In this document: positions 1-64,000 of the stretch, piece after piece
Position numbering within the stretch: the first letter of the stretch is position 1
Layout of the letters: every line of letters begins with the position of its first letter
Assembly (NCBI GenBank): GCA_020073645.1
Contig: JAIQET010000004.1
Coordinates: forward strand, 42,656-106,655
Origin: Terriglobia bacterium
GTDB lineage: Bacteria > Acidobacteriota > Terriglobia > Terriglobales > Acidobacteriaceae
Direction of reading: 5' to 3'
Length of the DNA: 64,000 nucleotides
Notes under the pieces: model-generated
The model's input: the letters and a program-made list of their open reading frames with translations, nothing else
Database searches by the model: none
Told to the model about the DNA's origin: nothing
Position numbers and translations under genes: made by a program

Positions 1-633
1 ATACTGCTGCTGCGAGATTTCCTGCTTGTCCACCAGCTGCTTGTAGCGGACCAAATCACTCTGGGCCTTCACGTTGTTGGCTTCCGCCTGCGCCAGTTGT
101 GCTCTACCCGAGGCGTATTGCTGGCGGGCTGCGGCGATCCCGGCGCGTGCATTCTCCACATCTGCCTGGGCAGACGTAAGCTGGCTGCTGGTCCCGACCG
201 AAGTGATCGGAACGTTGACCAGCGCAGCCTGGGCGGCGGCTTGGGCGTCATCGTAGTTGGCCTTTGCCCGATCCACTGCGACCTGGTAATCCTTGGCATC
301 GATCTGCACCAGGGGCGATCCCGCCTCGACGTACTGGTTATCCTCCACCAGCAACCGTAAAACGTGGCCGGAGACGCGGGGACTGATGGAATTGAGGTGC
401 CCGTCGATCTGGGCGTCATCCGTCGATTCGTAGCTGGCGAAATAGCGCCACAGGAAAAAACCTGAAACCAGCAGCACCAGTCCGGCGATGATCAACAGCA
501 GGCGGAAGTGAGGATCACGACGGCTGAATCGCCTCCAGCGCAGGTCCTTCTCCGTAGCCGGCAAGGGAACCGGGCCCGCCGCAGGGTGTTCGGGGCGGGT
601 CTCGTGGACAACAGCGTCTGTGGTTTCTGCCAT
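1..633 (-). CDS. HlyD/EmrA-family membrane fusion protein (C-terminus outside window)
   Basis: Periplasmic adaptor that would link an inner-membrane exporter to the TolC-type channel encoded next to it. Reading from the ATG at 633, 211 codons stay open to the window edge, so the C-terminal part is missing. A single membrane anchor lies at about residues 38-57 (LLLIIAGLVLLVSGFFLW). It is followed by the biotinyl-lipoyl-like segment STDDAQIDGHLNSISPRVSG, typical of EmrA/HlyD proteins, and then an Ala/Gln-rich coiled-coil hairpin. The start lies 2 bases beyond the stop of the upstream TolC-like gene, so the two form one operon transcribed leftward. An EmrB-type MFS pump would be expected just outside the window (inference). 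Confidence 0.9.
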   Translation of the reverse strand, partial: MAETTDAVVHETRPEHPAAGPVPLPATEKDLRWRRFSRRDPHFRLLLIIAGLVLLVSGFFLWRYFASYESTDDAQIDGHLNSISPRVSGHVLRLLVEDNQYVEAGSPLVQIDAKDYQVAVDRAKANYDDAQAAAQAALVNVPITSVGTSSQLTSAQADVENARAGIAAARQQYASGRAQLAQAEANNVKAQSDLVRYKQLVDKQEISQQQY

Positions 634-635
634 GA

Positions 636-2138
636 TTACTTACTCTTCAGGTATTGCTTTACCCCCGCCTCGGCGGAACCCGTGGCGCGTGCCAGGGCCA
701 CCTTGGAGAGATTGTTGGCGTAAAGACTGGAAATGTAGTTCTCGTTGGCGGCGGCCACGGCCTCTTGTGCCTGGATGACTTCCAGGTTGTCGGTGACGCC
801 GGCGGCGAAACGGTCCCGGGCCTGGATCAGCGTCTGGCTCGCGAGATCCACCGAACTACGGGCCACCTCGACTTGCTCCGCCGTGGCCGCCAGGTCCAGC
901 AGCGCCGTGCGGACCTCGTAGTCAATCTGTCCACGCAGGTTGTCCAGTTGTTGCTGGCTCTGCCGCAAGGCTGCCTCGGCTTGCAGGACGTCCCCTTTCA
1001 CTTTGCCGCCCTGGAAAATCGGAATGTTCAGGGTGCTGCTCACCTCAAAGGTGCCATGCGAATTGCCGGGATTGATGCCGAGGTCGCCATAATTCGCGTT
1101 TACGCCCAGAGTAGGAAAATACTCCGCAGTGGCCGCTTTGCGGAAGCGCTCGGAAGCCCGCACCTGCTCCAGCGCCGCCTGATAATCGGAGCGCGACCTG
1201 TAGGCGCGCTGCAGGCTATCCTCCAGGCCCAAGGTTGTTGAAGGCTCGTACGGGGCTTCGTCGGTCAACGTGAATTCCTGCCCGGGAGGAAGTCCGATCA
1301 CCCGCCCCAGCGCGAGCTTTTGCTTGGCATAGTCGTTGCGCGCCACGATCAACTGTTGCTGCCGGGTTTGCAGTTCCACCCGCGCGCGCAGGGTATCGAT
1401 GGCGGGGCTCACCCCCGCATTCCGCTGGTCCACAGCTTTGTCATAGAGCGCCTGGGCAGTTTGTACCTGAGCCCGTGCGGTGTCCACTCGAGCGGCTCCG
1501 GCGAGTGCCTGTAAATAAGCGTTGCCCACCGCCAGCACCACCAAGTCGCGCCCGTCCTTGTAGGTGTAGCGGGCGGCTTGCTCGTTGTTGGAGGCGCCAC
1601 GCTCACGGTTCAACGATTTGAGATTGAAGAGCGAGAGACTCAGGTAGGCGCGAGTGTCGAAGAAACCGTAAGGACCGACAATCAACGGCACGCCCGGAAA
1701 GCGAATTCCCTGCGCCGCCAGGTTATTTTGTGCCAGGTTTTCGCTGGTGCCGGTGGTCAGGTTCGGCAGGAGATCGCTGAGATCTTTCCACTTCTGTCCG
1801 CGAGCCGCCAGGGTGCTGTCACTCTGGAGCAGAAGCCCCAGGTTATTCCTGAGACCGCGCTCGATGGCGTCTTTGAAAGCGAGCGGCAGCACCTCTGAGG
1901 TAGCTTTGCCTTCTGGGACGCTGCCCGCGAATGGGTTTTGCGTGGTTACGAGGGCGCCGGTGGCGCCAGTCCCCACATTGGGCTGCGAAGCGACCGGGTT
2001 GCCGGGATAGACTCCCGAGGCTTGGCAAAGCGCGGGTACCTGGGGGAGAAGAAAGTAAGCAATCGTGCACAAGACGGCGACCCTAAGGCGCACCGTTTGT
2101 TGCTTAAACCGCTGCTGCCTCGCGCTGGGGTCTTTCAT
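636..2138 (-). CDS. TolC-family outer membrane efflux protein
   Basis: Outer-membrane channel component of a tripartite efflux or type I secretion system, about 500 residues as is usual for TolC/OprM proteins. A signal-peptide-like hydrophobic segment near residues 16-40 ends around ALCQA. It is followed by two repeats of the OEP fold rich in Ala, Gln and Leu, with motifs such as LNIPIFQGGKVKGDV and TLIQARDRFAAGVTDNLEVI that are characteristic of the family. The ATG at 2138 was chosen; an in-frame GTG at 2156 is an alternative, and neither has a strong ribosome binding site. The adaptor gene follows 2 bases downstream, and the pair is probably co-transcribed from the 2139-2468 intergenic region. 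Confidence 0.92.
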   Translation of the reverse strand: MKDPSARQQRFKQQTVRLRVAVLCTIAYFLLPQVPALCQASGVYPGNPVASQPNVGTGATGALVTTQNPFAGSVPEGKATSEVLPLAFKDAIERGLRNNLGLLLQSDSTLAARGQKWKDLSDLLPNLTTGTSENLAQNNLAAQGIRFPGVPLIVGPYGFFDTRAYLSLSLFNLKSLNRERGASNNEQAARYTYKDGRDLVVLAVGNAYLQALAGAARVDTARAQVQTAQALYDKAVDQRNAGVSPAIDTLRARVELQTRQQQLIVARNDYAKQKLALGRVIGLPPGQEFTLTDEAPYEPSTTLGLEDSLQRAYRSRSDYQAALEQVRASERFRKAATAEYFPTLGVNANYGDLGINPGNSHGTFEVSSTLNIPIFQGGKVKGDVLQAEAALRQSQQQLDNLRGQIDYEVRTALLDLAATAEQVEVARSSVDLASQTLIQARDRFAAGVTDNLEVIQAQEAVAAANENYISSLYANNLSKVALARATGSAEAGVKQYLKSK

Positions 2139-2468
2139 ATCGAAACGGGCGGGCACAAACAGACGAACGACTTATGTTGATTCGATCCTCAGCATTATAG
2201 ATGCAAAGGATTGACCTTTCGTCGCGGTACGGGGCGCGGGGCGGCCGGGCAGGTCCCCATGCCGGCATGGAGACGAATGGCCCTAGCAAAAATGTGCAAA
2301 TTGTTTCATCTTGACACACATTGCAGTGCCGGAACACACTCACATGCCCTCCTAAGGGCTCAGGTAGCAAGGGGTTTTGACTAGTCTCAGTCCTTCTTCA
2401 GGAACAGGGGTCCCTCAGGACTGGATCACTCTGAAACACTGGCGTTTATCGCACACAGGAGATCGTCC
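2139..2468. other. Divergent intergenic region between the efflux operon and the kelch oxidase gene
   Basis: 330 bases without a credible gene, between two divergently transcribed genes, so it must hold both promoters. A TTGACA hexamer is present at 2311-2316 on the + strand, but no good -10 lies at the right distance. Sequence at 2452-2465 (acacaggagatcgt) gives the GGAG ribosome binding site for the ATG at 2469. Nothing else convincing was seen. Confidence 0.5.
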
Positions 2469-4019
2469 ATGCTGAATGTTTTCCGCAGCGAGCGTAACCA
2501 GCTCGCCGTTCTGCTTCTCATCCTCGGGTTGACAATCCTGATGACGCTTCCGCTGTCGGCAGAGCCAGCTCGAGCTGGACAGAAAGCGACCAATCCAACG
2601 GCAGCGAAAAAGGCGCAAGTGGGCCTGCGACAAGATCCAGCTCTGGTCGGTTCCTGGGGCGTGCCACAGCAGTTGGGGACGGTGGGCATCCACGCTGCTC
2701 TGATGCACACCGGCAAAGTGGTGTTCTGGTGGTACCCGTTGGGTACTGCGACCAACTCGCCTGCCAAGCTGTTGGACTACGCTACCGGCACGATCACCGA
2801 CATTACGATTCCCTTCGATGGTGACTTCTTCTGTTCCGGCATGACCATCATGAAGGACGGCCGCTTGCTGGTGATTGGCGGACTGTTGGGTGATCCCTTT
2901 CCTCACGTCCCAGACAAGGGAATCCCCCAGACGGCGATCTTTGACCCCATTACCGAGACGTGGTCGCCGGGCACCAATATGAATTTCGCCCGCTGGTACC
3001 CGACCGCTGTGGAGCTGAACAACGGTACGGTTCTGGCCCTCACCGGCAAGAACGCGACTGCTACCGCGATCGTGCTGCAGATGGAAACCTATAACCTGAC
3101 CACCGGCAAGTGGACCACCTTGCCCGGAAGTGCCAACATCGGACCCCTCAGTGATACCTACTTGAAGATGAAGCTGCTCCCCTCGGGCAGGATCTTCATG
3201 GGAGGCGCGAACGCGCAGAGCCTGCTGTTCAGTCCGGCAACCAACACCTGGAAGACGAGTGCCAAGATGAACTTCGGCAATCGCTACCATGGTGGCGTCA
3301 CGCTGCTGCCGGGTCTCACCAAGGTCTTCACGGCCGGTGGTACGCTGACTTACCCGGGCGGCGGCGCAACCGCCACGGCTGAGGTGATTGACACCTCGGT
3401 TGCGACTCCGCAATGGAGTTTCGTCGCGCCCATGAACTTCCCGCGCTACAACGCCAACCAGGTGCTGCTGGCCGACGGCACCATCCTGGAAGTAGGCGGC
3501 GCGCAAGTCAGCAAGTACCTGTCCCCGGTCACCACACCGGAACTGTACGACCCGGTTGCCAATACCTGGACGGAGATGTCGGTTCAACCCAATCCCCGTA
3601 CCTATCACTCCACGGCGCTTCTGCTGCCCGACGGCACGGTCATCGCCGCCGGTTCGGATGACCCGGCCAACGTAACCGCCGGCAACGAGTACGAAATCTT
3701 CAGTCCGCCCTATCTGTTCAAGGGCGCTCGTCCCACCATCACGTCCGCTCCCACTTCGATCACCTACAAGCAGCAGTTCACGGTCACCACACCAGACGCT
3801 GCGTCCATCACGCGAGTGGCGCTTATCCGTCCGGGCGCAACCACTCACGATAACGACTTCGACCAGCGCTTTGTGGACATGACCTTCACCAAGGGTACGG
3901 GACAGCTCACGGTCACCGCTCCCCTCAGCTCAAACTACGCGCCGCAGGGTTGGTACATGCTGATGATCCTGAACTCCAGTGGTGTGCCGTCCGTGATGCC
4001 CTTCCTGCAGATCCAGTAG
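2469..4019 (+). CDS. Secreted kelch/galactose-oxidase-like copper radical oxidase
   Basis: Predicted extracytoplasmic oxidase of the galactose oxidase/glyoxal oxidase superfamily (516 aa). An N-terminal hydrophobic segment (residues about 11-30) followed by SAEPARAG looks like a signal peptide. Kelch-type beta-propeller repeats (VIGG, FMGG, VGG, AAGSDD) fill the middle, and a DUF1929-like Ig domain fills the C-terminus. All copper-radical ligands can be placed: Cys122 (DFFCSG) and Tyr177 (RWYPT) for the thioether-linked cofactor, axial Tyr379 and His380 (RTYHST), and His460 (TTHDNDFDQR). This supports a catalytic copper radical enzyme oxidising a primary alcohol or aldehyde with O2. The substrate is unknown. 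It is monocistronic, followed by a terminator at 4046. Confidence 0.88.
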   Translation: MLNVFRSERNQLAVLLLILGLTILMTLPLSAEPARAGQKATNPTAAKKAQVGLRQDPALVGSWGVPQQLGTVGIHAALMHTGKVVFWWYPLGTATNSPAKLLDYATGTITDITIPFDGDFFCSGMTIMKDGRLLVIGGLLGDPFPHVPDKGIPQTAIFDPITETWSPGTNMNFARWYPTAVELNNGTVLALTGKNATATAIVLQMETYNLTTGKWTTLPGSANIGPLSDTYLKMKLLPSGRIFMGGANAQSLLFSPATNTWKTSAKMNFGNRYHGGVTLLPGLTKVFTAGGTLTYPGGGATATAEVIDTSVATPQWSFVAPMNFPRYNANQVLLADGTILEVGGAQVSKYLSPVTTPELYDPVANTWTEMSVQPNPRTYHSTALLLPDGTVIAAGSDDPANVTAGNEYEIFSPPYLFKGARPTITSAPTSITYKQQFTVTTPDAASITRVALIRPGATTHDNDFDQRFVDMTFTKGTGQLTVTAPLSSNYAPQGWYMLMILNSSGVPSVMPFLQIQ

Positions 4020-4045
4020 AGCGCGGCTGAATTAGCTTCGATGTG

Positions 4046-4076
4046 GGGCAAGAGGTTTCAACCTCTTGCCCTTTTT
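4046..4076 (+). terminator. Rho-independent terminator
   Basis: A 12-bp perfect inverted repeat, GGGCAAGAGGTT (4046-4057) with AACCTCTTGCCC (4060-4071), is followed by TTTTT. It ends the kelch oxidase transcript. The stop of the convergent acyl-CoA dehydrogenase gene is at 4077, so the stem may also stop leftward transcription, although the T-run exists only for the + strand. Confidence 0.85.
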
Positions 4077-5567
4077 CTATTCCACAGCCTGGACCGGCCG
4101 GTTGCTACGAGCCAGCAACGCCTCGGCGGTAAACGCAGCCAGGTCGGAAAACAATGACTCGGCGGTTGCTTGCTTCTCTTCAGCCGGCAAGCTGAGTTGC
4201 TTCTCCACCCGCGCTTCCATTTCCCGCAGGGCCGGCGCAGGCGGGCTTGCGGCCAGGCGCTGGAACAGCAAGCGGTGCGCACCCTTGCGTTCCATCACCT
4301 CCAGGCCATCCAGGATCTGGCGGTGGGAAGTCCCCTCCCAGATGGCGAGGATCATAGCTTCACGCAGCCAGCGCTCGACGGAGTATTCCTGGAGCGTGCC
4401 CAGGCCACCGTGCACCTCCATGGCCCACTTCGCGGTTTGCACGGCAAACTCCGCCGTCCAGTATTTCGCCAGATGAGCCACCAGGCGGAACAGGTGATAG
4501 CGGTCCGAGTAGGGCGGCTTCTCCCGCCACACCTGGTTCAAGAGGTCCACCGCCTCCCAGGCCAGGTGCGAAGCAGCCCGCAGTTGCCGCAAGCGATCTT
4601 CAAACTGCTGCCGCAGCAACGGCTGCTCGAAGATGGGTTTCCCGAAGGCCACTCGCCGTTCCGCAAAAGTCAGAGCGTCGGCCATTGCTCGCTGCGCCAG
4701 GGCGACACTGCCCATGCTGTTGGCGACGCGCGAGAGGTTCAATACCTCGAGGATAAGATAGATCCCCTGCTCCACCGTGCCCAGCAGCCAAGCCTGACTG
4801 TCGCGCAACTCGATTTCTCCGGTGGGAACCGAGCGCGTCGCGATCTTGTTCTTCAGGCGGCGGATGAAGTAATTGAGCTGGCCATCCTCGCGACGCCGGG
4901 GCACGAGGTAGAGTGCCAGCCCGCGCACATTCTGCGGAGCGCCCTCCGGCCGTGCCGCCACAACTGCCAGGTCGGCGCCGGCGTTGCTGGCGAAATATTT
5001 GTCGCCGGTGAGCTGCCAGTGGTTTCCGCTTGGCCGAGCCACAGTTTCCACATTCGCGCCCAGGTCGGAGCCTCCCTTGATCTCTGTCATCCAGGTTGCT
5101 CCCTGCCAGGCGGCGCCTTGCCGCTCGAGCAACTGGGGCAGGAAGCGCGCTTGCAGCTCGCGATCGCCATACTTCAAAAGGGGTGCGATCGTGCCCAGCG
5201 AAACCGTGTAAGGGCAGGACAGCCCAGGGTCGTAGAACGCCGTAACGTAAATACCAAGATAGGCGGGAAGCAGCGACTCCTGCTCAAACCCGCGCCACAG
5301 CACGCCGCTGCGATACCCGTGTTGCAGCATGCGCCAGTATTCGGGTGGGTACAGAATCTCGTCCACCCGGTCGCCGAGGCGATCGAACATTCGCACCCAA
5401 GGGGTGCCGCCGCGGTCCACGGCGTCGGAAATGCCTTGCCCTTCCTTCTGCCACCATTCCTGGTAGGCTTGCAGCCAATCCTGACGCGAGACATCGCCTA
5501 AGACGGACTGCAGGAACAGCAAGGGTGAGCGCAAGATGTCAAAGCTGTTGGACGGCATACTCTCCAT
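4077..5567 (-). CDS. Acyl-CoA dehydrogenase, AidB-like
   Basis: Flavoprotein of the acyl-CoA dehydrogenase superfamily (496 aa), most like the long AidB branch because of its extended N-terminal helical part. The FAD/substrate motif WMTEIKGGSDLGAN lies at residues 159-172. The C-terminal helical domain carries RVAFGKPIFEQPLLRQQF and WAMEVHGGLGTLQEYSVERW, and the signature IWEGTSHRQILDGLEV follows. The ATG at 5567 has AGGGA upstream; a second ATG at 5558 is possible. The frame is open much further upstream, but that part overlaps the DUF1634 gene and is not coding. AidB itself is induced by alkylation damage; whether this relative acts on DNA-damage products or on acyl-CoA is unknown. Confidence 0.88.
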   Translation of the reverse strand: MESMPSNSFDILRSPLLFLQSVLGDVSRQDWLQAYQEWWQKEGQGISDAVDRGGTPWVRMFDRLGDRVDEILYPPEYWRMLQHGYRSGVLWRGFEQESLLPAYLGIYVTAFYDPGLSCPYTVSLGTIAPLLKYGDRELQARFLPQLLERQGAAWQGATWMTEIKGGSDLGANVETVARPSGNHWQLTGDKYFASNAGADLAVVAARPEGAPQNVRGLALYLVPRRREDGQLNYFIRRLKNKIATRSVPTGEIELRDSQAWLLGTVEQGIYLILEVLNLSRVANSMGSVALAQRAMADALTFAERRVAFGKPIFEQPLLRQQFEDRLRQLRAASHLAWEAVDLLNQVWREKPPYSDRYHLFRLVAHLAKYWTAEFAVQTAKWAMEVHGGLGTLQEYSVERWLREAMILAIWEGTSHRQILDGLEVMERKGAHRLLFQRLAASPPAPALREMEARVEKQLSLPAEEKQATAESLFSDLAAFTAEALLARSNRPVQAVE

Positions 5568-5608
5568 GGTCCCTGCTCTCGTCGACAAAATCAACGAGAG
5601 CGGCATGA

Positions 5609-5992
5609 TCACGAACTTCCGATCAGGCTGTACAGCAGTACCGCAAGCACGATCAGGGTAAAGACCACGTACATGCGATCGTGCTCGGCGGCAAATCCGA
5701 AAACGGCAAAAGCAACCCGCGCAACTGGGGTGGCGATCAGCAACAGCAGCCCTAACTGGATGATGCCGCGCCCCCGCAGATCCGTAGCGTTGTGGATGAT
5801 CCCAGGAATACTGCGCAAGTCGGTGGGCTCGCCGCGAAACACGCGATAGTCCGCCGGTTCGTGGCCGTGTCGCGCCAGGTAGATGGCCGCGCCGCACAGC
5901 ACCACCGCCGCCGACAACAGTACGCCGATGCGCAGCAAGTCGGCGACAATATCCTCCACTCGCTGATCGGTCCATTTCTCCATTGCCAGCAT
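5609..5992 (-). CDS. DUF1634 membrane protein
   Basis: Small integral membrane protein (127 aa) with three predicted helices, at about residues 20-40, 78-98 and 104-123. The sequence matches the DUF1634 pattern, with an amphipathic N-terminus ending DIVADLLRIGVLL and a central extramembrane stretch. DUF1634 genes are commonly found next to TauE/SafE transporters, as here. The GGAGG that serves the ATG at 5992 lies within the end of the preceding gene, whose stop is at 5994-5996, so the two are probably translationally coupled. Its molecular role is not known; it may be an accessory subunit of the transporter. Confidence 0.85.
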   Translation of the reverse strand: MLAMEKWTDQRVEDIVADLLRIGVLLSAAVVLCGAAIYLARHGHEPADYRVFRGEPTDLRSIPGIIHNATDLRGRGIIQLGLLLLIATPVARVAFAVFGFAAEHDRMYVVFTLIVLAVLLYSLIGSS

Positions 5993-5993
5993 C

Positions 5994-6830
5994 TCAGATC
6001 CTCCCCGCCAGGCCCTTGTAGATCATCTGTATCCCCAGCACCACGATCACCACGCTGAACACCAGCCGCAGCCACTTGGTTTCCGCCTTCATCAGGATGT
6101 GAGTGCCGATCAACGAGCCGGCCAATACCCCCAGCATCACCGGCATCGCCAGGCCGGGGTCGATATAGCCCCGGTTCAGATACACGCCGGCGCTGGCCGC
6201 CGCGGTCACGCCAATCATGAAGTTGCTGGTCGTGGTGGATACCTTGAAAGGGATCTTCATCGCCTGGTCCATCGCGAGCACCTTCACCGCCCCTGAGCCG
6301 ATGCCCAGCAATCCCGACAAGGTGCCTGCCCCGAACATCAGGCTGAACCCGGCTGGTACCCGGTCTACGTTGTAGTGACGCGTGCCTTCCGGAGTGGGAA
6401 AACTGCCGTTCATGCGTAATCGGGTGGCGAGGGGATCGGGTGGAATATTCCAGGATGACTTGGGCCGAGGTTTGCGCGAAAGGTACGCAGAATAGAGCAG
6501 GACCGCACCAAAGATCGTGGCGATCGCGTTGGTCGGAACAATCGCCGCCAGGGAGGCTCCCGCCAGCGCGCCCAGTGTGGTCGCGATTTCCAGGAACATG
6601 CCAATGCGTATGTTGGTGAAGCCTTCTTTGACGTAGGCGGCGGCCGCTCCGGAGGAGGTCGCGATCACGGAAACCAGCGACGCTCCGATGGCATACCGGA
6701 TATCCACTTTGAAAAAGAGAGTCAATAAAGGAACCAGAACTACACCGCCGCCCAGCCCGGTCAGCGCTCCCAGCAAGCCGGCAATCAAACTCCCCAGCCA
6801 CACCAGGATGGTGAACTCGAAAATGGTCAT
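5994..6830 (-). CDS. TauE/SafE-family sulfite/anion exporter
   Basis: Polytopic membrane transporter (278 aa) of the TauE/SafE (DUF81) family, generally linked to export or uptake of sulfite, sulfoacetate or other small anions. The two internal repeat signatures are visible: LLGALTGLGGGVVLVPLL near the N-terminus and SGLLGIGSGAVKVLAM in the second half. About eight hydrophobic helices are present. The start was set at the ATG at 6830, which has GGGAGG four bases upstream; an ATG at 6845 is also in frame. It is operonic with the DUF1634 gene directly downstream. The substrate cannot be read from the sequence. Confidence 0.9.
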   Translation of the reverse strand: MTIFEFTILVWLGSLIAGLLGALTGLGGGVVLVPLLTLFFKVDIRYAIGASLVSVIATSSGAAAAYVKEGFTNIRIGMFLEIATTLGALAGASLAAIVPTNAIATIFGAVLLYSAYLSRKPRPKSSWNIPPDPLATRLRMNGSFPTPEGTRHYNVDRVPAGFSLMFGAGTLSGLLGIGSGAVKVLAMDQAMKIPFKVSTTTSNFMIGVTAAASAGVYLNRGYIDPGLAMPVMLGVLAGSLIGTHILMKAETKWLRLVFSVVIVVLGIQMIYKGLAGRI

Positions 6831-6957
6831 CCCACCTCCCGCCATGATGTTGCCACATCGCAGGCTGATTCCTCATCCCAAAAGCAGGTTGCGTTCGGAA
6901 GACGCACCTTTGGAATCAATTTCCACAACAGCGAGGTTGGCGGGGCGAGAAAATTGG

Positions 6958-8601
6958 TTATTTCTTCTTCTTGCCAAAGATATCGGTCAAGGCATCGATC
7001 GGTGACGGTTTGTTGCCGGTCTTTCCGGATAACACGTTCTTCAGTGCGCCACCGGCCATTCCTTGTATATCGGGAAGGAAAGCCGGGTTTGAAGTCGTAC
7101 CCTGGATCAGGAACGGAATGCCTCCACCCTTGCCGCCAAGTCCTGCAAGTTGGGTGACTCCGCTCACGGCGCCACCCGTCAGATTCGCGTTCATGCGGAA
7201 ATTGAGGGCGCCGCCCGGGCTGATGGTGCCGCTGCCCGTAACCTCTCCCAGCGCAGGAATGTTGAGGTTGATGTTGTCGGTGCGAATGCCTTCCGGAGCG
7301 GCCCGCAGGTTAGTGCTCAGGTTTTGAATGGTAGTGTCGTTCCCGCCCGCGCTCTTACCGGAGAGAGCAGAGATGGCGGAGAGCTTGGAGCCCAGGTTGA
7401 AACCGGCCAGCCGGGTATCGGCGAGCCGTACCGGCCCGGTGATCACCGGTTTGTCCGTCGGACCGCTGATGCCAAGGTCGAGCGAAAGCGTCCCTCCCTG
7501 GAGGGCGGATCCAGACGGCAAAACCACGCCCAGGGCGGGTAGCATGGCCTGGAGTTCATCCACAGGCATGTTCTGCCCCACCAGTTTCATGTTCAGCAAA
7601 GTCGAGTCACCCTGCGACCGGTAACCCCCAGTCAGGTGGGCGACGGCTTTGCCCATCGCGATGTCTCCCTGGGTGAGCGTGCCGGATTGGCTCTGCAGCG
7701 TGTGGTCCAGCGCGTACTTGAGTTCTACGGGCTTGCTGGCGGGCGTAGCCTTCTCTGCCAGCTTGAGCTTGTCCGCCTTCAAGGCGCCGCTGATGTGCGC
7801 TGCTTTGCCATCGGAGTTCAGCGTGCCATCCAGGTCAGCCAGTCCCGCAATACCGGTAGAGGGATCAACGAACCCGGAAGCTGAAAGGTCGAGCCGCTTG
7901 ATCGCAAGCTTGGCCTCGAGCGGCGTAAGCGAGGCATCCGTGGCATTGATCGGGCCGGCCGTGCCGTCGAGTTTCAGGGTTCCGCCGCCCGGCAAGTCGG
8001 CACTCATGGTGAACGGGAACTTGGAGGTAGCCGAGAAATCCCGGACCTCGATATTCACCTTGTCATACACCTGGGGCTTGGCGGACGAATTTGCCTTTCC
8101 CACCGTCACTCGGCCATCGCTGACGTTCAGCTTGGCGACTGACAAACCGCCGGTGGAAGACGAAGGCTCACTGGACTTGGAAGCAGCAGGAGCGCTGGGC
8201 TTGCTCTCAGATTTCTCCCCCAGGCTGGAGAAGTTCCACTTACCCGAGGACGAGCGCAGCAGCGCGATTTGCGGCTGATCGAGGGTCAGGCCGGTAACGT
8301 GGAGGGTCTTGGAAAAGATCAACGGAAAGATTTCCACGCCCACGCGCAGTGCCTTGGCCCGCACGAATGGCTCTTTACTGAAGGCGGGATCGTCGGCGAT
8401 GGAAATGTCGTCCGCGCCCACACTGCCCGAGATCAGAGAGAACGACAGGTTGCCGACTTTCACCTGCCGGGCAAGCGCGTCCGTCAACTCCGACTCCAAC
8501 CGGGGACGAAAGCTGTTAGCGTCCACGAAGAAGGGAAGAGCGATGACAATCACGAGCAGGACGGCAACGATGATTCCGACGATGCGAAGGGTGCGTTTCA
8601 T
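6958..8601 (-). CDS. AsmA-family protein
   Basis: Large inner-membrane-anchored periplasmic protein (547 aa) of the AsmA family, a group involved in outer-membrane lipid homeostasis and transport. The N-terminal helix (residues 6-24) is followed directly by VDANSFRPRLESELTDALARQV, the AsmA N-terminal hallmark. The rest is repetitive beta-rich sequence with a Ser/Ala/Pro-rich linker (residues about 145-165) and an AsmA-like C-terminal block. The protein ends in a Lys tail (GKKKK). The ATG at 8601 is preceded by GGAGGAGG. It stands alone, upstream of the TauE gene on the same strand, with a 127-base gap. Confidence 0.87.
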   Translation of the reverse strand: MKRTLRIVGIIVAVLLVIVIALPFFVDANSFRPRLESELTDALARQVKVGNLSFSLISGSVGADDISIADDPAFSKEPFVRAKALRVGVEIFPLIFSKTLHVTGLTLDQPQIALLRSSSGKWNFSSLGEKSESKPSAPAASKSSEPSSSTGGLSVAKLNVSDGRVTVGKANSSAKPQVYDKVNIEVRDFSATSKFPFTMSADLPGGGTLKLDGTAGPINATDASLTPLEAKLAIKRLDLSASGFVDPSTGIAGLADLDGTLNSDGKAAHISGALKADKLKLAEKATPASKPVELKYALDHTLQSQSGTLTQGDIAMGKAVAHLTGGYRSQGDSTLLNMKLVGQNMPVDELQAMLPALGVVLPSGSALQGGTLSLDLGISGPTDKPVITGPVRLADTRLAGFNLGSKLSAISALSGKSAGGNDTTIQNLSTNLRAAPEGIRTDNINLNIPALGEVTGSGTISPGGALNFRMNANLTGGAVSGVTQLAGLGGKGGGIPFLIQGTTSNPAFLPDIQGMAGGALKNVLSGKTGNKPSPIDALTDIFGKKKK

Positions 8602-8869
8602 GGCCCGCCTCCTCCATGAAGGCTGATTCCGGGTCTGGCTTGCGTGCGAGCCGCGGGGCCGGGGTTGCCCGCAAGAGTGGGTGCGCATGGGTTGCGCACA
8701 TCGACTGCCCCTCAAAGAAGATGATACTGGAAAGGGAGGGTCGCGTATTTCAAATCCAGGGTTTGGCTGTCAAATTCTTGCCGGGACCTTTCCCAAAACG
8801 GCCGGAGAAGTGCCTCCGTGAGTCACTGGAACAGGTTCCTCGCGCAGAAAAGCGCGCAATCTAGTGCCC

Positions 8870-9751
8870 TCAGTCGCCGGCCGTCAGACCGAGCCGAGAG
8901 CTGCTCACGCGTAGCGGTCTGGGTTTCTTCGCTTGCCCCGTGCGCATCGTTTGTTTCCAGCGGCGTAGGACCTCAAGAATTCCGGTCATAAGCATGGCGG
9001 GCGTCGGTGGACAACCGGGAATGTAGCCGTCGACTGGCAGCACGTCATCGACCGCGCCCACGACGGCGTGACTGCCGGCAAAAATACCTCCGCTGCACCC
9101 GCAGGCCCCAACCGCAACCACGAGCTTGGGAGCAGAGGTTGCCTCGAACGTCTGCCGAACTGCCTCTGCCATATTGCGGGTGACGGGGCCGGTTACGAGC
9201 AGCATGTCCGCATGCTTGGGTGAGGCCACGAAGTGGATACCGAAGCGTTCCAGGTCGTAATACGGATTAGTCAGGGCGGTGATCTCGGCTTCGCAGCCAT
9301 TGCACGATCCGGCATCCAGCTGTCGAATATTGAGAGCCCGCCCGATCAACGAACGGATCTCTCGCGCAAGCTCAGCGGGGTCACAACCAAGCTCGGCCGA
9401 AATCTCCAGGCCCGTAGTTGTATCCCAGCGCCGCACAAGTCGCTCCCGCGTGACCCCGCACCGGGTGAACGCTTCGGTGACATGGAATGCAGAAGCCGCT
9501 GCTTCCGCGCAGTGCCCGCAGGCGATGCACTCGCCGTAATCCATACGTAACTGCACGTGGCCTCCGGGAATAGGGTGGAGCGTGAGCGCGGAGGTGGGGC
9601 AGACTGCAACTGCGCGCTCGGCCAACTGCGGAGTCAGCGAACGGCCATTCACTTCCGGCAAACGGCTGCCCTTGGCGTCACCGAGCAACGCTTGGACGGG
9701 TATCAGGCGCTGTCTCGCCTGCAAACTCTGATGAACCACATCGAAGATCAT
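8870..9751 (-). CDS. NuoB/HyfI-like small subunit fused to an N-terminal [4Fe-4S] ferredoxin domain (Ehr complex)
   Basis: Electron-transfer subunit (293 aa) of a hydrogenase-related membrane complex. Residues about 40-95 hold a single-cluster ferredoxin-like segment with Cys75, Cys78, Cys81 and a distal Cys51-Pro. Residues about 140-260 are the NuoB/HycG-like 20-kDa domain with SCNGCEAE (Cys150, Cys153), ACGCSGG (217/219) and GCPPTP (Cys247), so the proximal cluster is kept. Separate ferredoxin and small-subunit genes are usual in Hyc/Hyf operons; here they are fused, and no other ferredoxin gene exists in the cluster. The ATG at 9751 overlaps the upstream stop as ATGA; an in-frame GTG at 9760 is an alternative. 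It is the last gene of the leftward operon. Confidence 0.88.
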   Translation of the reverse strand: MIFDVVHQSLQARQRLIPVQALLGDAKGSRLPEVNGRSLTPQLAERAVAVCPTSALTLHPIPGGHVQLRMDYGECIACGHCAEAAASAFHVTEAFTRCGVTRERLVRRWDTTTGLEISAELGCDPAELAREIRSLIGRALNIRQLDAGSCNGCEAEITALTNPYYDLERFGIHFVASPKHADMLLVTGPVTRNMAEAVRQTFEATSAPKLVVAVGACGCSGGIFAGSHAVVGAVDDVLPVDGYIPGCPPTPAMLMTGILEVLRRWKQTMRTGQAKKPRPLRVSSSRLGLTAGD

Positions 9752-11220
9752 CGATCGCACCCGGAATAGGAAAGGTTGAAGCTCTTGTTGATAAGCGGGA
9801 AGTCCGCAATGATGTTGTCAGCGACTGCAAAGGGTAGTGCCGGCCAGTTTTGAAACGAAGGCGACTTGATATGACACCGCGCAATCTGCCCTCTGCGGCA
9901 GGAAACCCAGTAGAGCAGTTCCCCTCGCGGCGACTCGACGGCCGAGAAACCCTGGGCATCCTTCTCAAAACCGGCAGCCGCGCACGTTGGGCCTGGCGGC
10001 AGGTTCGCCGCAATCTCGCTGATGAGCTGGGCTGAGACCGCAGCCTCGTTAATTCGGACCCGAGCCCGTGCGAGTACGTCCCCGTAGTGGAAGACAGGTA
10101 GGTCGATGGCCTGTTCGGTGTAGGCCCCGTAGGGGTGATCGCGACGGACGTCGAGTGCAATCCCGCTGGCCCGCGCGACGACACCAACCACAGCCAAGTC
10201 CCGCGCCACGTTCGCCAGGAGAACCCCGGCGCCCTCAAAGCGATTCTGTACCGAGGCGGTATCGAGCACTTTTCGTGCAAGACTGGCAAACTCGCCAGAG
10301 GCCCGCTCTACAGCGGCCGCCAGGCTGCTTGCCGCGGCCGATGAGAAGTCGCGGTTGACCCCGCCAGGTGTGGCCATGCCACGCCAGTAACGCGTACCAA
10401 CGCAGGCCGCAGAAACCCGCAGCAGGTCTTCCTTGATGCGGCTGGCATAGGCAGCAGGAACCGTGAAGCCAACGTCTCCACAGAGGGCGCCGACGTCGGC
10501 CACATGCGCAAGCATTCGTTCCAGTTCGAGCCCGATCAGGCGAATGGCCGCCGCCCGCCGAGGCACTTGAACGCCAAAGGCGTTCTCGACCGCTTCACAA
10601 TATGCGACGGCGTGGGCAAAGCAGTTGTCCCCGGATACGGATTCGGCAATCAGCATGCCGCGCGCGACTGGGCTTTGCTCAAATAGTTTCTCGGTTCCCT
10701 TGTGGGTGTAGAAGTGCCGCAACTCGAGGTGGATTACCCGGTCGCCCATGACACTGAAACGGAAGTGTCCCGGCTCAATAATGCCGGCGTGGACAGGGCC
10801 GACCGCGACTTCACACACGCCGTCACCGTGTACCTCCAGGAACGGATAGGGACGTGAAGCCCAGGGCACAGAGCCGACCGCACTCACCATGGGGTGAACG
10901 CCATCAGGCCAATTCTCGTGCAACACGAGCGGCCGGAGATCCGGGTGGCCCAGGATTTCGATGCCGTACTGATCGTGAACCTCACGCTCGTACCATGCGG
11001 CCGCTGGAGTGATAGCAGTGATGGATGTCACGGGACGGTCCGCGGCAAACTGGAAGAACCGGTAACCCGACGCGCCGGCATCTACTACGTAGTGGATTGA
11101 GAGCTTGTGTTCTCCGTCCTTCGTCCCAAACACCGAAACCAGGCGTCCCGAGCGAAGCGACTCGTGCAAGCTCTCGGTAGTGTTGGTGTGGCTCATAAAA
11201 CCCAGCCTATTGGAGGTCAT
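9748..11220 (-). CDS. Hydrogenase-4-like large subunit lacking Ni-Fe ligands (NuoC-NuoD fusion, Ehr type)
   Basis: 490-residue fusion of a NuoC-like N-terminal domain (residues about 1-120, with AWYEREVHDQYGI) and a NuoD/HyfG-like large-subunit domain. In true group 4 hydrogenases the first nickel motif is RICGIC and the second DPCxxC. Here the aligned segments are ESVSGDNCFAH (residues 193-203) and NLSYSGCDR (482-490), so all four cysteines are replaced (Ser196, Asn199, Ser484, Gly487). The protein ends exactly at the Arg where maturation proteases normally cut. This fits the energy-converting hydrogenase-related (Ehr) complexes, whose reaction is unknown. It overlaps both neighbours by ATGA. 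Confidence 0.9.
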   Translation of the reverse strand: MTSNRLGFMSHTNTTESLHESLRSGRLVSVFGTKDGEHKLSIHYVVDAGASGYRFFQFAADRPVTSITAITPAAAWYEREVHDQYGIEILGHPDLRPLVLHENWPDGVHPMVSAVGSVPWASRPYPFLEVHGDGVCEVAVGPVHAGIIEPGHFRFSVMGDRVIHLELRHFYTHKGTEKLFEQSPVARGMLIAESVSGDNCFAHAVAYCEAVENAFGVQVPRRAAAIRLIGLELERMLAHVADVGALCGDVGFTVPAAYASRIKEDLLRVSAACVGTRYWRGMATPGGVNRDFSSAAASSLAAAVERASGEFASLARKVLDTASVQNRFEGAGVLLANVARDLAVVGVVARASGIALDVRRDHPYGAYTEQAIDLPVFHYGDVLARARVRINEAAVSAQLISEIAANLPPGPTCAAAGFEKDAQGFSAVESPRGELLYWVSCRRGQIARCHIKSPSFQNWPALPFAVADNIIADFPLINKSFNLSYSGCDR

Positions 11221-12665
11221 TGCTGCAGTACCGCCATGGCCCCTTCGACCACCTTCTGGAACTGGACCGGGACATGTACGCCGAAGATCAGCAGCACCAC
11301 CGCGCAGGCGCCAATCACTGCTAGCTCTGTTCCCGCGACCTTTCGTGATTCTGGCGTGTCCTTCGGCTCTCCTCCGAGCATGTGGAGGAAGTGGAAAAGC
11401 AGGGCGCCAAATGCAAGCGTGAGACCCACCAGGAGGATTACAGCGACCAGGTACCGTGCCTGGGAAAAGGCTCCGCTGAGAATAGCAAACTCACTTACAA
11501 AAAGCGCAAACGGGGGCATGCCAACAATCGCCAGACCGCCAAAGATCAGCGCCCCGCTGGTGAAGGGCAGCATTCGTATCATGCCGCTGATCCGGTCTAT
11601 CCGCAGCGTACCCAGTTTCTCGCGAACGTTGCCAGCGGCAAAGAAGAGCACGGACTTGGCCAGTGAATGGTTGAATGTGTGCAAGAGCGCCCCGTAGAGG
11701 CCGAGCGGCCCTCCCAGGCCGATGCCGGTGGCGATGATGCCCATGTGTTCGACACTGCTGTAGGCGAACAGGCGCTTAAGGTCCCGCTGCACGATCATCA
11801 GAAGCCCCGCAATAAGGATCGAAACGCCGCCAAACAGCAAGAGCAGGTGGTGACTGAACCCCGGTCCAATCGCTCGCACAGCGATGGCGTCAAAGCGCAA
11901 CAGTGCATACATGGCGCAGTTCAGCAGAGCGGCCGAAAGCATCGCGCTAATCGGAGAAGGCGCCTCCGCATGGGCGTCTGGAAGCCAGCTGTGAAGCGGT
12001 ACGAACCCAACCTTTGTGCCGTAGCCCACGATGAGAAACACGAAGGCGAGCTTCACCAGGTTTTTCATAATAGAGAGCTGCGGCGCTGCTGTCACAAGGC
12101 TGGTCCAGTCAAGGGCTGAACCTCCCGCAACTCCCGATTTCACCGCAGCCAGATAAAGTGCGATGGTGCCGAACAGGGCAAAGGCGAGTCCGACCGTGCA
12201 GACGACCAGGTACTTCCATCCTGCCTCAACCGCTCCCTCCGTCTCGTAGAACCCGACGAGCAAGGCGGAGGCCAATGTTGTGCCCTCCATGAAAATCCAG
12301 AGCAGCCCGAGGTTGGAGGACAGGTAGGAGGCAAGCATGGTGAACAGAAACAGGAAAAGCAGAGCATAGAACCAACGCAGGGAAGAGAACCGTTCCGGAG
12401 GCAGATGCCGGAGGTATCCCGATGAATACACCAGCACAAGGGCAAAAATGAGGCAAAGACTCGCGAGAAAAACCGTGGTGAGGTGGTCCGCCCGGAGATA
12501 TCGTCCAAAGGTAATGCTGCCGTGGCGATAGGTCGCGAACATCAGCCAACTCAGGGCTGCAATTTCAGCCGCGCCAATCAGAAGCGCAGTCCTGGTCCCG
12601 CGCCGGAAGAACAACACAACGGCTGCGCCGAGGACGGGAATGAGGAGTGGGAGCAAAAGCACCAT
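11217..12665 (-). CDS. HyfF/NuoN-like antiporter subunit (Ehr complex)
   Basis: Polytopic proton-translocating subunit (482 aa, about 14 helices) of the Mrp-antiporter/NuoL-M-N family, closest in pattern to hydrogenase-4 component F. Motifs include YGTKVGFVPLHSWLPDAHAE with the conserved lysine and PDAHAEAPSPISAML, then RDLKRLFAYSSVEHMGI and LLHTFNHSLAKSVLFFAAG, which hold the ion-path lysines and histidines. It sits between HyfE-like and large-subunit genes, and its stop overlaps the next start. An AGGG-type ribosome binding site precedes the ATG at 12665. It presumably couples the redox reaction to proton or Na+ movement. Confidence 0.92.
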   Translation of the reverse strand: MVLLLPLLIPVLGAAVVLFFRRGTRTALLIGAAEIAALSWLMFATYRHGSITFGRYLRADHLTTVFLASLCLIFALVLVYSSGYLRHLPPERFSSLRWFYALLFLFLFTMLASYLSSNLGLLWIFMEGTTLASALLVGFYETEGAVEAGWKYLVVCTVGLAFALFGTIALYLAAVKSGVAGGSALDWTSLVTAAPQLSIMKNLVKLAFVFLIVGYGTKVGFVPLHSWLPDAHAEAPSPISAMLSAALLNCAMYALLRFDAIAVRAIGPGFSHHLLLLFGGVSILIAGLLMIVQRDLKRLFAYSSVEHMGIIATGIGLGGPLGLYGALLHTFNHSLAKSVLFFAAGNVREKLGTLRIDRISGMIRMLPFTSGALIFGGLAIVGMPPFALFVSEFAILSGAFSQARYLVAVILLVGLTLAFGALLFHFLHMLGGEPKDTPESRKVAGTELAVIGACAVVLLIFGVHVPVQFQKVVEGAMAVLQQ

Positions 12666-12669
12666 GGCC

Positions 12670-13332
12670 CTAACCCCTCAACCGCCGTAGCTTGGAAACG
12701 TCGAGGTGCTCGAACGTATCGCGAATGCGGAACGCGAAGACGCCCATCAATAGGACACCCATAATGAGGTCGAAAAAGACGCCGATCTCAATGATCATGG
12801 GCATGCCGAAAGTGGTGATCAGCGCCGCGAGAAAGATTCCGTTTTCGAGCACGAGCAGGGCGATGATTTGCATCAGCGCTTTGCCGTGGCTCACCATGAG
12901 GAAGGCGCCGCTCAGGATCAGGGCCACGGCAGCCGCAAGGACATCTTCAGAGACCCGCAATTCCTGCACGTACGTGTGCACCGCCGTGAAGGAAAGGAAG
13001 ATCAAGCCTGCGGTTATGAATACAGAGTAGACGGGACTCAGCGAAAGCTTAACGTCGCGTGGCGCTTGCAGCTTATCGACCAGGCGAAACAGCGCATAGG
13101 GAATACCCAAGACCTTAATCAGGATGACGAGGCCGCCAATCACGTACGACTCGGTGGAGCGATGAATATGGGCAACGGCCAGCACCTGCGCCGCAAGGAC
13201 GGCCGACTGAAGGGCAAAGGCCACGATGCTGGTCGACATGCGCTTTGCCGCTGCCAGCATGAGAACGGTCAGGAACAGCAGCACGGCAGCCGAACCCATT
13301 GCCTTGCTTGCCGCCAGATCGACTAAAACCAT
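12670..13332 (-). CDS. HyfE-like membrane subunit (Ehr complex)
   Basis: Small polytopic membrane subunit (220 aa, about six to seven helices) matching the hydrogenase-4 component E/NuoK-like family. The end of the protein (FFDLIMGVLLMGVFAFRIRD) and the central SHGKALMQIIALLVLENGIF, with its conserved glutamate, are family-typical. The ATG at 13332 has GAGGAGA upstream, and the next gene starts 5 bases after its stop. HyfE and HyfF are present in this cluster but absent from the second hydrogenase cluster at 28-38 kb, so the two complexes differ in their membrane arms. Confidence 0.9.
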   Translation of the reverse strand: MVLVDLAASKAMGSAAVLLFLTVLMLAAAKRMSTSIVAFALQSAVLAAQVLAVAHIHRSTESYVIGGLVILIKVLGIPYALFRLVDKLQAPRDVKLSLSPVYSVFITAGLIFLSFTAVHTYVQELRVSEDVLAAAVALILSGAFLMVSHGKALMQIIALLVLENGIFLAALITTFGMPMIIEIGVFFDLIMGVLLMGVFAFRIRDTFEHLDVSKLRRLRG

Positions 13333-13335
13333 TCG

Positions 13336-14280
13336 TTATCTCCTCAGTAGAGCAGTAAAAACCACTGCCAGAGCCCCCAGTGCCGTGGCGATGCCCAGGA
13401 ATTCTGGAACCATGTACATGCGAAGTTTTGCAATGCTGCTTTCGAGCACTGCGATCACGATTGCCAGCACCACGAGCTTCAGGAGGTACGCGCCCAGGCC
13501 GAGAGCGAGTCCCGCCAACGTCAGGTTCGCGGCCATCCCCCAAGGAGCAAAAAGGCCGATGAGCAGGGAAAGAACCACAGTCAACTTGACGGCCTGGGCC
13601 CATTCGATGAGCGCAAGGCTCGGTCCCGAGTACTCCAGCACCATTGCCTCATGAATCATCGTGAGTTCCAGGTGCGTGGTTGGATTGTCTACCGGCATCC
13701 GTCCAGTTTCCGCAATGGCCACCATGGCGAGCGCGGCAAAGGCCACCGCATGCACGGCGGACACGTCGAAGAAGTTCTGGCTCAGCGTCCACCTCACGAT
13801 TTCGACGATGTTCCCCTGGCCGGCGAGAATGGCCACTGCAATGAGTCCCAAGAGCAGCGGAGCTTCCGCCAGCGCCGAAATCATGGCCTCACGGCTGGCG
13901 CCCATCCCGGCAAACGAACTGCTGCCGTCGAGAGCGCCCAGACCCATGAAAAATCGCCCCAGGGCCAAGACATAAACCAGGACGATGAAATCTCCTGCAA
14001 ATGCCAACAGCGCCGACTGGTTAACGGTGGGGACCAACGCCGCAGCCACGAAGGTCGAGGCGGCGAGCATCATGGGAGCAAAGCGAAAGAGTGGGGACGA
14101 GTCAGGCGGTACCAGGTCCTCCTTGCGAAATAATTTCAGGAGGTCGGCATACGGTCGCCACAGATTGGTCCCCTGGCGCCGCTGGATGACTGCCTTGACG
14201 CGGGCAATCAGAGCCCGCAGCAGAGGGGCGCCGAGAACCAGGAGCAGGTACTGAAGAACATTTGCGGCTGCTGTCGTCAT
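13336..14280 (-). CDS. NuoH/HyfC-like membrane subunit (Ehr complex)
   Basis: Membrane subunit (314 aa, eight helices) homologous to NuoH, HycD and HyfC, which forms the docking site between the hydrophilic and ion-pumping arms. Recognisable segments are VIQRRQGTNLWRPYADLLKL near the N-terminus, AETGRMPVDNPTTHLELTMI, with the acidic pocket residues, and HEAMVLEYSGPSLALIEWAQ. The ATG at 14280 overlaps the upstream TGA (ATGA), so translation is coupled to the HyfB-like gene. A long open extension upstream in this frame (to 15081) overlaps that gene and is not coding. Confidence 0.92.
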   Translation of the reverse strand: MTTAAANVLQYLLLVLGAPLLRALIARVKAVIQRRQGTNLWRPYADLLKLFRKEDLVPPDSSPLFRFAPMMLAASTFVAAALVPTVNQSALLAFAGDFIVLVYVLALGRFFMGLGALDGSSSFAGMGASREAMISALAEAPLLLGLIAVAILAGQGNIVEIVRWTLSQNFFDVSAVHAVAFAALAMVAIAETGRMPVDNPTTHLELTMIHEAMVLEYSGPSLALIEWAQAVKLTVVLSLLIGLFAPWGMAANLTLAGLALGLGAYLLKLVVLAIVIAVLESSIAKLRMYMVPEFLGIATALGALAVVFTALLRR

Positions 14281-16259
14281 CGAAGCACTTTCACCAGAGC
14301 GAGGAGCGAGACCAGGGTCAGAAAGATGTAGAGCAAGTACATCTGGACGTTGCCTGTGTGCAGTCGGCGGACTTGGTTCGCGGCGGCCACGATCGCGTCC
14401 ACGGCAGGGCGGTAGAGTGATTGTTCGAACGAGGTCGTCCGCTCGGAACGGTACGACACCGCTACCGGAAAGTAGGGTTGATCTGCAGGCAGAACCTCGA
14501 TCTTCCGGTTTGGCCTGTATACAGCCGCAAAAACGGAGCGAAGAGGCTTTGAGAAAACCGTTGGCGTGTACTGCATCCTCGGGGAGAGCGTCGGCAGTCC
14601 GCAGGCCCAGATTGCTGTGACACGGGTGGCACGAGGTATGGCCATGGCCAGGAGGAGAATACCGACGACACACGTGGTCAGGATCGGAAGCACCCTTGGC
14701 AGCAGCGACAGCTCTTGTGCAACATTCCCGGAAGGTATCAAGCTTGCTGCCACCAGCGAAAGCGGTCCAAGCAGGAGTGCCGGGTAGACTCCCACCGCCA
14801 CGCATGCCAGAGCCAGCACACCGGTGCCGAGGCACATCCCGAAAGGAACTTCGCCAGCCGATTTCGCAGCTACGCCACGGGGTCGTCCCAGGAACGCAGT
14901 CCCGAATAGTCCCATGAAGCATGCCGCAGCGAGTCCGCCCACGAGTGCGAGGACCCCAGCAGCGAGCGGCAATATGATCTGGGCTACCGGACTGGGCAGG
15001 GTAGCGCCGGCAAGAAAGCTCCGAAACGTGAGCCACTCGCTTACGAAACCGTTGAAGAGCGGCAGCCCGGCGATGGAGCAACAGGCGACCAGCAGGGTCG
15101 CGCCGGTGTACGGCATTCGCGCGAACAGCCCGCCGAGTTCATCCAGGTTCAGCGTGTGCGTAGTTGTGGAAACCGATCCTGCTCCCATGAAGAGCACGCT
15201 TTTGAAAAGCGCGTGGTTGACCGTGTGGGCGAGCGCAGCCACAAGTGCAAGGCTTGCCCACATGGGAGCCTGGTATGCCTGGAAGATCAGCGCAGCGCCG
15301 AGACCCAGGTAGATAATGCCGATATTCTCCACGCTGCTGTAAGCCAGAAGCCGCTTGAGGTCCCTTTCCGCCAATGCATAGAGAATCCCCAGCACGGACG
15401 ACACCACCCCGGCCAGAAGTACGAGGTAACCCCACCAGGCCGCGGGATGCGGGAGGAAATCAAACCCGAAACGGACCAACCCGTATACCGCGGTCTTCAG
15501 CATCACGCCCGACATGAGGGCCGAAACCGGACTAGGCGCGATCGGATGGGTCCGCGGCAGCCAGAGGTGAAGCGGAATCACACCGGCCTTGGTGGAAAAG
15601 CCAAGGAACGCCAAGAGATATATGGCAATCGCGGTGCGTCCTGGCAGTGTTCCACCCGCTGCACGAATCTGGGTGAAGGTGAGCCCGTGGGTATAAGGCA
15701 GGAAAAGGAAGAACGAGGCCGCGACCGCGGCGGCTCCTGCGTGCATCATCAAGAGATAGATCAGCAGATTGTGCCGGCGCTCCGGGGAATCGCCATCGGC
15801 GGCAACCAATGCCGCCGAAAACACCGTCATGAGTTCCCAGCCAAACAAGAACGCAAATGCGGACGCTGCGGTTACGACAAGAACCATGGACAGAACAAAC
15901 AGCGGCAAAAATGTCCAGATCCACGCTTGCTGCCCCGTGCCGTAGTGCCGCTCGATGTAGGCAACCGAGAACACCGTGGTGGCCGCCGTAACCGCACAAA
16001 TCAAGAAGACGAAGAGGGAACTCAGCCGGTCCAGGGTGAGCACGAACGGGAAGGGCAGGAGGTGGGAAAGATCAACGATGGGAAGCTGTCCGGTCCGCCA
16101 GCTCAATAGAGTTGTTGCAGCCCCCAAGAACATCGACACGAATAGGAGGACTGGAACCACCCTCCGGTATCGGGAGGAGCGCCAGCCTGGTAGCAGGATC
16201 AGAGGTATGGCGACCGGGATGGCTAAATGGAGATCAAAGAACAGTCGGGTCAGTTGCAA
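14277..16259 (-). CDS. HyfB/NuoL-like antiporter subunit (Ehr complex)
   Basis: First gene of the operon, a 660-residue antiporter-like subunit with about 16 hydrophobic segments. Family motifs include FGWELMTVFSAALVAADGDS, FSTKAGVIPLHLWLPRTHPI, and RDLKRLLAYSSVENIGIIYL with the channel lysine. The only usable start is a TTG at 16259, because an in-frame stop lies five codons upstream; GAGGA precedes it by nine bases. A small overlapping reading frame (16250-16339) ends just inside the gene and might act as a leader. A promoter and operator-like repeat lie 170-200 bases upstream. Confidence 0.9.
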   Translation of the reverse strand: MQLTRLFFDLHLAIPVAIPLILLPGWRSSRYRRVVPVLLFVSMFLGAATTLLSWRTGQLPIVDLSHLLPFPFVLTLDRLSSLFVFLICAVTAATTVFSVAYIERHYGTGQQAWIWTFLPLFVLSMVLVVTAASAFAFLFGWELMTVFSAALVAADGDSPERRHNLLIYLLMMHAGAAAVAASFFLFLPYTHGLTFTQIRAAGGTLPGRTAIAIYLLAFLGFSTKAGVIPLHLWLPRTHPIAPSPVSALMSGVMLKTAVYGLVRFGFDFLPHPAAWWGYLVLLAGVVSSVLGILYALAERDLKRLLAYSSVENIGIIYLGLGAALIFQAYQAPMWASLALVAALAHTVNHALFKSVLFMGAGSVSTTTHTLNLDELGGLFARMPYTGATLLVACCSIAGLPLFNGFVSEWLTFRSFLAGATLPSPVAQIILPLAAGVLALVGGLAAACFMGLFGTAFLGRPRGVAAKSAGEVPFGMCLGTGVLALACVAVGVYPALLLGPLSLVAASLIPSGNVAQELSLLPRVLPILTTCVVGILLLAMAIPRATRVTAIWACGLPTLSPRMQYTPTVFSKPLRSVFAAVYRPNRKIEVLPADQPYFPVAVSYRSERTTSFEQSLYRPAVDAIVAAANQVRRLHTGNVQMYLLYIFLTLVSLLALVKVLR

Positions 16260-16430
16260 TCTTCGGAATCCTCAATGTCTTGGAAGTCCTCTCTGGAAGC
16301 CGCTTCCCCTTCACGGTGAAGACTGAGGGCTCCTTTCATAGGAAGCCCTGCACAACAGGAGGTGCGAGAGAACAAGCTGTTTGGCTGTGTTTCGGCGACA
16401 GTCTGGCCAGGGAATGAAACTGAAGTACTT

Positions 16431-16459
16431 AATATTACGATATGTGGATATATCCTCAA
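16431..16459 (-). promoter_or_regulatory. Candidate promoter with AT-rich operator for the Ehr operon
   Basis: Read leftward, TTGAGG (16454-16459) and TAATAT (16432-16437) are spaced 16 bases apart. Overlapping them is a run of evenly spaced AT blocks: AATAT, four bases, ATAT, four bases, ATATAT. The pattern AATAT-N4-ATAT resembles the dyad upstream of the adjacent ArsR-type gene, suggesting the same protein binds both. Inference from sequence only. Confidence 0.5.
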
Positions 16460-16468
16460 AAAAGTGCC

Positions 16469-16807
16469 CTAGCCCTTGTTGCCAGAAGTGACTGCCAGTT
16501 GAGACAGCAGGTCTTTCACGTCGATCAGATGGTTGTTAAAAATCTTCTTGGCTGCGTCCAACAACTTGAAAATTTCCGGGTCGCGAACCGAGTACAAAAC
16601 ACTCTGTCCGTCTTTCCTGCCTACCACAATGCTGCGGCTTCTCAGGACGGCCAATTGCTGCGATAGCGTGCTTTGTTCGACCTCCAGGCGCAGACAGAGT
16701 TCATTCACGCCGACTTCGCCGCGGCGCAACTCGTCCAGGATCCTGATTCGCAGGGGGTGAGCCAGTGCTTTGAAGAACTCTGCCTTGAAGTGACTAAGCT
16801 CGGGCAT
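16469..16807 (-). CDS. ArsR/SmtB-family transcriptional regulator
   Basis: Winged-helix repressor of the ArsR family (112 aa). It has FFKALAHPLRIRILDELRRG at residues 11-30, the recognition helix region VEQSTLSQQLAVLRSRSIVV, and the wing GRKDGQSVLYSVRDPE. The classical metal motif ELCVCDL is reduced to ELCLRLE with a single cysteine (Cys38), so metal sensing through alpha-3 is doubtful and a redox or other signal is possible. It lies directly upstream of the Ehr operon on the same strand, and similar AT-rich sites precede both, so it probably controls that operon and itself. Confidence 0.9.
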   Translation of the reverse strand: MPELSHFKAEFFKALAHPLRIRILDELRRGEVGVNELCLRLEVEQSTLSQQLAVLRSRSIVVGRKDGQSVLYSVRDPEIFKLLDAAKKIFNNHLIDVKDLLSQLAVTSGNKG

Positions 16808-16815
16808 CCAATGAG

Positions 16816-16846
16816 AATATTTGCATATTACAATTTATTGTGTCAA
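16816..16846 (-). promoter_or_regulatory. Candidate arsR promoter and operator dyad
   Basis: A perfect TTGACA (-35) is read leftward from 16846 to 16841. Downstream of it lies the dyad AATAT-TTGC-ATATT (16816-16829), where the -10 element should be, ending eight bases before the ATG at 16807. This placement is typical for autorepression. The -10 itself is poor (AAATAT at 18-base spacing). Confidence 0.5.
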
Positions 16847-16854
16847 CTGATGGT

Positions 16855-17253
16855 TGCGTGCCAGAACCCCCAAGATTACCGACTCTTCAGCCTGGGTGTT
16901 CTCGAGTCGGAAGGGAACTACGCTCGACCGGCACACGCTGCTATCACGGCAGCTCAAGCCGGCGGCGCATGCTGCGGGGCTAAGCAATGCAAACTGGCAC
17001 TGCTCTGCCACTCGAATGCCACTCTGCATGACTCGATCGGAACTCCTTTGGAACGGTGCAGGCGTTGCTCGGTCACTCATCGAGCGAGATCACACGTCAG
17101 GTGTATCTGCATTCGCTCACGGAGGATCGGCGGACGGTGGTAGAAAAACTGGAAGCGCTAATCAATGGACCCAAATCGGACCCAAGTTGTCGATTTGAGC
17201 AACTGGCGCTTCCAGAATTTGCTGCTGCGAAAGAAGATATTGGTCGGCCCTAG
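16855..17253 (+). pseudogene. Decayed tyrosine recombinase (phage-type integrase), C-terminal part
   Basis: Three successive reading frames each carry a piece of one tyrosine recombinase. The first has ITDSSAWVF and LSRQLKPAAHAAGLSNANWH (about 16872-16995). The second has HSNATLHDSIGTPLE (about 17012-17056). The third has VQALLGHSSSEITRQVYLHS (from about 17056), which includes the conserved GH motif and the catalytic tyrosine. At least two frameshifts separate them, and no N-terminal domain is present. It marks a former mobile element between the Ehr cluster and the DUF4386 gene. No attachment repeats were recognised. Confidence 0.8.
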
Positions 17254-17395
17254 CAGACGATTCTTGAACTGGGCCACGTCTTAACTTCCGGTTTGCCGAC
17301 TAACCGCCCATTGATGAGGATTCTGGGGTTGTGAGTGCTACGGGGATTTTTTCGCCAACCATCCGTTAAGAGCCGCTTAAACTCATCTGCCCGGA

Positions 17396-17424
17396 TTGAC
17401 TTGCCCTATCGCTGCTACTAAGAT
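17396..17424 (+). promoter_or_regulatory. Candidate sigma-70 promoter of the DUF4386 gene
   Basis: TTGACT (17396-17401), a 17-base spacer and TAAGAT (17419-17424) lie 44 bases upstream of the ATG at 17468. Spacing is ideal and both hexamers are close to consensus. Confidence 0.5.
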
Positions 17425-17467
17425 TTCGCCTAATCCTGAGCAAGCCCGCGCGCAAGGGGAATGGGGT

Positions 17468-18214
17468 ATGAACACAGGCGCAATGACCGAACGGATTGCA
17501 GAAGCGTCGCCGCGCACTCTGGCTAGGATGGCTGGTGTCTTTCAATTGCTCGAAGCGATTACGGCCGCTTTCGGCCAAGTGATCGTTCTTGGCAGGCTCG
17601 TTGTCGCAGATAACGCGGCGGCCACGGCGGCCAACATCCTCGGACATGAGCATTTATTTTGGTTGGGGTTTGCATCCTCCGTTGTCGGGGTGATATTTCA
17701 CATCGCCTACGCACTTCTCTTTTATGATCTGTTCAAGCCCGTGAACCGTCGCGTCTCGCTGTTCGCAATGCTCGTCCTCCTCGTGGCGAGCGCGGTCCAG
17801 GCTTTAACCGCCGTCTTGTATCTCGGCCCAATGCTCATCCTGAAGGCCGGAAGTCCCTTGAGCGCGTTTACCGCGGAACAGTTGCAGGCGCTGGCGTATG
17901 CGTTTGTCAGGTTGAATGCTTACGCCTTCAACACCCACCTCGCTCTGTTCGGACTCTGGTGCCTGCTCACAGGCTTCCTCATATTCAGGTGCATTTTCAT
18001 GCCTCGAGTGCTGGGAGTTCTGCTGATGATTTCCGGTCTGGGCTGGCTGATGTATCTCGTGCCGCCGCTCGCGGTCCTTTTGTTCATGCCCTACATCGCC
18101 GTCGCTTCAGCTATCGGGGAAATCCCGGTGGAAATGTGGCTCATCTTGATGGCGGTGAACGCTGAACGATGGAAGCAGCAGGCCAGCGCAGCGGGGGCTT
18201 CCATAGGCACATGA
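17468..18214 (+). CDS. DUF4386 membrane protein
   Basis: Integral membrane protein (248 aa) with about six hydrophobic segments. The N-terminus (SPRTLARMAGVFQLLEAITA) and the central FVRLNAYAFNTHLALFGLWC segment match the DUF4386 family, whose function is unknown. The ATG at 17468 was chosen because it has GGGG upstream and sits at a normal distance from the promoter at 17396. The 24 upstream in-frame codons have no family likeness. It appears monocistronic. The following 300 bases up to the tRNA show no gene. Confidence 0.82.
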   Translation: MNTGAMTERIAEASPRTLARMAGVFQLLEAITAAFGQVIVLGRLVVADNAAATAANILGHEHLFWLGFASSVVGVIFHIAYALLFYDLFKPVNRRVSLFAMLVLLVASAVQALTAVLYLGPMLILKAGSPLSAFTAEQLQALAYAFVRLNAYAFNTHLALFGLWCLLTGFLIFRCIFMPRVLGVLLMISGLGWLMYLVPPLAVLLFMPYIAVASAIGEIPVEMWLILMAVNAERWKQQASAAGASIGT

Positions 18215-18514
18215 AAACGGGTCGGTTGAGCTCTTGCTATCGCTGCGGCGAGGAGTGAATTCCCGCGCGGCACGCCTTGGAATAGGTTCTTCGAGTTCAC
18301 AGGATCAGAACCGCTCGTCTCCGCCTACGGTCTCTGTCACTACCCCGGTCAAGTCAGTTGTTGCCACCAGGCGATAGCGCTCACCTCCTGGAGTGGCTGG
18401 GTTTGGATTACGGTTGACGGGCCACTCGGAAGTAATGCGTCTGAACAAGAGAGATCGGTTCAAAAGCGCGGAAGGGCACCTTTGCATGTATCTGAAAAAA
18501 CAGGCTGAATTTGT
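18215..18514. other. Intergenic region, nothing recognised
   Basis: 300 bases between the DUF4386 gene and tRNA-Pro. Short open frames here have no ribosome binding site or family likeness, and no clear terminator or repeat was found. Confidence 0.4.
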
Positions 18515-18591
18515 TGGTCGGGGCGATAGGATTTGAACCTACGACCCCCTGCGCCCAAGGCAGGTGCGCTACCAGGCTGCGCTACGCCCCG
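18515..18591 (-). tRNA. tRNA-Pro (TGG anticodon)
   Basis: Full cloverleaf on the minus strand: acceptor CGGGGCG pairs with CGCCCCG, the anticodon stem CCTGC/GCAGG encloses CTTGGGC with anticodon TGG, the T-loop is GTTCAAAT, and the CCA end is encoded in the DNA. A TATAAT at 18614-18619 (read leftward) is a plausible -10. Confidence 0.95.
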
Positions 18592-18613
18592 ACTCTGCGA
18601 ACGGTTCGGTTCG

Positions 18614-18681
18614 ATTATAGCCGACCCCATGGGCGGCGGGTCCCCGGCCAAGGACCCCGTCTTCGGGAGGCGGGGTATAAT
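18614..18681. promoter_or_regulatory. Back-to-back -10 elements between tRNA-Pro and the RNA-ligase-like gene
   Basis: Two consensus TATAAT hexamers, each followed by CG, point away from each other: 18619-18614 toward tRNA-Pro and 18676-18681 toward the gene at 18693. No good -35 was found for either. The second puts the expected transcript start only a few bases before the ATG, so that mRNA may have almost no leader. Confidence 0.45.
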
Positions 18682-18692
18682 CGCAAGCGACC

Positions 18693-19247
18693 ATGCAAAA
18701 TCCCCGCTATGCCCTGGTGACCTATGTTAGGAATCCGGTCGGGGAATTTGTCCAGCACCTTCGACAGGAACTGCATCCCGATTTGCCCCATCTGGCGGCC
18801 CACTTGACCATCCTTCCTCCGCGTATGCTGCGGGGCAGCGAATTCTCGGCCCTGGAACTTTTGGAAGACGTCTGCGCCCAGGTGAGTCCCTTCGAGATTA
18901 CCTTGGGCGACGTGGAAACCTTTGTGCCTGCAACCCCCACCGTATTCATTCGCGTGGCCCAGGACGCTGATCGCCTGCACGCCCTGCATGACCGGCTGGG
19001 CGCCAAAGTGCTGGCTTCCGTCGAAGAGTGGCCCTACATGCCGCACCTCACCATCGTGAAGATGAGCACCGAGGCTCAGGCGGAGGAAGCTTACATCTTC
19101 GCCCGTGACCGCTGGGCCCGATTCGAGAGTAGCCGGCGGGTACAGATCAAACAACTCACCTTCGTCCGCGAAGAAGAGGAAAATCGATGGGTGGATTTGG
19201 CCGGGGTCCCGCTGGGCCGCACCCTGGTCTCGCCGCACAACCGGTAA
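18693..19247 (+). CDS. 2'-5' RNA ligase superfamily (LigT-like 2H phosphoesterase)
   Basis: 184-residue member of the 2H phosphoesterase superfamily, which hydrolyses or ligates 2',5'- or cyclic phosphate bonds in RNA. Both catalytic HxT motifs are present and spaced as expected: His37-Leu-Thr39 (AHLTILPP) and His118-Leu-Thr120 (PHLTIVKM). Length is normal for the family. The ATG at 18693 lies very near a -10 element. It stands alone between tRNA-Pro and a nucleotide-sugar dehydrogenase-like gene. The actual substrate is not predictable. Confidence 0.87.
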   Translation: MQNPRYALVTYVRNPVGEFVQHLRQELHPDLPHLAAHLTILPPRMLRGSEFSALELLEDVCAQVSPFEITLGDVETFVPATPTVFIRVAQDADRLHALHDRLGAKVLASVEEWPYMPHLTIVKMSTEAQAEEAYIFARDRWARFESSRRVQIKQLTFVREEEENRWVDLAGVPLGRTLVSPHNR

Positions 19248-19452
19248 CCTTCGTTTTCCAACCTCTCAGATGTCGTTCATCCCGCCCGTTTTGCGCGATT
19301 ACACGATAGTCCCTGGCCGGAGGTACATGTGCCTCTCGTGCGTTGCCAAGCCCCGAACCCGGGCGTACATAAAGAACTGAGGGGTTGCGTGGTGCGGCCA
19401 GACGCCCCTTCGCCAGTGGGTTTCCGGGGTCTGTAGGCGGTCGGGGGGCCTT

Positions 19453-20721
19453 ATGCAGATCGGGGTTTACGGGTCGGGGTATCTGGGCACAGTGGTTTCA
19501 GCTTGCCTCGCGGACTTCGGCACCCCGGTCACCTGTTGTCACCCCGACAGCTCCCGCATGGTGGAGATGGCCCAGGGCAATGTCCCCTTCTTCGAAAAGA
19601 ATCTGACTGAAGTCATCAAGCGCAACGTCCGTTCCGGCCGGCTGGCGTACTCCACCGATATGGAGGCATTTGCCCGCAAGGCCCGCGTGATTTTTCTGGC
19701 CGAGGACACCCCGCAGCATCTTTCTGACCTCGCCCTGCGCATTGCCCGCCTGGCGACAAAGCCTCCAGTCCTCGCCTTGGTCACTCCGGTTTCGGTGGGG
19801 ACAGCCTCCACCATCGAGCGGCAGTTGCGGGAAGCTGGCCTGCACGCCACGCTGGTTTCGCAGCCCATGTTCTTTACCCCGGGATGCGCGGTCGAAGACT
19901 TCAATTGGCCCGATCGCATCATTCTGGGGACGGCCTCCAATGACGCGGTGCTGGCCATCAAACAAATCTTCCATCCCCTGGTGATGCGCGGAGTGCCGGT
20001 GATCGTCACCAACCACGAGACCGCCGAACTGATTCGGGAAGCCGCCACGGCGTTTGTGGCCACGAAGATTTCCTTCATCAACGAAGTGGCTAACTTGTGC
20101 GAGCGGGTGAACGCGGATGCGGTGAACCTGTCTCTGGCCCTGGGATTGGACAAGAAAATCGCGCCCCGCTGTTTGCAGCCGGGGGCCGGGATGGGTGGAT
20201 TGTTCGCCGAGTCGGACATGGATTCGCTGGCCGAACTGGCGATGGAGAATGGAATTTCGCTCAAGGTGCTGAGCGCGGCCCGCGAAGTCAACCACAACCT
20301 GGCTGAGCGCCTGGTGGACAAGATTTCAAATGTCGTAGCTTCCGTGCAAAACAAGGATGTCGGCATCCTGGGCCTGGCATTCAAGCCGAACACGAATTCT
20401 GTGGCCGGTTCCTCCTCGGTGCGGCTGGCGCAGAGTCTGATTGCCAAGGGCGCACGGGTGCGCGCTTACGATCCGGTGGCCATCCCGGAAGCGCGCCTGG
20501 AACTGAACGGCACGATCTGTTACTGCGAATCTGCCTACGCGGCCGCCGAGGGCGTGGACGCACTCGTCGTGGGCACCGGTTGGCCGGAGTTCCGCGCACT
20601 CGACTTCGACCGCATCAAGCACCTGCTCAAGCGTCCCGTAATTGTTGATACCAAGAACCTGCTCGACTCCGTCCGCCTGCGCGCCATGGGATTCGAATAT
20701 GTCGGCGTGGGCCGCGGCTAG
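19453..20721 (+). CDS. UDP-glucose/GDP-mannose dehydrogenase-like protein with degenerate active site
   Basis: 422-residue protein with the three domains of nucleotide-sugar dehydrogenases: a Rossmann N-terminus (GVYGSGYLG, residues 4-12), a central dimer helix (ATKISFINEVANLCERVNAD) and a C-terminal UDP-binding domain (GILGLAFKPNTNSVAGSSS, then VIVDTKNLLD). The catalytic positions are changed. The usual GGSCFPKD is GGLFAESD (residues 248-255), so the nucleophilic Cys is Phe251. The Lys of AELIK is Arg195, its Asn partner is Thr199, and the PEFLREG glutamate is Met139. Oxidation of UDP-glucose by the known mechanism seems impossible. It may bind nucleotide sugar without four-electron oxidation, or catalyse another step. 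Confidence 0.85.
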   Translation: MQIGVYGSGYLGTVVSACLADFGTPVTCCHPDSSRMVEMAQGNVPFFEKNLTEVIKRNVRSGRLAYSTDMEAFARKARVIFLAEDTPQHLSDLALRIARLATKPPVLALVTPVSVGTASTIERQLREAGLHATLVSQPMFFTPGCAVEDFNWPDRIILGTASNDAVLAIKQIFHPLVMRGVPVIVTNHETAELIREAATAFVATKISFINEVANLCERVNADAVNLSLALGLDKKIAPRCLQPGAGMGGLFAESDMDSLAELAMENGISLKVLSAAREVNHNLAERLVDKISNVVASVQNKDVGILGLAFKPNTNSVAGSSSVRLAQSLIAKGARVRAYDPVAIPEARLELNGTICYCESAYAAAEGVDALVVGTGWPEFRALDFDRIKHLLKRPVIVDTKNLLDSVRLRAMGFEYVGVGRG

Positions 20722-20732
20722 GAAGCGGACGT

Positions 20733-20967
20733 CAGACCTCGGACTTCGGACCTCAGACCTCAGACCTCAGACTTCAGACCTCAGACCTCAGACCTCAGAC
20801 TTCAGACTTCAGACCTCAGACGTCGGACCTCTTGTGGGTTGCGAGCGGTGACGCGCCTCGCCGCCACGCCCTCAGGTACGGACTGCAATCTCTGGAATTC
20901 CAAGTTGGCGGAGGCTGTGTCTGAGCTATAAGGAGATCTAGGTCCGAGGTCTGACGTCCGAGGTCCG
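20733..20967. repeat. Heptanucleotide tandem array (14 direct and 4 inverted units)
   Basis: From 20733 to 20830 there are exactly 14 head-to-tail 7-base units with consensus CAGACCT (variants CAGACTT, CGGACCT, CGGACTT, CAGACGT). Four units in reverse orientation (AGGTCCG, AGGTCTG, ACGTCCG, AGGTCCG) occupy 20940-20967, just upstream of tRNA-His. The array begins 11 bases after the stop of the dehydrogenase-like gene. The word CTGAGCTATAA also occurs twice (20921 and 20972), the second copy containing the tRNA -10. The arms could pair in the transcript or as a cruciform. Confidence 0.9.
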
Positions 20968-20994
20968 ACGCCTGAGCTATAATCAAAAGGATTC

Positions 20995-21071
20995 GGTGGG
21001 AGTAGCTCAACTGGCAGAGCACCGGACTGTGGCTCCGGTTGTTGCGGGTTCGATTCCCGTCTCCCACCCCA
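20995..21071 (+). tRNA. tRNA-His (GTG anticodon)
   Basis: Acceptor GTGGGAG pairs with CTCCCAC, with an extra 5' G opposite discriminator C, the histidine-tRNA hallmark. Anticodon stem CCGGA/TCCGG encloses CTGTGGC with anticodon GTG. The T-loop is GTTCGATT and the CCA end is encoded. TATAAT at 20978-20983 is a likely -10. Confidence 0.96.
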
Positions 21072-21294
21072 CAACCTCCTCATTCCAAAGACCAGTTTTC
21101 GGCGACAGTCAAACCCACCAGCCCTCCCGGGAGCCTTGAGCAGCGCGGTATCACCTGCCCCGTATTTGCCCCTCACAAGGCACGGTGACATGACTCACGG
21201 CACGTTGCCACAGAGACTGATAACGTAATAGTTGGAGCATTTCCACTAAGAACCCTGCTCAAGGCCGCTCGGTTTTGGGGCCAGGGGGTGTGTT

Positions 21295-22044
21295 ATGTTG
21301 CTCGTCTTCTACGTCTTGATGTTCTTGGCTAGCGCCTGCCTGGTTCTTCTCATGCCGGTTCTGTGGGGCCGGGAAATCTACAACCGCTATCGGGGAAGCC
21401 GGGCGGTGACCTGTCCAGAAACTCGCCAACAGGTGGCGGTGAATTTCGACGCCCTGCATGCGGCCGTAAGCGGGATGAGCGGAAGGTCCGATTTGCGCCT
21501 CGCCGGCTGCACCCGCTGGCCCGAGCGCGCGGATTGCGGCCAGGACTGCATCCCGGAAGCGAGCCGAACCGCACAGTACGCGCTGGGCGAGGCCGCTCCG
21601 TCGCGAAAGAAGAGGATTTACCACCTTCCCGTGCTCATCGCGGTTTCCGCAGCCTGGGTCTTCGGATTGGTTTGGCATTCTGAGTACTTGTTTCGCGGGG
21701 CATGGGAGGAGGCGCTGAAAATCGATCCGTCCCAAACGCGCCAAGTCGTCGAGTGGTTGTCTCCCCACCTGCTGAGTGTGGGAGTCCTTCTTCTGTTTGC
21801 CTATGGCGTGGCTTGGCTCCTCACGCTGGGCGGAAAGAAGGGCGCCGGGTGGGGAGTTCTCACCGCAACCTCACTGTGGGCCGCCGTTATTCTAGCCAGC
21901 TTGCTGGTCACGGGTGTAGCTGGAGTGCCGCGGGATTTGCTGCGAATTGAGGCTGCGTACACGTTGTTGGCGAGCGTCACCATCGGCGCCATCATCGGTG
22001 GGCTGAACGGGAAACTAGTAGAGGGAATGTTCCATGAAGTCTAA
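21295..22044 (+). CDS. Hypothetical membrane protein with cytoplasmic Cys-rich segment
   Basis: 249-residue protein of unknown function. One N-terminal helix (residues 2-24) is followed by a hydrophilic segment containing VTCPETRQQVAVNFDA and RADCGQDCIPE, with several cysteines that could bind metal. Four further hydrophobic helices fill the second half. Related small membrane proteins with a VTCPET box occur in other bacteria as uncharacterised proteins (recollection, not checked). The small secreted protein gene follows 70 bases downstream on the same strand. Confidence 0.7.
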   Translation: MLLVFYVLMFLASACLVLLMPVLWGREIYNRYRGSRAVTCPETRQQVAVNFDALHAAVSGMSGRSDLRLAGCTRWPERADCGQDCIPEASRTAQYALGEAAPSRKKRIYHLPVLIAVSAAWVFGLVWHSEYLFRGAWEEALKIDPSQTRQVVEWLSPHLLSVGVLLLFAYGVAWLLTLGGKKGAGWGVLTATSLWAAVILASLLVTGVAGVPRDLLRIEAAYTLLASVTIGAIIGGLNGKLVEGMFHEV

Positions 22045-22113
22045 GGCGTTGCGCACAGGATGGAAGGACTTGCACATCCCCAAGTCGCTCTTATGTCCTC
22101 AGGGGGAGGGCCT

Positions 22114-22437
22114 ATGAAAGGGAGCATTGTTCTGTTGGTGTTGTTGGCCGCAGCCGCGGCGCTGTTGGCCCAAGAAAAGTCCCAGATCACGGTCACGGAA
22201 AGCACGGTCACCACCGGGGTGGTGATTGTCAGCGCGCACGCGGCCGGCAAGCCGGTGGAGCTGCAGTGCAACCAGTCCATGTCCGGTTGCACCATACTGA
22301 AGGCGGGCGAGTACTGGATGGTGCGGCTTCCCAAGAACCACGGGATTTATGACTGCGCCAACGTTGATCTGTTTCCGAAGTCCGCGGACCCGGAAACCAG
22401 CGAGAAGATTGGCGAATATTGCTTGATCCAGAAGTAG
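22114..22437 (+). CDS. Small secreted hypothetical protein
   Basis: 107-residue protein with a clear signal peptide (KGSIVLLVLLAAAAALLAQE) and four cysteines (LQCNQSMSGC, DCANVD, EYCLIQ) that could form two disulfides. The ATG at 22114 has GGGGGAGGG directly upstream, which decides the start over earlier in-frame codons. No family was recognised. The spacing suggests co-transcription with the preceding membrane protein gene. Confidence 0.7.
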   Translation: MKGSIVLLVLLAAAAALLAQEKSQITVTESTVTTGVVIVSAHAAGKPVELQCNQSMSGCTILKAGEYWMVRLPKNHGIYDCANVDLFPKSADPETSEKIGEYCLIQK

Positions 22438-22535
22438 GCAGTGGCAGCGGCGGATTCGTGGCGGGGTACACAGGCCGAGAGGATTGTGCTTCCCTGCTCG
22501 GCCGGGGGTGGGACTGCGTCGAGCAGCGGCGCTGG

Positions 22536-22730
22536 CTAGAGCATGCCTGCGGTTTTTACCGTCAAGATGCTCAGGGCAACTTCCAATTTAGTGATGGCTT
22601 CGGCGAGTTCGGGATGTTGCCCGATCTTGTCCTGGAGCGCCTTCAACAGGTGATGCGCTTCCGCAACATGCTCCAGCACCGGGGGTTGCTCTGCATCGCG
22701 TCGAGGCTCAGTGTTGCTTGAGGGCTGCAT
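22536..22730 (-). CDS. Small hypothetical helical protein (64 aa)
   Basis: Cytoplasmic-type small protein with a disordered start (QPSSNTEPRRDAEQPP) and an amphipathic helical part (LEHVAEAHHLLKALQDKIGQ and AEAITKLEVALSILTVKTAG). The start at 22730 is preceded by GGGAGGGACC, a good ribosome binding site, and is favoured over the longer in-frame version. Convergent with the gene ending at 22437. Function unknown. Confidence 0.6.
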   Translation of the reverse strand: MQPSSNTEPRRDAEQPPVLEHVAEAHHLLKALQDKIGQHPELAEAITKLEVALSILTVKTAGML

Positions 22731-23169
22731 GGTCCCTCCCACCTTATTATAGCCTCCGGCCCGGCAAACAAGGCCGAGGCGGGCCACTATTCGGTGCGAA
22801 TTCGGATCATCACCCGCGGTGGTGACTCGGCTCACTTACAAGCGGCCACCATGCGAAAACAATAGAAGTGTCGAACTCTCCGGATGAGGCGTTTGCAGGC
22901 GTCATCCTCTGGGAGAGGCGCTGCAATGCGCCATTCCCAAGGGTTGACGTGAAAACATAGCTGATCAGTTGGCGGCATTCCTGGAGGAGGCCTTAGCGGT
23001 TCGCAAGGGTTTCTTCATTCTCTGGTTGCGGCCGCAAATTTTGCTGCTCGATACCCTCCAACCCGAACACGCCTGAAGAAGGACGCCATGCCGTGGCGAG
23101 TTGATTTCGCTGTACCACCCCACCGGGGAGCCCACACGACCAATCATGATGGAGCGGGAGGACGCAACC
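22731..23169. other. Intergenic region upstream of the malic enzyme gene
   Basis: 439 bases without a convincing gene. A TTATTATAGCCT stretch at 22743-22754 gives a -10-like TATAAT on the minus strand for the small gene at 22730. A GGTTGACG at 22942-22949 may be a -35 for rightward transcription, without a clear partner. GGGAGGACG upstream of 23170 is the malic enzyme ribosome binding site. Confidence 0.4.
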
Positions 23170-25473
23170 ATGCCCATTTCTAAACAGGAAGCCCTCGATT
23201 ATCACTTTGGAGCAAGACCGGGGAAGATCGAAGTCACCCCCACCAAGCCCTGCCGCACGCAACGCGATCTGAGCTTGGCCTACACTCCGGGAGTCGCCGA
23301 CCCTTGCCTGGAAATCGAAAAGAACCCACACGATGCCTTCAAGTACACCGCGCGCGGCAACCTGGTAGCTGTCATCAGCAACGGTACCGCCGTGCTCGGT
23401 CTGGGAGACATCGGCGCCCTGGCCGGCAAGCCCGTGATGGAAGGCAAGGGCGTGTTGTTCAAACGCTTCGCCGATGTGGACGTGTTCGATATCGAAGTCA
23501 ACAGCCATGACTCGGATGAAATCATCAAGGTCTGCCAGTTGTTGGAACCTACCTTTGGCGGGATCAACCTGGAGGACATCAAAGCGCCCGAGTGCTTCTA
23601 CATCGAAGAGACCTTGAAGAAGACGATGAAAATCCCCGTCTTCCACGACGACCAGCACGGCACTGCCATCATCTCCGGCGCTGCCCTGGTCAATGCCCTG
23701 GAACTCGTCGGCAAAGACATCGCCAAGGTCAAAGTTGTCTTCAATGGCGCCGGCGCCGCCGGCATCGCTTGCGCGGAGCACTACATTCGCCTGGGCGTGA
23801 AGCGCGAGAACATCTTCATGTGCGACACCAAGGGATTGATCTACAAGGGTCGCACCCAAGGCATGAATCCCTACAAGGAGCGCTTCGCCCACGAAACCAA
23901 GCTGCGCACCTTGACCGAGGTGGTCGAAGGTGCCGACGTGCTGGTCGGGCTTTCCGTAAAAGGTGCGTTTACACCGGCGATGCTGAAGTCTATGGCATCG
24001 CGGCCGGTGGTATTTGCCATGGCTAACCCGGACCCGGAAATCACCTACGACGAGGCGCGGGCGGCGCGCAAAGACATCATCATGGCCACCGGCCGCTCGG
24101 ATTATCCCAACCAGGTCAATAATGTTCTGGGCTTCCCGTTTATCTTCCGTGGGGCGCTCGACGTGCATGCGACCGCCATTAATGAGGAGATGAAGCTGGC
24201 GGCTACACGCGCGCTCGCCGCACTCACCAAGGAAGATGTACCCGACTCCGTCTGCCGTGTCTATGGCGTCGAACGTCTGGCCTTCGGCCCGGACTACATC
24301 ATTCCCAAACCGTTCGATCCGCGGGTGCTGGTGTGGGAAGCCTCGGCGGTCGCGCGGGCAGCCATGGAGACCGGCGTGGCCCAGGAACCGGTGGATATCC
24401 GGGAGTATCGCGAACAGCTGGAGAAACGTCTGGGCAAGTCGCACGAGATCATGCGCCAGATCATTCACAAGGCGCAGGTCGTGCCCAAGCGGGTAGTTTT
24501 CCCCGAGGGCGAAAACGACAAGGTCCTGCGCGCTTCCCATATCCTGGTGGACGAGAAGATCTCCCGGCCCATCCTGCTGGGCAACGAACAGAAGATTCGC
24601 AGCCGGGCGAGCGAACTCGGAATTGCGCTCGACGGCATGGACATCGTCGATCCGGAAAATTCCGCCTGGCGGGACGTCTACATCCAGGAGTTCTACCAGC
24701 TCCGCCAGCGTCGCGGTGTGACCCTGTCGGAAGCCCGGCAACTCGTCAACAATCGCAACGTGTTTGGCTCGCTCATGGTGCACATGGGCGATGCGGACGC
24801 ACTGGTCTCCGGCGTCACCCAGCATTACCCGGACACCATCCGCCCGGCGCTGCAGGTCATCAAGGTGCGGGAAGATGTGCATAAGGTCTCCGGCCTTTAC
24901 GTGCTGATCACCCGCAAGGGAGACCTGCTCTTCCTGGCGGACTGCTCGGTGAACGTCGATCCTACGGCGGAGGATTTGGCGGAGATTGCCCTGTGCGCGG
25001 CTGATGCGGCCCGGCGCTTCGACGTCGTACCGCATGTGGCCATGTTGTCCTTCTCCAATTTCGGCAGCACCAGGCACCCGTTGTGCGAGAAGGTGCGTCG
25101 TGCCACCGAACTGGTGAAGCAGCGCGATCCCTCGCTCGTGGTCGACGGCGAGATGATGGCCGATACTGCCGTCACCCCTGAGATCCTGGAGCACGACTAT
25201 CCGTTCTCCACCCTCAAGGGTGCCGCCAATGTGCTCATTTTCCCCGACCTGCATTCGGCCAACATTGCGTACAAGCTGCTGATGCGTGTGGGTGGCGCCG
25301 AAGCCATCGGCCCCGTCCTCATGGGTCTTAGCAAGCCGGCTTACGTACTGCCGCGCGGTGCGGAGGTAGAGGACATCGTCAACATCGCGGCCATTGCCGT
25401 GGTGGATGCCCAAACCTGCGTCCCGCCAACCTCAGTCGCGGAGATGGGAAAGATCTTCGTCACCGCCGATTGA
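23170..25473 (+). CDS. maeB: NADP-dependent malic enzyme, MaeB type (malic domain plus phosphotransacetylase-like domain)
   Basis: Oxidative decarboxylation of malate to pyruvate and CO2, supplying NAD(P)H. 767 residues, the usual MaeB length of about 760. The N-terminal half (to about 430) holds the malic enzyme motifs [22 protein letters not shown] (metal and substrate site) and the Rossmann segment [15 protein letters not shown]. The C-terminal half is the phosphotransacetylase-like regulatory domain ([15 protein letters not shown], then [20 protein letters not shown]). The start was set at the ATG with GGGAGGACGCAACC upstream. It is monocistronic. Confidence 0.95.
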
Positions 25474-25670
25474 GCATAGGAAAGTTACAGGAGTGACGCG
25501 CGCGAACCGGTTCGTCGCCGGAGCGTGCGCGCCACTCCAGGTGTCGTCATTCAGTTGCTGGTGGAGCGTAGGGAGAGTCACAGCGACCTGTGCGCCGCGT
25601 ACTTTCATTTCTCCGCCACGCGCGGACAATAAAACCGGGAAAGTCTAGCCAAGCAACAGAAGGGGGCGTT

Positions 25671-26165
25671 ATGCGAATTGCGACCTTCTTGTTTGCACTG
25701 TCTCTCGTCACCGGCCTGGTTCTGGCCGAGACTTCCTCCGTATGGCGGCCTTCTGCGGTTCCGGTTGCTCCCGTTCAAGTTGCCCAGGGAGAGGCTGATT
25801 TCCAGAGCGGCGGCGACGGCATTCGGATGTGGCGGCGCGCGGAAATCCGCGTGGTGCCACTCGACCTGGCCGCAGCCGACAGAGCTGAACTGCAATCCCT
25901 GCGAACTCGTATTGCTGAGGCTGAGATGGACGCGGCCAGGGTCGCTCCCTCGGACCCGGCGGTCCGCGAACAGTTTGCCCGGCAAGTACAGCTCATGAGA
26001 GCGCTGCTAGGTTTCGCGGAACGGCAGGACTCCGACCGGGGCAAGAGTCCGACAGCCCTTCAGGTCCAGCAGCATCTGAACCGGATCGAAGGCCAGGTGA
26101 TGTGTGAGGCCTGCCACAACCGTATCGTGGCGGGAAGCGACGGAGGCGGAAGACAGCAGAAGTAA
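25671..26165 (+). CDS. Secreted protein with single CxxCH motif
   Basis: 164-residue protein with a signal peptide (RIATFLFALSLVTGLVLAET), a helical Arg/Ala-rich middle and, near the C-terminus, MCEACHNR. CEACH is a possible haem c attachment site, but no distal Met or known cytochrome fold is evident, so it could also be a metal or disulfide motif. AGAAGGGGG precedes the ATG at 25671. The ORF continues upstream but without family likeness. Function unknown. Confidence 0.65.
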   Translation: MRIATFLFALSLVTGLVLAETSSVWRPSAVPVAPVQVAQGEADFQSGGDGIRMWRRAEIRVVPLDLAAADRAELQSLRTRIAEAEMDAARVAPSDPAVREQFARQVQLMRALLGFAERQDSDRGKSPTALQVQQHLNRIEGQVMCEACHNRIVAGSDGGGRQQK

Positions 26166-26279
26166 ACAAGCATCGATGGATGAAGCGAAACAGACAATGC
26201 CCAAGAGCCAGAACTGGCAGCGCCCGGTTTGCGGCGTGCCCTCTGGCCCACTGTCCCGAGGCAGGAGAAGGAGATCATC

Positions 26280-26765
26280 ATGCCGCTTATTCGACTTAGA
26301 GAGTTTCTCGACAGCCACAACGTCAAGTACGTGGTCATTTCGCACTCGCTTGCCTACACCGCTCAGGGTGTGGCTGCGCTCGCCCACATACCGGGGAAGG
26401 AACTGGCAAAGACTGTGGTCGTGAAGATTGACGGCACACTGGCGATGGCGGTGGTCCCCGCCTCGTACCAGGTTGATCTGGCCCGGTTGAAGGCGGCGGC
26501 AGGGGCGGAGACGGTAGAACTCGCCTCCGAGCGGGATTTCAAGGACCGGTTCCCCGACTGCGAAACCGGCGCCATGCCGCCCTTCGGCAATCTTTACGGG
26601 ATGGACGTGTATGCCGATGAAACTTTGGCACAGGACAAGGAGATTGCGTTCAACGCCGGCTCCCATTGGGAACTGGTTCGCATGGCCTGGGACGACGTCG
26701 AAAGACTGGTGAAGCCCCGGATCATCAAGCTGGCGGTGGGGAGAATCGCAGCCACGGCCGCGTGA
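26280..26765 (+). CDS. YbaK/aminoacyl-tRNA deacylase domain protein
   Basis: 161-residue stand-alone editing-domain protein of the YbaK/ProX superfamily, which hydrolyses mischarged aminoacyl-tRNA. The conserved core is visible: KYVVISHSLAYTAQGVAAL, the lysine-bearing KELAKTVVVKIDG (catalytic Lys region), PPFGNLYGMDVYAD and IAFNAGSHWELVRMAWDD. The ATG at 26280 has AAGGAGATCATC upstream. Which misacylated tRNA it acts on cannot be told; some relatives bind other ligands. Confidence 0.88.
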   Translation: MPLIRLREFLDSHNVKYVVISHSLAYTAQGVAALAHIPGKELAKTVVVKIDGTLAMAVVPASYQVDLARLKAAAGAETVELASERDFKDRFPDCETGAMPPFGNLYGMDVYADETLAQDKEIAFNAGSHWELVRMAWDDVERLVKPRIIKLAVGRIAATAA

Positions 26766-26858
26766 GGCCGCAGAGGTGCTTCGGAGCTAGGATGCTTCGG
26801 TATTTCCACCCCGGGCGAAGTGTCAGCTCTGGCGGGCCTCATGCGTGGGGAGGTAGTT

Positions 26859-27047
26859 ATGGAAGTGACAATCACTCCTGAGGAAATGGAACTGTTGATC
26901 GAGATTCTAGAGGAACGTCATCGGGATTTGTTGCGGGAAATCTCCCGGACAAGCCATCACGAGTTCAAACTTGTACTGCGAAAGAAGGAGAAGCTTCTCG
27001 AGTCGGTATTGCTCCGGCTGAGAGCTGCGCAACTGGTGTACGCATGA
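26859..27047 (+). CDS. Small helical hypothetical protein (62 aa)
   Basis: Acidic/basic helical protein (EMELLIEILEERHRDLLREI, then FKLVLRKKEKLLESVLLRL), probably a small coiled-coil or antiparallel helix pair. GGGGAGG five bases before the ATG at 26859 is a strong ribosome binding site and decides the start. It begins a run of three small genes on the same strand. Function unknown. Confidence 0.65.
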   Translation: MEVTITPEEMELLIEILEERHRDLLREISRTSHHEFKLVLRKKEKLLESVLLRLRAAQLVYA

Positions 27048-27062
27048 AGACGGGGGTCTTCC

Positions 27063-27449
27063 ATGTCCCCGGAGCGCGAAAGGATTTTGCAGGTTTTGAA
27101 GCGTGAGCTGGACTTCCTGGAACAAGGGGGATATCACGCGCTTGATGTCTGGAGACCTCCTCTCGTCTTTGAAGACACACCCACCTGCCTAAGGACCCCG
27201 GGCTCGAATTGCTCGGAGAGCAAGTGTGCCTTGTTGAGGTTCGTACCCCAGGGACACCTCTCCCACCCAGGGGCCTGCCGCTACATTCCGCTAAACCCGG
27301 TGGGCGAGACCGTGGACAGTCTTTACCGGACGGGCACGCAGGAGGAATTGGAGGGCGCGCTGCGCAGTTGGCTTCTTGCAACGATCCAGGAACTGGAAAA
27401 GGCGTCCGGTTGCACGACGACAACGGGCGACATCAATGCTTCAAGCTAG
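27063..27449 (+). CDS. Small Cys-containing hypothetical protein (128 aa)
   Basis: Soluble protein with helical N-terminus (SPERERILQVLKRELDFLEQ) and a central stretch PPLVFEDTPTCLRTPG followed by four more cysteines. Starts 15 bases after the upstream small gene and ends 12 bases before the DUF2934 gene, so the three are likely co-transcribed. No family recognised. Confidence 0.6.
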   Translation: MSPERERILQVLKRELDFLEQGGYHALDVWRPPLVFEDTPTCLRTPGSNCSESKCALLRFVPQGHLSHPGACRYIPLNPVGETVDSLYRTGTQEELEGALRSWLLATIQELEKASGCTTTTGDINASS

Positions 27450-27461
27450 AGGGTAATCGTT

Positions 27462-27659
27462 ATGAAAGTCTTTTTGGTCTCGAGTGGAAACAACCGCAAG
27501 AATCTGGGACGCACGAGGGCCGAAATCCAGGCTGAAATCCGTCGCCGTGCCCATGAAATCTACGAGCGTCGCGGCAAAGCCCCCGGACACGCGTTAGACG
27601 ACTGGCTGCGAGCCGAAGCTGAGGTGTTAGGCAAGGTTGAGTTCAAAGCAGCCGCCTAG
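27462..27659 (+). CDS. DUF2934 family small protein
   Basis: 65-residue protein whose core (EIRRRAHEIYERRGKAPGHA, then LDDWLRAEAEVL) matches DUF2934, an abundant small family in Acidobacteriota and some Proteobacteria whose function is unknown. The start has GAGGGTAATCGTT upstream. Last of the three-gene run; the AT-rich regulatory region of the hydrogenase operon follows. Confidence 0.8.
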   Translation: MKVFLVSSGNNRKNLGRTRAEIQAEIRRRAHEIYERRGKAPGHALDDWLRAEAEVLGKVEFKAAA

Positions 27660-27805
27660 CCAGCCGAACCTGGCGAATATAAAGCGAAATAAAATACCGT
27701 TCCCGGAGAAATGGTGCCGCGAAAACCGTCTGAGCCCTCACCCGTCAGTGTGTGTTCTACAGTCACATGGGGATCCCCGGGGTTTGCAATCGCTTGTTTT
27801 GCTTG

Positions 27806-27926
27806 CAATGTAAGTAATTTGTTTATCAATAACTTACATTGATTCCCTGTGGTAAGGCAGACTTATCCACAGGAGTAATTCGAACCTCACCAAAACTCCG
27901 CCCTCCGGTCACCCCACCGGGTGACC
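27806..27926 (+). promoter_or_regulatory. Three consecutive dyads upstream of the hydrogenase operon
   Basis: First: CAATGTAAGT (27806-27815) and ACTTACATTG (27832-27841), perfect 10-base arms around a 16-base AT-rich spacer. Second: CCTGTGGTAAG (27846-27856) and CTTATCCACAGG (27862-27873), complementary except for one bulged base; the right arm contains TTATCCACA, the consensus DnaA box. Third: GGTCACCC (27907-27914) and GGGTGACC (27919-27926), a tight hairpin. The region is unusually AT-rich for this genome (27785-27845) and lies 90-210 bases before the ATG at 28018, so it is a likely control region. Confidence 0.6.
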
Positions 27927-28017
27927 CCTATCACCGCAGTTCTGACAGGGGGCTCCGTAGTATCAAAACTGTGGTGGTGTGCCTGCGCACAGGCATGGGA
28001 GCCCGAGTTGCAACGCT

Positions 28018-30045
28018 ATGGCGCATAAGCTGACCACGTGCACCTTCTGCGGTGTGGGTTGCGGGATCTACCTCGAGACCTCGGGCAACCAGGTGGTGGG
28101 GACTTACCCCAGCGTTTCCCACCCTACCAACGCCGGTAGAATCTGCGTCCGCGGTTGGCATGTCCACGAAGTCGCCAGTTCGCCCGACCGCGTGAAAGGT
28201 CCGCTGCTCCGGAAGAACGGCGAGTTCCGCGAGGTGAGCTGGGACGAGGCGCTCGGTTTCATTGCCTCCCGCATGAAGGAGATCCGTGATCAGCACGGGC
28301 CCGACGCGCTGGCTTTTCTGAATTCCCCACGCTGCTCCAACGAAGAAACTTACCTGCTGCAGAAATTCGCCCGCGCGGTCATCGGCACCAACAACGTGCA
28401 CCATGGGACCGGGGTGTATTGCAACAACTCGATCAATGTCCTGCTCGACATGATCGGCATCCCGGCCACGACCAACTCCATAGCGGAGTTGGCGCAGAGC
28501 GAGGTCATCGTTGTAGACGGCGTGGACCTGGCGCGGCGGCTGCCCACTCTGGGTGGGGCTGTCATCCGGGCCAAACTGAATGGGGCCCGGCTCATCGTGG
28601 TGGGTACGCGCCGCCATCGCGTAGCGGAGAGCGCTGACCTCTTCTTGCAGATCAAGCCCAACACCGAAGCTCTGCTCTACGGCGCGATGGCCAAGGTCAT
28701 CGTGGATCGCGGGCTGATGGATCTTCCTTTCATCAAGGCCCGGTGCCGTGACTACGAGGCCTTCCTGGCGCAAGTGAGCGCCTACGATTTGTTGCAGGCG
28801 GCGGAGGGCTGTGGCGTATCCCCCGACCTGATCGAAGCCGCAGCCTTGACCTACGCCCGTGCCAAGGCGGCGGCCCTGCTTTATTCCAGCAGCATGGAAG
28901 AGCGCACCCGGGACAGCATTCGCTCGGTCGTGAACCTGGCCCTGCTTACCGGCAACCTGGGCAAGCCCGGAGCGGGGATCTTCGCCCTGACCGAGCAGAA
29001 CAATCTGCAAGGCGTGTGCGACATGGGGATGCTGCCCGACCGCCTACCCGGCTACGAGCCGGTTACGAACGCCGCCGCGCGCGCGGCCCTGGAAGCGGTC
29101 TGGAAAGCCAAGATCCCGCCCACCCCGGGCTTGGGTTCTCGTGCAGTGTTGACTGATCGCGGGCAAGGCAAAGTCAAAGCGCTCTGGCTCTCCCGCCACG
29201 ATCCTACGAACACCGCATCCCTGGGGGATGTCCCCGATACCCTCCGCCAATTCGACCTGGTCGTGGTGCAGCACCTTTTCATGACTGACATCTCGCAGTA
29301 CGCCCACGTGGTGTTACCGACGACCGCGTTTGGCGAGGAGGAAGTCTCCTTCACCAGCACCGAGCGGCGCATTCAGTTGGCAGAGAAAGTCATTGATCCG
29401 CCCGCGGGACTGACCCCCGCCTGGGCGCAAATCACGCAACTGGCGCGGCGCATGGGGGCGAACTGGAATTACCAGTCCGCCGCCGAGGTCATGGAAGAGA
29501 TCGGCGAAGCGGTTCCGCTCTACGGTGGCGCCAGCTACGAGAATCTGGCGCGCGAGTATGGCCGCCAATGGCCCTGCACCAAAGACCGCCCGCTGGGGAC
29601 GCGGTTTCTGTTCGGCGAGAACGGTAACAGCCGGCCCTTCCGCTTCATTGCGGTTCCCAAACCTCCGCCAACTGTGCAGACGACCAAAGATTTCCCGCTC
29701 TGTCTGGTCTTTGGAAATTCGTTGTACTACTGGAACCAGAATGTGCTGGTCCGGCACAGCGAAACCCTCAAGCGCGAATACCGCAGCCTGTTTCTCGACT
29801 ATCCCGAGGGGTTTGTTGAACTCAATCCCGAGGACGCCAAACGGCTCAGTGTCCGTGATGGGGAAAAGATCCGGTTGTGCGCGGAGAGCGCGACCGCCGT
29901 CGCCACCGCGCGAGTCACGCCCGAAATCATGAACGGCACTGTCTTTGTTCCCCATTTCATGCGCGAGGTGGAGAGGCAACTGCTCGGTTTGGGGCGGAGC
30001 GGCGACAAGTTGGTCCCGGCCCGTGTGGAAAAGGAGGCTGTGTGA
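28018..30045 (+). CDS. FdhA-like molybdopterin oxidoreductase with altered active site
   Basis: 675-residue member of the formate dehydrogenase H branch of molybdopterin enzymes. An N-terminal [4Fe-4S] site uses Cys8, Cys11, Cys15 and Cys43. Fold signatures include EETYLLQKFARAVIGTNNV, VVNLALLTGNLGKPGAGIF and NNLQGVCDMGMLPDRLPGYE. In formate dehydrogenases, GTNNVDxCARV is followed by SeCys/Cys-His. Here the same place reads HHGTGVYCNNS (residues 128-138), so Tyr134 sits at the Mo-ligand position and Cys135 at the His position; the codon is TAT, not TGA. The conserved active-site Arg (SIRSVVNLAL) is kept. It may oxidise another substrate or only relay electrons. The ATG at 28018 opens the operon. 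Confidence 0.87.
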   Translation: MAHKLTTCTFCGVGCGIYLETSGNQVVGTYPSVSHPTNAGRICVRGWHVHEVASSPDRVKGPLLRKNGEFREVSWDEALGFIASRMKEIRDQHGPDALAFLNSPRCSNEETYLLQKFARAVIGTNNVHHGTGVYCNNSINVLLDMIGIPATTNSIAELAQSEVIVVDGVDLARRLPTLGGAVIRAKLNGARLIVVGTRRHRVAESADLFLQIKPNTEALLYGAMAKVIVDRGLMDLPFIKARCRDYEAFLAQVSAYDLLQAAEGCGVSPDLIEAAALTYARAKAAALLYSSSMEERTRDSIRSVVNLALLTGNLGKPGAGIFALTEQNNLQGVCDMGMLPDRLPGYEPVTNAAARAALEAVWKAKIPPTPGLGSRAVLTDRGQGKVKALWLSRHDPTNTASLGDVPDTLRQFDLVVVQHLFMTDISQYAHVVLPTTAFGEEEVSFTSTERRIQLAEKVIDPPAGLTPAWAQITQLARRMGANWNYQSAAEVMEEIGEAVPLYGGASYENLAREYGRQWPCTKDRPLGTRFLFGENGNSRPFRFIAVPKPPPTVQTTKDFPLCLVFGNSLYYWNQNVLVRHSETLKREYRSLFLDYPEGFVELNPEDAKRLSVRDGEKIRLCAESATAVATARVTPEIMNGTVFVPHFMREVERQLLGLGRSGDKLVPARVEKEAV

Positions 30046-31130
30046 AAGCCCGCATCCTCAACCGCACGGACGCGTTGAAGATCGTCGATCTGCTCCGCCA
30101 GCAGGGCTACGAGGTCATTGCGCCCTTCCGAGGACGTGGGCGCGACACCTTCTTTGAGACGGTTACCGACCAGAACCGCGACCAGGTCCAGCTTCACCTG
30201 CCCAACCCGTACTACCCGCCGAAGCGCTATGTGTTCCCGCACATCGAACGTTTGCTCACGGTCAAGCGGGACAATGGCGACATCCGCATTCAGCCTTCCT
30301 ACGAGGAACCGAAGCGGGCCATCTTCGGAATCCGCTCGTGCGACGTCGCCGGCATCTACCACCTCGATCGTTTCTACCTGGGCCGCGACTTCAAGGACAT
30401 CTACTACGAGAACCACCGCAAGAACCTGTTCCTGGTGAATTTCGTCTGCAGCGATCCTGCAAACGATATCGGCGACGAATGCTTCTGCGTCTGCGCCGAC
30501 ACCGGACCTGCCGCCCGCGAGCACTTCGATTTGCAACTAATGGACCTGGGCGACGAATTCATGGCGGTGGCCGGCACGCCCGCCGGCGAAGCGCTGTTCG
30601 CGGACCCGATCTTCAAGAAGGCCACCGATGCGCATGTGGCCAGGCGCCACGCCATCCTCGACCAGGTGCGTAAAGCGTTTAAGACCACTACCAGCTGGTT
30701 TTCGGCCACGGTGCGTTATGTTTCGCAAGGCGACATCCTGGACAAGACCTGGGAAGAAATCGGCAATCGCTGCTTGGAATGTGGCGGCTGCACCTACGTC
30801 TGTCCGGCGTGCACCTGCTTTACCGTGAGTGACCGCCAGGTAGGACCGAACGAGATCGAGCGGGTGCGCATGTGGGACTCCTGCGGCCTGGGAGGCTTCA
30901 CCCGCATGGCGGGAGGCTTCAATCCCCGGCGGGCGGTGCACGACCGCCGCAACCGCCGCTTCTTCCGCAAGCTGGCCCACTATTTCATCCAGCGTGAGCT
31001 TTCCATGGCCTGCGTGGGTTGCGGGCGTTGTGCTGCGGTCTGTCATGGCGATATCGGAATGCCGAGCGTGGTGGAGATGATTCGCCGCGCCACGGCGGAG
31101 GTTGAAAAGCGTGAATCCGTCAGCCACTGA
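30042..31130 (+). CDS. Dicluster ferredoxin subunit, HydB/sulfhydrogenase-beta-like
   Basis: 362-residue soluble iron-sulfur protein resembling the beta subunit of archaeal sulfhydrogenases and AsrA. The N-terminal domain (residues 1-235) includes AIFGIRSCDVAGIYHLDRF and CSDPANDIGDECFC. Two ferredoxin clusters follow: Cys244, 247, 250, 254 (CLECGGCTYVCPACTC) and Cys324, 327, 330, 334 (CVGCGRCAAVC). The start is a GTG at 30042 that overlaps the FdhA stop (GTGTGA), with AAGGAGG upstream; the longer open frame is a shadow of fdhA. It would carry electrons between the molybdoprotein and the flavin subunit or the hydrogenase arm. Confidence 0.9.
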   Translation: MKARILNRTDALKIVDLLRQQGYEVIAPFRGRGRDTFFETVTDQNRDQVQLHLPNPYYPPKRYVFPHIERLLTVKRDNGDIRIQPSYEEPKRAIFGIRSCDVAGIYHLDRFYLGRDFKDIYYENHRKNLFLVNFVCSDPANDIGDECFCVCADTGPAAREHFDLQLMDLGDEFMAVAGTPAGEALFADPIFKKATDAHVARRHAILDQVRKAFKTTTSWFSATVRYVSQGDILDKTWEEIGNRCLECGGCTYVCPACTCFTVSDRQVGPNEIERVRMWDSCGLGGFTRMAGGFNPRRAVHDRRNRRFFRKLAHYFIQRELSMACVGCGRCAAVCHGDIGMPSVVEMIRRATAEVEKRESVSH

Positions 31131-32001
31131 GAACGTACGTCCGACGGTGACCGCCCGCCGTGAGCAGGCAGAGAACATCTATCTGCCCAGAATCGCCGTG
31201 CTCGACCGGGTGGTGCAGGAAATCCAGGACGTCAAGACGTTCTACTGGCACTTCGAAGATCCAGTGGACCAGCGGGCCTTCAGGTGTTTCCGCCCCGGAC
31301 AGTTTGCGGAAGTGTCGCTTTTTGGTGTCGGGGAATTTCCTACTTCACTGCCGCCCAGCCCCACCGAAGCGGAAACTTTCTTCACCGTGCGCCATGTGGG
31401 CAGTTGCACATCGGCCCTCCACCAGCTTCGTCCCGGCGACAAGTTCGCGGTGCGCGGTCCCTACGGCAACGGTTTCCCGATGGAGGACTACTACGGCAAG
31501 AACCTGGTGTTCGTGGCCGGCGGCATCGGGCTGATTCCGCTGCGTTCGGCCATCGTTTACGCGCTTCAAAACCGCAAGCAGTACCAGCGCATCCAGATTT
31601 TCCACGGCGCCAAGACCCCGAAAGAATTGATGTACGTGCCCAACCTGGGCGAATGGGAACACACGCCCGGCGTCGAATGCCACCTCACCGTGGACCGTTC
31701 CGCCGAAGGCTGGAGCGGGAATGTGGGCGTGGTGGGCAGCCTGTTCAAGAAGCCCGGCGTACAGGTGCCGGTGGAGAACACCGTGGCCTTCGTCTGCGGC
31801 CCGCCCATCATGTTTCGCTTCGTCATCAAAGATCTGCTGGGCATGGGATTTCAGGAGCGCAACATCGTTTCCACGCTGGAGCGCTACATGAAGTGCGGCG
31901 TGGGCAAATGCGGTCACTGCTGCATCGGCGTGGCCTACGTCTGCGTGGACGGCCCGGTATTCACCTACGAGCAGATCAAGAAGCTCGGGGAGGACATCTG
32001 A
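31111..32001 (+). CDS. FAD/NAD(P)-binding oxidoreductase with C-terminal [2Fe-2S] (HydG/PyrK-like gamma subunit)
   Basis: 296-residue ferredoxin-reductase-type subunit. It has an FAD domain (RPGQFAEVSLFGVGEFP, then FTVRHVGSCTSAL), an NAD(P) domain (NLVFVAGGIGLIPLRSAI) and a C-terminal [2Fe-2S] motif (YMKCGVGKCGHCCIG), as in sulfhydrogenase gamma and dihydroorotate dehydrogenase electron-transfer subunits. The GTG at 31111, with GGAGG nine bases upstream, is preferred over a TTG at 31102; it overlaps the end of the ferredoxin gene. It implies exchange of electrons with NAD(H) or NADP(H). Confidence 0.9.
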   Translation: MNPSATENVRPTVTARREQAENIYLPRIAVLDRVVQEIQDVKTFYWHFEDPVDQRAFRCFRPGQFAEVSLFGVGEFPTSLPPSPTEAETFFTVRHVGSCTSALHQLRPGDKFAVRGPYGNGFPMEDYYGKNLVFVAGGIGLIPLRSAIVYALQNRKQYQRIQIFHGAKTPKELMYVPNLGEWEHTPGVECHLTVDRSAEGWSGNVGVVGSLFKKPGVQVPVENTVAFVCGPPIMFRFVIKDLLGMGFQERNIVSTLERYMKCGVGKCGHCCIGVAYVCVDGPVFTYEQIKKLGEDI

Positions 32002-32549
32002 TGGGGGCATCTGATGGGGGACACCCGATGAACAACCTGCGCCAACAACTTCAGCAGTGCCTGAAGGGCCGCGTTCGCCTCATGGGCCTCGGCAACGTGG
32101 ATTATGGCGACGACGGTTTCGGCGTGCGCCTGGCGGAGGAACTGGTTGCGGCCGGCGTGCCCGGCGTGATCATCGCAGGAACCACACTGGATCGTTATCT
32201 CGGTCGCGTCGTGGACGAAGGCTTTGACCATCTTGTGTTTCTCGATGCCGTGGAATTTGGCGGTGCGCCCGGTTCGGTCGTATTTCTGGACTCCGGGGAG
32301 ATGGCCGCCCGCTTCCCGCAGGTCTCCACCCACAAGATTTCCCTGGGCGTGTGGGCCATGTGGGTCGAAGCCACCGGAAGAACCAAGGCCTGGCTGCTGG
32401 GAGTACAGCCGGAATCAATCAAGCCCGGCCAGATGCTTACGCCCACTATGCAGACAACGCTGACATCGCTGAGCGAGATACTGTGCAGCCTCGCGCCGCT
32501 GCAGACGAAGGAAGCTGCCCCCGAGTTCAGTGAGGAAGTGAACGCATGA
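32001..32549 (+). CDS. [NiFe]-hydrogenase maturation protease (HycI/HyaD-like)
   Basis: 182-residue endopeptidase that removes the C-terminal tail of the large subunit after nickel insertion. The signature GLGNVDYGDDGFGVRLAEEL (residues 29-48), the second acidic motif VFLDAVEFGG and a downstream His (VSTHKISLG) correspond to the nickel-sensing residues of the family. The ATG at 32001 overlaps the previous stop (TGATG) with GGGGAGG upstream; an in-frame ATG at 32028 is possible. Its presence matches the cleavable tail on the large subunit at 34471. Confidence 0.93.
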   Translation: MGASDGGHPMNNLRQQLQQCLKGRVRLMGLGNVDYGDDGFGVRLAEELVAAGVPGVIIAGTTLDRYLGRVVDEGFDHLVFLDAVEFGGAPGSVVFLDSGEMAARFPQVSTHKISLGVWAMWVEATGRTKAWLLGVQPESIKPGQMLTPTMQTTLTSLSEILCSLAPLQTKEAAPEFSEEVNA

Positions 32550-34474
32550 TGAGTCCGGAACAAGCCGTGGTTGTTTCCATCCTCATCTGCCTGGCGGGGG
32601 CGGTGCTGACGCTGTTGGTCTCGCGCAGCAAGACAGTAGCTGGCTGGCTCGCGTTCCTGATTACCGCAGCTACGGCAGCCTTGATTTTCTCCGCTGTCGC
32701 CAAGGTGTTGATGGACGGGCCGTCGCCCCACCCGGCCGCGTTCTGGGTCATGCCGAGATTTGGCTTCGCACTGCGCATCTACGTGGATGGCCTGACGGCC
32801 TGGTTCCTGCTGCTCGCCGCCCTCATCGCAGTGCCCGCTTTCTTCTATTCCATTGCCTACATGCGGCACTACGAGCACTACAGTGTGGCGCGCTATTACC
32901 CGTATTTTCTGCTTTTCCTGGCCGCCATGTATGGCCTGCTCAGCACCACCGACATGATGTGGTTCTTCTTCATCTTCTGGCAGTTGATGACGCTGCCCGG
33001 CTACGCGCTCATCCGCTTCGAGAGCCGGAAACCGGAGAACATCCGCGCTGCCAATAAATACCTCATCATGATGCAGATCGCCTGCGCGGCGACCATGGTC
33101 GGCGCTGAGGTGTTGGCTGTGACCGGTGCGGCGGTGCGCGGCACCGTGAACCTGATGTATGACTTCGACACGGTCAGCGCCAACCTGCCCCTGCTCTTGA
33201 GCACCCGGCCCATGGCGACGGCGTTCGCATTTGCGCTGTTTCTCGTGGGTTTCGGAATCAAGATGGGCATGTGGCCCTTTGGTCAGGTATGGCTGCCGGA
33301 CGCGCACCCCGCGGCTCCATCTCCGGTGAGCGCCATGCTCTCCGGCGTGATGATCAAGACCGGGGTGTATGGCGTGATGCGCTATTTCCTCTGGCTCGTC
33401 CCCATCAGCGCGCAAGCAGATTACCCACTGGCCAGGTGGGGGATGATCATCGCCGTGTTGGGCACTATCACCTTGTTTACCGGCACCATGCAGGCACTCA
33501 AGCAGGAGCAGTCGAAGCGTCTGCTGGCCTTCCACAGCATCGGGCAGATCGGCTACATCCTCTTGGGCACCGGTGCGTGCATGGCCTTGCTGCCATCCGC
33601 CAGTCCCGTAACGTCCGCGCTCGCCACCATCGCCCTCTTTGGGGCGCTCTTCCACGTGCTGAATCACGGGCTGTTCAAAGGATTGCTGTTCCTCAACGCT
33701 GGTTCCATGCTTCACGCCACCGGCACCCAGGACTTGAACAAGCTGGGCGGGCTGATGAAGTTCATGCCACTGACCGCCATCACGGCGCTGGTGGCGTCGT
33801 TCTCGATCTCCGGCGTGCCGCTGTTCAACGGCTTCGTGAGCAAGTGGAGCATTTACGTGGCGGCGATTCAGGGGAGCGGATCTGCCCGATATCTGGCAGT
33901 GTGCGCCCTGGTGGCCATCCTGACCAGCGCACTCACGCTGGCCTCTTTCATCAAGTTCTTCGGCGTGAGTTTCCTTTCGCGCACCAGTACGCTGGTGCGC
34001 ACGAAAGCCGAAACCGGACGCCTGGAAGTTCCCTGGATGATGCAACTCCCGCAAGTTGTGCTGGCATTGTTCTGCGTGCTGCTGGGAGTCGTGCCGGCGA
34101 TTGCATTCTCCCTCATGCAACGCGTGTTACAGGCCAGCCGGGGCGGGCTGGGCACCCTGCTGGCGAATGTCGCGCCCATGAAAACCGGGCTCTTGACGGG
34201 CGCAAGCCCACTGAATTCAGCGGCGCTGCTTGTTCCCATCGCGCTCACAGCCGTGTTGGGTTTGATGTTCCTGCTGGCGTACGGCATTTCCAAACTGGGC
34301 CGCGCCCCGCGCCGCGCCGCCGTTCCGTGGCTCTGTGGTTATGTGCGCGAAGCCGATTGCCATCGCTACAGTGCCCACAATTTCTACGGCGAGATTAAGC
34401 GCTACTTCGGCTGGCTGGGTGGTGCGCCGCATCCGCACGCGGGCAAGAAACCCGCGTTGAAAGAGCTGACATGA
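32546..34474 (+). CDS. HyfB/NuoL-like antiporter subunit of the group 4 hydrogenase
   Basis: 642-residue polytopic membrane subunit (about 15 helices). Motifs: FGIKMGMWPFGQVWLPDAHP with the conserved lysine, then APSPVSAMLSGVMIKTGVYG, KQEQSKRLLAFHSIGQIGYI and ALFHVLNHGLFKGLLFLNAG. A C-terminal cytoplasmic tail (WLCGYVREADCHRYSAHNFY) resembles that of HycC/HyfB. It is the only antiporter-type subunit in this cluster, as in formate hydrogenlyase-1 and Coo hydrogenases. The start overlaps the protease stop by ATGA, so translation is coupled. Confidence 0.92.
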   Translation: MMSPEQAVVVSILICLAGAVLTLLVSRSKTVAGWLAFLITAATAALIFSAVAKVLMDGPSPHPAAFWVMPRFGFALRIYVDGLTAWFLLLAALIAVPAFFYSIAYMRHYEHYSVARYYPYFLLFLAAMYGLLSTTDMMWFFFIFWQLMTLPGYALIRFESRKPENIRAANKYLIMMQIACAATMVGAEVLAVTGAAVRGTVNLMYDFDTVSANLPLLLSTRPMATAFAFALFLVGFGIKMGMWPFGQVWLPDAHPAAPSPVSAMLSGVMIKTGVYGVMRYFLWLVPISAQADYPLARWGMIIAVLGTITLFTGTMQALKQEQSKRLLAFHSIGQIGYILLGTGACMALLPSASPVTSALATIALFGALFHVLNHGLFKGLLFLNAGSMLHATGTQDLNKLGGLMKFMPLTAITALVASFSISGVPLFNGFVSKWSIYVAAIQGSGSARYLAVCALVAILTSALTLASFIKFFGVSFLSRTSTLVRTKAETGRLEVPWMMQLPQVVLALFCVLLGVVPAIAFSLMQRVLQASRGGLGTLLANVAPMKTGLLTGASPLNSAALLVPIALTAVLGLMFLLAYGISKLGRAPRRAAVPWLCGYVREADCHRYSAHNFYGEIKRYFGWLGGAPHPHAGKKPALKELT

Positions 34475-36147
34475 TCGCTCGCGAAATGTTCGAGAAGTTT
34501 AAACAGAGGTTTGGTCCTCTGATCGAGCGCGCCGACCTGCCCAGCGATCGCCGCTTGTTCGTCTTCGTGGACCGGTCCGTCGTCAAGTACGTTTGCCAGC
34601 ACATCTTCCGGGAACTCGACGCGCGTTACGTGATCACCATCGGCGCCGACGACCGGCCGTTCTCCGGCAAGTTCCTGGTTGCCCACAACTTCGCCTTCGA
34701 CAAAGACCATCTGCTGTGCAGCGTGCTCACCCAGCTGCCGGCGGATGACCCAAAGATCGACAGCATCACCGACATGGTGCCGGCGGCAAGCTGGGCCGAG
34801 CGGGAGATGCGCGACCTGGTCGGCATCGAACCAGTGGGCCATCGCTACCTTAAGCGCCTGGTGCTACCGGACGGCTGGCCAGAGAACAACCATCCTCTGC
34901 GCAAGGATGTCCCCTGGAACGAGGTTCCCGTCGAATTCGACCCCGACCGCGAATTCCGCTTCGACGAGCCGCCCGAGGGCTGCACCGTGGTTCCCTTTGG
35001 CCCCTTCCACCCCACGCTTGACGAGCCGGCGCATTTCCGCCTCTACGTCGAAGGCGAAATGGTGCGGGGCTGCGAGTACCGCGGTTTCATGGTGCATCGC
35101 GGCATCGAGAAACTGGCCGAGTCGGTGATGAGCTACAACGACATCCCTATGTTGGCCGAGCGTATCTGCGGCATCTGCGGCTGCGTGCACAATGTGGCCT
35201 ACGTGCAGGCGGTGGAGGAAGCCGCCGTGCTCAAACCGCCGCCCCGCGCCGAGTACATCCGCACCATCATGCTAGAACTGGAGCGCCTGCACAGCCACCT
35301 GCTGTGGGTGGGGCTGGCCTGCCACATTGTCGGCTTTGACACGCTTTTCATGCAGAGCTTCCGCATTCGCGAGCCCATCATGTGGATCGCCGAAAAAATC
35401 AGCGGAAACCGCAAGACCTATGCCCTGTGCGTGATTGGCGGAGTGCGCTGGAACATCACCCCGGAAGTGAAAATCGAATTGCGCCAGACCCTCGACAAGC
35501 TCGAAACCGAGTGGCGTGCGGTGGTGTCCGCGGTGAGCAAGGACCGGAACATTCAGAAGCGTACCTGGGGTGTGGGCGTGGCCGATAAGGACCTGGTGAA
35601 GGAATCCGGGCTCATCGGTCCGGTGGCGCGCGCGGCTGGCGTGGACATTGATTGCCGCCGCGATCATCCCTACGCGGCCTATGACCGCGTGGAGTTCGAC
35701 GTGATCACCGAGCAAGGCGGCGATGTATGGTCGCGCCTGCTGGTTCGCATGAAAGAAGTCTTCGAGTCGATCCGGATCATCCGCCAGTGCCTCGACAAGA
35801 TGGAAGTGGGGCCGCTGCAGTTGGAGATCAAAGACGAACTGCCGATCGGGCGAATGGGTCTGTCTTCGGTCGAAGCTCCGCGCGGCGAGAGCCATCACTT
35901 CGTCATCACCGGCGAAAACAATCGTCCGCGGCGCTGGCGGGTGCGCGCGCCGACGTACCAGAATTTGCAGGCCGTGCCTAGGATGATCAAAGACCAGCAG
36001 ATCGCCGACATGACCATTTCCCTGGGCAGTATTGATCCGTGTTTCTCCTGCACCGACCGGCTGGAGACGATTGACCTGCGCTCCGGCGTAACCAAAGTGT
36101 GGTCGCAAGAGGAATTGCTGAAGCTGACGCGGGCGAAAAAGGTATGA
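34471..36147 (+). CDS. Group 4 [NiFe]-hydrogenase large subunit (NuoC-NuoD fusion, HycE/HyfG-like)
   Basis: Catalytic subunit (558 aa). The N-terminal NuoC-like domain (residues about 1-165) contains AASWAEREMRDLVGIEPVGH. The catalytic domain has both nickel motifs intact: RICGIC (Cys233, Cys236) and DPCFSC (Cys524, Cys527). After CTDR530 there is a 28-residue tail, the segment normally removed by the maturation protease, which is encoded two genes upstream. The pattern matches HycE/HyfG and supports H2 formation or oxidation at the cytoplasmic face of the membrane. Overlaps of four bases on both sides link it to the antiporter and NuoH-like genes. Confidence 0.95.
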   Translation: MIAREMFEKFKQRFGPLIERADLPSDRRLFVFVDRSVVKYVCQHIFRELDARYVITIGADDRPFSGKFLVAHNFAFDKDHLLCSVLTQLPADDPKIDSITDMVPAASWAEREMRDLVGIEPVGHRYLKRLVLPDGWPENNHPLRKDVPWNEVPVEFDPDREFRFDEPPEGCTVVPFGPFHPTLDEPAHFRLYVEGEMVRGCEYRGFMVHRGIEKLAESVMSYNDIPMLAERICGICGCVHNVAYVQAVEEAAVLKPPPRAEYIRTIMLELERLHSHLLWVGLACHIVGFDTLFMQSFRIREPIMWIAEKISGNRKTYALCVIGGVRWNITPEVKIELRQTLDKLETEWRAVVSAVSKDRNIQKRTWGVGVADKDLVKESGLIGPVARAAGVDIDCRRDHPYAAYDRVEFDVITEQGGDVWSRLLVRMKEVFESIRIIRQCLDKMEVGPLQLEIKDELPIGRMGLSSVEAPRGESHHFVITGENNRPRRWRVRAPTYQNLQAVPRMIKDQQIADMTISLGSIDPCFSCTDRLETIDLRSGVTKVWSQEELLKLTRAKKV

Positions 36148-37076
36148 ATATGGACCGCAGCATGATTTGGATGACCGTCGCCGGAGTGCTGAACGTAGGC
36201 CTCGTCCTGCTGGTGGCGCCGTTCTTCCAGGGCGTGCTGCGCAAGGTCACGGCGCGCATTCAATCCCGCCAGGGCCCGCCAATTCCGCAGCCTTATTTCG
36301 ATCTGCTGAAGCTGCTGGGCAAGGAAGACATTGAATCGGGCGAGTCGCCGGTTATGCAGCGCTTCGCGGTGTACCTGTCGCTGGCCACCGTTCTCACGGT
36401 GGCGTGTCTGCTGCCCATGGGCTTCCCCGCCCCAATGAACGGTGCAGGTGATGTGATCCTGCTGATTTACCTGCTGACTTTGTGCGGCATCTGCACGCTG
36501 CTGGCGGGATTGGCGGCGGGATCCACGTACTCGCTGGTCGGTATCAGTCGCGAAATGATGAGCATGATCACGCTGGAGCCCCAGTTCGCGATCGCCATCA
36601 TCGTCGGCGCCCTCCACACCCATTCCTTCCGTTTGGACACGGTGCTGAACGGCTCGGTCTACGCCGTCGATGGCTTCCCATTTTCTGGGCTGATCATGCT
36701 GGTGGTGATCCTGATGTCGTTCCAGGCGTTCGTGCAGCGCGTTCCGTTCGACATCTCAGAGGCGGAGACCGAACTCATGGAGGGCCCGCTCATGGAGTAC
36801 TCCGGGCCGAAGCTGGCGCTGTTCAAGTACGCGCACATGGCAAAGCTGGTCATCTACAGCACGCTGTTCGTTGCCCTCTTTGTGCCGTGGGGTTCGGAGT
36901 TTGCGTTTCCGCTGGGCTGGCTGCTGTTCTGGGCCAAGGTCTTTGTGCTGGTGCTGCTGGTCACGTTGGTGGCGGCAACGCACGCGCGTTACCGCATCGA
37001 TCAGGCCATCCGCTACTTTGCGGGCCTGGTAGCGGTGGCGCTGGTGGCGCTGGTTTTGGCGAGCTATGGACACTGA
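36144..37076 (+). CDS. NuoH/HyfC-like membrane subunit of the group 4 hydrogenase
   Basis: 310-residue membrane subunit with eight helices. VTARIQSRQGPPIPQPYFDL and LLKLLGKEDIESGESPV are the NuoH/HycD cytoplasmic-loop signatures. QRVPFDISEAETELMEGPLM corresponds to the acidic loop near the quinone-like cavity of complex I. The ATG at 36144 overlaps the large-subunit stop as ATGA; a second ATG at 36150 is in frame. The 126-base gap after it, with two hairpins, is the only real gap in the operon. Confidence 0.93.
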   Translation: MNMDRSMIWMTVAGVLNVGLVLLVAPFFQGVLRKVTARIQSRQGPPIPQPYFDLLKLLGKEDIESGESPVMQRFAVYLSLATVLTVACLLPMGFPAPMNGAGDVILLIYLLTLCGICTLLAGLAAGSTYSLVGISREMMSMITLEPQFAIAIIVGALHTHSFRLDTVLNGSVYAVDGFPFSGLIMLVVILMSFQAFVQRVPFDISEAETELMEGPLMEYSGPKLALFKYAHMAKLVIYSTLFVALFVPWGSEFAFPLGWLLFWAKVFVLVLLVTLVAATHARYRIDQAIRYFAGLVAVALVALVLASYGH

Positions 37077-37089
37077 ACACGGTTACGTA

Positions 37090-37131
37090 GGGGCGGACGC
37101 CCTCGTCCGCCCAGCCGGGCTTGAGCCCGGC
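37090..37131 (+). repeat. Double hairpin element inside the hydrogenase operon
   Basis: Two perfect GC-rich stem-loops follow each other: GGGCGGACG (37091-37099) with CGTCCGCCC (37104-37112), and GCCGGGCT (37114-37121) with AGCCCGGC (37124-37131). No T-run follows. It sits in the 126-base gap between the NuoH-like and ferredoxin genes, so it could slow or process the mRNA. It resembles a dispersed palindromic repeat, but no second copy was noticed in this window. Confidence 0.7.
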
Positions 37132-37202
37132 ACAATGGGCGAGATGCGCTCGCCTGCCCAGACGAGGACATCTGGGCCTGCGTGGTTTGCGGAGACGCAC
37201 GC

Positions 37203-37727
37203 ATGTCGCTCTTGAGCAAACTCGAAGAAACGCTGGTCTGCCTGAAGGCGGGGAAGGTGACGCTGCCATATCCCGCGCAGGCCCAGCCCCTGCCCGAAAA
37301 GTTCCGTGGGCGGCCGATCTTCGACGCCACCAAGTGCATTGGCTGCGCCGGATGCGCCAACAATTGCCCGGCGCGGGAAATCCTGGTGTTCGATGTCTGC
37401 CAGGAAGTCCGCATCCTGCAATATCTCGGACGCCGCTGCACTTACTGCGGACGCTGCGCCGATGTCTGCCCCGAGAAAGCCATCACCATGAGCCAGGAGT
37501 TTGAGAACGGCACCAACGCCATTGGCGACCTCGGGCAGCGGCTGGAACTTTTCATGAGCACCTGCCAGCGCTGCGGACGCTGCTTCAAAGGGCCGTCGGT
37601 GCTGGAAGATCTAAAGATGAAAGGCTATCGCTCCGACGATTTGCAGAACGAGCGCTGGATCTTCCGTTCGCGGGCTTTTCTGGAAGAAGAGAAGACGGTG
37701 GACGATATCCAGATCGAACTGGACTGA
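37203..37727 (+). CDS. HyfH/NuoI-like ferredoxin subunit of the group 4 hydrogenase
   Basis: 174-residue polyferredoxin. Two complete [4Fe-4S] motifs are present: Cys45, 48, 51, 55 (CIGCAGCANNCP) and Cys79, 82, 85, 89 (CTYCGRCADVCP). A third partial set (CQRCGRCF, near residues 121-128) is also visible. It would pass electrons from the soluble input module to the small subunit. The ATG at 37203 has GGAGACGCACGC upstream; the GTG/ATG codons further upstream are less likely. Confidence 0.92.
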   Translation: MSLLSKLEETLVCLKAGKVTLPYPAQAQPLPEKFRGRPIFDATKCIGCAGCANNCPAREILVFDVCQEVRILQYLGRRCTYCGRCADVCPEKAITMSQEFENGTNAIGDLGQRLELFMSTCQRCGRCFKGPSVLEDLKMKGYRSDDLQNERWIFRSRAFLEEEKTVDDIQIELD

Positions 37728-37731
37728 GCTT

Positions 37732-38268
37732 ATGCTGAAGAACCTCTGCCAGAAAATGTTCGGCCGGTCGTTGTGGGTCTACCACGCCAACAGCGGAGGC
37801 TGCAACGGCTGCGACATCGAGGTGCTCAACGTGCTCACGCCCTACTACGACGTCGAGCGCTTCGGCATCAAGTTGGTCGGCTCGCCCCGCCACGCCGACG
37901 TAATGCTCTGCCAGGGCCCGGCCATGCGTGCGACGGCCCAGGCGCTCAAGCGCGCCTACGAGGCCATGCCCGCGCCTAAGCTGGTATTCGCCATCGGCTC
38001 CTGCGCCTGCGGCGGCGGTGTCTGGTTTGACAGTTACTCGGTCCTCGGTCCGGTGGAGAAAGTCATTCCGGTGAACTACTACATCCCCGGCTGCCCGCCG
38101 CGGCCGGAGGCCATCATCTACGGCGTGGCGGTGGCGCTTGGCCTGGTGGATAAGAAGACCGCGCCGGTTGAGTTCAAGCAACTGAAGCTGCCCATCCCGC
38201 GCTACCACCCCGGCGAACTGCATGGCGATGGCGACCTGGTGGTGTACGAGAAGCTGGAGAAGGTCTGA
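37732..38268 (+). CDS. HyfI/NuoB-like small subunit of the group 4 hydrogenase
   Basis: 178-residue subunit carrying the proximal [4Fe-4S] cluster next to the Ni-Fe site. NSGGCNGCDIEVLN (Cys24, Cys27), GSCACGGGVW and YIPGCPPRPEAI supply the ligands. It starts five bases after the ferredoxin gene and ends the operon. The next gene is convergent, with only six bases between the two stops, and no clear terminator is seen. Confidence 0.94.
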   Translation: MLKNLCQKMFGRSLWVYHANSGGCNGCDIEVLNVLTPYYDVERFGIKLVGSPRHADVMLCQGPAMRATAQALKRAYEAMPAPKLVFAIGSCACGGGVWFDSYSVLGPVEKVIPVNYYIPGCPPRPEAIIYGVAVALGLVDKKTAPVEFKQLKLPIPRYHPGELHGDGDLVVYEKLEKV

Positions 38269-38274
38269 AGCGGT

Positions 38275-39648
38275 CTAGTGGCCTGCTCCTAAGGCCTCTC
38301 GGTTCTGCGGCGTCCCCATCAACTTCATGTTCTCCGCCTTCCACTGCATCGCATCGTGAATGCGTCTGTGCCCGCTGGGATGGTCGTAAAAAATCCACTC
38401 CTCCACCGGCCCCGGACTCATCTTGCGATATTCGCCCAGGTGGATCGCCGCCTGCGCGAAACCGTCCGGTTGCCGGCTGGCATTGATCCCGTACATATCG
38501 GCCTCGTGTTCCTGGGTCCGAACAATCGTGTTGAGGACTGGGGTCAGAACAAAGAAGTAGATCGAAGCCAGCAAGACCACCAGGGGAAGCACCGCCGTGT
38601 CCCCGATGCCGCGAATCTGCCACTTTTCTCCCCATTGTTGCAGCGACCAGTCGAGCCCCCAGGCCAGCAAGGCGAAGCCCACCACGATCACGATTCCAAA
38701 GTATATGGTTCCGCTGTAAACGTGGTCGAGCACGTAGTGCCCCATCTCGTGGCCCATCACCGCCTGAATCTCTTCGGGCGAACCCCGCCGCAGCAGGTTG
38801 TCATTCAGGGTGATCCGCATGGTGTTTCCCATGCCGCTGACGTTGGCGCTCATGCGGGTACTCTGCTTGGACGCATCAATCTGGTAGACATCCCTCGCCA
38901 CGATTCCGTTCGCTCGCGCCATGCTCAAGATGGGCTGCGTGACCTTGGGATCATTCAGGGGCGTGATCTTGTTGAAGATCGGAAAAATGTATACGGGGGC
39001 GATGAGGCCCACGAAGGCATTAAACGCCACCGCGACGATTGCACCCCAAATCCACCAGGTGCGCGGAAGTTTGCGAACGATACCGAAGAGAATAACCGTA
39101 ATAATACCGCCCAGCACCAGTCCCACCAGCAGGCTCTTGAACTGGTCGTTGAGCCAGGGGCCGAACGTCTGCGTGGCCAGCCCGTACTTGTGCTCGCGCG
39201 AGTAGCCTTCGTAGACCGTCATGGGGAAAACCAGGATGGTGGTGAGCACGAGGTACTCAGCAAGATAGATGAAGGTCTGAATCGGCTTGAAGCGCGTGAT
39301 GCGCTCCGCCAGATTGCGCATGGCAGCTGACCATCGTAGGTTCAGCAGCAGGAGAGAAACCACGACGCCGATCAGAAAATCCCAGAGAATCAGCCAGTAT
39401 CCGCCTTCGAAGTAGGCGTCCGATTTCGCACGCTTTTCGGCCGGAATCTGGGCGAGATACGCATTGGTGGCCGCATCCACATTGAAATTCGGGCCGGCTT
39501 GGGCCTCGGGGGGAACGGTGAGCACGGACGGCATGGCCGTGTTCGGCAAAGCGCCCGGCCCAGGCTGCGCCTGCGCGATTGCCAGGCCGCAACCTGCACA
39601 CAGAATCACCGCCAGCAAACTGCAGAACTGCCAGGAGCGAAGACTCAT
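38275..39648 (-). CDS. M48-family (Ste24p/CAAX-type) zinc metalloprotease
   Basis: 457-residue membrane protease. A signal or anchor segment (residues 5-26) precedes several helices. The zinc motif HEMGH is at residues 300-304 (QAVMGHEMGHYVLDH), and the third ligand lies in RTQEHEADMYGINASR. The C-terminal YDHPSGHRRIHDAMQW is typical of Ste24-like proteases. The ATG at 39648 has AAAGGA upstream. Bacterial relatives take part in membrane or outer-membrane protein quality control; the target here is unknown. Confidence 0.92.
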   Translation of the reverse strand: MSLRSWQFCSLLAVILCAGCGLAIAQAQPGPGALPNTAMPSVLTVPPEAQAGPNFNVDAATNAYLAQIPAEKRAKSDAYFEGGYWLILWDFLIGVVVSLLLLNLRWSAAMRNLAERITRFKPIQTFIYLAEYLVLTTILVFPMTVYEGYSREHKYGLATQTFGPWLNDQFKSLLVGLVLGGIITVILFGIVRKLPRTWWIWGAIVAVAFNAFVGLIAPVYIFPIFNKITPLNDPKVTQPILSMARANGIVARDVYQIDASKQSTRMSANVSGMGNTMRITLNDNLLRRGSPEEIQAVMGHEMGHYVLDHVYSGTIYFGIVIVVGFALLAWGLDWSLQQWGEKWQIRGIGDTAVLPLVVLLASIYFFVLTPVLNTIVRTQEHEADMYGINASRQPDGFAQAAIHLGEYRKMSPGPVEEWIFYDHPSGHRRIHDAMQWKAENMKLMGTPQNREALGAGH

Positions 39649-39727
39649 CGAGAGTCCTTTCTTAAGGCGCGGATTTCGCATGGCAGTATATACGCGCGAG
39701 TGGGGCAAAAGGTTGCAAGGATGCGGC

Positions 39728-40963
39728 TCAGCCCGATTTGGCCTGAGCTTCGGCCAGGCGCCGGGAGAGAAAGCGCCGCTCCGCTTCGTTGCCCGCGAGG
39801 GCGAGAGCGCGCTCATAAGCTGCTGCCGCCTCCCTCCATTGGCCGAGCCTCCGCAGAAGATCGCCCCGCGCCGCCGGCAGCAGATAATAGCCGCGAAGCT
39901 CAGCCTTGTGTTCCAGGGTGTCGAGCAGAAGAAGTCCCTCTCCCGGGCCCTCGGCCATGGCCACGGCCACGGCGCGATTCAGCTCTACGACCGGCGATGG
40001 TTGTACTCGAAGCAGTGTGTCGTAAAGAAATGCAATCTGCCGCCAGTCTGTATCCTCCGGCCGCGCAGCCTGTGCGTGGACCGCCGCAATCGCTGCCTGT
40101 AGCGCGTAAGGCCCGGCATGTCCGTCCCGCAATGCCGACTCAACTAAGGCCAGCCCCTCACGAATTTGCTCTCGATGCCATCGGCCTCGATCCTGTTCCT
40201 CCAGCAGAACAATGTCTCCATTTCCTCCCATGCGCGCATCACGCCGCGAGTCGTGCAGCAGCATCAGCGCCAGCAGCGCCCGCGCTTCCGTTTCCCCGGG
40301 CATGAGTTCGCACACCATCCGGCCCAAACGGATGGCCTCTGCACACAGCTCGCGCCGCACCGGAACATCTCCGAAACTGGCGTTATAGCCTTCGTTGAAT
40401 ACCAGGTACACGACCAGCATGACGGCTCCAAGCCGCTTCGCCAGTTCTTCCTGCGGAGGAACACGGTAGGGAATGTGCGCGTCCCGGATTTTCTGCTTGG
40501 CCCGCACTAGGCGCTGGGCCACGGTCGGCACCGGAACCAGGAAGGCGCGGGCGATTTCCTCGGTCGCAAGCCCGCCCAGCGTGCGCAGCGTGAGCGCGAC
40601 TTGCGCCTCCAGCACCAGCGCCGGATGGCAACAGGTGAAAATCAGTCGCAACCGGTCATCACTCAGCATGGTGTCTTCCGGTTCAGCGGCCAGTTGCTCC
40701 TCCATCGCGGCGAGCCGCTGCAACTCTTCCCGCTTGGCCTCAAAGCGGCTTCGCCGCCGCAGCCAATCCACAGCCTTGTGCCGGGCCGTGGAAACCAGCC
40801 ACGCCCGGGGGTTTTCGGGCATGCCCTGCTTGGGCCACTGTTCCAGCGCCACTGCAAACGCCTCCTGCATCACCTCCTCGGCCAGGTCGAAGCTGCCGAG
40901 GAGGCGAATCAGGGTGGCGAGAATCCGCCCCGACTCCTCGCGATAGATCTGTTCCAGGTTCAT
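39728..40963 (-). CDS. ECF sigma factor with C-terminal helical-repeat domain (ECF42-like, DUF6596)
   Basis: 411-residue sigma-70-family protein, about twice the length of a simple ECF factor. Region 2 (LIRLLGSFDLAEEVMQEAFA, then RAWLVSTARHKAVDWLRRRS) and region 4 (LTLRTLGGLATEEIARAFLV and PTVAQRLVRAKQKIRDA) fill the first 180 residues. The remainder is the DUF6596/TPR-like extension with VYLVFNEGYNASFG and VVELNRAVAVAMAEGPGEGL, diagnostic of the ECF42 group. The ATG at 40963 has GAGGGTAGCG upstream; an in-frame ATG at 41023 overlaps the DGPF gene. ECF42 factors are typically encoded beside DGPF proteins, as here, and lack a classical anti-sigma factor. Confidence 0.92.
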   Translation of the reverse strand: MNLEQIYREESGRILATLIRLLGSFDLAEEVMQEAFAVALEQWPKQGMPENPRAWLVSTARHKAVDWLRRRSRFEAKREELQRLAAMEEQLAAEPEDTMLSDDRLRLIFTCCHPALVLEAQVALTLRTLGGLATEEIARAFLVPVPTVAQRLVRAKQKIRDAHIPYRVPPQEELAKRLGAVMLVVYLVFNEGYNASFGDVPVRRELCAEAIRLGRMVCELMPGETEARALLALMLLHDSRRDARMGGNGDIVLLEEQDRGRWHREQIREGLALVESALRDGHAGPYALQAAIAAVHAQAARPEDTDWRQIAFLYDTLLRVQPSPVVELNRAVAVAMAEGPGEGLLLLDTLEHKAELRGYYLLPAARGDLLRRLGQWREAAAAYERALALAGNEAERRFLSRRLAEAQAKSG

Positions 40964-41006
40964 CGCGCTACCCTCACAGAGGGTAGCTGGCTGGACGCCT
41001 TCCACG

Positions 41007-41366
41007 CTAGCTGGGCATGTCATGTGGAATGATAGGCCTCACCTCAATCGCCCCCCAGCGCACCGACGGAATCCGCGCCGCCAGAGCGACCGCTTCGTCC
41101 AGATCCTTGGCTTCCACCAGGTAGTATCCACCCAGTTGTTCCTTGGTCTCGGCGAACGGGCCGTCGGTGACCATGCGCTTCTTGTCCCGCACCCGCACAG
41201 TCGTCGCCCTCGATGTGGGATGTAACTCGTTTCCTCCCCTGAGATGCCCGCTCTGCGCGATGCTCTTGGTGAAATCCATGTATTCTTGCATCACTTGCCC
41301 CTGTTCCTTCTCACTCAGTGTTCCCCAATAGGCTTCATTCCCGTAGATCAGCAGTAGATATTGCAT
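41007..41366 (-). CDS. YCII-related DGPF-domain protein
   Basis: 119-residue protein of the DGPF/YCII family. The diagnostic motif TDGPFAETKEQLGGYYLVEA lies at residues 67-86, after the N-terminal MQYLLLIYGNE. The ferredoxin-like fold is typical; biochemical function is unknown. It is upstream of and close to the ECF42-like sigma gene, on the same strand, so the pair forms an operon, matching the conserved genomic context of that sigma group. Confidence 0.92.
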   Translation of the reverse strand: MQYLLLIYGNEAYWGTLSEKEQGQVMQEYMDFTKSIAQSGHLRGGNELHPTSRATTVRVRDKKRMVTDGPFAETKEQLGGYYLVEAKDLDEAVALAARIPSVRWGAIEVRPIIPHDMPS

Positions 41367-41530
41367 GCTCTGGGCCTCCCTTGCCCATTCTGCCAGTTAG
41401 TCGAGCGAAACCACCATAATCGACAGATCGAAGGGAAATATTTTCTAAAAACCGAGGTCGCCCTGTGACAGGCGTACCGTGTTTTCATTTTTCGCAGGGT
41501 CCCGGATTGTGTAAAACATACAGATAACAA

Positions 41531-43597
41531 ATGATGCGAGCTCTTCTTCTGAGTCTGACCATCGCCCTGACGTTCGTTCCACTGGCTGAAGCCCAGGCGC
41601 CGCCCCCGCTGAGTCTCATGCCGATGCCCGAACATGTGCAACTGGGCACCGGCCAACTCGTCATTGACCGTTCGTTCTCTGTCGCAACCACGGGCCCGCA
41701 TGACCCTCGTCTGCAGCGCGCCGTCGAGACCTTTCTCGACGATCTTCGCCGCCAGACCGGAATGCTCCCCCGGGACATGGGTCAGACCCATGCGTCCACC
41801 GCCACTTTGGTCGTCCACAGTGAGCAGCCTGGCAAGAAAGTGCAGGAGCCCGGGGAGGATGAGTCCTACTCACTCGAAGTCAGCGCTACCGGTGCGAAGC
41901 TGAGTGCCCCTACTACCCCAGGAGCCATGCGGGGCCTGCAGACTTTCCTGCAACTCGTGCAAACCGGGCCAACCGGCTTTGCGGTCCCGGCTGTGACCAT
42001 CCAGGACAAGCCTCGTTTTCCCTGGCGAGGATTGATGATCGACGTCAGCCGTCACTTCATGCCGCTGGACGTGCTCAAGCGCAATCTCGACGGCATGGCC
42101 GCGGTGAAGCTGAACGTCTTCCACTGGCATCTGTCGGACGATCAGGGTTTCCGCGTGGAAAGTAAGAAATTCCCCAAGCTGCACCGCATGGGTTCCGACG
42201 GTCAGTTCTACACCCAGGGCCAGGTGCGCGAGCTGATCGCATACGCGCGCGATCGCGGCATTCGGGTGGTGCCCGAGTTCGACATGCCCGGCCACAGCAC
42301 TGCGTGGTTTGTGGGATATCCCGAACTGGCCAGCGCGCCGGGCCCATATCAGATCGAACGCAAGTGGGGTGAGTTCGATCCCACCATGGATCCCACCCAG
42401 GAGCGCACCTACAAGTTTCTCGACAAGTTCATCGGCGAAATGGCCAATCTCTTCCCCGACGAGTATTTCCACATCGGCGGCGACGAGGTCAACGGCAAGC
42501 AATGGGACAAGAATCCGAAAATCCAGGAGTTCATGCGTTCTCACGGACTGAAGAATAAACAGGACTTGCAGGCGTATTTCACCCACCGCGTGCAGGAACT
42601 CGTACGCAAGCACGGAAAAACCATGGTGGGTTGGGAACCGAGCCTTCGTCCAGAGTTGCCGAAGAGCACAGTCATCCAGTCGTGGCACGGGCAGGCCCAA
42701 CTGGCCGAGGCGGCGAAGCAAGGCTATCCCGCGCTGTTGTCCTACGGCTATTACGTGGACCTGATGTGGCCGGCATCGCAGCACTACCAGGTGGATCCCA
42801 TGGCCGACGCCGCTGCCCGCCTGAGCCCAGAGGAAAAACAGCGCATCCTGGGTGGCGAGGCCTGCATGTGGACCGAGTACGTGTCGCCGGAGAGCGTCGA
42901 CTCCCGCATCTGGCCCCGCACTGCCGCCATCGCCGAGCGTTTGTGGTCGCCGCAGGAGGTGCAGGACGTAAATTCGATGTACCAACGCCTGGAGGAAACC
43001 AGCCGGCGTCTGGAGTGGCTGGGCCTGACCCACAACTCCAGCTACGTTCCCATGCTGCGCCATATTGCCGGGACAGACGACATTTCCGCCTTGCGCATCC
43101 TGGCGGATGTGGTCGAGCCCGTCAAAGACTATACCCGTGAGGAACTGGCGCCGGTGCCAGCCACCAGCGCTGATCCGGTGAATCGCCTGGTGGATGCGGT
43201 TCATCCCGAGAGCCAGACCGCGCGCCAGTTTGCGGAAATGGTGAATGCATTGGTCGCGGGCAGTGCCAATGCAGCAACCAAGGAGCACATACGAATGTTG
43301 CTCACGCAGTGGCGTGACAATCACGCCAAGCTGCAGCCGCTCGTGGCAAACTCTTTTCTGCTGAAAGAGGTGATGCCGCTCTCTCAGGACCTCTCGGCGC
43401 TGGGTGACGCTGGCCTGCGCGCCCTGGACTATCTCGACCGCGGAGAGCGCGCGCCTGAGGTCTGGAGAACAACGCAGCTAGATCTGGTTGAACTGGCCAA
43501 AAAACCAAGAGCGCAACTGCTGCTCATGGTGGCGCCGTCGGTGGAGAAACTGATCGAGGCCAGCGGCGCCGGGACACCGGCTTTGCCCGGAAAATAG
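41531..43597 (+). CDS. Secreted beta-N-acetylhexosaminidase, glycoside hydrolase family 20
   Basis: 688-residue exo-hydrolase releasing GlcNAc or GalNAc from chitin fragments, glycans or peptidoglycan debris. A signal peptide ends near residue 22 (AEAQA). A GH20b-like N-terminal domain (about 25-150) is followed by the catalytic barrel beginning PRFPWRGLMIDVSRHFMPLD. The catalytic pair Asp318-Glu319 lies in YFHIGGDEVNGKQWDKN, and the acetamido-pocket tryptophans are present (VIQSWHGQ, ACMWTEYVS). A 160-residue helical C-terminal extension follows. No neighbouring sugar transporter is seen. Confidence 0.95.
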   Translation: MMRALLLSLTIALTFVPLAEAQAPPPLSLMPMPEHVQLGTGQLVIDRSFSVATTGPHDPRLQRAVETFLDDLRRQTGMLPRDMGQTHASTATLVVHSEQPGKKVQEPGEDESYSLEVSATGAKLSAPTTPGAMRGLQTFLQLVQTGPTGFAVPAVTIQDKPRFPWRGLMIDVSRHFMPLDVLKRNLDGMAAVKLNVFHWHLSDDQGFRVESKKFPKLHRMGSDGQFYTQGQVRELIAYARDRGIRVVPEFDMPGHSTAWFVGYPELASAPGPYQIERKWGEFDPTMDPTQERTYKFLDKFIGEMANLFPDEYFHIGGDEVNGKQWDKNPKIQEFMRSHGLKNKQDLQAYFTHRVQELVRKHGKTMVGWEPSLRPELPKSTVIQSWHGQAQLAEAAKQGYPALLSYGYYVDLMWPASQHYQVDPMADAAARLSPEEKQRILGGEACMWTEYVSPESVDSRIWPRTAAIAERLWSPQEVQDVNSMYQRLEETSRRLEWLGLTHNSSYVPMLRHIAGTDDISALRILADVVEPVKDYTREELAPVPATSADPVNRLVDAVHPESQTARQFAEMVNALVAGSANAATKEHIRMLLTQWRDNHAKLQPLVANSFLLKEVMPLSQDLSALGDAGLRALDYLDRGERAPEVWRTTQLDLVELAKKPRAQLLLMVAPSVEKLIEASGAGTPALPGK

Positions 43598-43663
43598 GGG
43601 TGGGGTAATCTAGTCTCCCGCCACGCGGGATTTCAAAGTCCATCGCGGCACGAGGAACATCCC

Positions 43664-44581
43664 ATGAGCCAGCCCGCATTTGCCGACAGTCCCGAATCCT
43701 GGCCCGCATTGCCTCTGGAGGCCTGGAAGGACACTTGCGAAACCCTCCACATGTGGACCCAGATCGTGGGCAAGGTCCGCCTCGCACTCACGCCGCGGAT
43801 CAATCACTGGTGGGAGGTGCCTCTCTACGTCAGTGCGCGCGGGCTCACGACTTCCCCGATTCCGTATAACCGCGGAATCTTCGAAGTCGAGTTCGACTTC
43901 CTGCACCATAACCTCGTCATCCAGACCAGCGAAGATGGCAACCGGATCATTCGCCTCGCCCCGCGTTCCGTCGCTGACTTCTACAAGGAGTTCATGGCAG
44001 CCTTGTCTGCACTGGGCATCGAAGTAAAGATTTGGCCCATGCCGGTCGAGGTTCCCAACCCCATTCCCTTCGATCAGGATGTGAAACATGCTTCTTATGA
44101 CCGGGAGTATGTAACCTGTTTCTGGCGCATCCTCGTGTTAACGGACACCATCTTCAAGGAGTTCCGCTCCCACTTCGTTGGCAAGAACAGCCCTGTGCAC
44201 TTTTTCTGGGGAAGCTTTGACATGGCGGTCACGCGCTTCTCAGGACGCCCCGCACCTCCGCGTGAAGGAGCCGACCCCATAACCCGGGAAGCCTATTCGC
44301 ACGAAGTGAGCAGTGCGGGATTCTGGCCCGGAGGTGGAGATATCAAGGGTGCCGCATTCTACGCCTACGCAGCCCCTGAACCCGACGGATATGCGAAGAC
44401 TCCTGTCCGTCCGGCCAGCGCCTTTTATCATCCCCAGATGCGCGAGTTTCTCCTGATGTACGACGATGTTCGTCAAGCGGCCTCGCCCAGAGCAGCCCTG
44501 CTCGACTTCCTGCAAAGCACGTACGAGGGCGCGGCTAACCTGGCGAAGTGGAATCGCGCGGGACTGGAGCGGCCAGCCTAG
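43664..44581 (+). CDS. DUF5996 family protein
   Basis: 305-residue soluble protein recognised as DUF5996 from LPLEAWKDTCETLHMWTQIV at the N-terminus and the central SHFVGKNSPVHFFWGSFDMA. The C-terminal part has ISAGFWPGG-like (SSAGFWPGGGDIKGAAFYAY) and Glu/Trp-rich segments. Function unknown. GAGGAACATCCC precedes the ATG at 43664. It lies 66 bases after the hexosaminidase stop and may be in the same transcript. Confidence 0.85.
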   Translation: MSQPAFADSPESWPALPLEAWKDTCETLHMWTQIVGKVRLALTPRINHWWEVPLYVSARGLTTSPIPYNRGIFEVEFDFLHHNLVIQTSEDGNRIIRLAPRSVADFYKEFMAALSALGIEVKIWPMPVEVPNPIPFDQDVKHASYDREYVTCFWRILVLTDTIFKEFRSHFVGKNSPVHFFWGSFDMAVTRFSGRPAPPREGADPITREAYSHEVSSAGFWPGGGDIKGAAFYAYAAPEPDGYAKTPVRPASAFYHPQMREFLLMYDDVRQAASPRAALLDFLQSTYEGAANLAKWNRAGLERPA

Positions 44582-44776
44582 AACGTCCCATTCGCGCGCC
44601 TGTTTCCCCAGTGATCGGCATCACTGCGCTCGCCTTCGAAAACTGCGATTATTAAAGCAGGCAGAGATAGCCACGACCTGTCCAGTAACGGGCTGCCACG
44701 AAACTGGGGGGCGACTTGCTGGCCGATGGATGGTGTTGGTTGCGAACTTCAGTTCCGCAGCCCAGGAAGGGGAGCC

Positions 44777-45697
44777 ATGCCATACGCTGCGCCAACCGTC
44801 GAAGTTGATCTGAAGCGGGTCCTCGTCGCCACCGATTTTTCCGCAGCCTCTGAAAAAGCCCTTCGTCACGCCATTGCGATCGCGCGGAGTTACGGAGCGA
44901 AGTTCTACCTGGCGCACGTGGTCTCGGCCCTGGGGTTCAAACTGGCCGGTGGCGACACCGCTGCGATGGCGGCCGATGCCGCCAAAAGAGATCTCCTGCA
45001 GTTGGAAGGCAAACTCGCGCAAGCGGGCGCACTCACCGGCATCGAGCATGAGGCCGTGGTTTCCGAGGGCAACGTCTGGGAGCAACTGGAGCTGGTGATC
45101 GAGCGGGAACATGTGGACCTCATCGTAATCGGCACCCACGGCCGAACAGGTCTGCGCAAGATCTTCCTGGGCTCGGTCGCCGAGGAGATCTTCCGTCATG
45201 CGTCTTGCCCTGTGCTCACCGTGGGTCCGTGCGCTGCCTCCGATCCGCCACCGCATGCCGCGCTGCAACACATTCTCTACCCCACAGATTTCTCCCAGGA
45301 GTCCACGGAAGCCGTGCCGTTCGCCGCTTCGCTGGCGAAACAGCACGGCGCCAAACTGACCCTGCTGCATGTAGTCGAGCAGTTTGAAGGCGAAGCGGTG
45401 GCTGACCGGACCCGCGTGGTATCTGCTCTGGAAGAACGCTTGAAAGAGTTACTGCCAGGCGAAGGTTCGGCCGGGAACCCTGACTTCAAAGTCGAGATCG
45501 GGCCGGTTGACGAGACCATCCTTGGCATTGCCGCAGAACAAAGCGCTGACCTGATCGTCCTCGGCCTCAGGTCTCCCGATACCTTCCTGGACCATCTCAG
45601 CTGGCTGCATGCTTACAAGATTGTTTGTGCGGCGTGCTGCCCAGTTCTGACGATCCGCTCACCACATCGCTCCAGAGTCATGGCGCAGGCGCTGTGA
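44777..45697 (+). CDS. Universal stress protein with two UspA domains
   Basis: 306-residue tandem UspA protein. The first domain begins RVLVATDFSAASEKALRHA and has the ATP-binding loop GTHGRTG (from residue 119) followed by LGSVAEEIFRHASCPVLTV. The second begins HILYPTDFSQESTEAVPFAA, but its loop region reads LGLRSPDTFLDHLSW, so the nucleotide motif is lost there. One nucleotide-binding and one degenerate domain is a common arrangement. GAAGGGGAGCC precedes the ATG at 44777. Confidence 0.92.
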   Translation: MPYAAPTVEVDLKRVLVATDFSAASEKALRHAIAIARSYGAKFYLAHVVSALGFKLAGGDTAAMAADAAKRDLLQLEGKLAQAGALTGIEHEAVVSEGNVWEQLELVIEREHVDLIVIGTHGRTGLRKIFLGSVAEEIFRHASCPVLTVGPCAASDPPPHAALQHILYPTDFSQESTEAVPFAASLAKQHGAKLTLLHVVEQFEGEAVADRTRVVSALEERLKELLPGEGSAGNPDFKVEIGPVDETILGIAAEQSADLIVLGLRSPDTFLDHLSWLHAYKIVCAACCPVLTIRSPHRSRVMAQAL

Positions 45698-45757
45698 CAT
45701 AGTCGTTCTCGACGGAACGGTTGAAGTAAGACCGAGACCGCTAGAGTGAGCTCTCTC

Positions 45758-46333
45758 TCAGTGGCACGAGGCAATCAGATCGTCGGCGATCTTGGTTGCG
45801 CCATCGAGCACATCCGCAAGTTCATGGGGCGCGTCGGCTACGCAGGCCACGGTCGGCGCGCCATTCTTGTCGGTGATCAAGGACTGCCACATCACTCCCT
45901 GGGGAACCGAAGAACTAGCGTCCTGACCGCCGAATACCAGGTGGATATCGGTGGAAGGAAACGTGAACGCGGCCCCGATTGAGTCCAGACTATCGTGCAC
46001 AAACTGGGCCTGGAAAGGAGAACGGTGGGTTCTCTCCGCCATCGAACACGACTTGCTGTTGTACGAAGGATCCAGAAACGCAGTCGCGTCCTGCAGGTAA
46101 CACTCGGAGAGGGCCCCGCGCCCGCACGGAGTCTGGAGGAGACTGGAATTGCAGAGGCAGCCATTGTCGATGCGGGTGAACGGCGGGCCGCTGGTCTCCT
46201 CAATCATGTTGAACATCGAGCCTAGCCCGTAAAAAGCGAGCGCGTAGGCGGTTGCTCCCGCCCCGGCACTGTTACTGGTGGCGCAATACGGCGTAAATTT
46301 TCGGCACTCCTCCGAAGGGGGATCAGCGTGGTT
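45758..46333 (-). pseudogene. 5'-truncated alpha/beta-hydrolase-like gene
   Basis: The frame is open from a TGA at 46334 down to a stop at 45758. The upstream part translates to YCATSNSAGAGATAYALAFY, which looks like a nucleophile-elbow region (N-S-A-G) of an alpha/beta hydrolase, but no ATG, GTG or TTG with a ribosome binding site precedes it. The first Met lies after it (about 46225), giving a 150-residue remnant with many cysteines and ending PHELADVLDGATKIADDLIA. The N-terminal half of the protein is missing, so this is probably a decayed secreted esterase. A short functional protein starting at 46216 cannot be excluded. Confidence 0.6.
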
Positions 46334-46764
46334 TCAAATGCTCAATTCCGCATTTACTCCTGGACGAGTGGCGCACAATGCGAGAAAGGGTGAGCGATAC
46401 TTGGCGACAGGACGGTAAACCTGAAGCGCAAGCCGTCTATGACACCGGAATGGCGGTGTAAAGAACAAATCCGGCTGGCAGCAAGGGTTTTGCAGATTGC
46501 CGGTACGCTGCAACTTCAGAAACCCTTCAGTTTTGCTTCTCCCTTTGTTCACCTTTCGTCGATCGCCGCGATAGACAGCAGCTGAGTGTGTGTGCTGGCG
46601 GTCACGGCACAGGGATCCGTGTGCGGGCTTCCATCCTTGATTACGAAAGCGCACTGTACCTTGGGGTGCTGCGGAGAGCCCCGGTCACTCCCACGCTCCT
46701 GCCTGACGTGCTATTTAAGAAGAGTCCCCCTGATGCTTTCTTCCTCTATGCACGGAGCCGCTGA
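46334..46764. other. Intergenic region, no gene recognised
   Basis: About 430 bases between the hydrolase remnant and the spermidine-synthase-like gene. No frame shows family likeness and no tRNA or strong hairpin was seen. It may include eroded coding sequence from the truncated hydrolase. The promoter of the gene at 46765 should lie here. Confidence 0.4.
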
Positions 46765-49077
46765 ATGGATCTGAGGGCCGAACTCTGGATTGGGATCTTC
46801 TTTCTACTGTTTCTGCTCGTCGGAGCCAGGGCTCGTCGGCAGCACGAGCCGTTTCCCTGGATCTACGTGCTGTTCTTCTGCTCGGGGTTTCCCGCTCTCA
46901 TCTACCAAATCGTCTGGCAACGCGCTTTGTTCGGCATTTATGGAGTAAACATCGAATCCGTCACGATTGTCGTCAGCGCGTTCATGTTCGGCTTGGGGTT
47001 GGGCAGCCTCATCGGCGGCACGCTCTCGAAAAACACCGGGTTTCCTTTACTCGTACTGTTCGCGCTGATGGAACTGGGCACCGCCGGTTTCGGAGTGGTG
47101 TCGCTCCGCCTGTTCCACCGCGCCGCAGAATATACCGCTGGGGCTCCACCGCTTGAGACCGGACTGGTCAGCTTTGCCCTGGTCGTCGTTCCGACAGTCC
47201 TGATGGGAGCAACCCTGCCGTTGCTGGTCGAACACCTGGTAAGAACCTCCCGGAATGTGGGTTTCGCGGTGGGTGGATTGTATTTTGTCAATACTCTGGG
47301 GTCGGCGGCAGCGTGCTTCGTCGCCGGCGATGTCCTTATGCGAATCCTCGGCCAGTCGGGATCGGTGCGCTTCGCCGCCGCCATCAATGCGGTTGTGGGA
47401 ACAGCGGTGCTGATCTACTGGCTGGCCGGCAGAGCCAACGCGGGGACGAGTCCGGCTCCGCACTCTGAAACCGGGAACCAGTTCGCCCCGGACCCCGACG
47501 TGGCCCTGCCGTTTCCTCTGGCACTCGCCTGCGCTGCCTTCGCAGGATTTCTCGCGCTGTCCTACGAAATCATCTGGTACCGGCTCCTGGCCTTCACCTC
47601 TGGCGGGATCGCTCGCGCCTTTGCATTTCTGCTGGGCAGCTACCTGCTGGGAGTCGCTCTCGGTTCCAGGGTCATCGAACGTTATTCCGAAGGCGCGGGC
47701 AGGCGTAACCGCCAAGCGGCCTTGCGTCTCCTGGGCTGGATCATGTTTGCGTCCGCACTTCTCAGCTTCGCGGTTGGGCCGATTTTCGCGTATCTGCTGA
47801 AGTTCGGGTCGGTTTACGTGATTGGGGGCGCAACCTTGCAATCGTACCTGTTGTTCTTGCCCTTGATCTGTGCCGGCGCCCTTTTCTTCGGCGCCACCTT
47901 CCCGCTGATCTCTCACTTGTCCGTTCGCGCCGACGATCATGCCGGCGCGGCACTCAGCTACCTGTACGCCGCCAACATCATCGGCTCCACTCTGGGTAGC
48001 TTTGTCGTCGGCTTCATCCTGATGGATCACTTCTCTCTGTTGATGATCTCCACCGCGTTGCTGGCCGTGGGCTTGCTGTTCGCGCTGGGCATCCTCACGG
48101 CGAGTGACACGCCCCGCTCGAGACTGAAAGCCGCGGTTGGGTTCGGTTTGGTCACAGCGTCCATCGCCGTGGTTGTGACGCGCCCGGTATTCGACACCAT
48201 CTACGATCGTCTTCTTTTCAGGACAGTCTATCCCCGGTTTCACTTTCAGCATGTGGTGGAAACGCGCAGCGGGGTAGTCGGAGTCACTCCCGACGGAACC
48301 GTCTACGGCGGCGGCGTTTACGACGGCCGTTTCAACATCAGTCTGGAGCGCGACGTCAACATGGTTGCCCGCGCGTACGCCATCAGCGCATTTCATCCCG
48401 CGCCGCGTCATGTGCTGATGATCGGACTGGCGTCCGGATCGTGGGCCCAGGTGTTGGCCAACAATCCTGAAGTCGAAGATCTGACCATCGTGGAAATCAA
48501 CCCGGGCTATCTGCAACTCATCCCCCTGTATCCTGAGGTCGCCAGCCTTCTGCAGAATCCCAAGGTGCGGATTGAAATCGACGACGGCCGCCGCTGGCTG
48601 CTGCGCAACCACAGCGCCCGCTTCAATGTCATCGTCATGAACACGACTTTGCACTGGCGTGATCACAGCACCAACCTGCTGTCGTTCGACTTCCTGCAAA
48701 TGGTGCGCGGGCATCTGAATCCCGGCGGAGCGTTCTTCTACAACACTACGGGATCCCCGGACGCGATGGCCACCGGCCTGGCAGTGTTTCCCTATGGATT
48801 ACGCTTCATGAATTCCCTAGTGGTGAGTGACGCTCCCATCGTGTTTGATCGCGAGCGGTGGAAGGCCGTGCTTTTGCGCTACACCATTGACGGCAAGCGC
48901 ATGATCAATCCGCCAGACCAGCAGCCAGGCGGCGAACTCGATCACCTGCTCAGCATCCCTGTGGACCCGACTGGTAAGCTGCTGTTTTCGATCGAAGAAA
49001 ACGACCAATTGCGCCGCCGGCTGCAGAACCGGTTGATCTTCACGGACGACAACATGGGCACGGAATGGCGCGGCTGA
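46765..49077 (+). CDS. Spermidine-synthase-like protein with N-terminal membrane domain
   Basis: 770-residue fusion. About residues 1-450 form a polytopic domain with some 12-14 helices, starting IYVLFFCSGFPALIYQIVWQ, the signature of the fused membrane/spermidine-synthase group; ALSYEIIWYRLLAFTSGGIA is its internal repeat. The C-terminal Rossmann domain has VLMIGLASGSWAQVLANNPE, VEINPGYLQLIPLYP and IEIDDGRRWLLRN, the aminopropyltransferase/SAM-binding motifs. Whether it makes polyamines is unclear, because the active-site Asp context differs from SpeE. It appears monocistronic. Confidence 0.87.
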   Translation: MDLRAELWIGIFFLLFLLVGARARRQHEPFPWIYVLFFCSGFPALIYQIVWQRALFGIYGVNIESVTIVVSAFMFGLGLGSLIGGTLSKNTGFPLLVLFALMELGTAGFGVVSLRLFHRAAEYTAGAPPLETGLVSFALVVVPTVLMGATLPLLVEHLVRTSRNVGFAVGGLYFVNTLGSAAACFVAGDVLMRILGQSGSVRFAAAINAVVGTAVLIYWLAGRANAGTSPAPHSETGNQFAPDPDVALPFPLALACAAFAGFLALSYEIIWYRLLAFTSGGIARAFAFLLGSYLLGVALGSRVIERYSEGAGRRNRQAALRLLGWIMFASALLSFAVGPIFAYLLKFGSVYVIGGATLQSYLLFLPLICAGALFFGATFPLISHLSVRADDHAGAALSYLYAANIIGSTLGSFVVGFILMDHFSLLMISTALLAVGLLFALGILTASDTPRSRLKAAVGFGLVTASIAVVVTRPVFDTIYDRLLFRTVYPRFHFQHVVETRSGVVGVTPDGTVYGGGVYDGRFNISLERDVNMVARAYAISAFHPAPRHVLMIGLASGSWAQVLANNPEVEDLTIVEINPGYLQLIPLYPEVASLLQNPKVRIEIDDGRRWLLRNHSARFNVIVMNTTLHWRDHSTNLLSFDFLQMVRGHLNPGGAFFYNTTGSPDAMATGLAVFPYGLRFMNSLVVSDAPIVFDRERWKAVLLRYTIDGKRMINPPDQQPGGELDHLLSIPVDPTGKLLFSIEENDQLRRRLQNRLIFTDDNMGTEWRG

Positions 49078-49147
49078 AGTACGCCCAAGTCTGACGATAT
49101 CAAGAATCAGAAATAGCCCTAGCCAGCTACCGAATCCGGCACTCCTC

Positions 49148-49477
49148 CTACCCTTTCCCCACAAACTGGCTGCAGCGGCCGAGATTCACATCCCAGATAG
49201 AGGGCTCCGAGGGTAGGCTTTCAACCCCGATTTCACCTTCTCTTCGGGTGCCAGGTTTGCCCACCCACACCACGCGGAACTGGGCCTTGCTCTCGCCGAG
49301 CTGCACTTCCAGGGTCTCGCCGGGCAGGATTTGGCGGCGGATTCCTTGGATGATCGCTCCGCCACCGCTGATGTTGCGCACGCTGGCCAGTTGCATGAAG
49401 GGTAGAGCGAAGGCGTCCACCCCCCAGACGCGTACCGGCAGAAGGGCGGTGACGCGCGGGTTTTGCCGGCGATCCAT
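49148..49477 (-). CDS. PilZ domain protein
   Basis: 109-residue single-domain PilZ protein, a likely c-di-GMP receptor. The binding motifs are visible: an Arg-rich RRQNPR at residues 3-8 (RxxxR class) and NISGGGAII at about 35-43 (D/NxSxxG class). The first Arg pair spacing is compatible with c-di-GMP binding. No cyclase or phosphodiesterase gene is nearby. Confidence 0.82.
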   Translation of the reverse strand: MDRRQNPRVTALLPVRVWGVDAFALPFMQLASVRNISGGGAIIQGIRRQILPGETLEVQLGESKAQFRVVWVGKPGTRREGEIGVESLPSEPSIWDVNLGRCSQFVGKG

Positions 49478-49640
49478 GTGCCTTGTGGGGAACTGGTCAG
49501 GGAGATGGTAGACGAGTGCCAGGTGGAATGAAACTTACCCGGGTCACAACCCGGAGGTATCCAAAGTTACATGCGGTGGCCGGTAATGAAAAGAGGACAG
49601 ATGCGCCTGGGCCGCGATCTGTGGTGCCATCAGCAGGCGG

Positions 49641-49874
49641 CTAGTCCAGATCAGGCAACGAGCAGGCGCCGGCGCCCCGTGGATCGCCGCAACTGCCGCA
49701 CGGACCAGCCGCGCGAGAGGGAGCCGAAGCGCCCTTCGCCGCTACCGCAAACACGGAAAGCTGTTGACTCAACTTTTTCCCGTGACACTTCGGACACTCC
49801 GCTTTCTCGCTGCCGTACACCAGGGCTTCAAACTGGTGATCGCATTTTTTGCAGACGTACTCAAAAATCGGCAT
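49641..49874 (-). CDS. FmdB-type zinc ribbon protein
   Basis: 77-residue putative regulatory protein. The N-terminus PIFEYVCKKCDHQFEALVYG and the second pair ECPKCHGKK give a CxxC...CxxC zinc ribbon typical of the FmdB family. The C-terminal CGSCGDPRGAGAC adds three cysteines common in this group. GGGAG precedes the ATG at 49874. Role unknown. Confidence 0.87.
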   Translation of the reverse strand: MPIFEYVCKKCDHQFEALVYGSEKAECPKCHGKKLSQQLSVFAVAAKGASAPSRAAGPCGSCGDPRGAGACSLPDLD

Positions 49875-49932
49875 AAAAAAACTCCCGCCGGCTCAGCCGG
49901 TTGCAAACGTCTTTACCATTTAAAATCAATTC

Positions 49933-50934
49933 GTGGGGAGTTCGCAAACCCAGGCTCCAACCTTCCAGCCACGGCGTGGCTTGCGCGGAGGACACGTGCA
50001 GACCATCGCCAGCTTCCTGCTGCCACGGCGCATTGACTTGCCCACGGCGGAAAAGCGCCTGATCGAAGTGGCCCCCGGGGTCAAGGTCCTCTGCCACTGC
50101 CACTGGCAGCCAGCCCGGCAGGATGCGTTGACCGTCGTGGTCGTGCATGGACTGGAAGGCTCGAGCGAATCGCAATACATGCTGGGTGTCGCCGCCAAGG
50201 GCCTGGCAGCGGGCATGAACGTGGTGCGCATGAACCAGCGCAATTGCGGCGGCACCGATGGCATCTCTCCTACCTTGTATCACTCGGGGCGCTCAGGGGA
50301 TGTCGCCGCGGTCGCGCACCATCTGATCGAACACGACCGCATTTCGCGCCTGGCGCTGGCGGGCTTCTCCATGGGCGGCAACCTCGTGCTGAAGACGGCG
50401 GGCGAGTGGGGCAGGGAAGGGCCTGCCCAGTTCCGCGCCGTAGTAGCCGTCTGTCCTTCGATGAATCTCGCCGCCTCGGCCGACGCGCTGCACCTGCTCT
50501 CCAACCGCCTCTACGAGTTCTATTTCATGTGGCAGCTGCGCCGCCGGTTGCGCGCCAAGGCCCGCCTGTTTCCCGACGTCTTTGATCCATCGCGTCTGCA
50601 TGGAGTACACACCCTGCGTGAGTTCGACGACAAAATCACCGCCTACTACTCCGGTTTTGCCGGAGCAGACGATTACTATGCCCGCTCCGCCGCGGCCAAC
50701 GTCGTGGACCGCATCGCGGCGCCGGCGCTGATCGTACACGCGGCTAACGACCCTTTCATCCGCATCCTTCCCGAGACCCGGCAGAAAATTCGCTCCAATC
50801 CCAATATCACCTTCGTCGAAACCGAAGACGGCGGCCACTGTTCCTTCCTCGCCCAGCCCGACGGCGACGACGGTCGCTGGGCAGAGACGCAGGTAGTCGC
50901 CTTCCTAAGTGCTTTCCGGAAAAACGTTCTGTAG
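49933..50934 (+). CDS. Alpha/beta hydrolase, YheT family
   Basis: 333-residue hydrolase of the YheT (AB hydrolase-4) group. The nucleophile motif GFSMGGN, the acid in HAANDPFIRI and the base in EDGGHCSFLAQ form the triad. RGLRGGHVQTIASFLLPRR is the typical N-terminus, and MNQRNCGGTDGISPTLYHSG precedes the nucleophile as in YheT. The start is a GTG at 49933 without a visible ribosome binding site. The substrate is unknown; relatives act on esters. Confidence 0.9.
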   Translation: MGSSQTQAPTFQPRRGLRGGHVQTIASFLLPRRIDLPTAEKRLIEVAPGVKVLCHCHWQPARQDALTVVVVHGLEGSSESQYMLGVAAKGLAAGMNVVRMNQRNCGGTDGISPTLYHSGRSGDVAAVAHHLIEHDRISRLALAGFSMGGNLVLKTAGEWGREGPAQFRAVVAVCPSMNLAASADALHLLSNRLYEFYFMWQLRRRLRAKARLFPDVFDPSRLHGVHTLREFDDKITAYYSGFAGADDYYARSAAANVVDRIAAPALIVHAANDPFIRILPETRQKIRSNPNITFVETEDGGHCSFLAQPDGDDGRWAETQVVAFLSAFRKNVL

Positions 50935-50955
50935 AGACGCAGCTTGCTGCGTCTC
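50934..50955 (+). repeat. Perfect hairpin at the 3' end of the YheT-like gene
   Basis: GAGACGCAG (50934-50942), a CTTG loop and CTGCGTCTC (50947-50955) begin at the last base of the stop codon. There is no T-run. It may act as a weak terminator, or be a dispersed palindromic repeat unit. Confidence 0.65.
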
Positions 50956-50981
50956 CACGTCGGCTGATTTATCATCCCGGA

Positions 50982-51551
50982 GTGCAAGCCGACTTCGCGG
51001 TTGAACTCGGAGCCGACGACGAAACCCTCGAAGTCCCGTGGGCCACTCCCGGCCACGGCCCGCGCTATCTCGATCTCAATCGCCAGCCGGAGCTTTTGCT
51101 GGAGATTGAAGAGGCTCGGCGCGAGCGCGAACTGGGTGAGTTCCTCTCGGCCATCAATTCGCCTGCGGTCATCCTCGAAACTGCCAAGTGCGATGCCTGG
51201 GCGAGCACCGAAATCCATCCCGAAGAAGAAATCTTCGGAGCTGCCTGCAAGTTCGGCTCCTACATTGACCTTGTGTTTTCCGATGACCGCCGCTTCTCCT
51301 TCCCCGAGCACGAACAACTGGCCAAGCGTCTCACCCATCTCTTGCAGCGCGTACCTGAAATTCCAGCCGCGGCCGAGTTCCTCATCCGCCGTTGCTATTT
51401 CCATCAGCAGCAAGAAACTCGCGACGGCTTCTACCTCACCTTTTACCTGTTTGGCTATGGGAACGAGCAAGCGCAGGCGCGCCAGCAATGGGCGATTGGC
51501 CTGAAACTGGTGGAGAACGCGATTCGCCAGTTGTCAGCCGGACCGCTCTAG
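50982..51551 (+). CDS. Conserved-looking hypothetical protein (189 aa)
   Basis: Soluble acidic protein with no recognised family. Notable features are an N-terminal LGADDETLEVPWATPG, a central EEEIFGAACKFGSYIDLVFS and a helical C-terminus. The start is a GTG at 50982. It lies 47 bases after the hydrolase stop, separated by the hairpin, and may be co-transcribed. Codon use looks normal for the region. Confidence 0.65.
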   Translation: MQADFAVELGADDETLEVPWATPGHGPRYLDLNRQPELLLEIEEARRERELGEFLSAINSPAVILETAKCDAWASTEIHPEEEIFGAACKFGSYIDLVFSDDRRFSFPEHEQLAKRLTHLLQRVPEIPAAAEFLIRRCYFHQQQETRDGFYLTFYLFGYGNEQAQARQQWAIGLKLVENAIRQLSAGPL

Positions 51552-51677
51552 CCTCGTGCCTAACGAGAAACCGAGAAACTCAGCTTTTGGGTGGCGCAGC
51601 GCTTCAGCGCTGCGGGAACTGCTGAAATCGGGTGCGGCTAGCCGCTGGGGAAAGCCTTTTGCACACCCAACAACGAC

Positions 51678-52805
51678 TCAGCCTGCCTGCGCCGGCCTCC
51701 GAAACCGCGCCCACACCCCCGCCCCACGGCCCTTCCACCGCGTCCGCAACACCGACAGCACGAGCATGGAGAGAAAAATCGTCACCAGCCCCAGCGACGC
51801 CGTCTGAATATCGTTCGCCCGCTTGTGCAGGATGGAAAACCGGCCGTACACGAACTCAATGTGTACCCAATACACCAGCAGGGAAGTCTGTCCCAGTTGA
51901 ATCATGGGGCTGAAACCCCACTGCCCCGCGCCCCAGCGGCACCAGGCGTAGATCGCCGCCAGAATCACCAACAGCAACCCGACCCGGATGAGGAAAAAAT
52001 CAGGACTGGTATGCCAGAAATCGTACACGGCATAGAGCTGCCCGGGCCTCCGGTCCAGCCAGCGCGCCAGGTAAATCAGCCCGATCCCTCCCGCACCCGC
52101 AAGTAGGAACGTTGCGGCTTGCCGGTCGCGCGCCCAGTCACTCAGCACAACAAATCCAATCGCCAATCCCATGAAAGCGAACGCGGCCCAAGGAAAAATC
52201 GGAAACAACCAGGGCTGCGGTTGACCAAGGTTGTGCACGCCATTGATGTACGACTCCAGCGGCCAGGGCAGCCAGCGCGGCCGCCAGTTCGTCCACAGCA
52301 GGGGCGTCAGCAGGGAAATCACCAGCGCGATTCCCACCGCCGTCGTTGCCAAAGCCAGGCGCGTCCGCGGTCCTCGTGCGAGCGACAAGACCATCCAGCA
52401 CGCCACGCCCATCAGCATCATGGAGAGGCCAATCGTATTCAGGATATCTACGCGCAGCAGGTCGCTCCATGGCGCCCAGGGGAACCCGATGCTGTACTCC
52501 TGGATTCGAAACAGAAGCCCGAGCCCCAAGATTTCCGCACCCCGGCGAATAGTCGTGCGCGCGATCTGGTCCGCAGAGATCCCCTTCTGTCGCAACTTGT
52601 CGGTGACCAGCGCAAAGGAAATGCCTGCCAGAAACAGAAACAGCGGAGCCGGCAACGTCCCGCCCAACTGCGACCACATGAAGAACGTGCTCTTGCGCGC
52701 ATCGCCGCCCAGCCACGAGTCGTAGCAGTGCGTCTGAAACATCAAAACGCAAGCCAGCCCGCGCATCCAGTCGATGTAGGCAAGGCGGGATGGATTGGCA
52801 GGCAC
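51678..52805 (-). CDS. DUF1624/acyltransferase-like membrane protein (heparan-N-acetyltransferase type)
   Basis: 375-residue polytopic protein (about 10 helices) resembling DUF1624 and heparan-alpha-glucosaminide N-acetyltransferases. RLAYIDWMRGLACVLMFQTH at the N-terminus holds the conserved Asp and the His of the family. PLFLFLAGISFALVTDKLRQ and LLVYWVHIEFVYGRFSILHK are further matches. The start was set at a GTG (52805); no ATG lies upstream of IDWMRG. It may move acetyl groups across the membrane onto a glycan, which is not shown by context. Confidence 0.82.
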   Translation of the reverse strand: MPANPSRLAYIDWMRGLACVLMFQTHCYDSWLGGDARKSTFFMWSQLGGTLPAPLFLFLAGISFALVTDKLRQKGISADQIARTTIRRGAEILGLGLLFRIQEYSIGFPWAPWSDLLRVDILNTIGLSMMLMGVACWMVLSLARGPRTRLALATTAVGIALVISLLTPLLWTNWRPRWLPWPLESYINGVHNLGQPQPWLFPIFPWAAFAFMGLAIGFVVLSDWARDRQAATFLLAGAGGIGLIYLARWLDRRPGQLYAVYDFWHTSPDFFLIRVGLLLVILAAIYAWCRWGAGQWGFSPMIQLGQTSLLVYWVHIEFVYGRFSILHKRANDIQTASLGLVTIFLSMLVLSVLRTRWKGRGAGVWARFRRPAQAG

Positions 52806-52831
52806 GCCGGAAGTATAAGGCAGGAGGGGAG

Positions 52832-52972
52832 GGCAGCAGTTAGCAACTAGCAATTAGCAACCACTACTTGGCCGCATGCTCCGTGCCGGTTTCTGTCATC
52901 CTCTTCAAGAACTAGATACCAAGTGCTCGATGCTAATTGCTAATTGCTAGCTGCTAATTGCTAACTGCTGCC
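52832..52972. repeat. Second heptanucleotide array, in inverted arrangement
   Basis: Four 7-base units, GGCAGCA, GTTAGCA, ACTAGCA, ATTAGCA, occupy 52832-52859. Six units of the opposite orientation, TGCTAAT, TGCTAAT, TGCTAGC, TGCTAAT, TGCTAAC, TGCTGCC, occupy 52931-52972. The two arms are complementary at 27 of 30 bases when 52831-52860 is compared with 52944-52973. They flank a 71-base spacer and lie between two leftward genes, touching the stop codon of the lipoprotein gene. Confidence 0.85.
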
Positions 52973-54244
52973 CTACTGCACATTCACCTTGACCGTCGCT
53001 GTCGTGCGCCCGTACTGGTTGGTCGCGTACAGCGTGTACGTCGTGGTCTGTGCCGGGTTCACGTTGGCGCTGTTGCCCCGGACCGCTCCCAACCCTGGTG
53101 AGACGATCAGGTACGACGCGCCGCTCACGTTCCAGGCCAGCGTTACACTCGTGCCCGCAGACACGCTCGACGGCGTCGCGGTGAAGCTGGTGATCGTCGG
53201 TGCTGCGCCCGTGGGCACATTCGACGCAGTGTACAGCGGCTTGATCTCCAACACTTCGAAGGCCGAAGCCGGCACCTGCCCCAGGTTGTGCAGATCATTG
53301 TTGTCCCAGCGGCTGTCGGGCGCGCCGCTGATGTACATGGAACTGCCGTTGTCCGCCATGATCAAGCCGTACCTCTTCATTGCAGTCAGCAGGATCTGAT
53401 TGGTCGCGGAAAATCCTGAAATGTCGTAGTTGGCCTTCAACCGCAGTCGCATTCCCATCGGCGCCGCCAGCGAACTTGTGGAGTTCGAGGCCCAATGCGA
53501 AGCCGGTGGAGTGACCGCCGCCTGGCTCTGCGCCAGCGTGAAGCGCAGCGCATGTTGGACTTTCCCGGCGGCTACTTCATCGTAGCGTGCCAGCCCCGGA
53601 AAGATGGGCAGCCCCGCCGCGTCCGCCGAAGTCCAGGTCCACGGGCGCTGCTCATCCGCCAGCAGGTCCCACATTGCGGCTGATCCGGCATTCCAGGTGC
53701 CGTCGCCATTCAGGTAAGCGCTGTACAACTCGTAGAGAAAGCAGTTGCTGTTGTCCAACACCAGCACGTGTCGATCGCCATTGCCGGGATTGGGATCGCC
53801 CTCGATCGGCGCATTGGCCGGGACAGGCATGGGCCCAGGATCGCTCTCGCTGCCATACGCGCTGAAGGTGATGCTCACTGTACTCTGATTCCCGTTAACG
53901 ATCACATAGGGAATCCCGATGTTCGAGCCTTGGTATTGACCCGATCCGAAGTCGGCATGCAGCCCAATGCCAGAACCGATGAAGTTAATGATCGCATCGG
54001 AATTCGCATCGACCGCTGCGCCGGAAATGTCATGATTCCACAGGTTGGCATTGGTAAACGGGCGGAACCCATTCAGACTCGCGCCCTGTCCCGCGCTCAT
54101 CACGCTGCAGGCGAGATTCTGACTTCCTCCGCCCCCGCCCGCCCCGCCGCCTGGCGGTGTTACCTGGCTCGAGGTTCCACCCCCGCAGCCAGCCAAAACC
54201 AGTGTCAGCACCAAGGTGCCCAGAATCGCGAACGGTTTTTTCAT
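52973..54244 (-). CDS. Lipoprotein with C-terminal Ig-like domain
   Basis: 423-residue exported protein. The signal ends in a lipobox (LVLAGCGGG), followed by a Gly-rich linker. The middle part (about 50-340) is of unknown family, with NLWNHDISGAAVDANSDAII, a GDRHVLVLDNSNCFLYELYS segment and HWASNSTSSLAAPMGMRLRL. The last 75 residues form an Ig-like domain (ITSFTATPSSVSAGTSVTLA) of the kind common in acidobacterial surface proteins. The ATG is at 54244. Three GTCCCG repeats lie 32-83 bases upstream. Confidence 0.78.
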   Translation of the reverse strand: MKKPFAILGTLVLTLVLAGCGGGTSSQVTPPGGGAGGGGGSQNLACSVMSAGQGASLNGFRPFTNANLWNHDISGAAVDANSDAIINFIGSGIGLHADFGSGQYQGSNIGIPYVIVNGNQSTVSITFSAYGSESDPGPMPVPANAPIEGDPNPGNGDRHVLVLDNSNCFLYELYSAYLNGDGTWNAGSAAMWDLLADEQRPWTWTSADAAGLPIFPGLARYDEVAAGKVQHALRFTLAQSQAAVTPPASHWASNSTSSLAAPMGMRLRLKANYDISGFSATNQILLTAMKRYGLIMADNGSSMYISGAPDSRWDNNDLHNLGQVPASAFEVLEIKPLYTASNVPTGAAPTITSFTATPSSVSAGTSVTLAWNVSGASYLIVSPGLGAVRGNSANVNPAQTTTYTLYATNQYGRTTATVKVNVQ

Positions 54245-54275
54245 GGAAAAGCGCCCTGCCCATATTTTCCGGGAG

Positions 54276-54327
54276 AACCGGGACGCTATCGCCGGAAATC
54301 GGGACAGCGTGCCCACCGAATCGGGAC
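54276..54327 (-). promoter_or_regulatory. Three direct repeats upstream of the lipoprotein gene
   Basis: On the minus strand GTCCCGATT, GTCCCGATT and GTCCCGGTT occur at 54327-54319, 54305-54297 and 54284-54276. Spacing is 22 and 21 bases, two helical turns, which puts all copies on one DNA face. This arrangement is typical of an activator or response-regulator binding region. The regulator is unknown. Confidence 0.55.
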
Positions 54328-54500
54328 ATGTACTTCCGGAAGGGAGTCTTGATAAGCACCGCCGCAGGCCCCACTCCGAGTTTGCTGATTCGTTCGGCGT
54401 TATCCTGAGGAGAGCTTCAGTTCGACGAAGGACCTTGCGGACACCCTCCAGTATCTGTCCCCGCTGCTCGCGCCCGCACCTGTGGTAAATTTCTGGTTAA

Positions 54501-54577
54501 GGGCGCGTAGCTCAAACGGATAGAGCATCGGATTTCTAATCCGACGGTTGCAGGTTCGATTCCTGCCGCGCCTACCA
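54501..54577 (+). tRNA. tRNA-Arg (TCT anticodon)
   Basis: Acceptor GGGCGCG pairs with CGCGCCT (one G-T pair), the anticodon stem TCGGA/TCCGA encloses TTTCTAA with anticodon TCT, the T-loop is GTTCGATT, and the CCA end is encoded. An integrase remnant abuts its 3' side. Confidence 0.96.
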
Positions 54578-54601
54578 ACCTAACCCCTTGAGTCTTCACG
54601 A

Positions 54602-54799
54602 TTAGTTCTCTTTCCCCGCCATCACCGGTTGCTGCAAAAGTGGTGCAACTATGCGTTGACTATGCATTGAGGCTTGCATCCGGGTTGCCTCTTGCGTCCG
54701 CTCCCAGTCTTCCGCCCGTTGCAGTGCGGTCGCCTTGTCAGCGTTCGAGACGATTCCGTACCTGTGCAGCATCGCCTCAGATTTTACACTGATGTGGCA
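54602..54799 (-). pseudogene. Tyrosine recombinase remnant beside tRNA-Arg
   Basis: The frame encodes CHISVKSEAMLHRYGIVSNA and continues to AEDWERTQEA, matching the extreme C-terminus of tyrosine recombinases: a histidine box, then the catalytic tyrosine in HRYGIV. The rest of the enzyme is missing upstream. The stop lies 25 bases past the 3' end of tRNA-Arg, the classic position of an integrase at a tRNA attachment site. No second copy of the tRNA 3' end was found in the window. Confidence 0.7.
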
Positions 54800-55114
54800 G
54801 AAGGAAAAGGTTTCCGCACAAGACCGGTTTGCCGGATTACTGGTGTAATTGCGATTTGTCACCAACAATCAGCGGGATTTTGTGATGAGGCTGGCCGGTT
54901 TGCCCTGACATGAGGGACACATGAGCGGTGTCGGCCATGGTGGCCTACCCTTGAGCTGAGTACCGCATCCTGTACACCGAAACTTGCCGTTTCCAGGTAT
55001 GTGAATATGCTGGGGCCGTGCGTGCCAGGCTGCTGCGGCCGAGGTGCAGGAGCGATAGGCGTACAGAGGGCGCTCGCAGGTATTAGAATCTGGGTTCGCC
55101 ATTCGGGGAACCCC
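54800..55114. other. Intergenic region between the integrase remnant and the cyclase gene
   Basis: About 315 bases without a recognisable gene. It probably includes scar sequence from the lost integrated element and the promoter of the cyclase gene. A CxxC-type stretch can be translated from 54955-54900, leftward (CTGCGTQLKGR, then MCPSCQGKPA). It has no start codon and could be the tail of a lost zinc-ribbon gene. Confidence 0.4.
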
Positions 55115-56419
55115 ATGCAGCCGAATACCATTGTGACCAAGATCCTCAAGATGTCGCACGAGGATCCCAAGGCGCTGAGTCATCTGGAGAGCTTCCGGCG
55201 GCCGATCACCGTCCTCTTCACCGACATCAAGGGCTCGACCTCGTACTACGAAAAGTTCGGCGATGTCGCCGGCTTTGCCATGGTTCGAGAATGCAACGAT
55301 ATGCTCGGTGCGGTCGCCGAGTCGCATCGCGGACGGGTCATCAAGACCATCGGCGACTCGGTGATGGCGATGTTCGAGAAGTCGATAGAGGCAGTCCGCT
55401 CGGCGATCGCCATGCAGGAAGAACTCGCCGCCCGGAATATCCACGCGAAGGAGGCGGAGCGGATCTTCGTACGCATCGGCTTGCACCACGGCATGGGTAT
55501 CGTCAAGACCGACGACGTGTTCGGGGATGTCGTGAATGTCGCCTCCCGGGTCCAAAGCGTCGCGCTTCCCAGCCAGATTGTCATCTCGGACACTTTGCTG
55601 AGCGAGGTTACGCAGGGCGGCTTTGAGACCGTCTCTCTCGGACGCTTCCGTCTGAAGGGGAAAACCGATGAGCGGGAGCTGTTCGAGGTGCGCTGGACCA
55701 CGGCGGTGGCGCCGGCGTTCGCCCCGGCGCACACCATGATCAGTCTCTCCGCGCCGGAGTCCCCCGCCGTGATGCTGTATCACATTGCCCGCGACGGAAG
55801 GGCCGATCTGCAATGCCGGCTGCTAGAACAAGGGATCACCGTCGGCCGAGGGCAGGGAGATTGGCGGTTCCCGGAAGATGCCGGACTCCGCCCCTTGCAC
55901 GCCCGGTTTCTGGCCAAGGGTGGGCAGGTCTGGGTGCACAACCTCGCCGGTGTGGGGAGTGTCTTTGTTAAGCTGGTGGCCACATACCGGCTCGAGAGCG
56001 AAGATATCGTCTCCATGGGGCGCCACCTGTTTAAGTTTGTTGACAAGCCTGAGATGGCCAAGGCGGCGACCATTCTGGCCAGACCTTTGGACGAGGTCAG
56101 CCATCTCTTGAACGAGGCGCCGGCGGAGTTTCGCGGCATCGACCCCGGTGGCTCCGAGCGCTCTGACGTCTATCCTTTGACCGCAGATGAGGTGCGGTTC
56201 GGGCGCACTCAGGGCACCCACATCTTCCCCGAAGATACGCTCATGAGCCGTTCCCACGCCCGGGTTTACCACCGCGGCGAAGATTTCTTTGTGGAAGACC
56301 TCCAGACCCGTAACGGCACCTTCATTAAGGTGCGCGGGAAAGCCCCGGTTCCTTTCGGATCGCAAGTGCTGGTGGGACGCCAGGTGTTCGAAATCGCCCA
56401 ACAGCACCGGTCAGCGTAG
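55115..56419 (+). CDS. Class III adenylate/guanylate cyclase with C-terminal FHA domains
   Basis: 434-residue signalling protein. Residues about 30-200 form a class III cyclase domain. Metal-binding Asp37 (VLFTDIKGSTSYYEKFGD) and Asp81 (RVIKTIGDSVMAMF), plus the transition-state pair Asn141/Arg145 (GDVVNVASRVQ), are present, so it is probably active. Two FHA-like modules follow: a divergent one around residues 225-310 (ITVGRGQGDWRF) and a canonical one at about 350-430 (VRFGRTQGTHIFPED, SRSHARVY, then TRNGTFIKV). The FHA domain would bind phosphothreonine, likely from the kinase encoded next. The ATG at 55115 was chosen over earlier in-frame codons. Confidence 0.9.
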   Translation: MQPNTIVTKILKMSHEDPKALSHLESFRRPITVLFTDIKGSTSYYEKFGDVAGFAMVRECNDMLGAVAESHRGRVIKTIGDSVMAMFEKSIEAVRSAIAMQEELAARNIHAKEAERIFVRIGLHHGMGIVKTDDVFGDVVNVASRVQSVALPSQIVISDTLLSEVTQGGFETVSLGRFRLKGKTDERELFEVRWTTAVAPAFAPAHTMISLSAPESPAVMLYHIARDGRADLQCRLLEQGITVGRGQGDWRFPEDAGLRPLHARFLAKGGQVWVHNLAGVGSVFVKLVATYRLESEDIVSMGRHLFKFVDKPEMAKAATILARPLDEVSHLLNEAPAEFRGIDPGGSERSDVYPLTADEVRFGRTQGTHIFPEDTLMSRSHARVYHRGEDFFVEDLQTRNGTFIKVRGKAPVPFGSQVLVGRQVFEIAQQHRSA

Positions 56420-56616
56420 ATTTTTCTCTGCCCCGCCGCTGGCGCGTTATCTGCTGAAGCCCCCGGGTGGTTGTGCCCTGCTTTTCGTGGTAATGTAGGC
56501 CCGTCGATGCTATCTGGCTGGGGCTCGACCTGCGCGCCATCGGGGTGCCCCCATCAGGCCCTTCTCCGGGCCTTCCATTGGGCTATCCGGCGCGAAAACA
56601 GCCGGCAAACGCCACT

Positions 56617-59600
56617 ATGTCCTCGCCGCGGGGTGGATCGAAAAAGCTGGGCAAGTACGAGATCCTCGAAGTGATCGGTCGAGGCGGGATGGGTGTCGTC
56701 TATAAGGCGGTAGATCCGGAAATCGGACGCCTGGTCGGCATCAAGATGATGACCAGCGCGGTCATCAACGATCCTGACCTGCTGAAACGTTTCTACCGCG
56801 AGGCCCAGTCGGCGGGCAAACTGCAGCACCCCAACATCATCACCATCTACGACCTCGGCGTACACGACGCGACTCCCTACCTGGTCATGGAGTTTCTGGA
56901 AGGGGAAAGCCTGGACGCCACGATCAAGTCCCGCCGCGCCATGTCCTTGGAAGACAAGCTGAACATTGCCATCCAGGTCTGCAACGCGCTGGCGTATGCA
57001 CACGAGCGGAGCGTCGTGCATCGGGATATCAAGCCCGCCAACGTCATGTTGCTCAAAGACGGCACGGTGAAGATCGTCGATTTCGGCATTGCCCGCATGG
57101 GCGGAGACAAGGTCACGCGCACCGGCCAAGTCATGGGCAGCATCCAGTACATGTCTCCCGAACAGATTAATGGCGCGCACGTGGATCAGAGGACCGACAT
57201 CTTTTCGGCGGGAGTGCTGCTGTACCAGTTGCTGACTAACGTATTGCCCTTCGAGGGCAAAGACACCGGCGACACCCTGCTGAAGATTATCCATGGCACG
57301 CCGCCCTCGCTCAGCCAGTTCCTGCAACAGTATCCCCCGGAACTAGAAACGATCGTTCTGCGAGCCCTGGCGAAAGATCCCGAGGAACGCTACCAGACCG
57401 GGACCGAACTGGCCCTCGATCTGTCCCATGTGCAAGACGAGCTCAAGCGCGAGCGCATGTCGGAATACCTGCAGAGCGCGGAAGCCAGCATCGCAGAAGC
57501 CCAGTGGACCAAGGCTAAGGAACAGCTTCTGCAGGTTCTGAAGATCGACCGGCAAAATGTCCGCGGCGTCATGCTCTTGCGCGAAGTACAGCAGGAGATC
57601 CAGAAGCAGCAGCGCTCCGAGCGCGCGAAGGATCTGCGCTCGCAGGCAGACCAGGCACTGGCCAGGGGCGAGTTGGATGAAGCCCTGCGCTATCTTGGCA
57701 TGGCCGTAGACCTGGTTCCCGGCAACGCGGAACTGCTCCGCTTGCGGGACTCGGTAAAAGAAAAGAAGGCGCGGGTTGACAAACTCACCCAGTTGCTGCG
57801 TCGCGCCGAGTCCGCCCATGATGGCGGCGACCTGGAGGAGGCGCTGACTGCCACCGAAGAGGCCCTCGAAGTCGACGCCGAGAGCACCGAAGCCAAGGCT
57901 CTGCATGCGGTGATCACCCGGGAGCTGGCAGAGCGAGTCAAACTCAAACAGGTGCAAAGCTTCATCGACGAAGCCAGAAGGCAGATTTCCTCTCGCCGCT
58001 TCACCGCGGCCCTGGAGGTTCTTAAGAAAGCCGAGCAGCTTGATCCCACCGCTACCGGAATTAACGAACTGGTCTCGCTGGCATCCACCGGGCAGCAACA
58101 GGAGCGGCGACGCAAGGAGCTGGAGCAAATCGCTGCCGATGTGCAGGAAGCGTTGAACCGCAGCGATCACCTGGCGGCATGCGCACTCGCCGAAGAGGGG
58201 CTGCAGAAATTTCCCGAGGATCGGGGGCTTCTGAAACTGAAGGCGCTTGCCGACAAGGAGCGCGAGGCCCACCAGAAGCGCACCTACATTGAAAAGCAGG
58301 TGTCCCTGGGGCGCCGCCTGCTGGAAGAGCGCAGGGCGCAGGAAGCCCTTGCACCGCTCGAAGAGGCGCTGGCGCGGTATCCCGACGAGTTCGTGCTGCA
58401 GACCATGTATTCACTGGTCACGGAAAGCATCGAGCGGGAGCAGACTGAACAATTCAAGGCGCGGACCATCCAGCAGGCCAAGGAAGCGATTCGCCGCAAG
58501 GCGTATAACGAGGCGGTGGACATTCTGCAGGCCGCGCAGCGGCAGACCCCTTGCAGCGAGTTCGAGGATTTGCTGCAGTTTGCCGCCGACGAAGCCGCCG
58601 CCCACGAGAAACAACTGGTGATCGATGCGGCCGCTGAAGAAGCGCATCGTCTGATCTCCGCCGACGAATATAAGGGCGCGATCGCGCTGCTGGAGCGGAC
58701 ACTCAAGACCCATGACGACCAGGAATTGCGCATCATCCTGGCCGACGCTCAACGCCACCTGGAGCAGTTCAACGCCGGCTTGCAGGAGACCATCGCCGCA
58801 GCCCATCGCCTGCGGCAGTCGCAGAGGTGTTCTGAGGCTGTGAAGTTCATGGAAGGCCAGCTTCAGAACTACGGCAAGGCTCCGGAATTCCGCGCCGCTT
58901 TGGAAGAGATGCGTGCGGAGGAGCGGCGCCTGCATGCCTTAGTCGCGGTCAAGGAGCAGGCGCGCGAGGCGCTGGCCAACTCCGATTATGAGGCGGCCCT
59001 GGCGGTTGTCGAAACCTTCCGGCAGGAGTTCGGGGACGGCCCGGAGGCGCAGCTCCTGCAGAACGAAATAGCGTACAAGCGCGAGCAGGTGTCAGCCGTC
59101 GCGGTGGAGCAGGCCTTGAAAGATGTCCGCGTTCTGTTCCTGGTGCGCTCCTATCGCTCGGCCCTGGGAGTTCTGGACCGGGTGGCCAGCGACGCGGCCC
59201 GTGTTGCCCCCGAACTGCGCGAGCGGTACCAGGTTGCGCGCACGAATGCAGAATCCGTACTGGAGCGCGAGCGCGAGGCGAACGAGCACCGGGAACGCAG
59301 GGAACGGGAGTTGGTCGAACGGATGGCCGATCAACCCACCCTCGAGGAATCGGCTGCGGGCGACGAAACCGCGGTCGCAGGGCGCGGAGAGCGGACGCAA
59401 CAAGCGAACCCCACCGAGCTCGAGGAACTCCTGGGCGAGGTCACGCTCGTAGGCCAGCACTATGCGGAAGACGAGACGATTCAAAGCGTGATCTCAGATC
59501 TGAAAGAGAAGCTGACCGTTCAGATCGCCGAGTTGCGCCAGACGGAAGTCCTGGAGCAAGCCACGCTGGTGGCGGCAGTTCCTCCTCCGGCTGCCGGGGA

Positions 59601-61665
59601 GGTAACGGGAGTTTCGGAAGGCGTCGGTGCTGCCCAGCCAGAAAGCAAAACGACGAGCGGCCTGCCATCCCGGCTGGAGGCCGAGGCAGTCCAGGAACCT
59701 CCGCTCGCGCCGGCGGAAGCGGTTGAGATGGTGGCGCCTGCCGAGGAGAAGATCGAACCCGCGGAGCAGCCATCGGCGGTGGTGCTGGGCGGAGTGCCCG
59801 CTATCCCCGTTGAGCCTCCGGCCATGCCCGAACCCGTTCAAGTGTCCGCTCTTGGTGAGTCGCCCATCAGCCTTGCTGCCGCAGAGGTGGCTCGATCCGA
59901 AGAGATGGCTGCGGCGGAGCTCGAGGAACCGGAAGGGGAGCAGGAGGAAGCATCCGTCCAGCTCGTTGCCGAGCAGGCAATAACGGACGTTGAGCAGCCA
60001 GCCTTCGTACAGCCGATGAGCGCAGCGGAGATACCGATCGTACCCAGTTCTGCGCAGGACGCGGTGCCGCCCGTGCTCACGACCAGCCCGGTTCCGGCAG
60101 AGGTCGAACAGCCAGAGCAGCCAGTCTTAGTCAGGCCAGTCCAGACTCCAGCGCGACCGGCACCGCCCGCCGTAACTGAGGCCGCGCACCCGGCGCCTCG
60201 CCGCCCACAGCCTCCCAAGCGCGACACCGGGTTGCGACCGCCCCCCGTCGTCCCCCCGGCTTGGAGGAAGCCTGCTGTGGTTGCGGGTTTAGCGGTGGTC
60301 GCCATCGCGGCGACCTGGGCGGTGGTACATCGGTTGATTCCAAACAAGCCGGCCACGACATCGACTGCGGTGAAAGCCCCGGCGGTTGCGCCGCCGGCGA
60401 GAAATCCACTCGAGCTTCAGCAGAAACAAGCAGTGGCTGACGCTGACAAACGGGTTGCGGCCGGTGACCTGGAGGGAGCGCGCCAGATCCTGCAGCACGC
60501 GGCCGGGCTGAATGGCCCGCTGACCGGCGAAGTCGACAAGAAGCTGGCAGGGATTGACGCAGCCATGAATGACCAGGGCTTGCGCAAGTTGCGACAGCGG
60601 GAAGAGCAACTGTGGCAGCAGGCACAGACTGATGTGGCGGAGGGCCGCTTTACCGCCGCGCAGAAATCCCTGCGGCAGATTCTGGCATTGCCCGACGGGG
60701 CCACGCGTAGGGAAGAAGCTCGGGCCTATCTGAATGACACCCTTCCCAAGCGCAAGAAAGAGGAGTCTCTGTTCGCCCAGGCGCAGCGGGCTTCGCAGGC
60801 CGGCGACGCCGCCAGCTTGCAGCACGCGGAAGATTTGCTCTCCCAGGTAATTGGACTCGACGGCGCGCGCAAGACCGAGGCGGAGCAACTGCGCACCGCG
60901 GTCCATGATCGGGTGACGGCGGGGCTCAACCAGCAGCATGAGCAGCAGATCAACGGGTTGCAGGGTGAGGCGCGGCAGGCCGTTAGGCAGGGCGACTTCC
61001 GCACCGCGCGTCAGAAAGCCGACGAGATCAAACGGCTCGGGGGTGACGCCGGTTCTCTCTCGGCTGAAATTGACCAGGCGGAGAATTCCCAGCAAAGCAG
61101 GGCGGCAGCGGACGCCAGCTTCCAGCGTGCCCTGCAACGGTACCGGAGCGCCACGAGCGCGAATGACAAAGCTGCGCTGGAGGGAGCCCGCAGCGATCTG
61201 GTGGCGATTGCACAAGCCGGCGGGCCTCATGCCAGCGAGGCGCAGAACTACATCAGCGAACTCGACAAGAAGCTGGCGGCGTTGAACCAGCCTCCGGTTA
61301 CGCCCCCTGCCTCGAAGCCCTCAGGGCCTACGCCGGCTGACCTAGACGCGATTCGCACCCTCGTGCAGCGCTACGCGCAAGCGTTTGAGCAGAGGGACGC
61401 GGATGCGCTGCGCCGGATCTGGCCCTCTCTGAATTCCTCCATGTACTCCGCCTACAAGACGAATTTCGGCAATGCCAGCGCCATCAGCATGAGCGTAGAG
61501 ATCAAGAGCATCAATGCGAGCCCCGACGGCCAGTCGGCAACCGCCTCCGCACTGGTCACCCAGAAATACACGCCGAAAGGCTACAGTGCGCACAGCAGCA
61601 GAGACACCGCGCTGTTTCAACTCGCCAAGACAGGGGATGTGTGGGTCATCGCCGATGTGCGTTAG
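56617..61665 (+). CDS. Giant PknB-type Ser/Thr kinase with helical repeats, one membrane span and C-terminal NTF2-like domain
   Basis: 1682 residues. The kinase domain (about 14-280) is complete: GRGGMGVVYK, Lys43, HRDIKPANVM with Asp137, DFGIAR with Asp155, and SPEQ. Residues about 290-930 are tetratricopeptide-like helical repeats, with many units of the pattern AxxxLxxAL. A Pro/Glu/Ala-rich linker (about 950-1210) leads to one membrane helix at about 1218-1240. Outside the membrane come more helical repeats (1260-1540) and a C-terminal SnoaL/NTF2-like domain (about 1575-1682, IRTLVQRYAQAFEQRDADAL). This suggests a transmembrane sensor kinase. The FHA/cyclase gene lies 197 bases upstream. 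Confidence 0.92.
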   Translation: MSSPRGGSKKLGKYEILEVIGRGGMGVVYKAVDPEIGRLVGIKMMTSAVINDPDLLKRFYREAQSAGKLQHPNIITIYDLGVHDATPYLVMEFLEGESLDATIKSRRAMSLEDKLNIAIQVCNALAYAHERSVVHRDIKPANVMLLKDGTVKIVDFGIARMGGDKVTRTGQVMGSIQYMSPEQINGAHVDQRTDIFSAGVLLYQLLTNVLPFEGKDTGDTLLKIIHGTPPSLSQFLQQYPPELETIVLRALAKDPEERYQTGTELALDLSHVQDELKRERMSEYLQSAEASIAEAQWTKAKEQLLQVLKIDRQNVRGVMLLREVQQEIQKQQRSERAKDLRSQADQALARGELDEALRYLGMAVDLVPGNAELLRLRDSVKEKKARVDKLTQLLRRAESAHDGGDLEEALTATEEALEVDAESTEAKALHAVITRELAERVKLKQVQSFIDEARRQISSRRFTAALEVLKKAEQLDPTATGINELVSLASTGQQQERRRKELEQIAADVQEALNRSDHLAACALAEEGLQKFPEDRGLLKLKALADKEREAHQKRTYIEKQVSLGRRLLEERRAQEALAPLEEALARYPDEFVLQTMYSLVTESIEREQTEQFKARTIQQAKEAIRRKAYNEAVDILQAAQRQTPCSEFEDLLQFAADEAAAHEKQLVIDAAAEEAHRLISADEYKGAIALLERTLKTHDDQELRIILADAQRHLEQFNAGLQETIAAAHRLRQSQRCSEAVKFMEGQLQNYGKAPEFRAALEEMRAEERRLHALVAVKEQAREALANSDYEAALAVVETFRQEFGDGPEAQLLQNEIAYKREQVSAVAVEQALKDVRVLFLVRSYRSALGVLDRVASDAARVAPELRERYQVARTNAESVLEREREANEHRERRERELVERMADQPTLEESAAGDETAVAGRGERTQQANPTELEELLGEVTLVGQHYAEDETIQSVISDLKEKLTVQIAELRQTEVLEQATLVAAVPPPAAGEVTGVSEGVGAAQPESKTTSGLPSRLEAEAVQEPPLAPAEAVEMVAPAEEKIEPAEQPSAVVLGGVPAIPVEPPAMPEPVQVSALGESPISLAAAEVARSEEMAAAELEEPEGEQEEASVQLVAEQAITDVEQPAFVQPMSAAEIPIVPSSAQDAVPPVLTTSPVPAEVEQPEQPVLVRPVQTPARPAPPAVTEAAHPAPRRPQPPKRDTGLRPPPVVPPAWRKPAVVAGLAVVAIAATWAVVHRLIPNKPATTSTAVKAPAVAPPARNPLELQQKQAVADADKRVAAGDLEGARQILQHAAGLNGPLTGEVDKKLAGIDAAMNDQGLRKLRQREEQLWQQAQTDVAEGRFTAAQKSLRQILALPDGATRREEARAYLNDTLPKRKKEESLFAQAQRASQAGDAASLQHAEDLLSQVIGLDGARKTEAEQLRTAVHDRVTAGLNQQHEQQINGLQGEARQAVRQGDFRTARQKADEIKRLGGDAGSLSAEIDQAENSQQSRAAADASFQRALQRYRSATSANDKAALEGARSDLVAIAQAGGPHASEAQNYISELDKKLAALNQPPVTPPASKPSGPTPADLDAIRTLVQRYAQAFEQRDADALRRIWPSLNSSMYSAYKTNFGNASAISMSVEIKSINASPDGQSATASALVTQKYTPKGYSAHSSRDTALFQLAKTGDVWVIADVR

Positions 61666-61684
61666 CTCTTCCTCAGAAATCTGC

Positions 61685-61712
61685 TTGACAATTCACCTCG
61701 CGCGTATAAACT
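61685..61712 (+). promoter_or_regulatory. Candidate sigma-70 promoter
   Basis: A perfect TTGACA (61685-61690) is followed at 16 bases by TAAACT (61707-61712); TATAAA also starts at 61705. It lies 100 bases before the ATG at 61813 and just after the kinase stop. Confidence 0.5.
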
Positions 61713-61812
61713 CTTCGCCTACCGATCCCCGGGGTACATTCCGAGTTCAGGCCACGCCTCCCCCTGCGCGGAAAGATCGCGATTCTTGGTTTCGATGCAA
61801 GGAGAAAGCCCG

Positions 61813-63432
61813 ATGCTGAAACGTACTCTTCTGGGACTCTGCGTTGTGATCCTGGTGGCAGGAAGCAGCGCTTTGGGACAGGGATTGTGTCCCCTCAACG
61901 GCACCTCGAGTAAGAACTTGATCTGTTTAATTCCGCAGGTCTACGGCCCGAACGGGCTGAGCAGTGGCGGGCCTTTGCTGACTGCATTTGGGCACGAGGC
62001 ACATTTTGGCAATGACTTCGTCGCCGAGTTCCGGCCGATCAGCACGGCCGTGGGGACGCAGTTGTCGAGCTTGCCCATCGCTTCACCCTCGTCTGGTATC
62101 ACGTTCGTGTACGATCCCGCGCTGAAGACGTTCTCGCCTGCGACAGAACAAACCTTGGGCCCCATCCTAGGAGAGCGGGCGGACACCATCGGGCGCAATC
62201 GCGTGTATGTGGGGTTCAGCTACCAGTATTTCAACTTCGACACCATTGACGGAACCGATCTAAACAGAGTACCAGCGGTGTTCCAACACCAGCCGATCAT
62301 GCCCGACAATGTGAACACTTTCGCGTGTCCCAATCAGGCGGGCTTGAGCGGCCAATACGCTGGCGATCCTTGTTTCGTGCGCGATTTCATTCAAACTACC
62401 AACAGCGTCGATCTGACGGTGCACCAGTACACCTTCTACGCCACCTATGGGGTCACGAAGCATCTGGATATTTCCGTGGCGGTTCCCATCCTGAATGTGC
62501 GGATGAATGTGCGCTCCGACGCGACCATCGTTCCCAACGCAGTGGCTCCCCCAATCCCCAATTTCCCCGGCCAGGTTTTTCACCAGTTTGATCCGGCAAA
62601 GGTTCCATCCTGCGGTTCGACTGTTCCCTGCTTGCAAGCCTCCTTCTCCGATTCCGGCAGCGCCAGCGGGATCGGCGACGTGGTGTTCCGCGGAAAATAC
62701 GAAGTGTACAAGGGCGAGCATGCCGGGTTTGCACTGGGAGTCGATGTCCGCACACCCACCGGCGACGAGAAGAACTACCTGGGTTCGGGCGCAGCTGGGG
62801 TTAAACCGTTCGGGGTATTCTCCTACTCGGCTCGGGTTTCGCCACACGCGATTTTGGGTTATGAGATCAACGGCGATTCCATCCTGGCCGGCGATTTTGT
62901 CGGCACCGCAAATAAGACCGGGTCACTTCCCAACCGGTTCATTTATGTTGTGGGCGCTGACGCTGCCATCAACAAGCGTTTGACTGCTGCCTTCGACCTG
63001 TATGGCCAGCACCTGAGCGATTCACCACGGCTGGTTTCCAATACTTACACGGACCTGGGCAAGTGCAGCGACATCAATTGCACTACCCTCACTCCCGGTA
63101 CAACTCACCCGAACGTTGCCGGTGCCACCTCGGGTTCAAACCTGGTGGACGCTTCCTTTGGCGTCAAGGTGCGGGCCCCCCGCGTTTCCGGCAGCTCCGG
63201 CGCCACGGGGAACCGTACCGGGTACAAAACTCCGGGACGGAAAGCCCCGGCCCTTATCGATCACTTCCCCCACCCCAAGAGCACCCATGCGATGACAGTC
63301 TTCAAGAGCTTTGACCGCGCCCGGCCCAAATCCTGGCTGGTCGTTTCCGGAGAGGTCGAACATACACCACAGATCAAAACGGCTGGCATAATTGGCGTAA
63401 GGCTTGCGGACCTCGGCGAACCTTTCGCCTGA
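61813..63432 (+). CDS. Outer-membrane beta-barrel/transporter-like protein with foreign C-terminus
   Basis: 539-residue frame. A signal peptide (LKRTLLGLCVVILVAGSSAL) precedes a beta-barrel-like protein with alternating hydrophobic strands such as RVYVGFSYQYFNFDTIDG and VTKHLDISVAVPILNVRMNV. The native part runs to about LVDASFGVKVRA (63180). After that the frame reads the antisense strand of an amidohydrolase gene, and the sequence loses barrel character (HFPHPKSTHAMTVFKSFDRA). A barrel protein normally ends in a C-terminal strand with an aromatic residue, which is missing here. AAGGAGAAAGCCCG precedes the ATG at 61813. The 3' end is probably lost, so the product may be non-functional. Confidence 0.75.
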   Translation: MLKRTLLGLCVVILVAGSSALGQGLCPLNGTSSKNLICLIPQVYGPNGLSSGGPLLTAFGHEAHFGNDFVAEFRPISTAVGTQLSSLPIASPSSGITFVYDPALKTFSPATEQTLGPILGERADTIGRNRVYVGFSYQYFNFDTIDGTDLNRVPAVFQHQPIMPDNVNTFACPNQAGLSGQYAGDPCFVRDFIQTTNSVDLTVHQYTFYATYGVTKHLDISVAVPILNVRMNVRSDATIVPNAVAPPIPNFPGQVFHQFDPAKVPSCGSTVPCLQASFSDSGSASGIGDVVFRGKYEVYKGEHAGFALGVDVRTPTGDEKNYLGSGAAGVKPFGVFSYSARVSPHAILGYEINGDSILAGDFVGTANKTGSLPNRFIYVVGADAAINKRLTAAFDLYGQHLSDSPRLVSNTYTDLGKCSDINCTTLTPGTTHPNVAGATSGSNLVDASFGVKVRAPRVSGSSGATGNRTGYKTPGRKAPALIDHFPHPKSTHAMTVFKSFDRARPKSWLVVSGEVEHTPQIKTAGIIGVRLADLGEPFA

Positions 63433-63741
63433 GTTTGCGCCAGTGAATATCACAGTCTTCTCCACGCCGGCTGCGTCCATGAGCTTGACCCATTCGTCGA
63501 GCGCCTGCACGGGGCGCGGCCCGTGACAATGGATATCGATGGCCGGGTACTTCGCCTTCGTCGGTTCCGTCTTCGGGATCTTATAAATGGACCTGGGCCG
63601 AAAATCCTTCAGCAGGATCTTGTCCGGTGTCTCCTGCGCCGCCTCAGAGGAGCCCGCTGGCGGAGCCTGTTGAGCCCGGGCGGATCCCGGACGCATAGCG
63701 GCCACCGCCCCGGAAAGCATCATCATTTGTCTGCGGTTCAT
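63136..63741 (-). pseudogene. Amidohydrolase (metal-dependent, family 2 type), 3'-truncated
   Basis: The N-terminal part is convincing: a twin-arginine-like signal (NRRQMMMLSGAVAAM), AIDIHCHGPRPVQALDEWVK with the HxH metal motif, VEKTVIFTGAN, and DCHRMGALGVGEVIDKGRG. After that point (about 63243) the sequence no longer resembles the family and stops at 63136, some 200 codons short of a full-length enzyme. The lost region coincides with the tail of the convergent barrel gene, pointing to a deletion or rearrangement. The ATG is at 63741. Confidence 0.75.
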
Positions 63742-63806
63742 GATTTGTATTCCTTGAGGAGACCTTGCCTTCGGATATCCCAGGCAAAGCCAAGTGTACA
63801 CTTAAC

Positions 63807-64000
63807 CACTGCTGTCCAAATTAGCGGGCTAACTGAGCAGTGGAAGGCGAAGGGCAGCCGACCGATGAGAGGTTGAGCTCCTGATAGGCTGGATTGGGTT
63901 CGAGCAAGAACCAATTCCACCTCAGGAGACTCAACCTATGTATAAAGTATGCAGCATTTTCTCGCAGGTGTTGAAGCTGTTTTCGCGCGGGGATTTCGAG
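63807..64000 (+). mobile_element. IS4-family insertion sequence, left end (continues beyond window)
   Basis: Sequence from about 63807 (CTGCTGTCCAAATTAGCGGG) leads into an IS4-type transposase start. The exact left terminus and inverted repeat cannot be fixed without the right end. The element sits about 66 bases upstream of the truncated amidohydrolase start. Confidence 0.6.
63938..64000 (+). CDS. IS4-family transposase (DUF4372 type), N-terminal fragment cut by window edge
   Basis: 21 codons are visible, beginning YKVCSIFSQVLKLFSRGDF, which matches the N-terminus of DUF4372/IS4-family transposases. CAGGAGACTCAACCT supplies the ribosome binding site for the ATG at 63938. The DDE catalytic domain lies outside the window, so intactness is unknown. 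Confidence 0.75.
   Translation, partial: MYKVCSIFSQVLKLFSRGDFE

What the first reader, a model, noticed from the sequence alone, without database searches (positions are those of the whole stretch)
8870..16259. Complete Ehr-type complex: a hydrogenase-like ion pump with no nickel site
Six overlapping genes encode HyfB-, HyfC-, HyfE-, HyfF-, large- and small-subunit-like proteins. The large subunit has lost all four Ni-Fe ligands (Ser196, Asn199, Ser484, Gly487). The small subunit keeps its cluster cysteines and the antiporter subunits keep their channel lysines. The machine should still move electrons and ions but cannot be a hydrogenase. Ehr complexes are described as a class, but their reaction is unknown.
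Basis: partly seen in the sequence, partly recalled or inferred. Interest (0 to 1): 0.75.

Follow-up and report, generated by a model that had tools for sequence, protein, structure and literature searches.

The report
Nickel-free hydrogenase-like pump, rebuilt pocket
A bacterium carries a complete hydrogenase-like set of membrane proteins in which the four nickel-holding cysteines are gone and a different, strongly conserved set of residues stands in their place, so it is predicted to pump ions with electrons from some donor other than hydrogen, which would give the search for its unknown reaction a precise starting point.

Summary
Window 8870-16259 (minus strand) encodes a complete Ehr-type complex, a described class of nickel-less relatives of group 4 hydrogenases. 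S196/N199/S484/G487 stand where the four [NiFe] cysteines of HycE stand. New here: (1) The pocket is rewritten, not decayed: Glu149, His239, Arg350, Glu392 and canopy Arg432 are kept in at least 385 of 389 Ehr rows, the canopy Asp is Asn or Ser in 384, and Asp198 and Tyr485 are near-invariant. (2) 361 of 361 listed Ehr proteins lack the C-terminal extension that four true hydrogenases have. (3) In one almost wholly acidobacterial clade a cysteine follows each lost ligand pair (C200 121/121, C488 119/121; 0 of 240 other listed proteins). (4) The small subunit's ferredoxin domain is cut to one cluster. (5) An Rv0081-like ArsR gene lies upstream behind a site found once in the 4.43-Mb genome. Tested pocket features of hydrogenase, complex I and the sulfane reductase MBS are not met. 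Most likely it passes electrons from a ferredoxin-type donor to a small acceptor in the metal-free pocket and pumps ions; the acceptor is unknown. New variant of a known kind.

The parts
16817..16828 (-). candidate operator ATATGCAAATAT, 9 bases before the arsR start codon
   Evidence: one match to ATATGCRAATAT in the window and one in the whole 4.43-Mb genome, control 0; pattern chosen from upstream regions of relatives, exact in 6 of 12 acidobacterial records
16469..16807 (-). arsR-type regulator, 112 aa, upstream of hyfB with a 209-nt gap
   Evidence: Pfam HTH_5; best PDB match Rv0081 6jmi, E 2.2e-19; homologue in 14 of 27 records incl. the window
14277..16259 (-). HyfB-like antiporter subunit (660 aa, TTG start)
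   Evidence: best PDB HycC 7z0s_C; E142, K224, K302, H349, K353 in 26/26
13336..14280 (-). HyfC/HycD/NuoH-like subunit (314 aa)
   Evidence: best PDB HycD 7z0s_D E 6.1e-44
12670..13332 (-). HyfE-like membrane subunit (220 aa)
   Evidence: NCBIfam NF008556 hydrogenase 4 membrane subunit, E 1.2e-26, under its cut-off; no Pfam match and no PDB match
11217..12665 (-). HyfF-like antiporter subunit (482 aa)
   Evidence: E127, K218, K337 conserved
9748..11220 (-). large subunit, NuoC+NuoD/HycE-like, 490 aa, without nickel ligands
   Evidence: model pLDDT 88.0, pTM 0.91; best fold HycE 7z0s_E TM 0.91
10774..10776 (-). Glu149 codon, equals HycE Glu193 (proton-exchange glutamate of the beta1-beta2 loop)
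   Evidence: Glu in 388 of 389 rows
10621..10635 (-). first ligand motif rewritten: S196-G-D198-N199-C200 in place of C-G-I-C-G
9751..9777 (-). second ligand motif rewritten and C-terminus: N482-L-S484-Y485-S-G487-C488-D-R490; the chain ends here
8870..9760 (-). small subunit, HyfI/NuoB-like with N-terminal ferredoxin domain (probable start ATG 9751)
9509..9601 (-). one-cluster ferredoxin motif C54-P ... C78xxC81xxC84 (numbering from GTG 9760)
   Evidence: 23 of 23 CC-clade small subunits keep all four; residues 31-100 modelled at block means of pLDDT 84-97 though the whole model is poor
9011..9304 (-). proximal-cluster cysteines C153, C156, C220, C250, and clade-typical C222
   Evidence: C153, C156, C220, C250 in 61 of 61 small subunits aligned; C222 in 22 of 23 of the clade

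Best explanation
This operon encodes a six-subunit Ehr complex whose large subunit has none of the four nickel-iron cysteines but carries a different conserved set of residues in their place, and it likely passes electrons from a ferredoxin-type donor, through two predicted iron-sulfur clusters, to a small acceptor that would bind in the metal-free pocket, driving ion pumping across the membrane. Shown by sequence: loss of all four ligands and of the C-terminal extension; retention of the proton-route residues Glu149, His239, Arg350, Glu392 and Arg432; Asn482 at the canopy Asp position; cysteines for one ferredoxin cluster plus the proximal cluster; conserved charged residues in HyfB, HyfC, HyfE and HyfF. 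Inferred: that the donor docks on the remaining ferredoxin cluster (the one next to the proximal cluster, by analogy with N6b of complex I, recalled), that the acceptor sits where NiFe used to sit, and that redox drives HyfB/HyfF as in complex I and formate hydrogenlyase. In this clade C200 and C488 are predicted to line the same pocket and to take part as a thiol/disulfide pair. Expression is likely controlled locally by the ArsR protein at its single candidate operator. The chemical identity of donor and acceptor is not known.
For: Ligand loss. C-terminus: 0 residues past the motif in 361 of 361 listed Ehr proteins (query included) against 27, 28, 28 and 35 in four true hydrogenases. Proton-route residues (roles from PMC9474812, passages): in 389 Ehr rows E149 388, R432 389, E392 389, H239 388, R350 385 with 4 Lys; D198 388, Y485 387 with one gap (28 locus rows partly repeat listed proteins). 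Fold: HycE TM 0.91. Ferredoxin domain: all eight cysteines in eight of nine Omnitrophota small subunits (the ninth, L049, is broken there), four of eight in 23 of 23 CC-clade ones. Cys pair: C200 121/121 and C488 119/121 in the close relatives, 0 of 240 in the lists of the other two protein searches; clade on one branch, SH-aLRT 99 and 100 in quick trees. Membrane residues.
Against: No donor, acceptor or partner gene is conserved beside the operon except arsR (27 records, several cut short). Thirteen of the loci have no ferredoxin domain, so the donor side is not uniform. C488 lies in a stretch modelled poorly (residues 486-490 under pLDDT 50), so C200-C488 proximity is not shown. The Cys pair appears once on the tree, so its covariation is one event; 14 columns in all, not only these two, are fixed in the clade and absent outside. 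Nine of 389 rows (all Rhodococcus-type) have Cys at position 196, as has L017. Two other acidobacterial loci (L079, L083) keep one cysteine of the lost ferredoxin cluster. No biochemistry exists here.
Confidence: 0.5

Rival explanations
1. The complex is a quinone reductase (or quinol oxidase running in reverse) that re-invented complex I chemistry: quinone would bind in the vacated pocket and be reduced by the proximal cluster.
For: Same fold as NuoD (query-normalised TM up to 0.85); complex I is a precedent for losing NiFe and gaining quinone; the chain ends at the same column as this genome's NuoD.
Against: The pocket-motif tyrosine of this genome's own NuoD is Gly197 in 388 of 389 Ehr rows, the loop residue is Glu149 (complex I: His, PMC9474812), and the Asp that PMC9474812 calls strictly conserved, and needed for quinone reduction, is Asn or Ser in 384 of 389. 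HyfC is closest to HycD of a hydrogenase (E 6.1e-44); complex I subunits start at 1e-11. The first two cluster cysteines are CxxC, not adjacent as in complex I.
Confidence: 0.2
2. It is a sulfane/polysulfide reductase like MBS of Pyrococcus, using the proximal cluster itself, helped in this clade by the Cys pair.
For: MBS is a solved precedent for a metal-free pocket under a proximal cluster (PMC7684303, passages); thiols beside the pocket would suit sulfur chemistry.
Against: MBS's hallmark, a cysteine motif three residues shorter than in MBH so that one iron lacks a Cys, is absent: the small subunit aligns with MbhJ without a gap. The two ligand cysteines that MBS keeps are both gone here.
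Confidence: 0.1
3. The four clade-typical cysteines (large C200, C488; small C101, C222) hold a new metal or iron-sulfur site at the subunit interface where NiFe was.
For: C200 and C488 follow both former ligand pairs; C101 is in 21 of 23 and C222 in 22 of 23 CC-clade small subunits, C101 in none and C222 in one of the other 15 one-cluster acidobacterial loci (L034 set aside).
Against: Two close relatives have Ser at 488, two lack C101, one lacks C222; C222 also occurs in 3 of 13 loci without a ferredoxin domain; geometry unknown.
Confidence: 0.12
4. The complex no longer does redox catalysis; it is a regulated ion antiporter in which the hydrogenase-like arm serves as a redox sensor or plug.
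For: Ehr versions without a ferredoxin domain have no visible electron input; no partner enzyme is conserved beside this operon.
Against: All proximal-cluster cysteines are kept in 61 of 61 small subunits aligned, and the proton-route residues are kept, which a plug would not need.
Confidence: 0.08

Closest known systems
Ehr (energy-converting / Ech-hydrogenase-related) complexes of Geobacter, Nitrospira, ammonia-oxidising archaea, CPR, Margulisbacteria
   Same: Group-4-like large subunit without NiFe cysteines, complex-I/Mrp-like membrane subunits, function unknown (PMC7894505, PMC10284858, PMC10432482, PMC7304191, PMC6349859; passages).
   Different: This clade adds C200/C488, a one-cluster ferredoxin domain on the small subunit and an arsR gene. 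No published EhrL sequence was among my rows, so the placement rests on the definition, not on a shared tree. The label is loose in print: PMC3569383 (passage) files even a complex with all four cysteines under Ehr.
E. coli formate hydrogenlyase-1 (HycE, 7z0s)
   Same: Best sequence and fold match of the large subunit (E 6.3e-71, TM 0.91); matching HycC, HycD and HycG; same proton-route residues.
   Different: No NiFe ligands, canopy Asp is Asn, no C-terminal extension, no formate dehydrogenase in the operon.
MBS, membrane-bound sulfane reductase of Pyrococcus furiosus (6u8y)
   Same: Lost NiFe site, proximal cluster above a pocket, antiporter-type membrane arm.
   Different: MBS keeps two ligand cysteines and has a shortened cluster motif; neither is seen here.
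Respiratory complex I (NuoB/C/D/H)
   Same: Fold, loss of NiFe, no C-terminal extension.
   Different: No pocket Tyr or canopy Asp, CxxC instead of adjacent Cys, no NADH module in the operon.
Mycobacterium tuberculosis Rv0081-Rv0088 ('hyc', predicted formate hydrogenlyase)
   Same: The ArsR protein here is closest to Rv0081 among PDB chains and lies upstream of a Hyf-like operon.
   Different: The Rv0082-Rv0087 proteins themselves were not fetched or compared; the relation is inferred only.

Membership tests
Ehr complex | group-4-type large subunit lacking the [NiFe] cysteines | tested here: met
   S196, N199, S484, G487 against C241, C244, C531, C534 of HycE (the offset of 12 in the tagged chain is my reading)
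Ehr complex | Hyf/Mrp-like membrane subunits and small subunit in one operon | tested here: met
Ehr complex | falls apart from true [NiFe] large subunits in a tree | tested here: met
   quick trees, SH-aLRT 99 (references include NuoD) and 100
Ehr complex | groups with published EhrL proteins (e.g. Geobacter GSU0739-45) | not tested
   no such sequence was among the rows
[NiFe] hydrogenase group 4 | two CxxC ligand motifs | tested here: not met
[NiFe] hydrogenase group 4 | C-terminal extension removed by maturation protease (recalled) | tested here: not met
   0 residues past the motif; 28 in the true hydrogenase of this window
[NiFe] hydrogenase group 4 | canopy Arg and Asp | tested here: not met
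   Arg432 kept, Asp replaced by Asn482
Complex I | pocket Tyr and canopy Asp of NuoD | tested here: not met
   Gly197 and Asn482; the role of the Tyr is recalled
Complex I | adjacent cysteines in NuoB | tested here: not met
   C153xxC156; feature from PMC7684303 (passage)
MBS sulfane reductase | proximal-cluster motif three residues shorter than in MBH | tested here: not met
   ungapped alignment with MbhJ
MBS sulfane reductase | two of four ligand cysteines kept | tested here: not met
   none kept in this protein
Formate hydrogenlyase | formate dehydrogenase in the complex | tested here: inconclusive
   none in the operon or its conserved surroundings; an FdhF-like gene lies about 11 kb away in the other operon
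any ion pump | ion movement driven by electrons | not testable with these tools
   only conserved channel residues

The most novel reading that the evidence does not exclude
In one acidobacterial lineage the vacated nickel-iron pocket of Ehr has been rebuilt around cysteines: C200 and C488 of the large subunit, each one residue after a lost ligand pair, with C101 and C222 of the small subunit, form a new redox site (a dithiol/disulfide or a new metal centre) that replaces NiFe and does a reaction not known in the complex I superfamily.
Probability: 0.25. Interest if true: 0.8.

Novelty: new variant of a known kind. Interest (0 to 1): 0.55.

Why it matters
Ehr complexes are reported from Geobacter, nitrifiers and candidate phyla, and turn up here also in acidobacteria, Omnitrophota, actinobacteria, proteobacterial plasmids and methane-oxidising archaea, yet their reaction is unknown. 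This locus turns 'lost its nickel' into testable statements: which residues of the old proton route are kept, which canopy acid is gone, which new residues (Asp198, Tyr485) mark the pocket, and in this clade two cysteines that can be mutated, labelled or trapped. If the pocket works without metal, it would be a further chemistry in the complex I superfamily beside H2, sulfur and quinone. The shortened ferredoxin wire and the one-site ArsR operator give handles for finding donor and inducer.

Tried and rejected
A shifted-ligand hydrogenase was considered because of C200 and C488; rejected because other Ehr proteins with the same pocket signature lack them, the canopy Asp is gone and there is no C-terminal extension. 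MBS membership was tested on the small-subunit motif and rejected. The search for a conserved partner dehydrogenase beside the operon gave nothing but arsR (several records are cut short). The small-subunit model is poor outside the ferredoxin domain (mean pLDDT 61.0), so its fold search adds little beyond sequence. The careful tree was not finished; quick trees are used with an unresolved backbone, so I do not claim which Ehr group is nearest to the CC clade. Literature: the listings, and the passages opened from them, showed no report of the +1 cysteines or of the Asn at the canopy position; I read no whole paper, and most subscription papers are not held.

Rows dropped before counts. Each protein search lists only its best 120 of about 8000 scored. 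One search left out L001-L006, L018-L021, L023, L024 and L051 (not Ehr, another type, partial, or the window itself), six duplicates (L007-L011, L013) and every locus without a small-subunit hit (among Ehr loci L012, L045, L067, L070, L074, L082, L084, L085). L034 is counted there in the other one-cluster group although its small subunit is of CC-clade type, because its large-subunit frame is broken near the end.
Full report
What is there. The window lies at G000:C19:42656-106655 of a 4.43-Mb draft genome. The named close relatives of the large subunit are acidobacterial except one labelled Methylomirabilis (P0066), so the host is inferred to be an acidobacterium. On the minus strand, from 16807 down to 8870, run arsR, hyfB, hyfC, hyfE, hyfF, large subunit and small subunit. 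Three of five junctions among the six complex genes overlap by 4 nt and two have gaps of 3 and 4 nt; arsR is 209 nt upstream of hyfB, so its place in the same transcript is inferred.

Ligands. phmmer aligns the large subunit with HycE of E. coli formate hydrogenlyase (7z0s_E, E 6.3e-71). CGIC becomes S196-G-D-N199 and DPCYSC becomes N482-L-S484-Y-S-G487. The same is seen against four true hydrogenase large subunits, one of them encoded by the same window at 34471-36147, which keeps CGIC and DPCFSC. Among the query and the 120 listed homologues, S196, S484 and G487 are in 121 of 121 and N199 in 117. The replacements are strongly conserved, which does not look like decay.

What the pocket kept. 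PMC9474812 (passages) names the proton-route residues of HycE: beta1-beta2 loop D192/E193, canopy R478/D529/S283, and H284, E437, R395. Mapped through (the tagged chain is offset by 12, my reading) these are I148/E149, R432/N482/A238, H239, E392 and R350. In 389 Ehr rows (121 close relatives, 120 Rhodococcus-type, 58 Omnitrophota-type, 62 of a group that includes Methanoperedens, and 28 locus rows that partly repeat them) E149 is kept in 388, R432 and E392 in 389, H239 in 388 and R350 in 385 with four Lys. The Asp529 position, called strictly conserved in that paper, is Asn in 321, Ser in 63, Gly in two, Thr in one, Asp in one, with one gap. Asp198 and Tyr485, absent from the four hydrogenases, are in 388 and 387 of 389. 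Against a tidy loss: nine of 389 rows, all Rhodococcus-type, have Cys at position 196, and so has L017, which is outside those rows.

C-terminus. Group 4 large subunits are made with an extension that a protease removes (recalled). After the motif the four true hydrogenases have 27, 28, 28 and 35 residues; 361 of 361 Ehr proteins (query plus the three lists) have none, nor has this genome's NuoD. The true hydrogenase operon of this window has its own HycI-type protease gene.

The shifted cysteines. C200 and C488 follow directly on the second ligand position of each pair. C200 is in 121 of 121 and C488 in 119 of 121 close relatives (two Ser), and neither position is Cys in any of the 240 proteins listed by the other two searches, where the pair is mostly Ser, Thr or Ala with Asn. 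Fifteen other acidobacterial loci have Ser or Ala with Thr, others have Ser or Gly with Asn or Ala with Gln (L014-L016), and seven proteobacterial plasmid loci Thr with His. Of nine cysteines in the query only these two are fixed in the clade and missing outside; but 14 columns in all show that pattern, so the pair is part of a wider divergence. One very divergent row, L018, has Cys at 488 alone. The clade is one side of a branch with SH-aLRT 99 (71 rows) and 100 (47 rows), both quick trees. So, as far as sampled, the pair arose once and its covariation is a single event. In the small subunit C101 (21 of 23) and C222 (22 of 23) are also typical of the clade. Of the 16 loci in the other one-cluster group the only C101 and one of two C222 belong to L034, itself of CC-clade type with a broken large-subunit frame. 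Omnitrophota have neither in 9 of 9; three of 13 loci without a ferredoxin domain have C222.

The wire. Eight of nine Omnitrophota small subunits show all eight cysteines of a two-cluster ferredoxin domain; the ninth (L049) is broken there. The CC clade keeps C54, C78, C81 and C84 in 23 of 23 and the other acidobacterial group in 16 of 16. The other four cysteines are absent in the 22 CC-clade sequences that the motif scan could read; in the other group L079 and L083 keep the fourth cysteine of the second motif. By the known pairing in two-cluster ferredoxins (recalled) the CC clade has lost one whole cluster and kept the other whole; by analogy with NuoI (recalled) the one kept is next to the proximal cluster. 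Thirteen loci have no ferredoxin domain: five acidobacterial ones and eight plasmid records of Rhodococcus, Burkholderia, Paraburkholderia, Bradyrhizobium, Methylovirgula, Azospirillum, Rhizobium and Variovorax (eight of 244 plasmid records with a match were opened). The pocket signature stays while the donor side varies.

Membrane arm and fold. HyfB, HyfF, HyfC and HyfE keep charged residues in membrane segments. The large-subunit model is good (pLDDT 88.0, pTM 0.91) except residues 1-11, 142-150 and 486-490, the last two being pocket loops, so the distance from C200 to C488 cannot be read. The best fold match is HycE, TM 0.91, ahead of complex I.

Regulation. The ArsR protein's best PDB match is Rv0081 (E 2.2e-19), named in the title of a paper on the M. 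tuberculosis Rv0081-Rv0088 locus, a predicted formate hydrogenlyase (seen in a reference list; gene list in PMC3087520, passage). Homologues lie upstream of Ehr genes in 13 of 26 related records, in L032 about 3 kb away. Within 80 nt upstream of the start, six of 12 acidobacterial records, the window included, hold exact ATATGCRAATAT; neither of the two Omnitrophota records does. In this genome it occurs once. The pattern was chosen after seeing the alignment.

How it most likely works. Donor (ferredoxin-type, inferred) to the remaining ferredoxin cluster, to the proximal cluster, to a small acceptor in the metal-free pocket, with protons by Glu149 and the His239-Glu392-Arg350 route, and pumping by HyfB/HyfF/HyfC. 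Hydrogenase, complex I quinone chemistry and MBS sulfur chemistry each fail at least two tested features. No gene for a partner enzyme is conserved beside the operon. Geobacter has more Ehr protein on formate than in hydrogen-containing conditions (PMC7894505, passage), a hint only.

Spread. At E 1e-40, 60 of 299 genomes drawn from the class have a match, and 16 of 61 relatives; these counts include true hydrogenases and are not counts of Ehr.

Novelty. Ehr is known, and HydDB treats it as a homologue that does not metabolise H2 (PMC5037454, passage). The retained proton route, the neutral canopy, the C-terminus, the shifted cysteine pair and the one-cluster wire were not found in print or in the passages opened. 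Hence: new variant of a known kind.

Noticed in passing
window 27979-38268 (+): A second, true group-4 [NiFe] hydrogenase operon about 11 kb from the Ehr operon: FdhF-like molybdoenzyme, 4Fe-4S protein, FAD/NAD-binding diaphorase-like protein, HycI protease, HyfB, large subunit with CGIC and DPCFSC, HycD, ferredoxin-like protein and a small subunit (37732-38268). Formate dehydrogenase, an NAD(P)-type module and a hydrogenase in one operon is worth a look.
   Followed up: partly
window 16817-16828 (-): Candidate ArsR operator that occurs once in the whole genome, just before the arsR gene.
   Followed up: yes
L018 (genome G034): A different nickel-less large subunit, motifs AATSAFAH and LSATECDR, on a very long branch: possibly a further type of hydrogenase-like complex.
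   Followed up: no
L007 and L022 (genome G022): One genome carries two Ehr large subunits, one with the Cys pair and one without, so the two types may have different roles.
   Followed up: no
G227, G184, G212, G172, G150, G062: Matches of 28-30% identity with one in-frame stop each, recurring in six genomes of the class; not examined.
   Followed up: no
L034 around 8528-11467: The large-subunit frame appears broken near its end and runs together with the HyfF frame; assembly error or decay not settled.
   Followed up: no
proteins P0315, P0327, P0343 and others: Methanoperedens and ANME-2 archaea carry Ehr-type large subunits with Ser at the canopy Asp position.
   Followed up: partly
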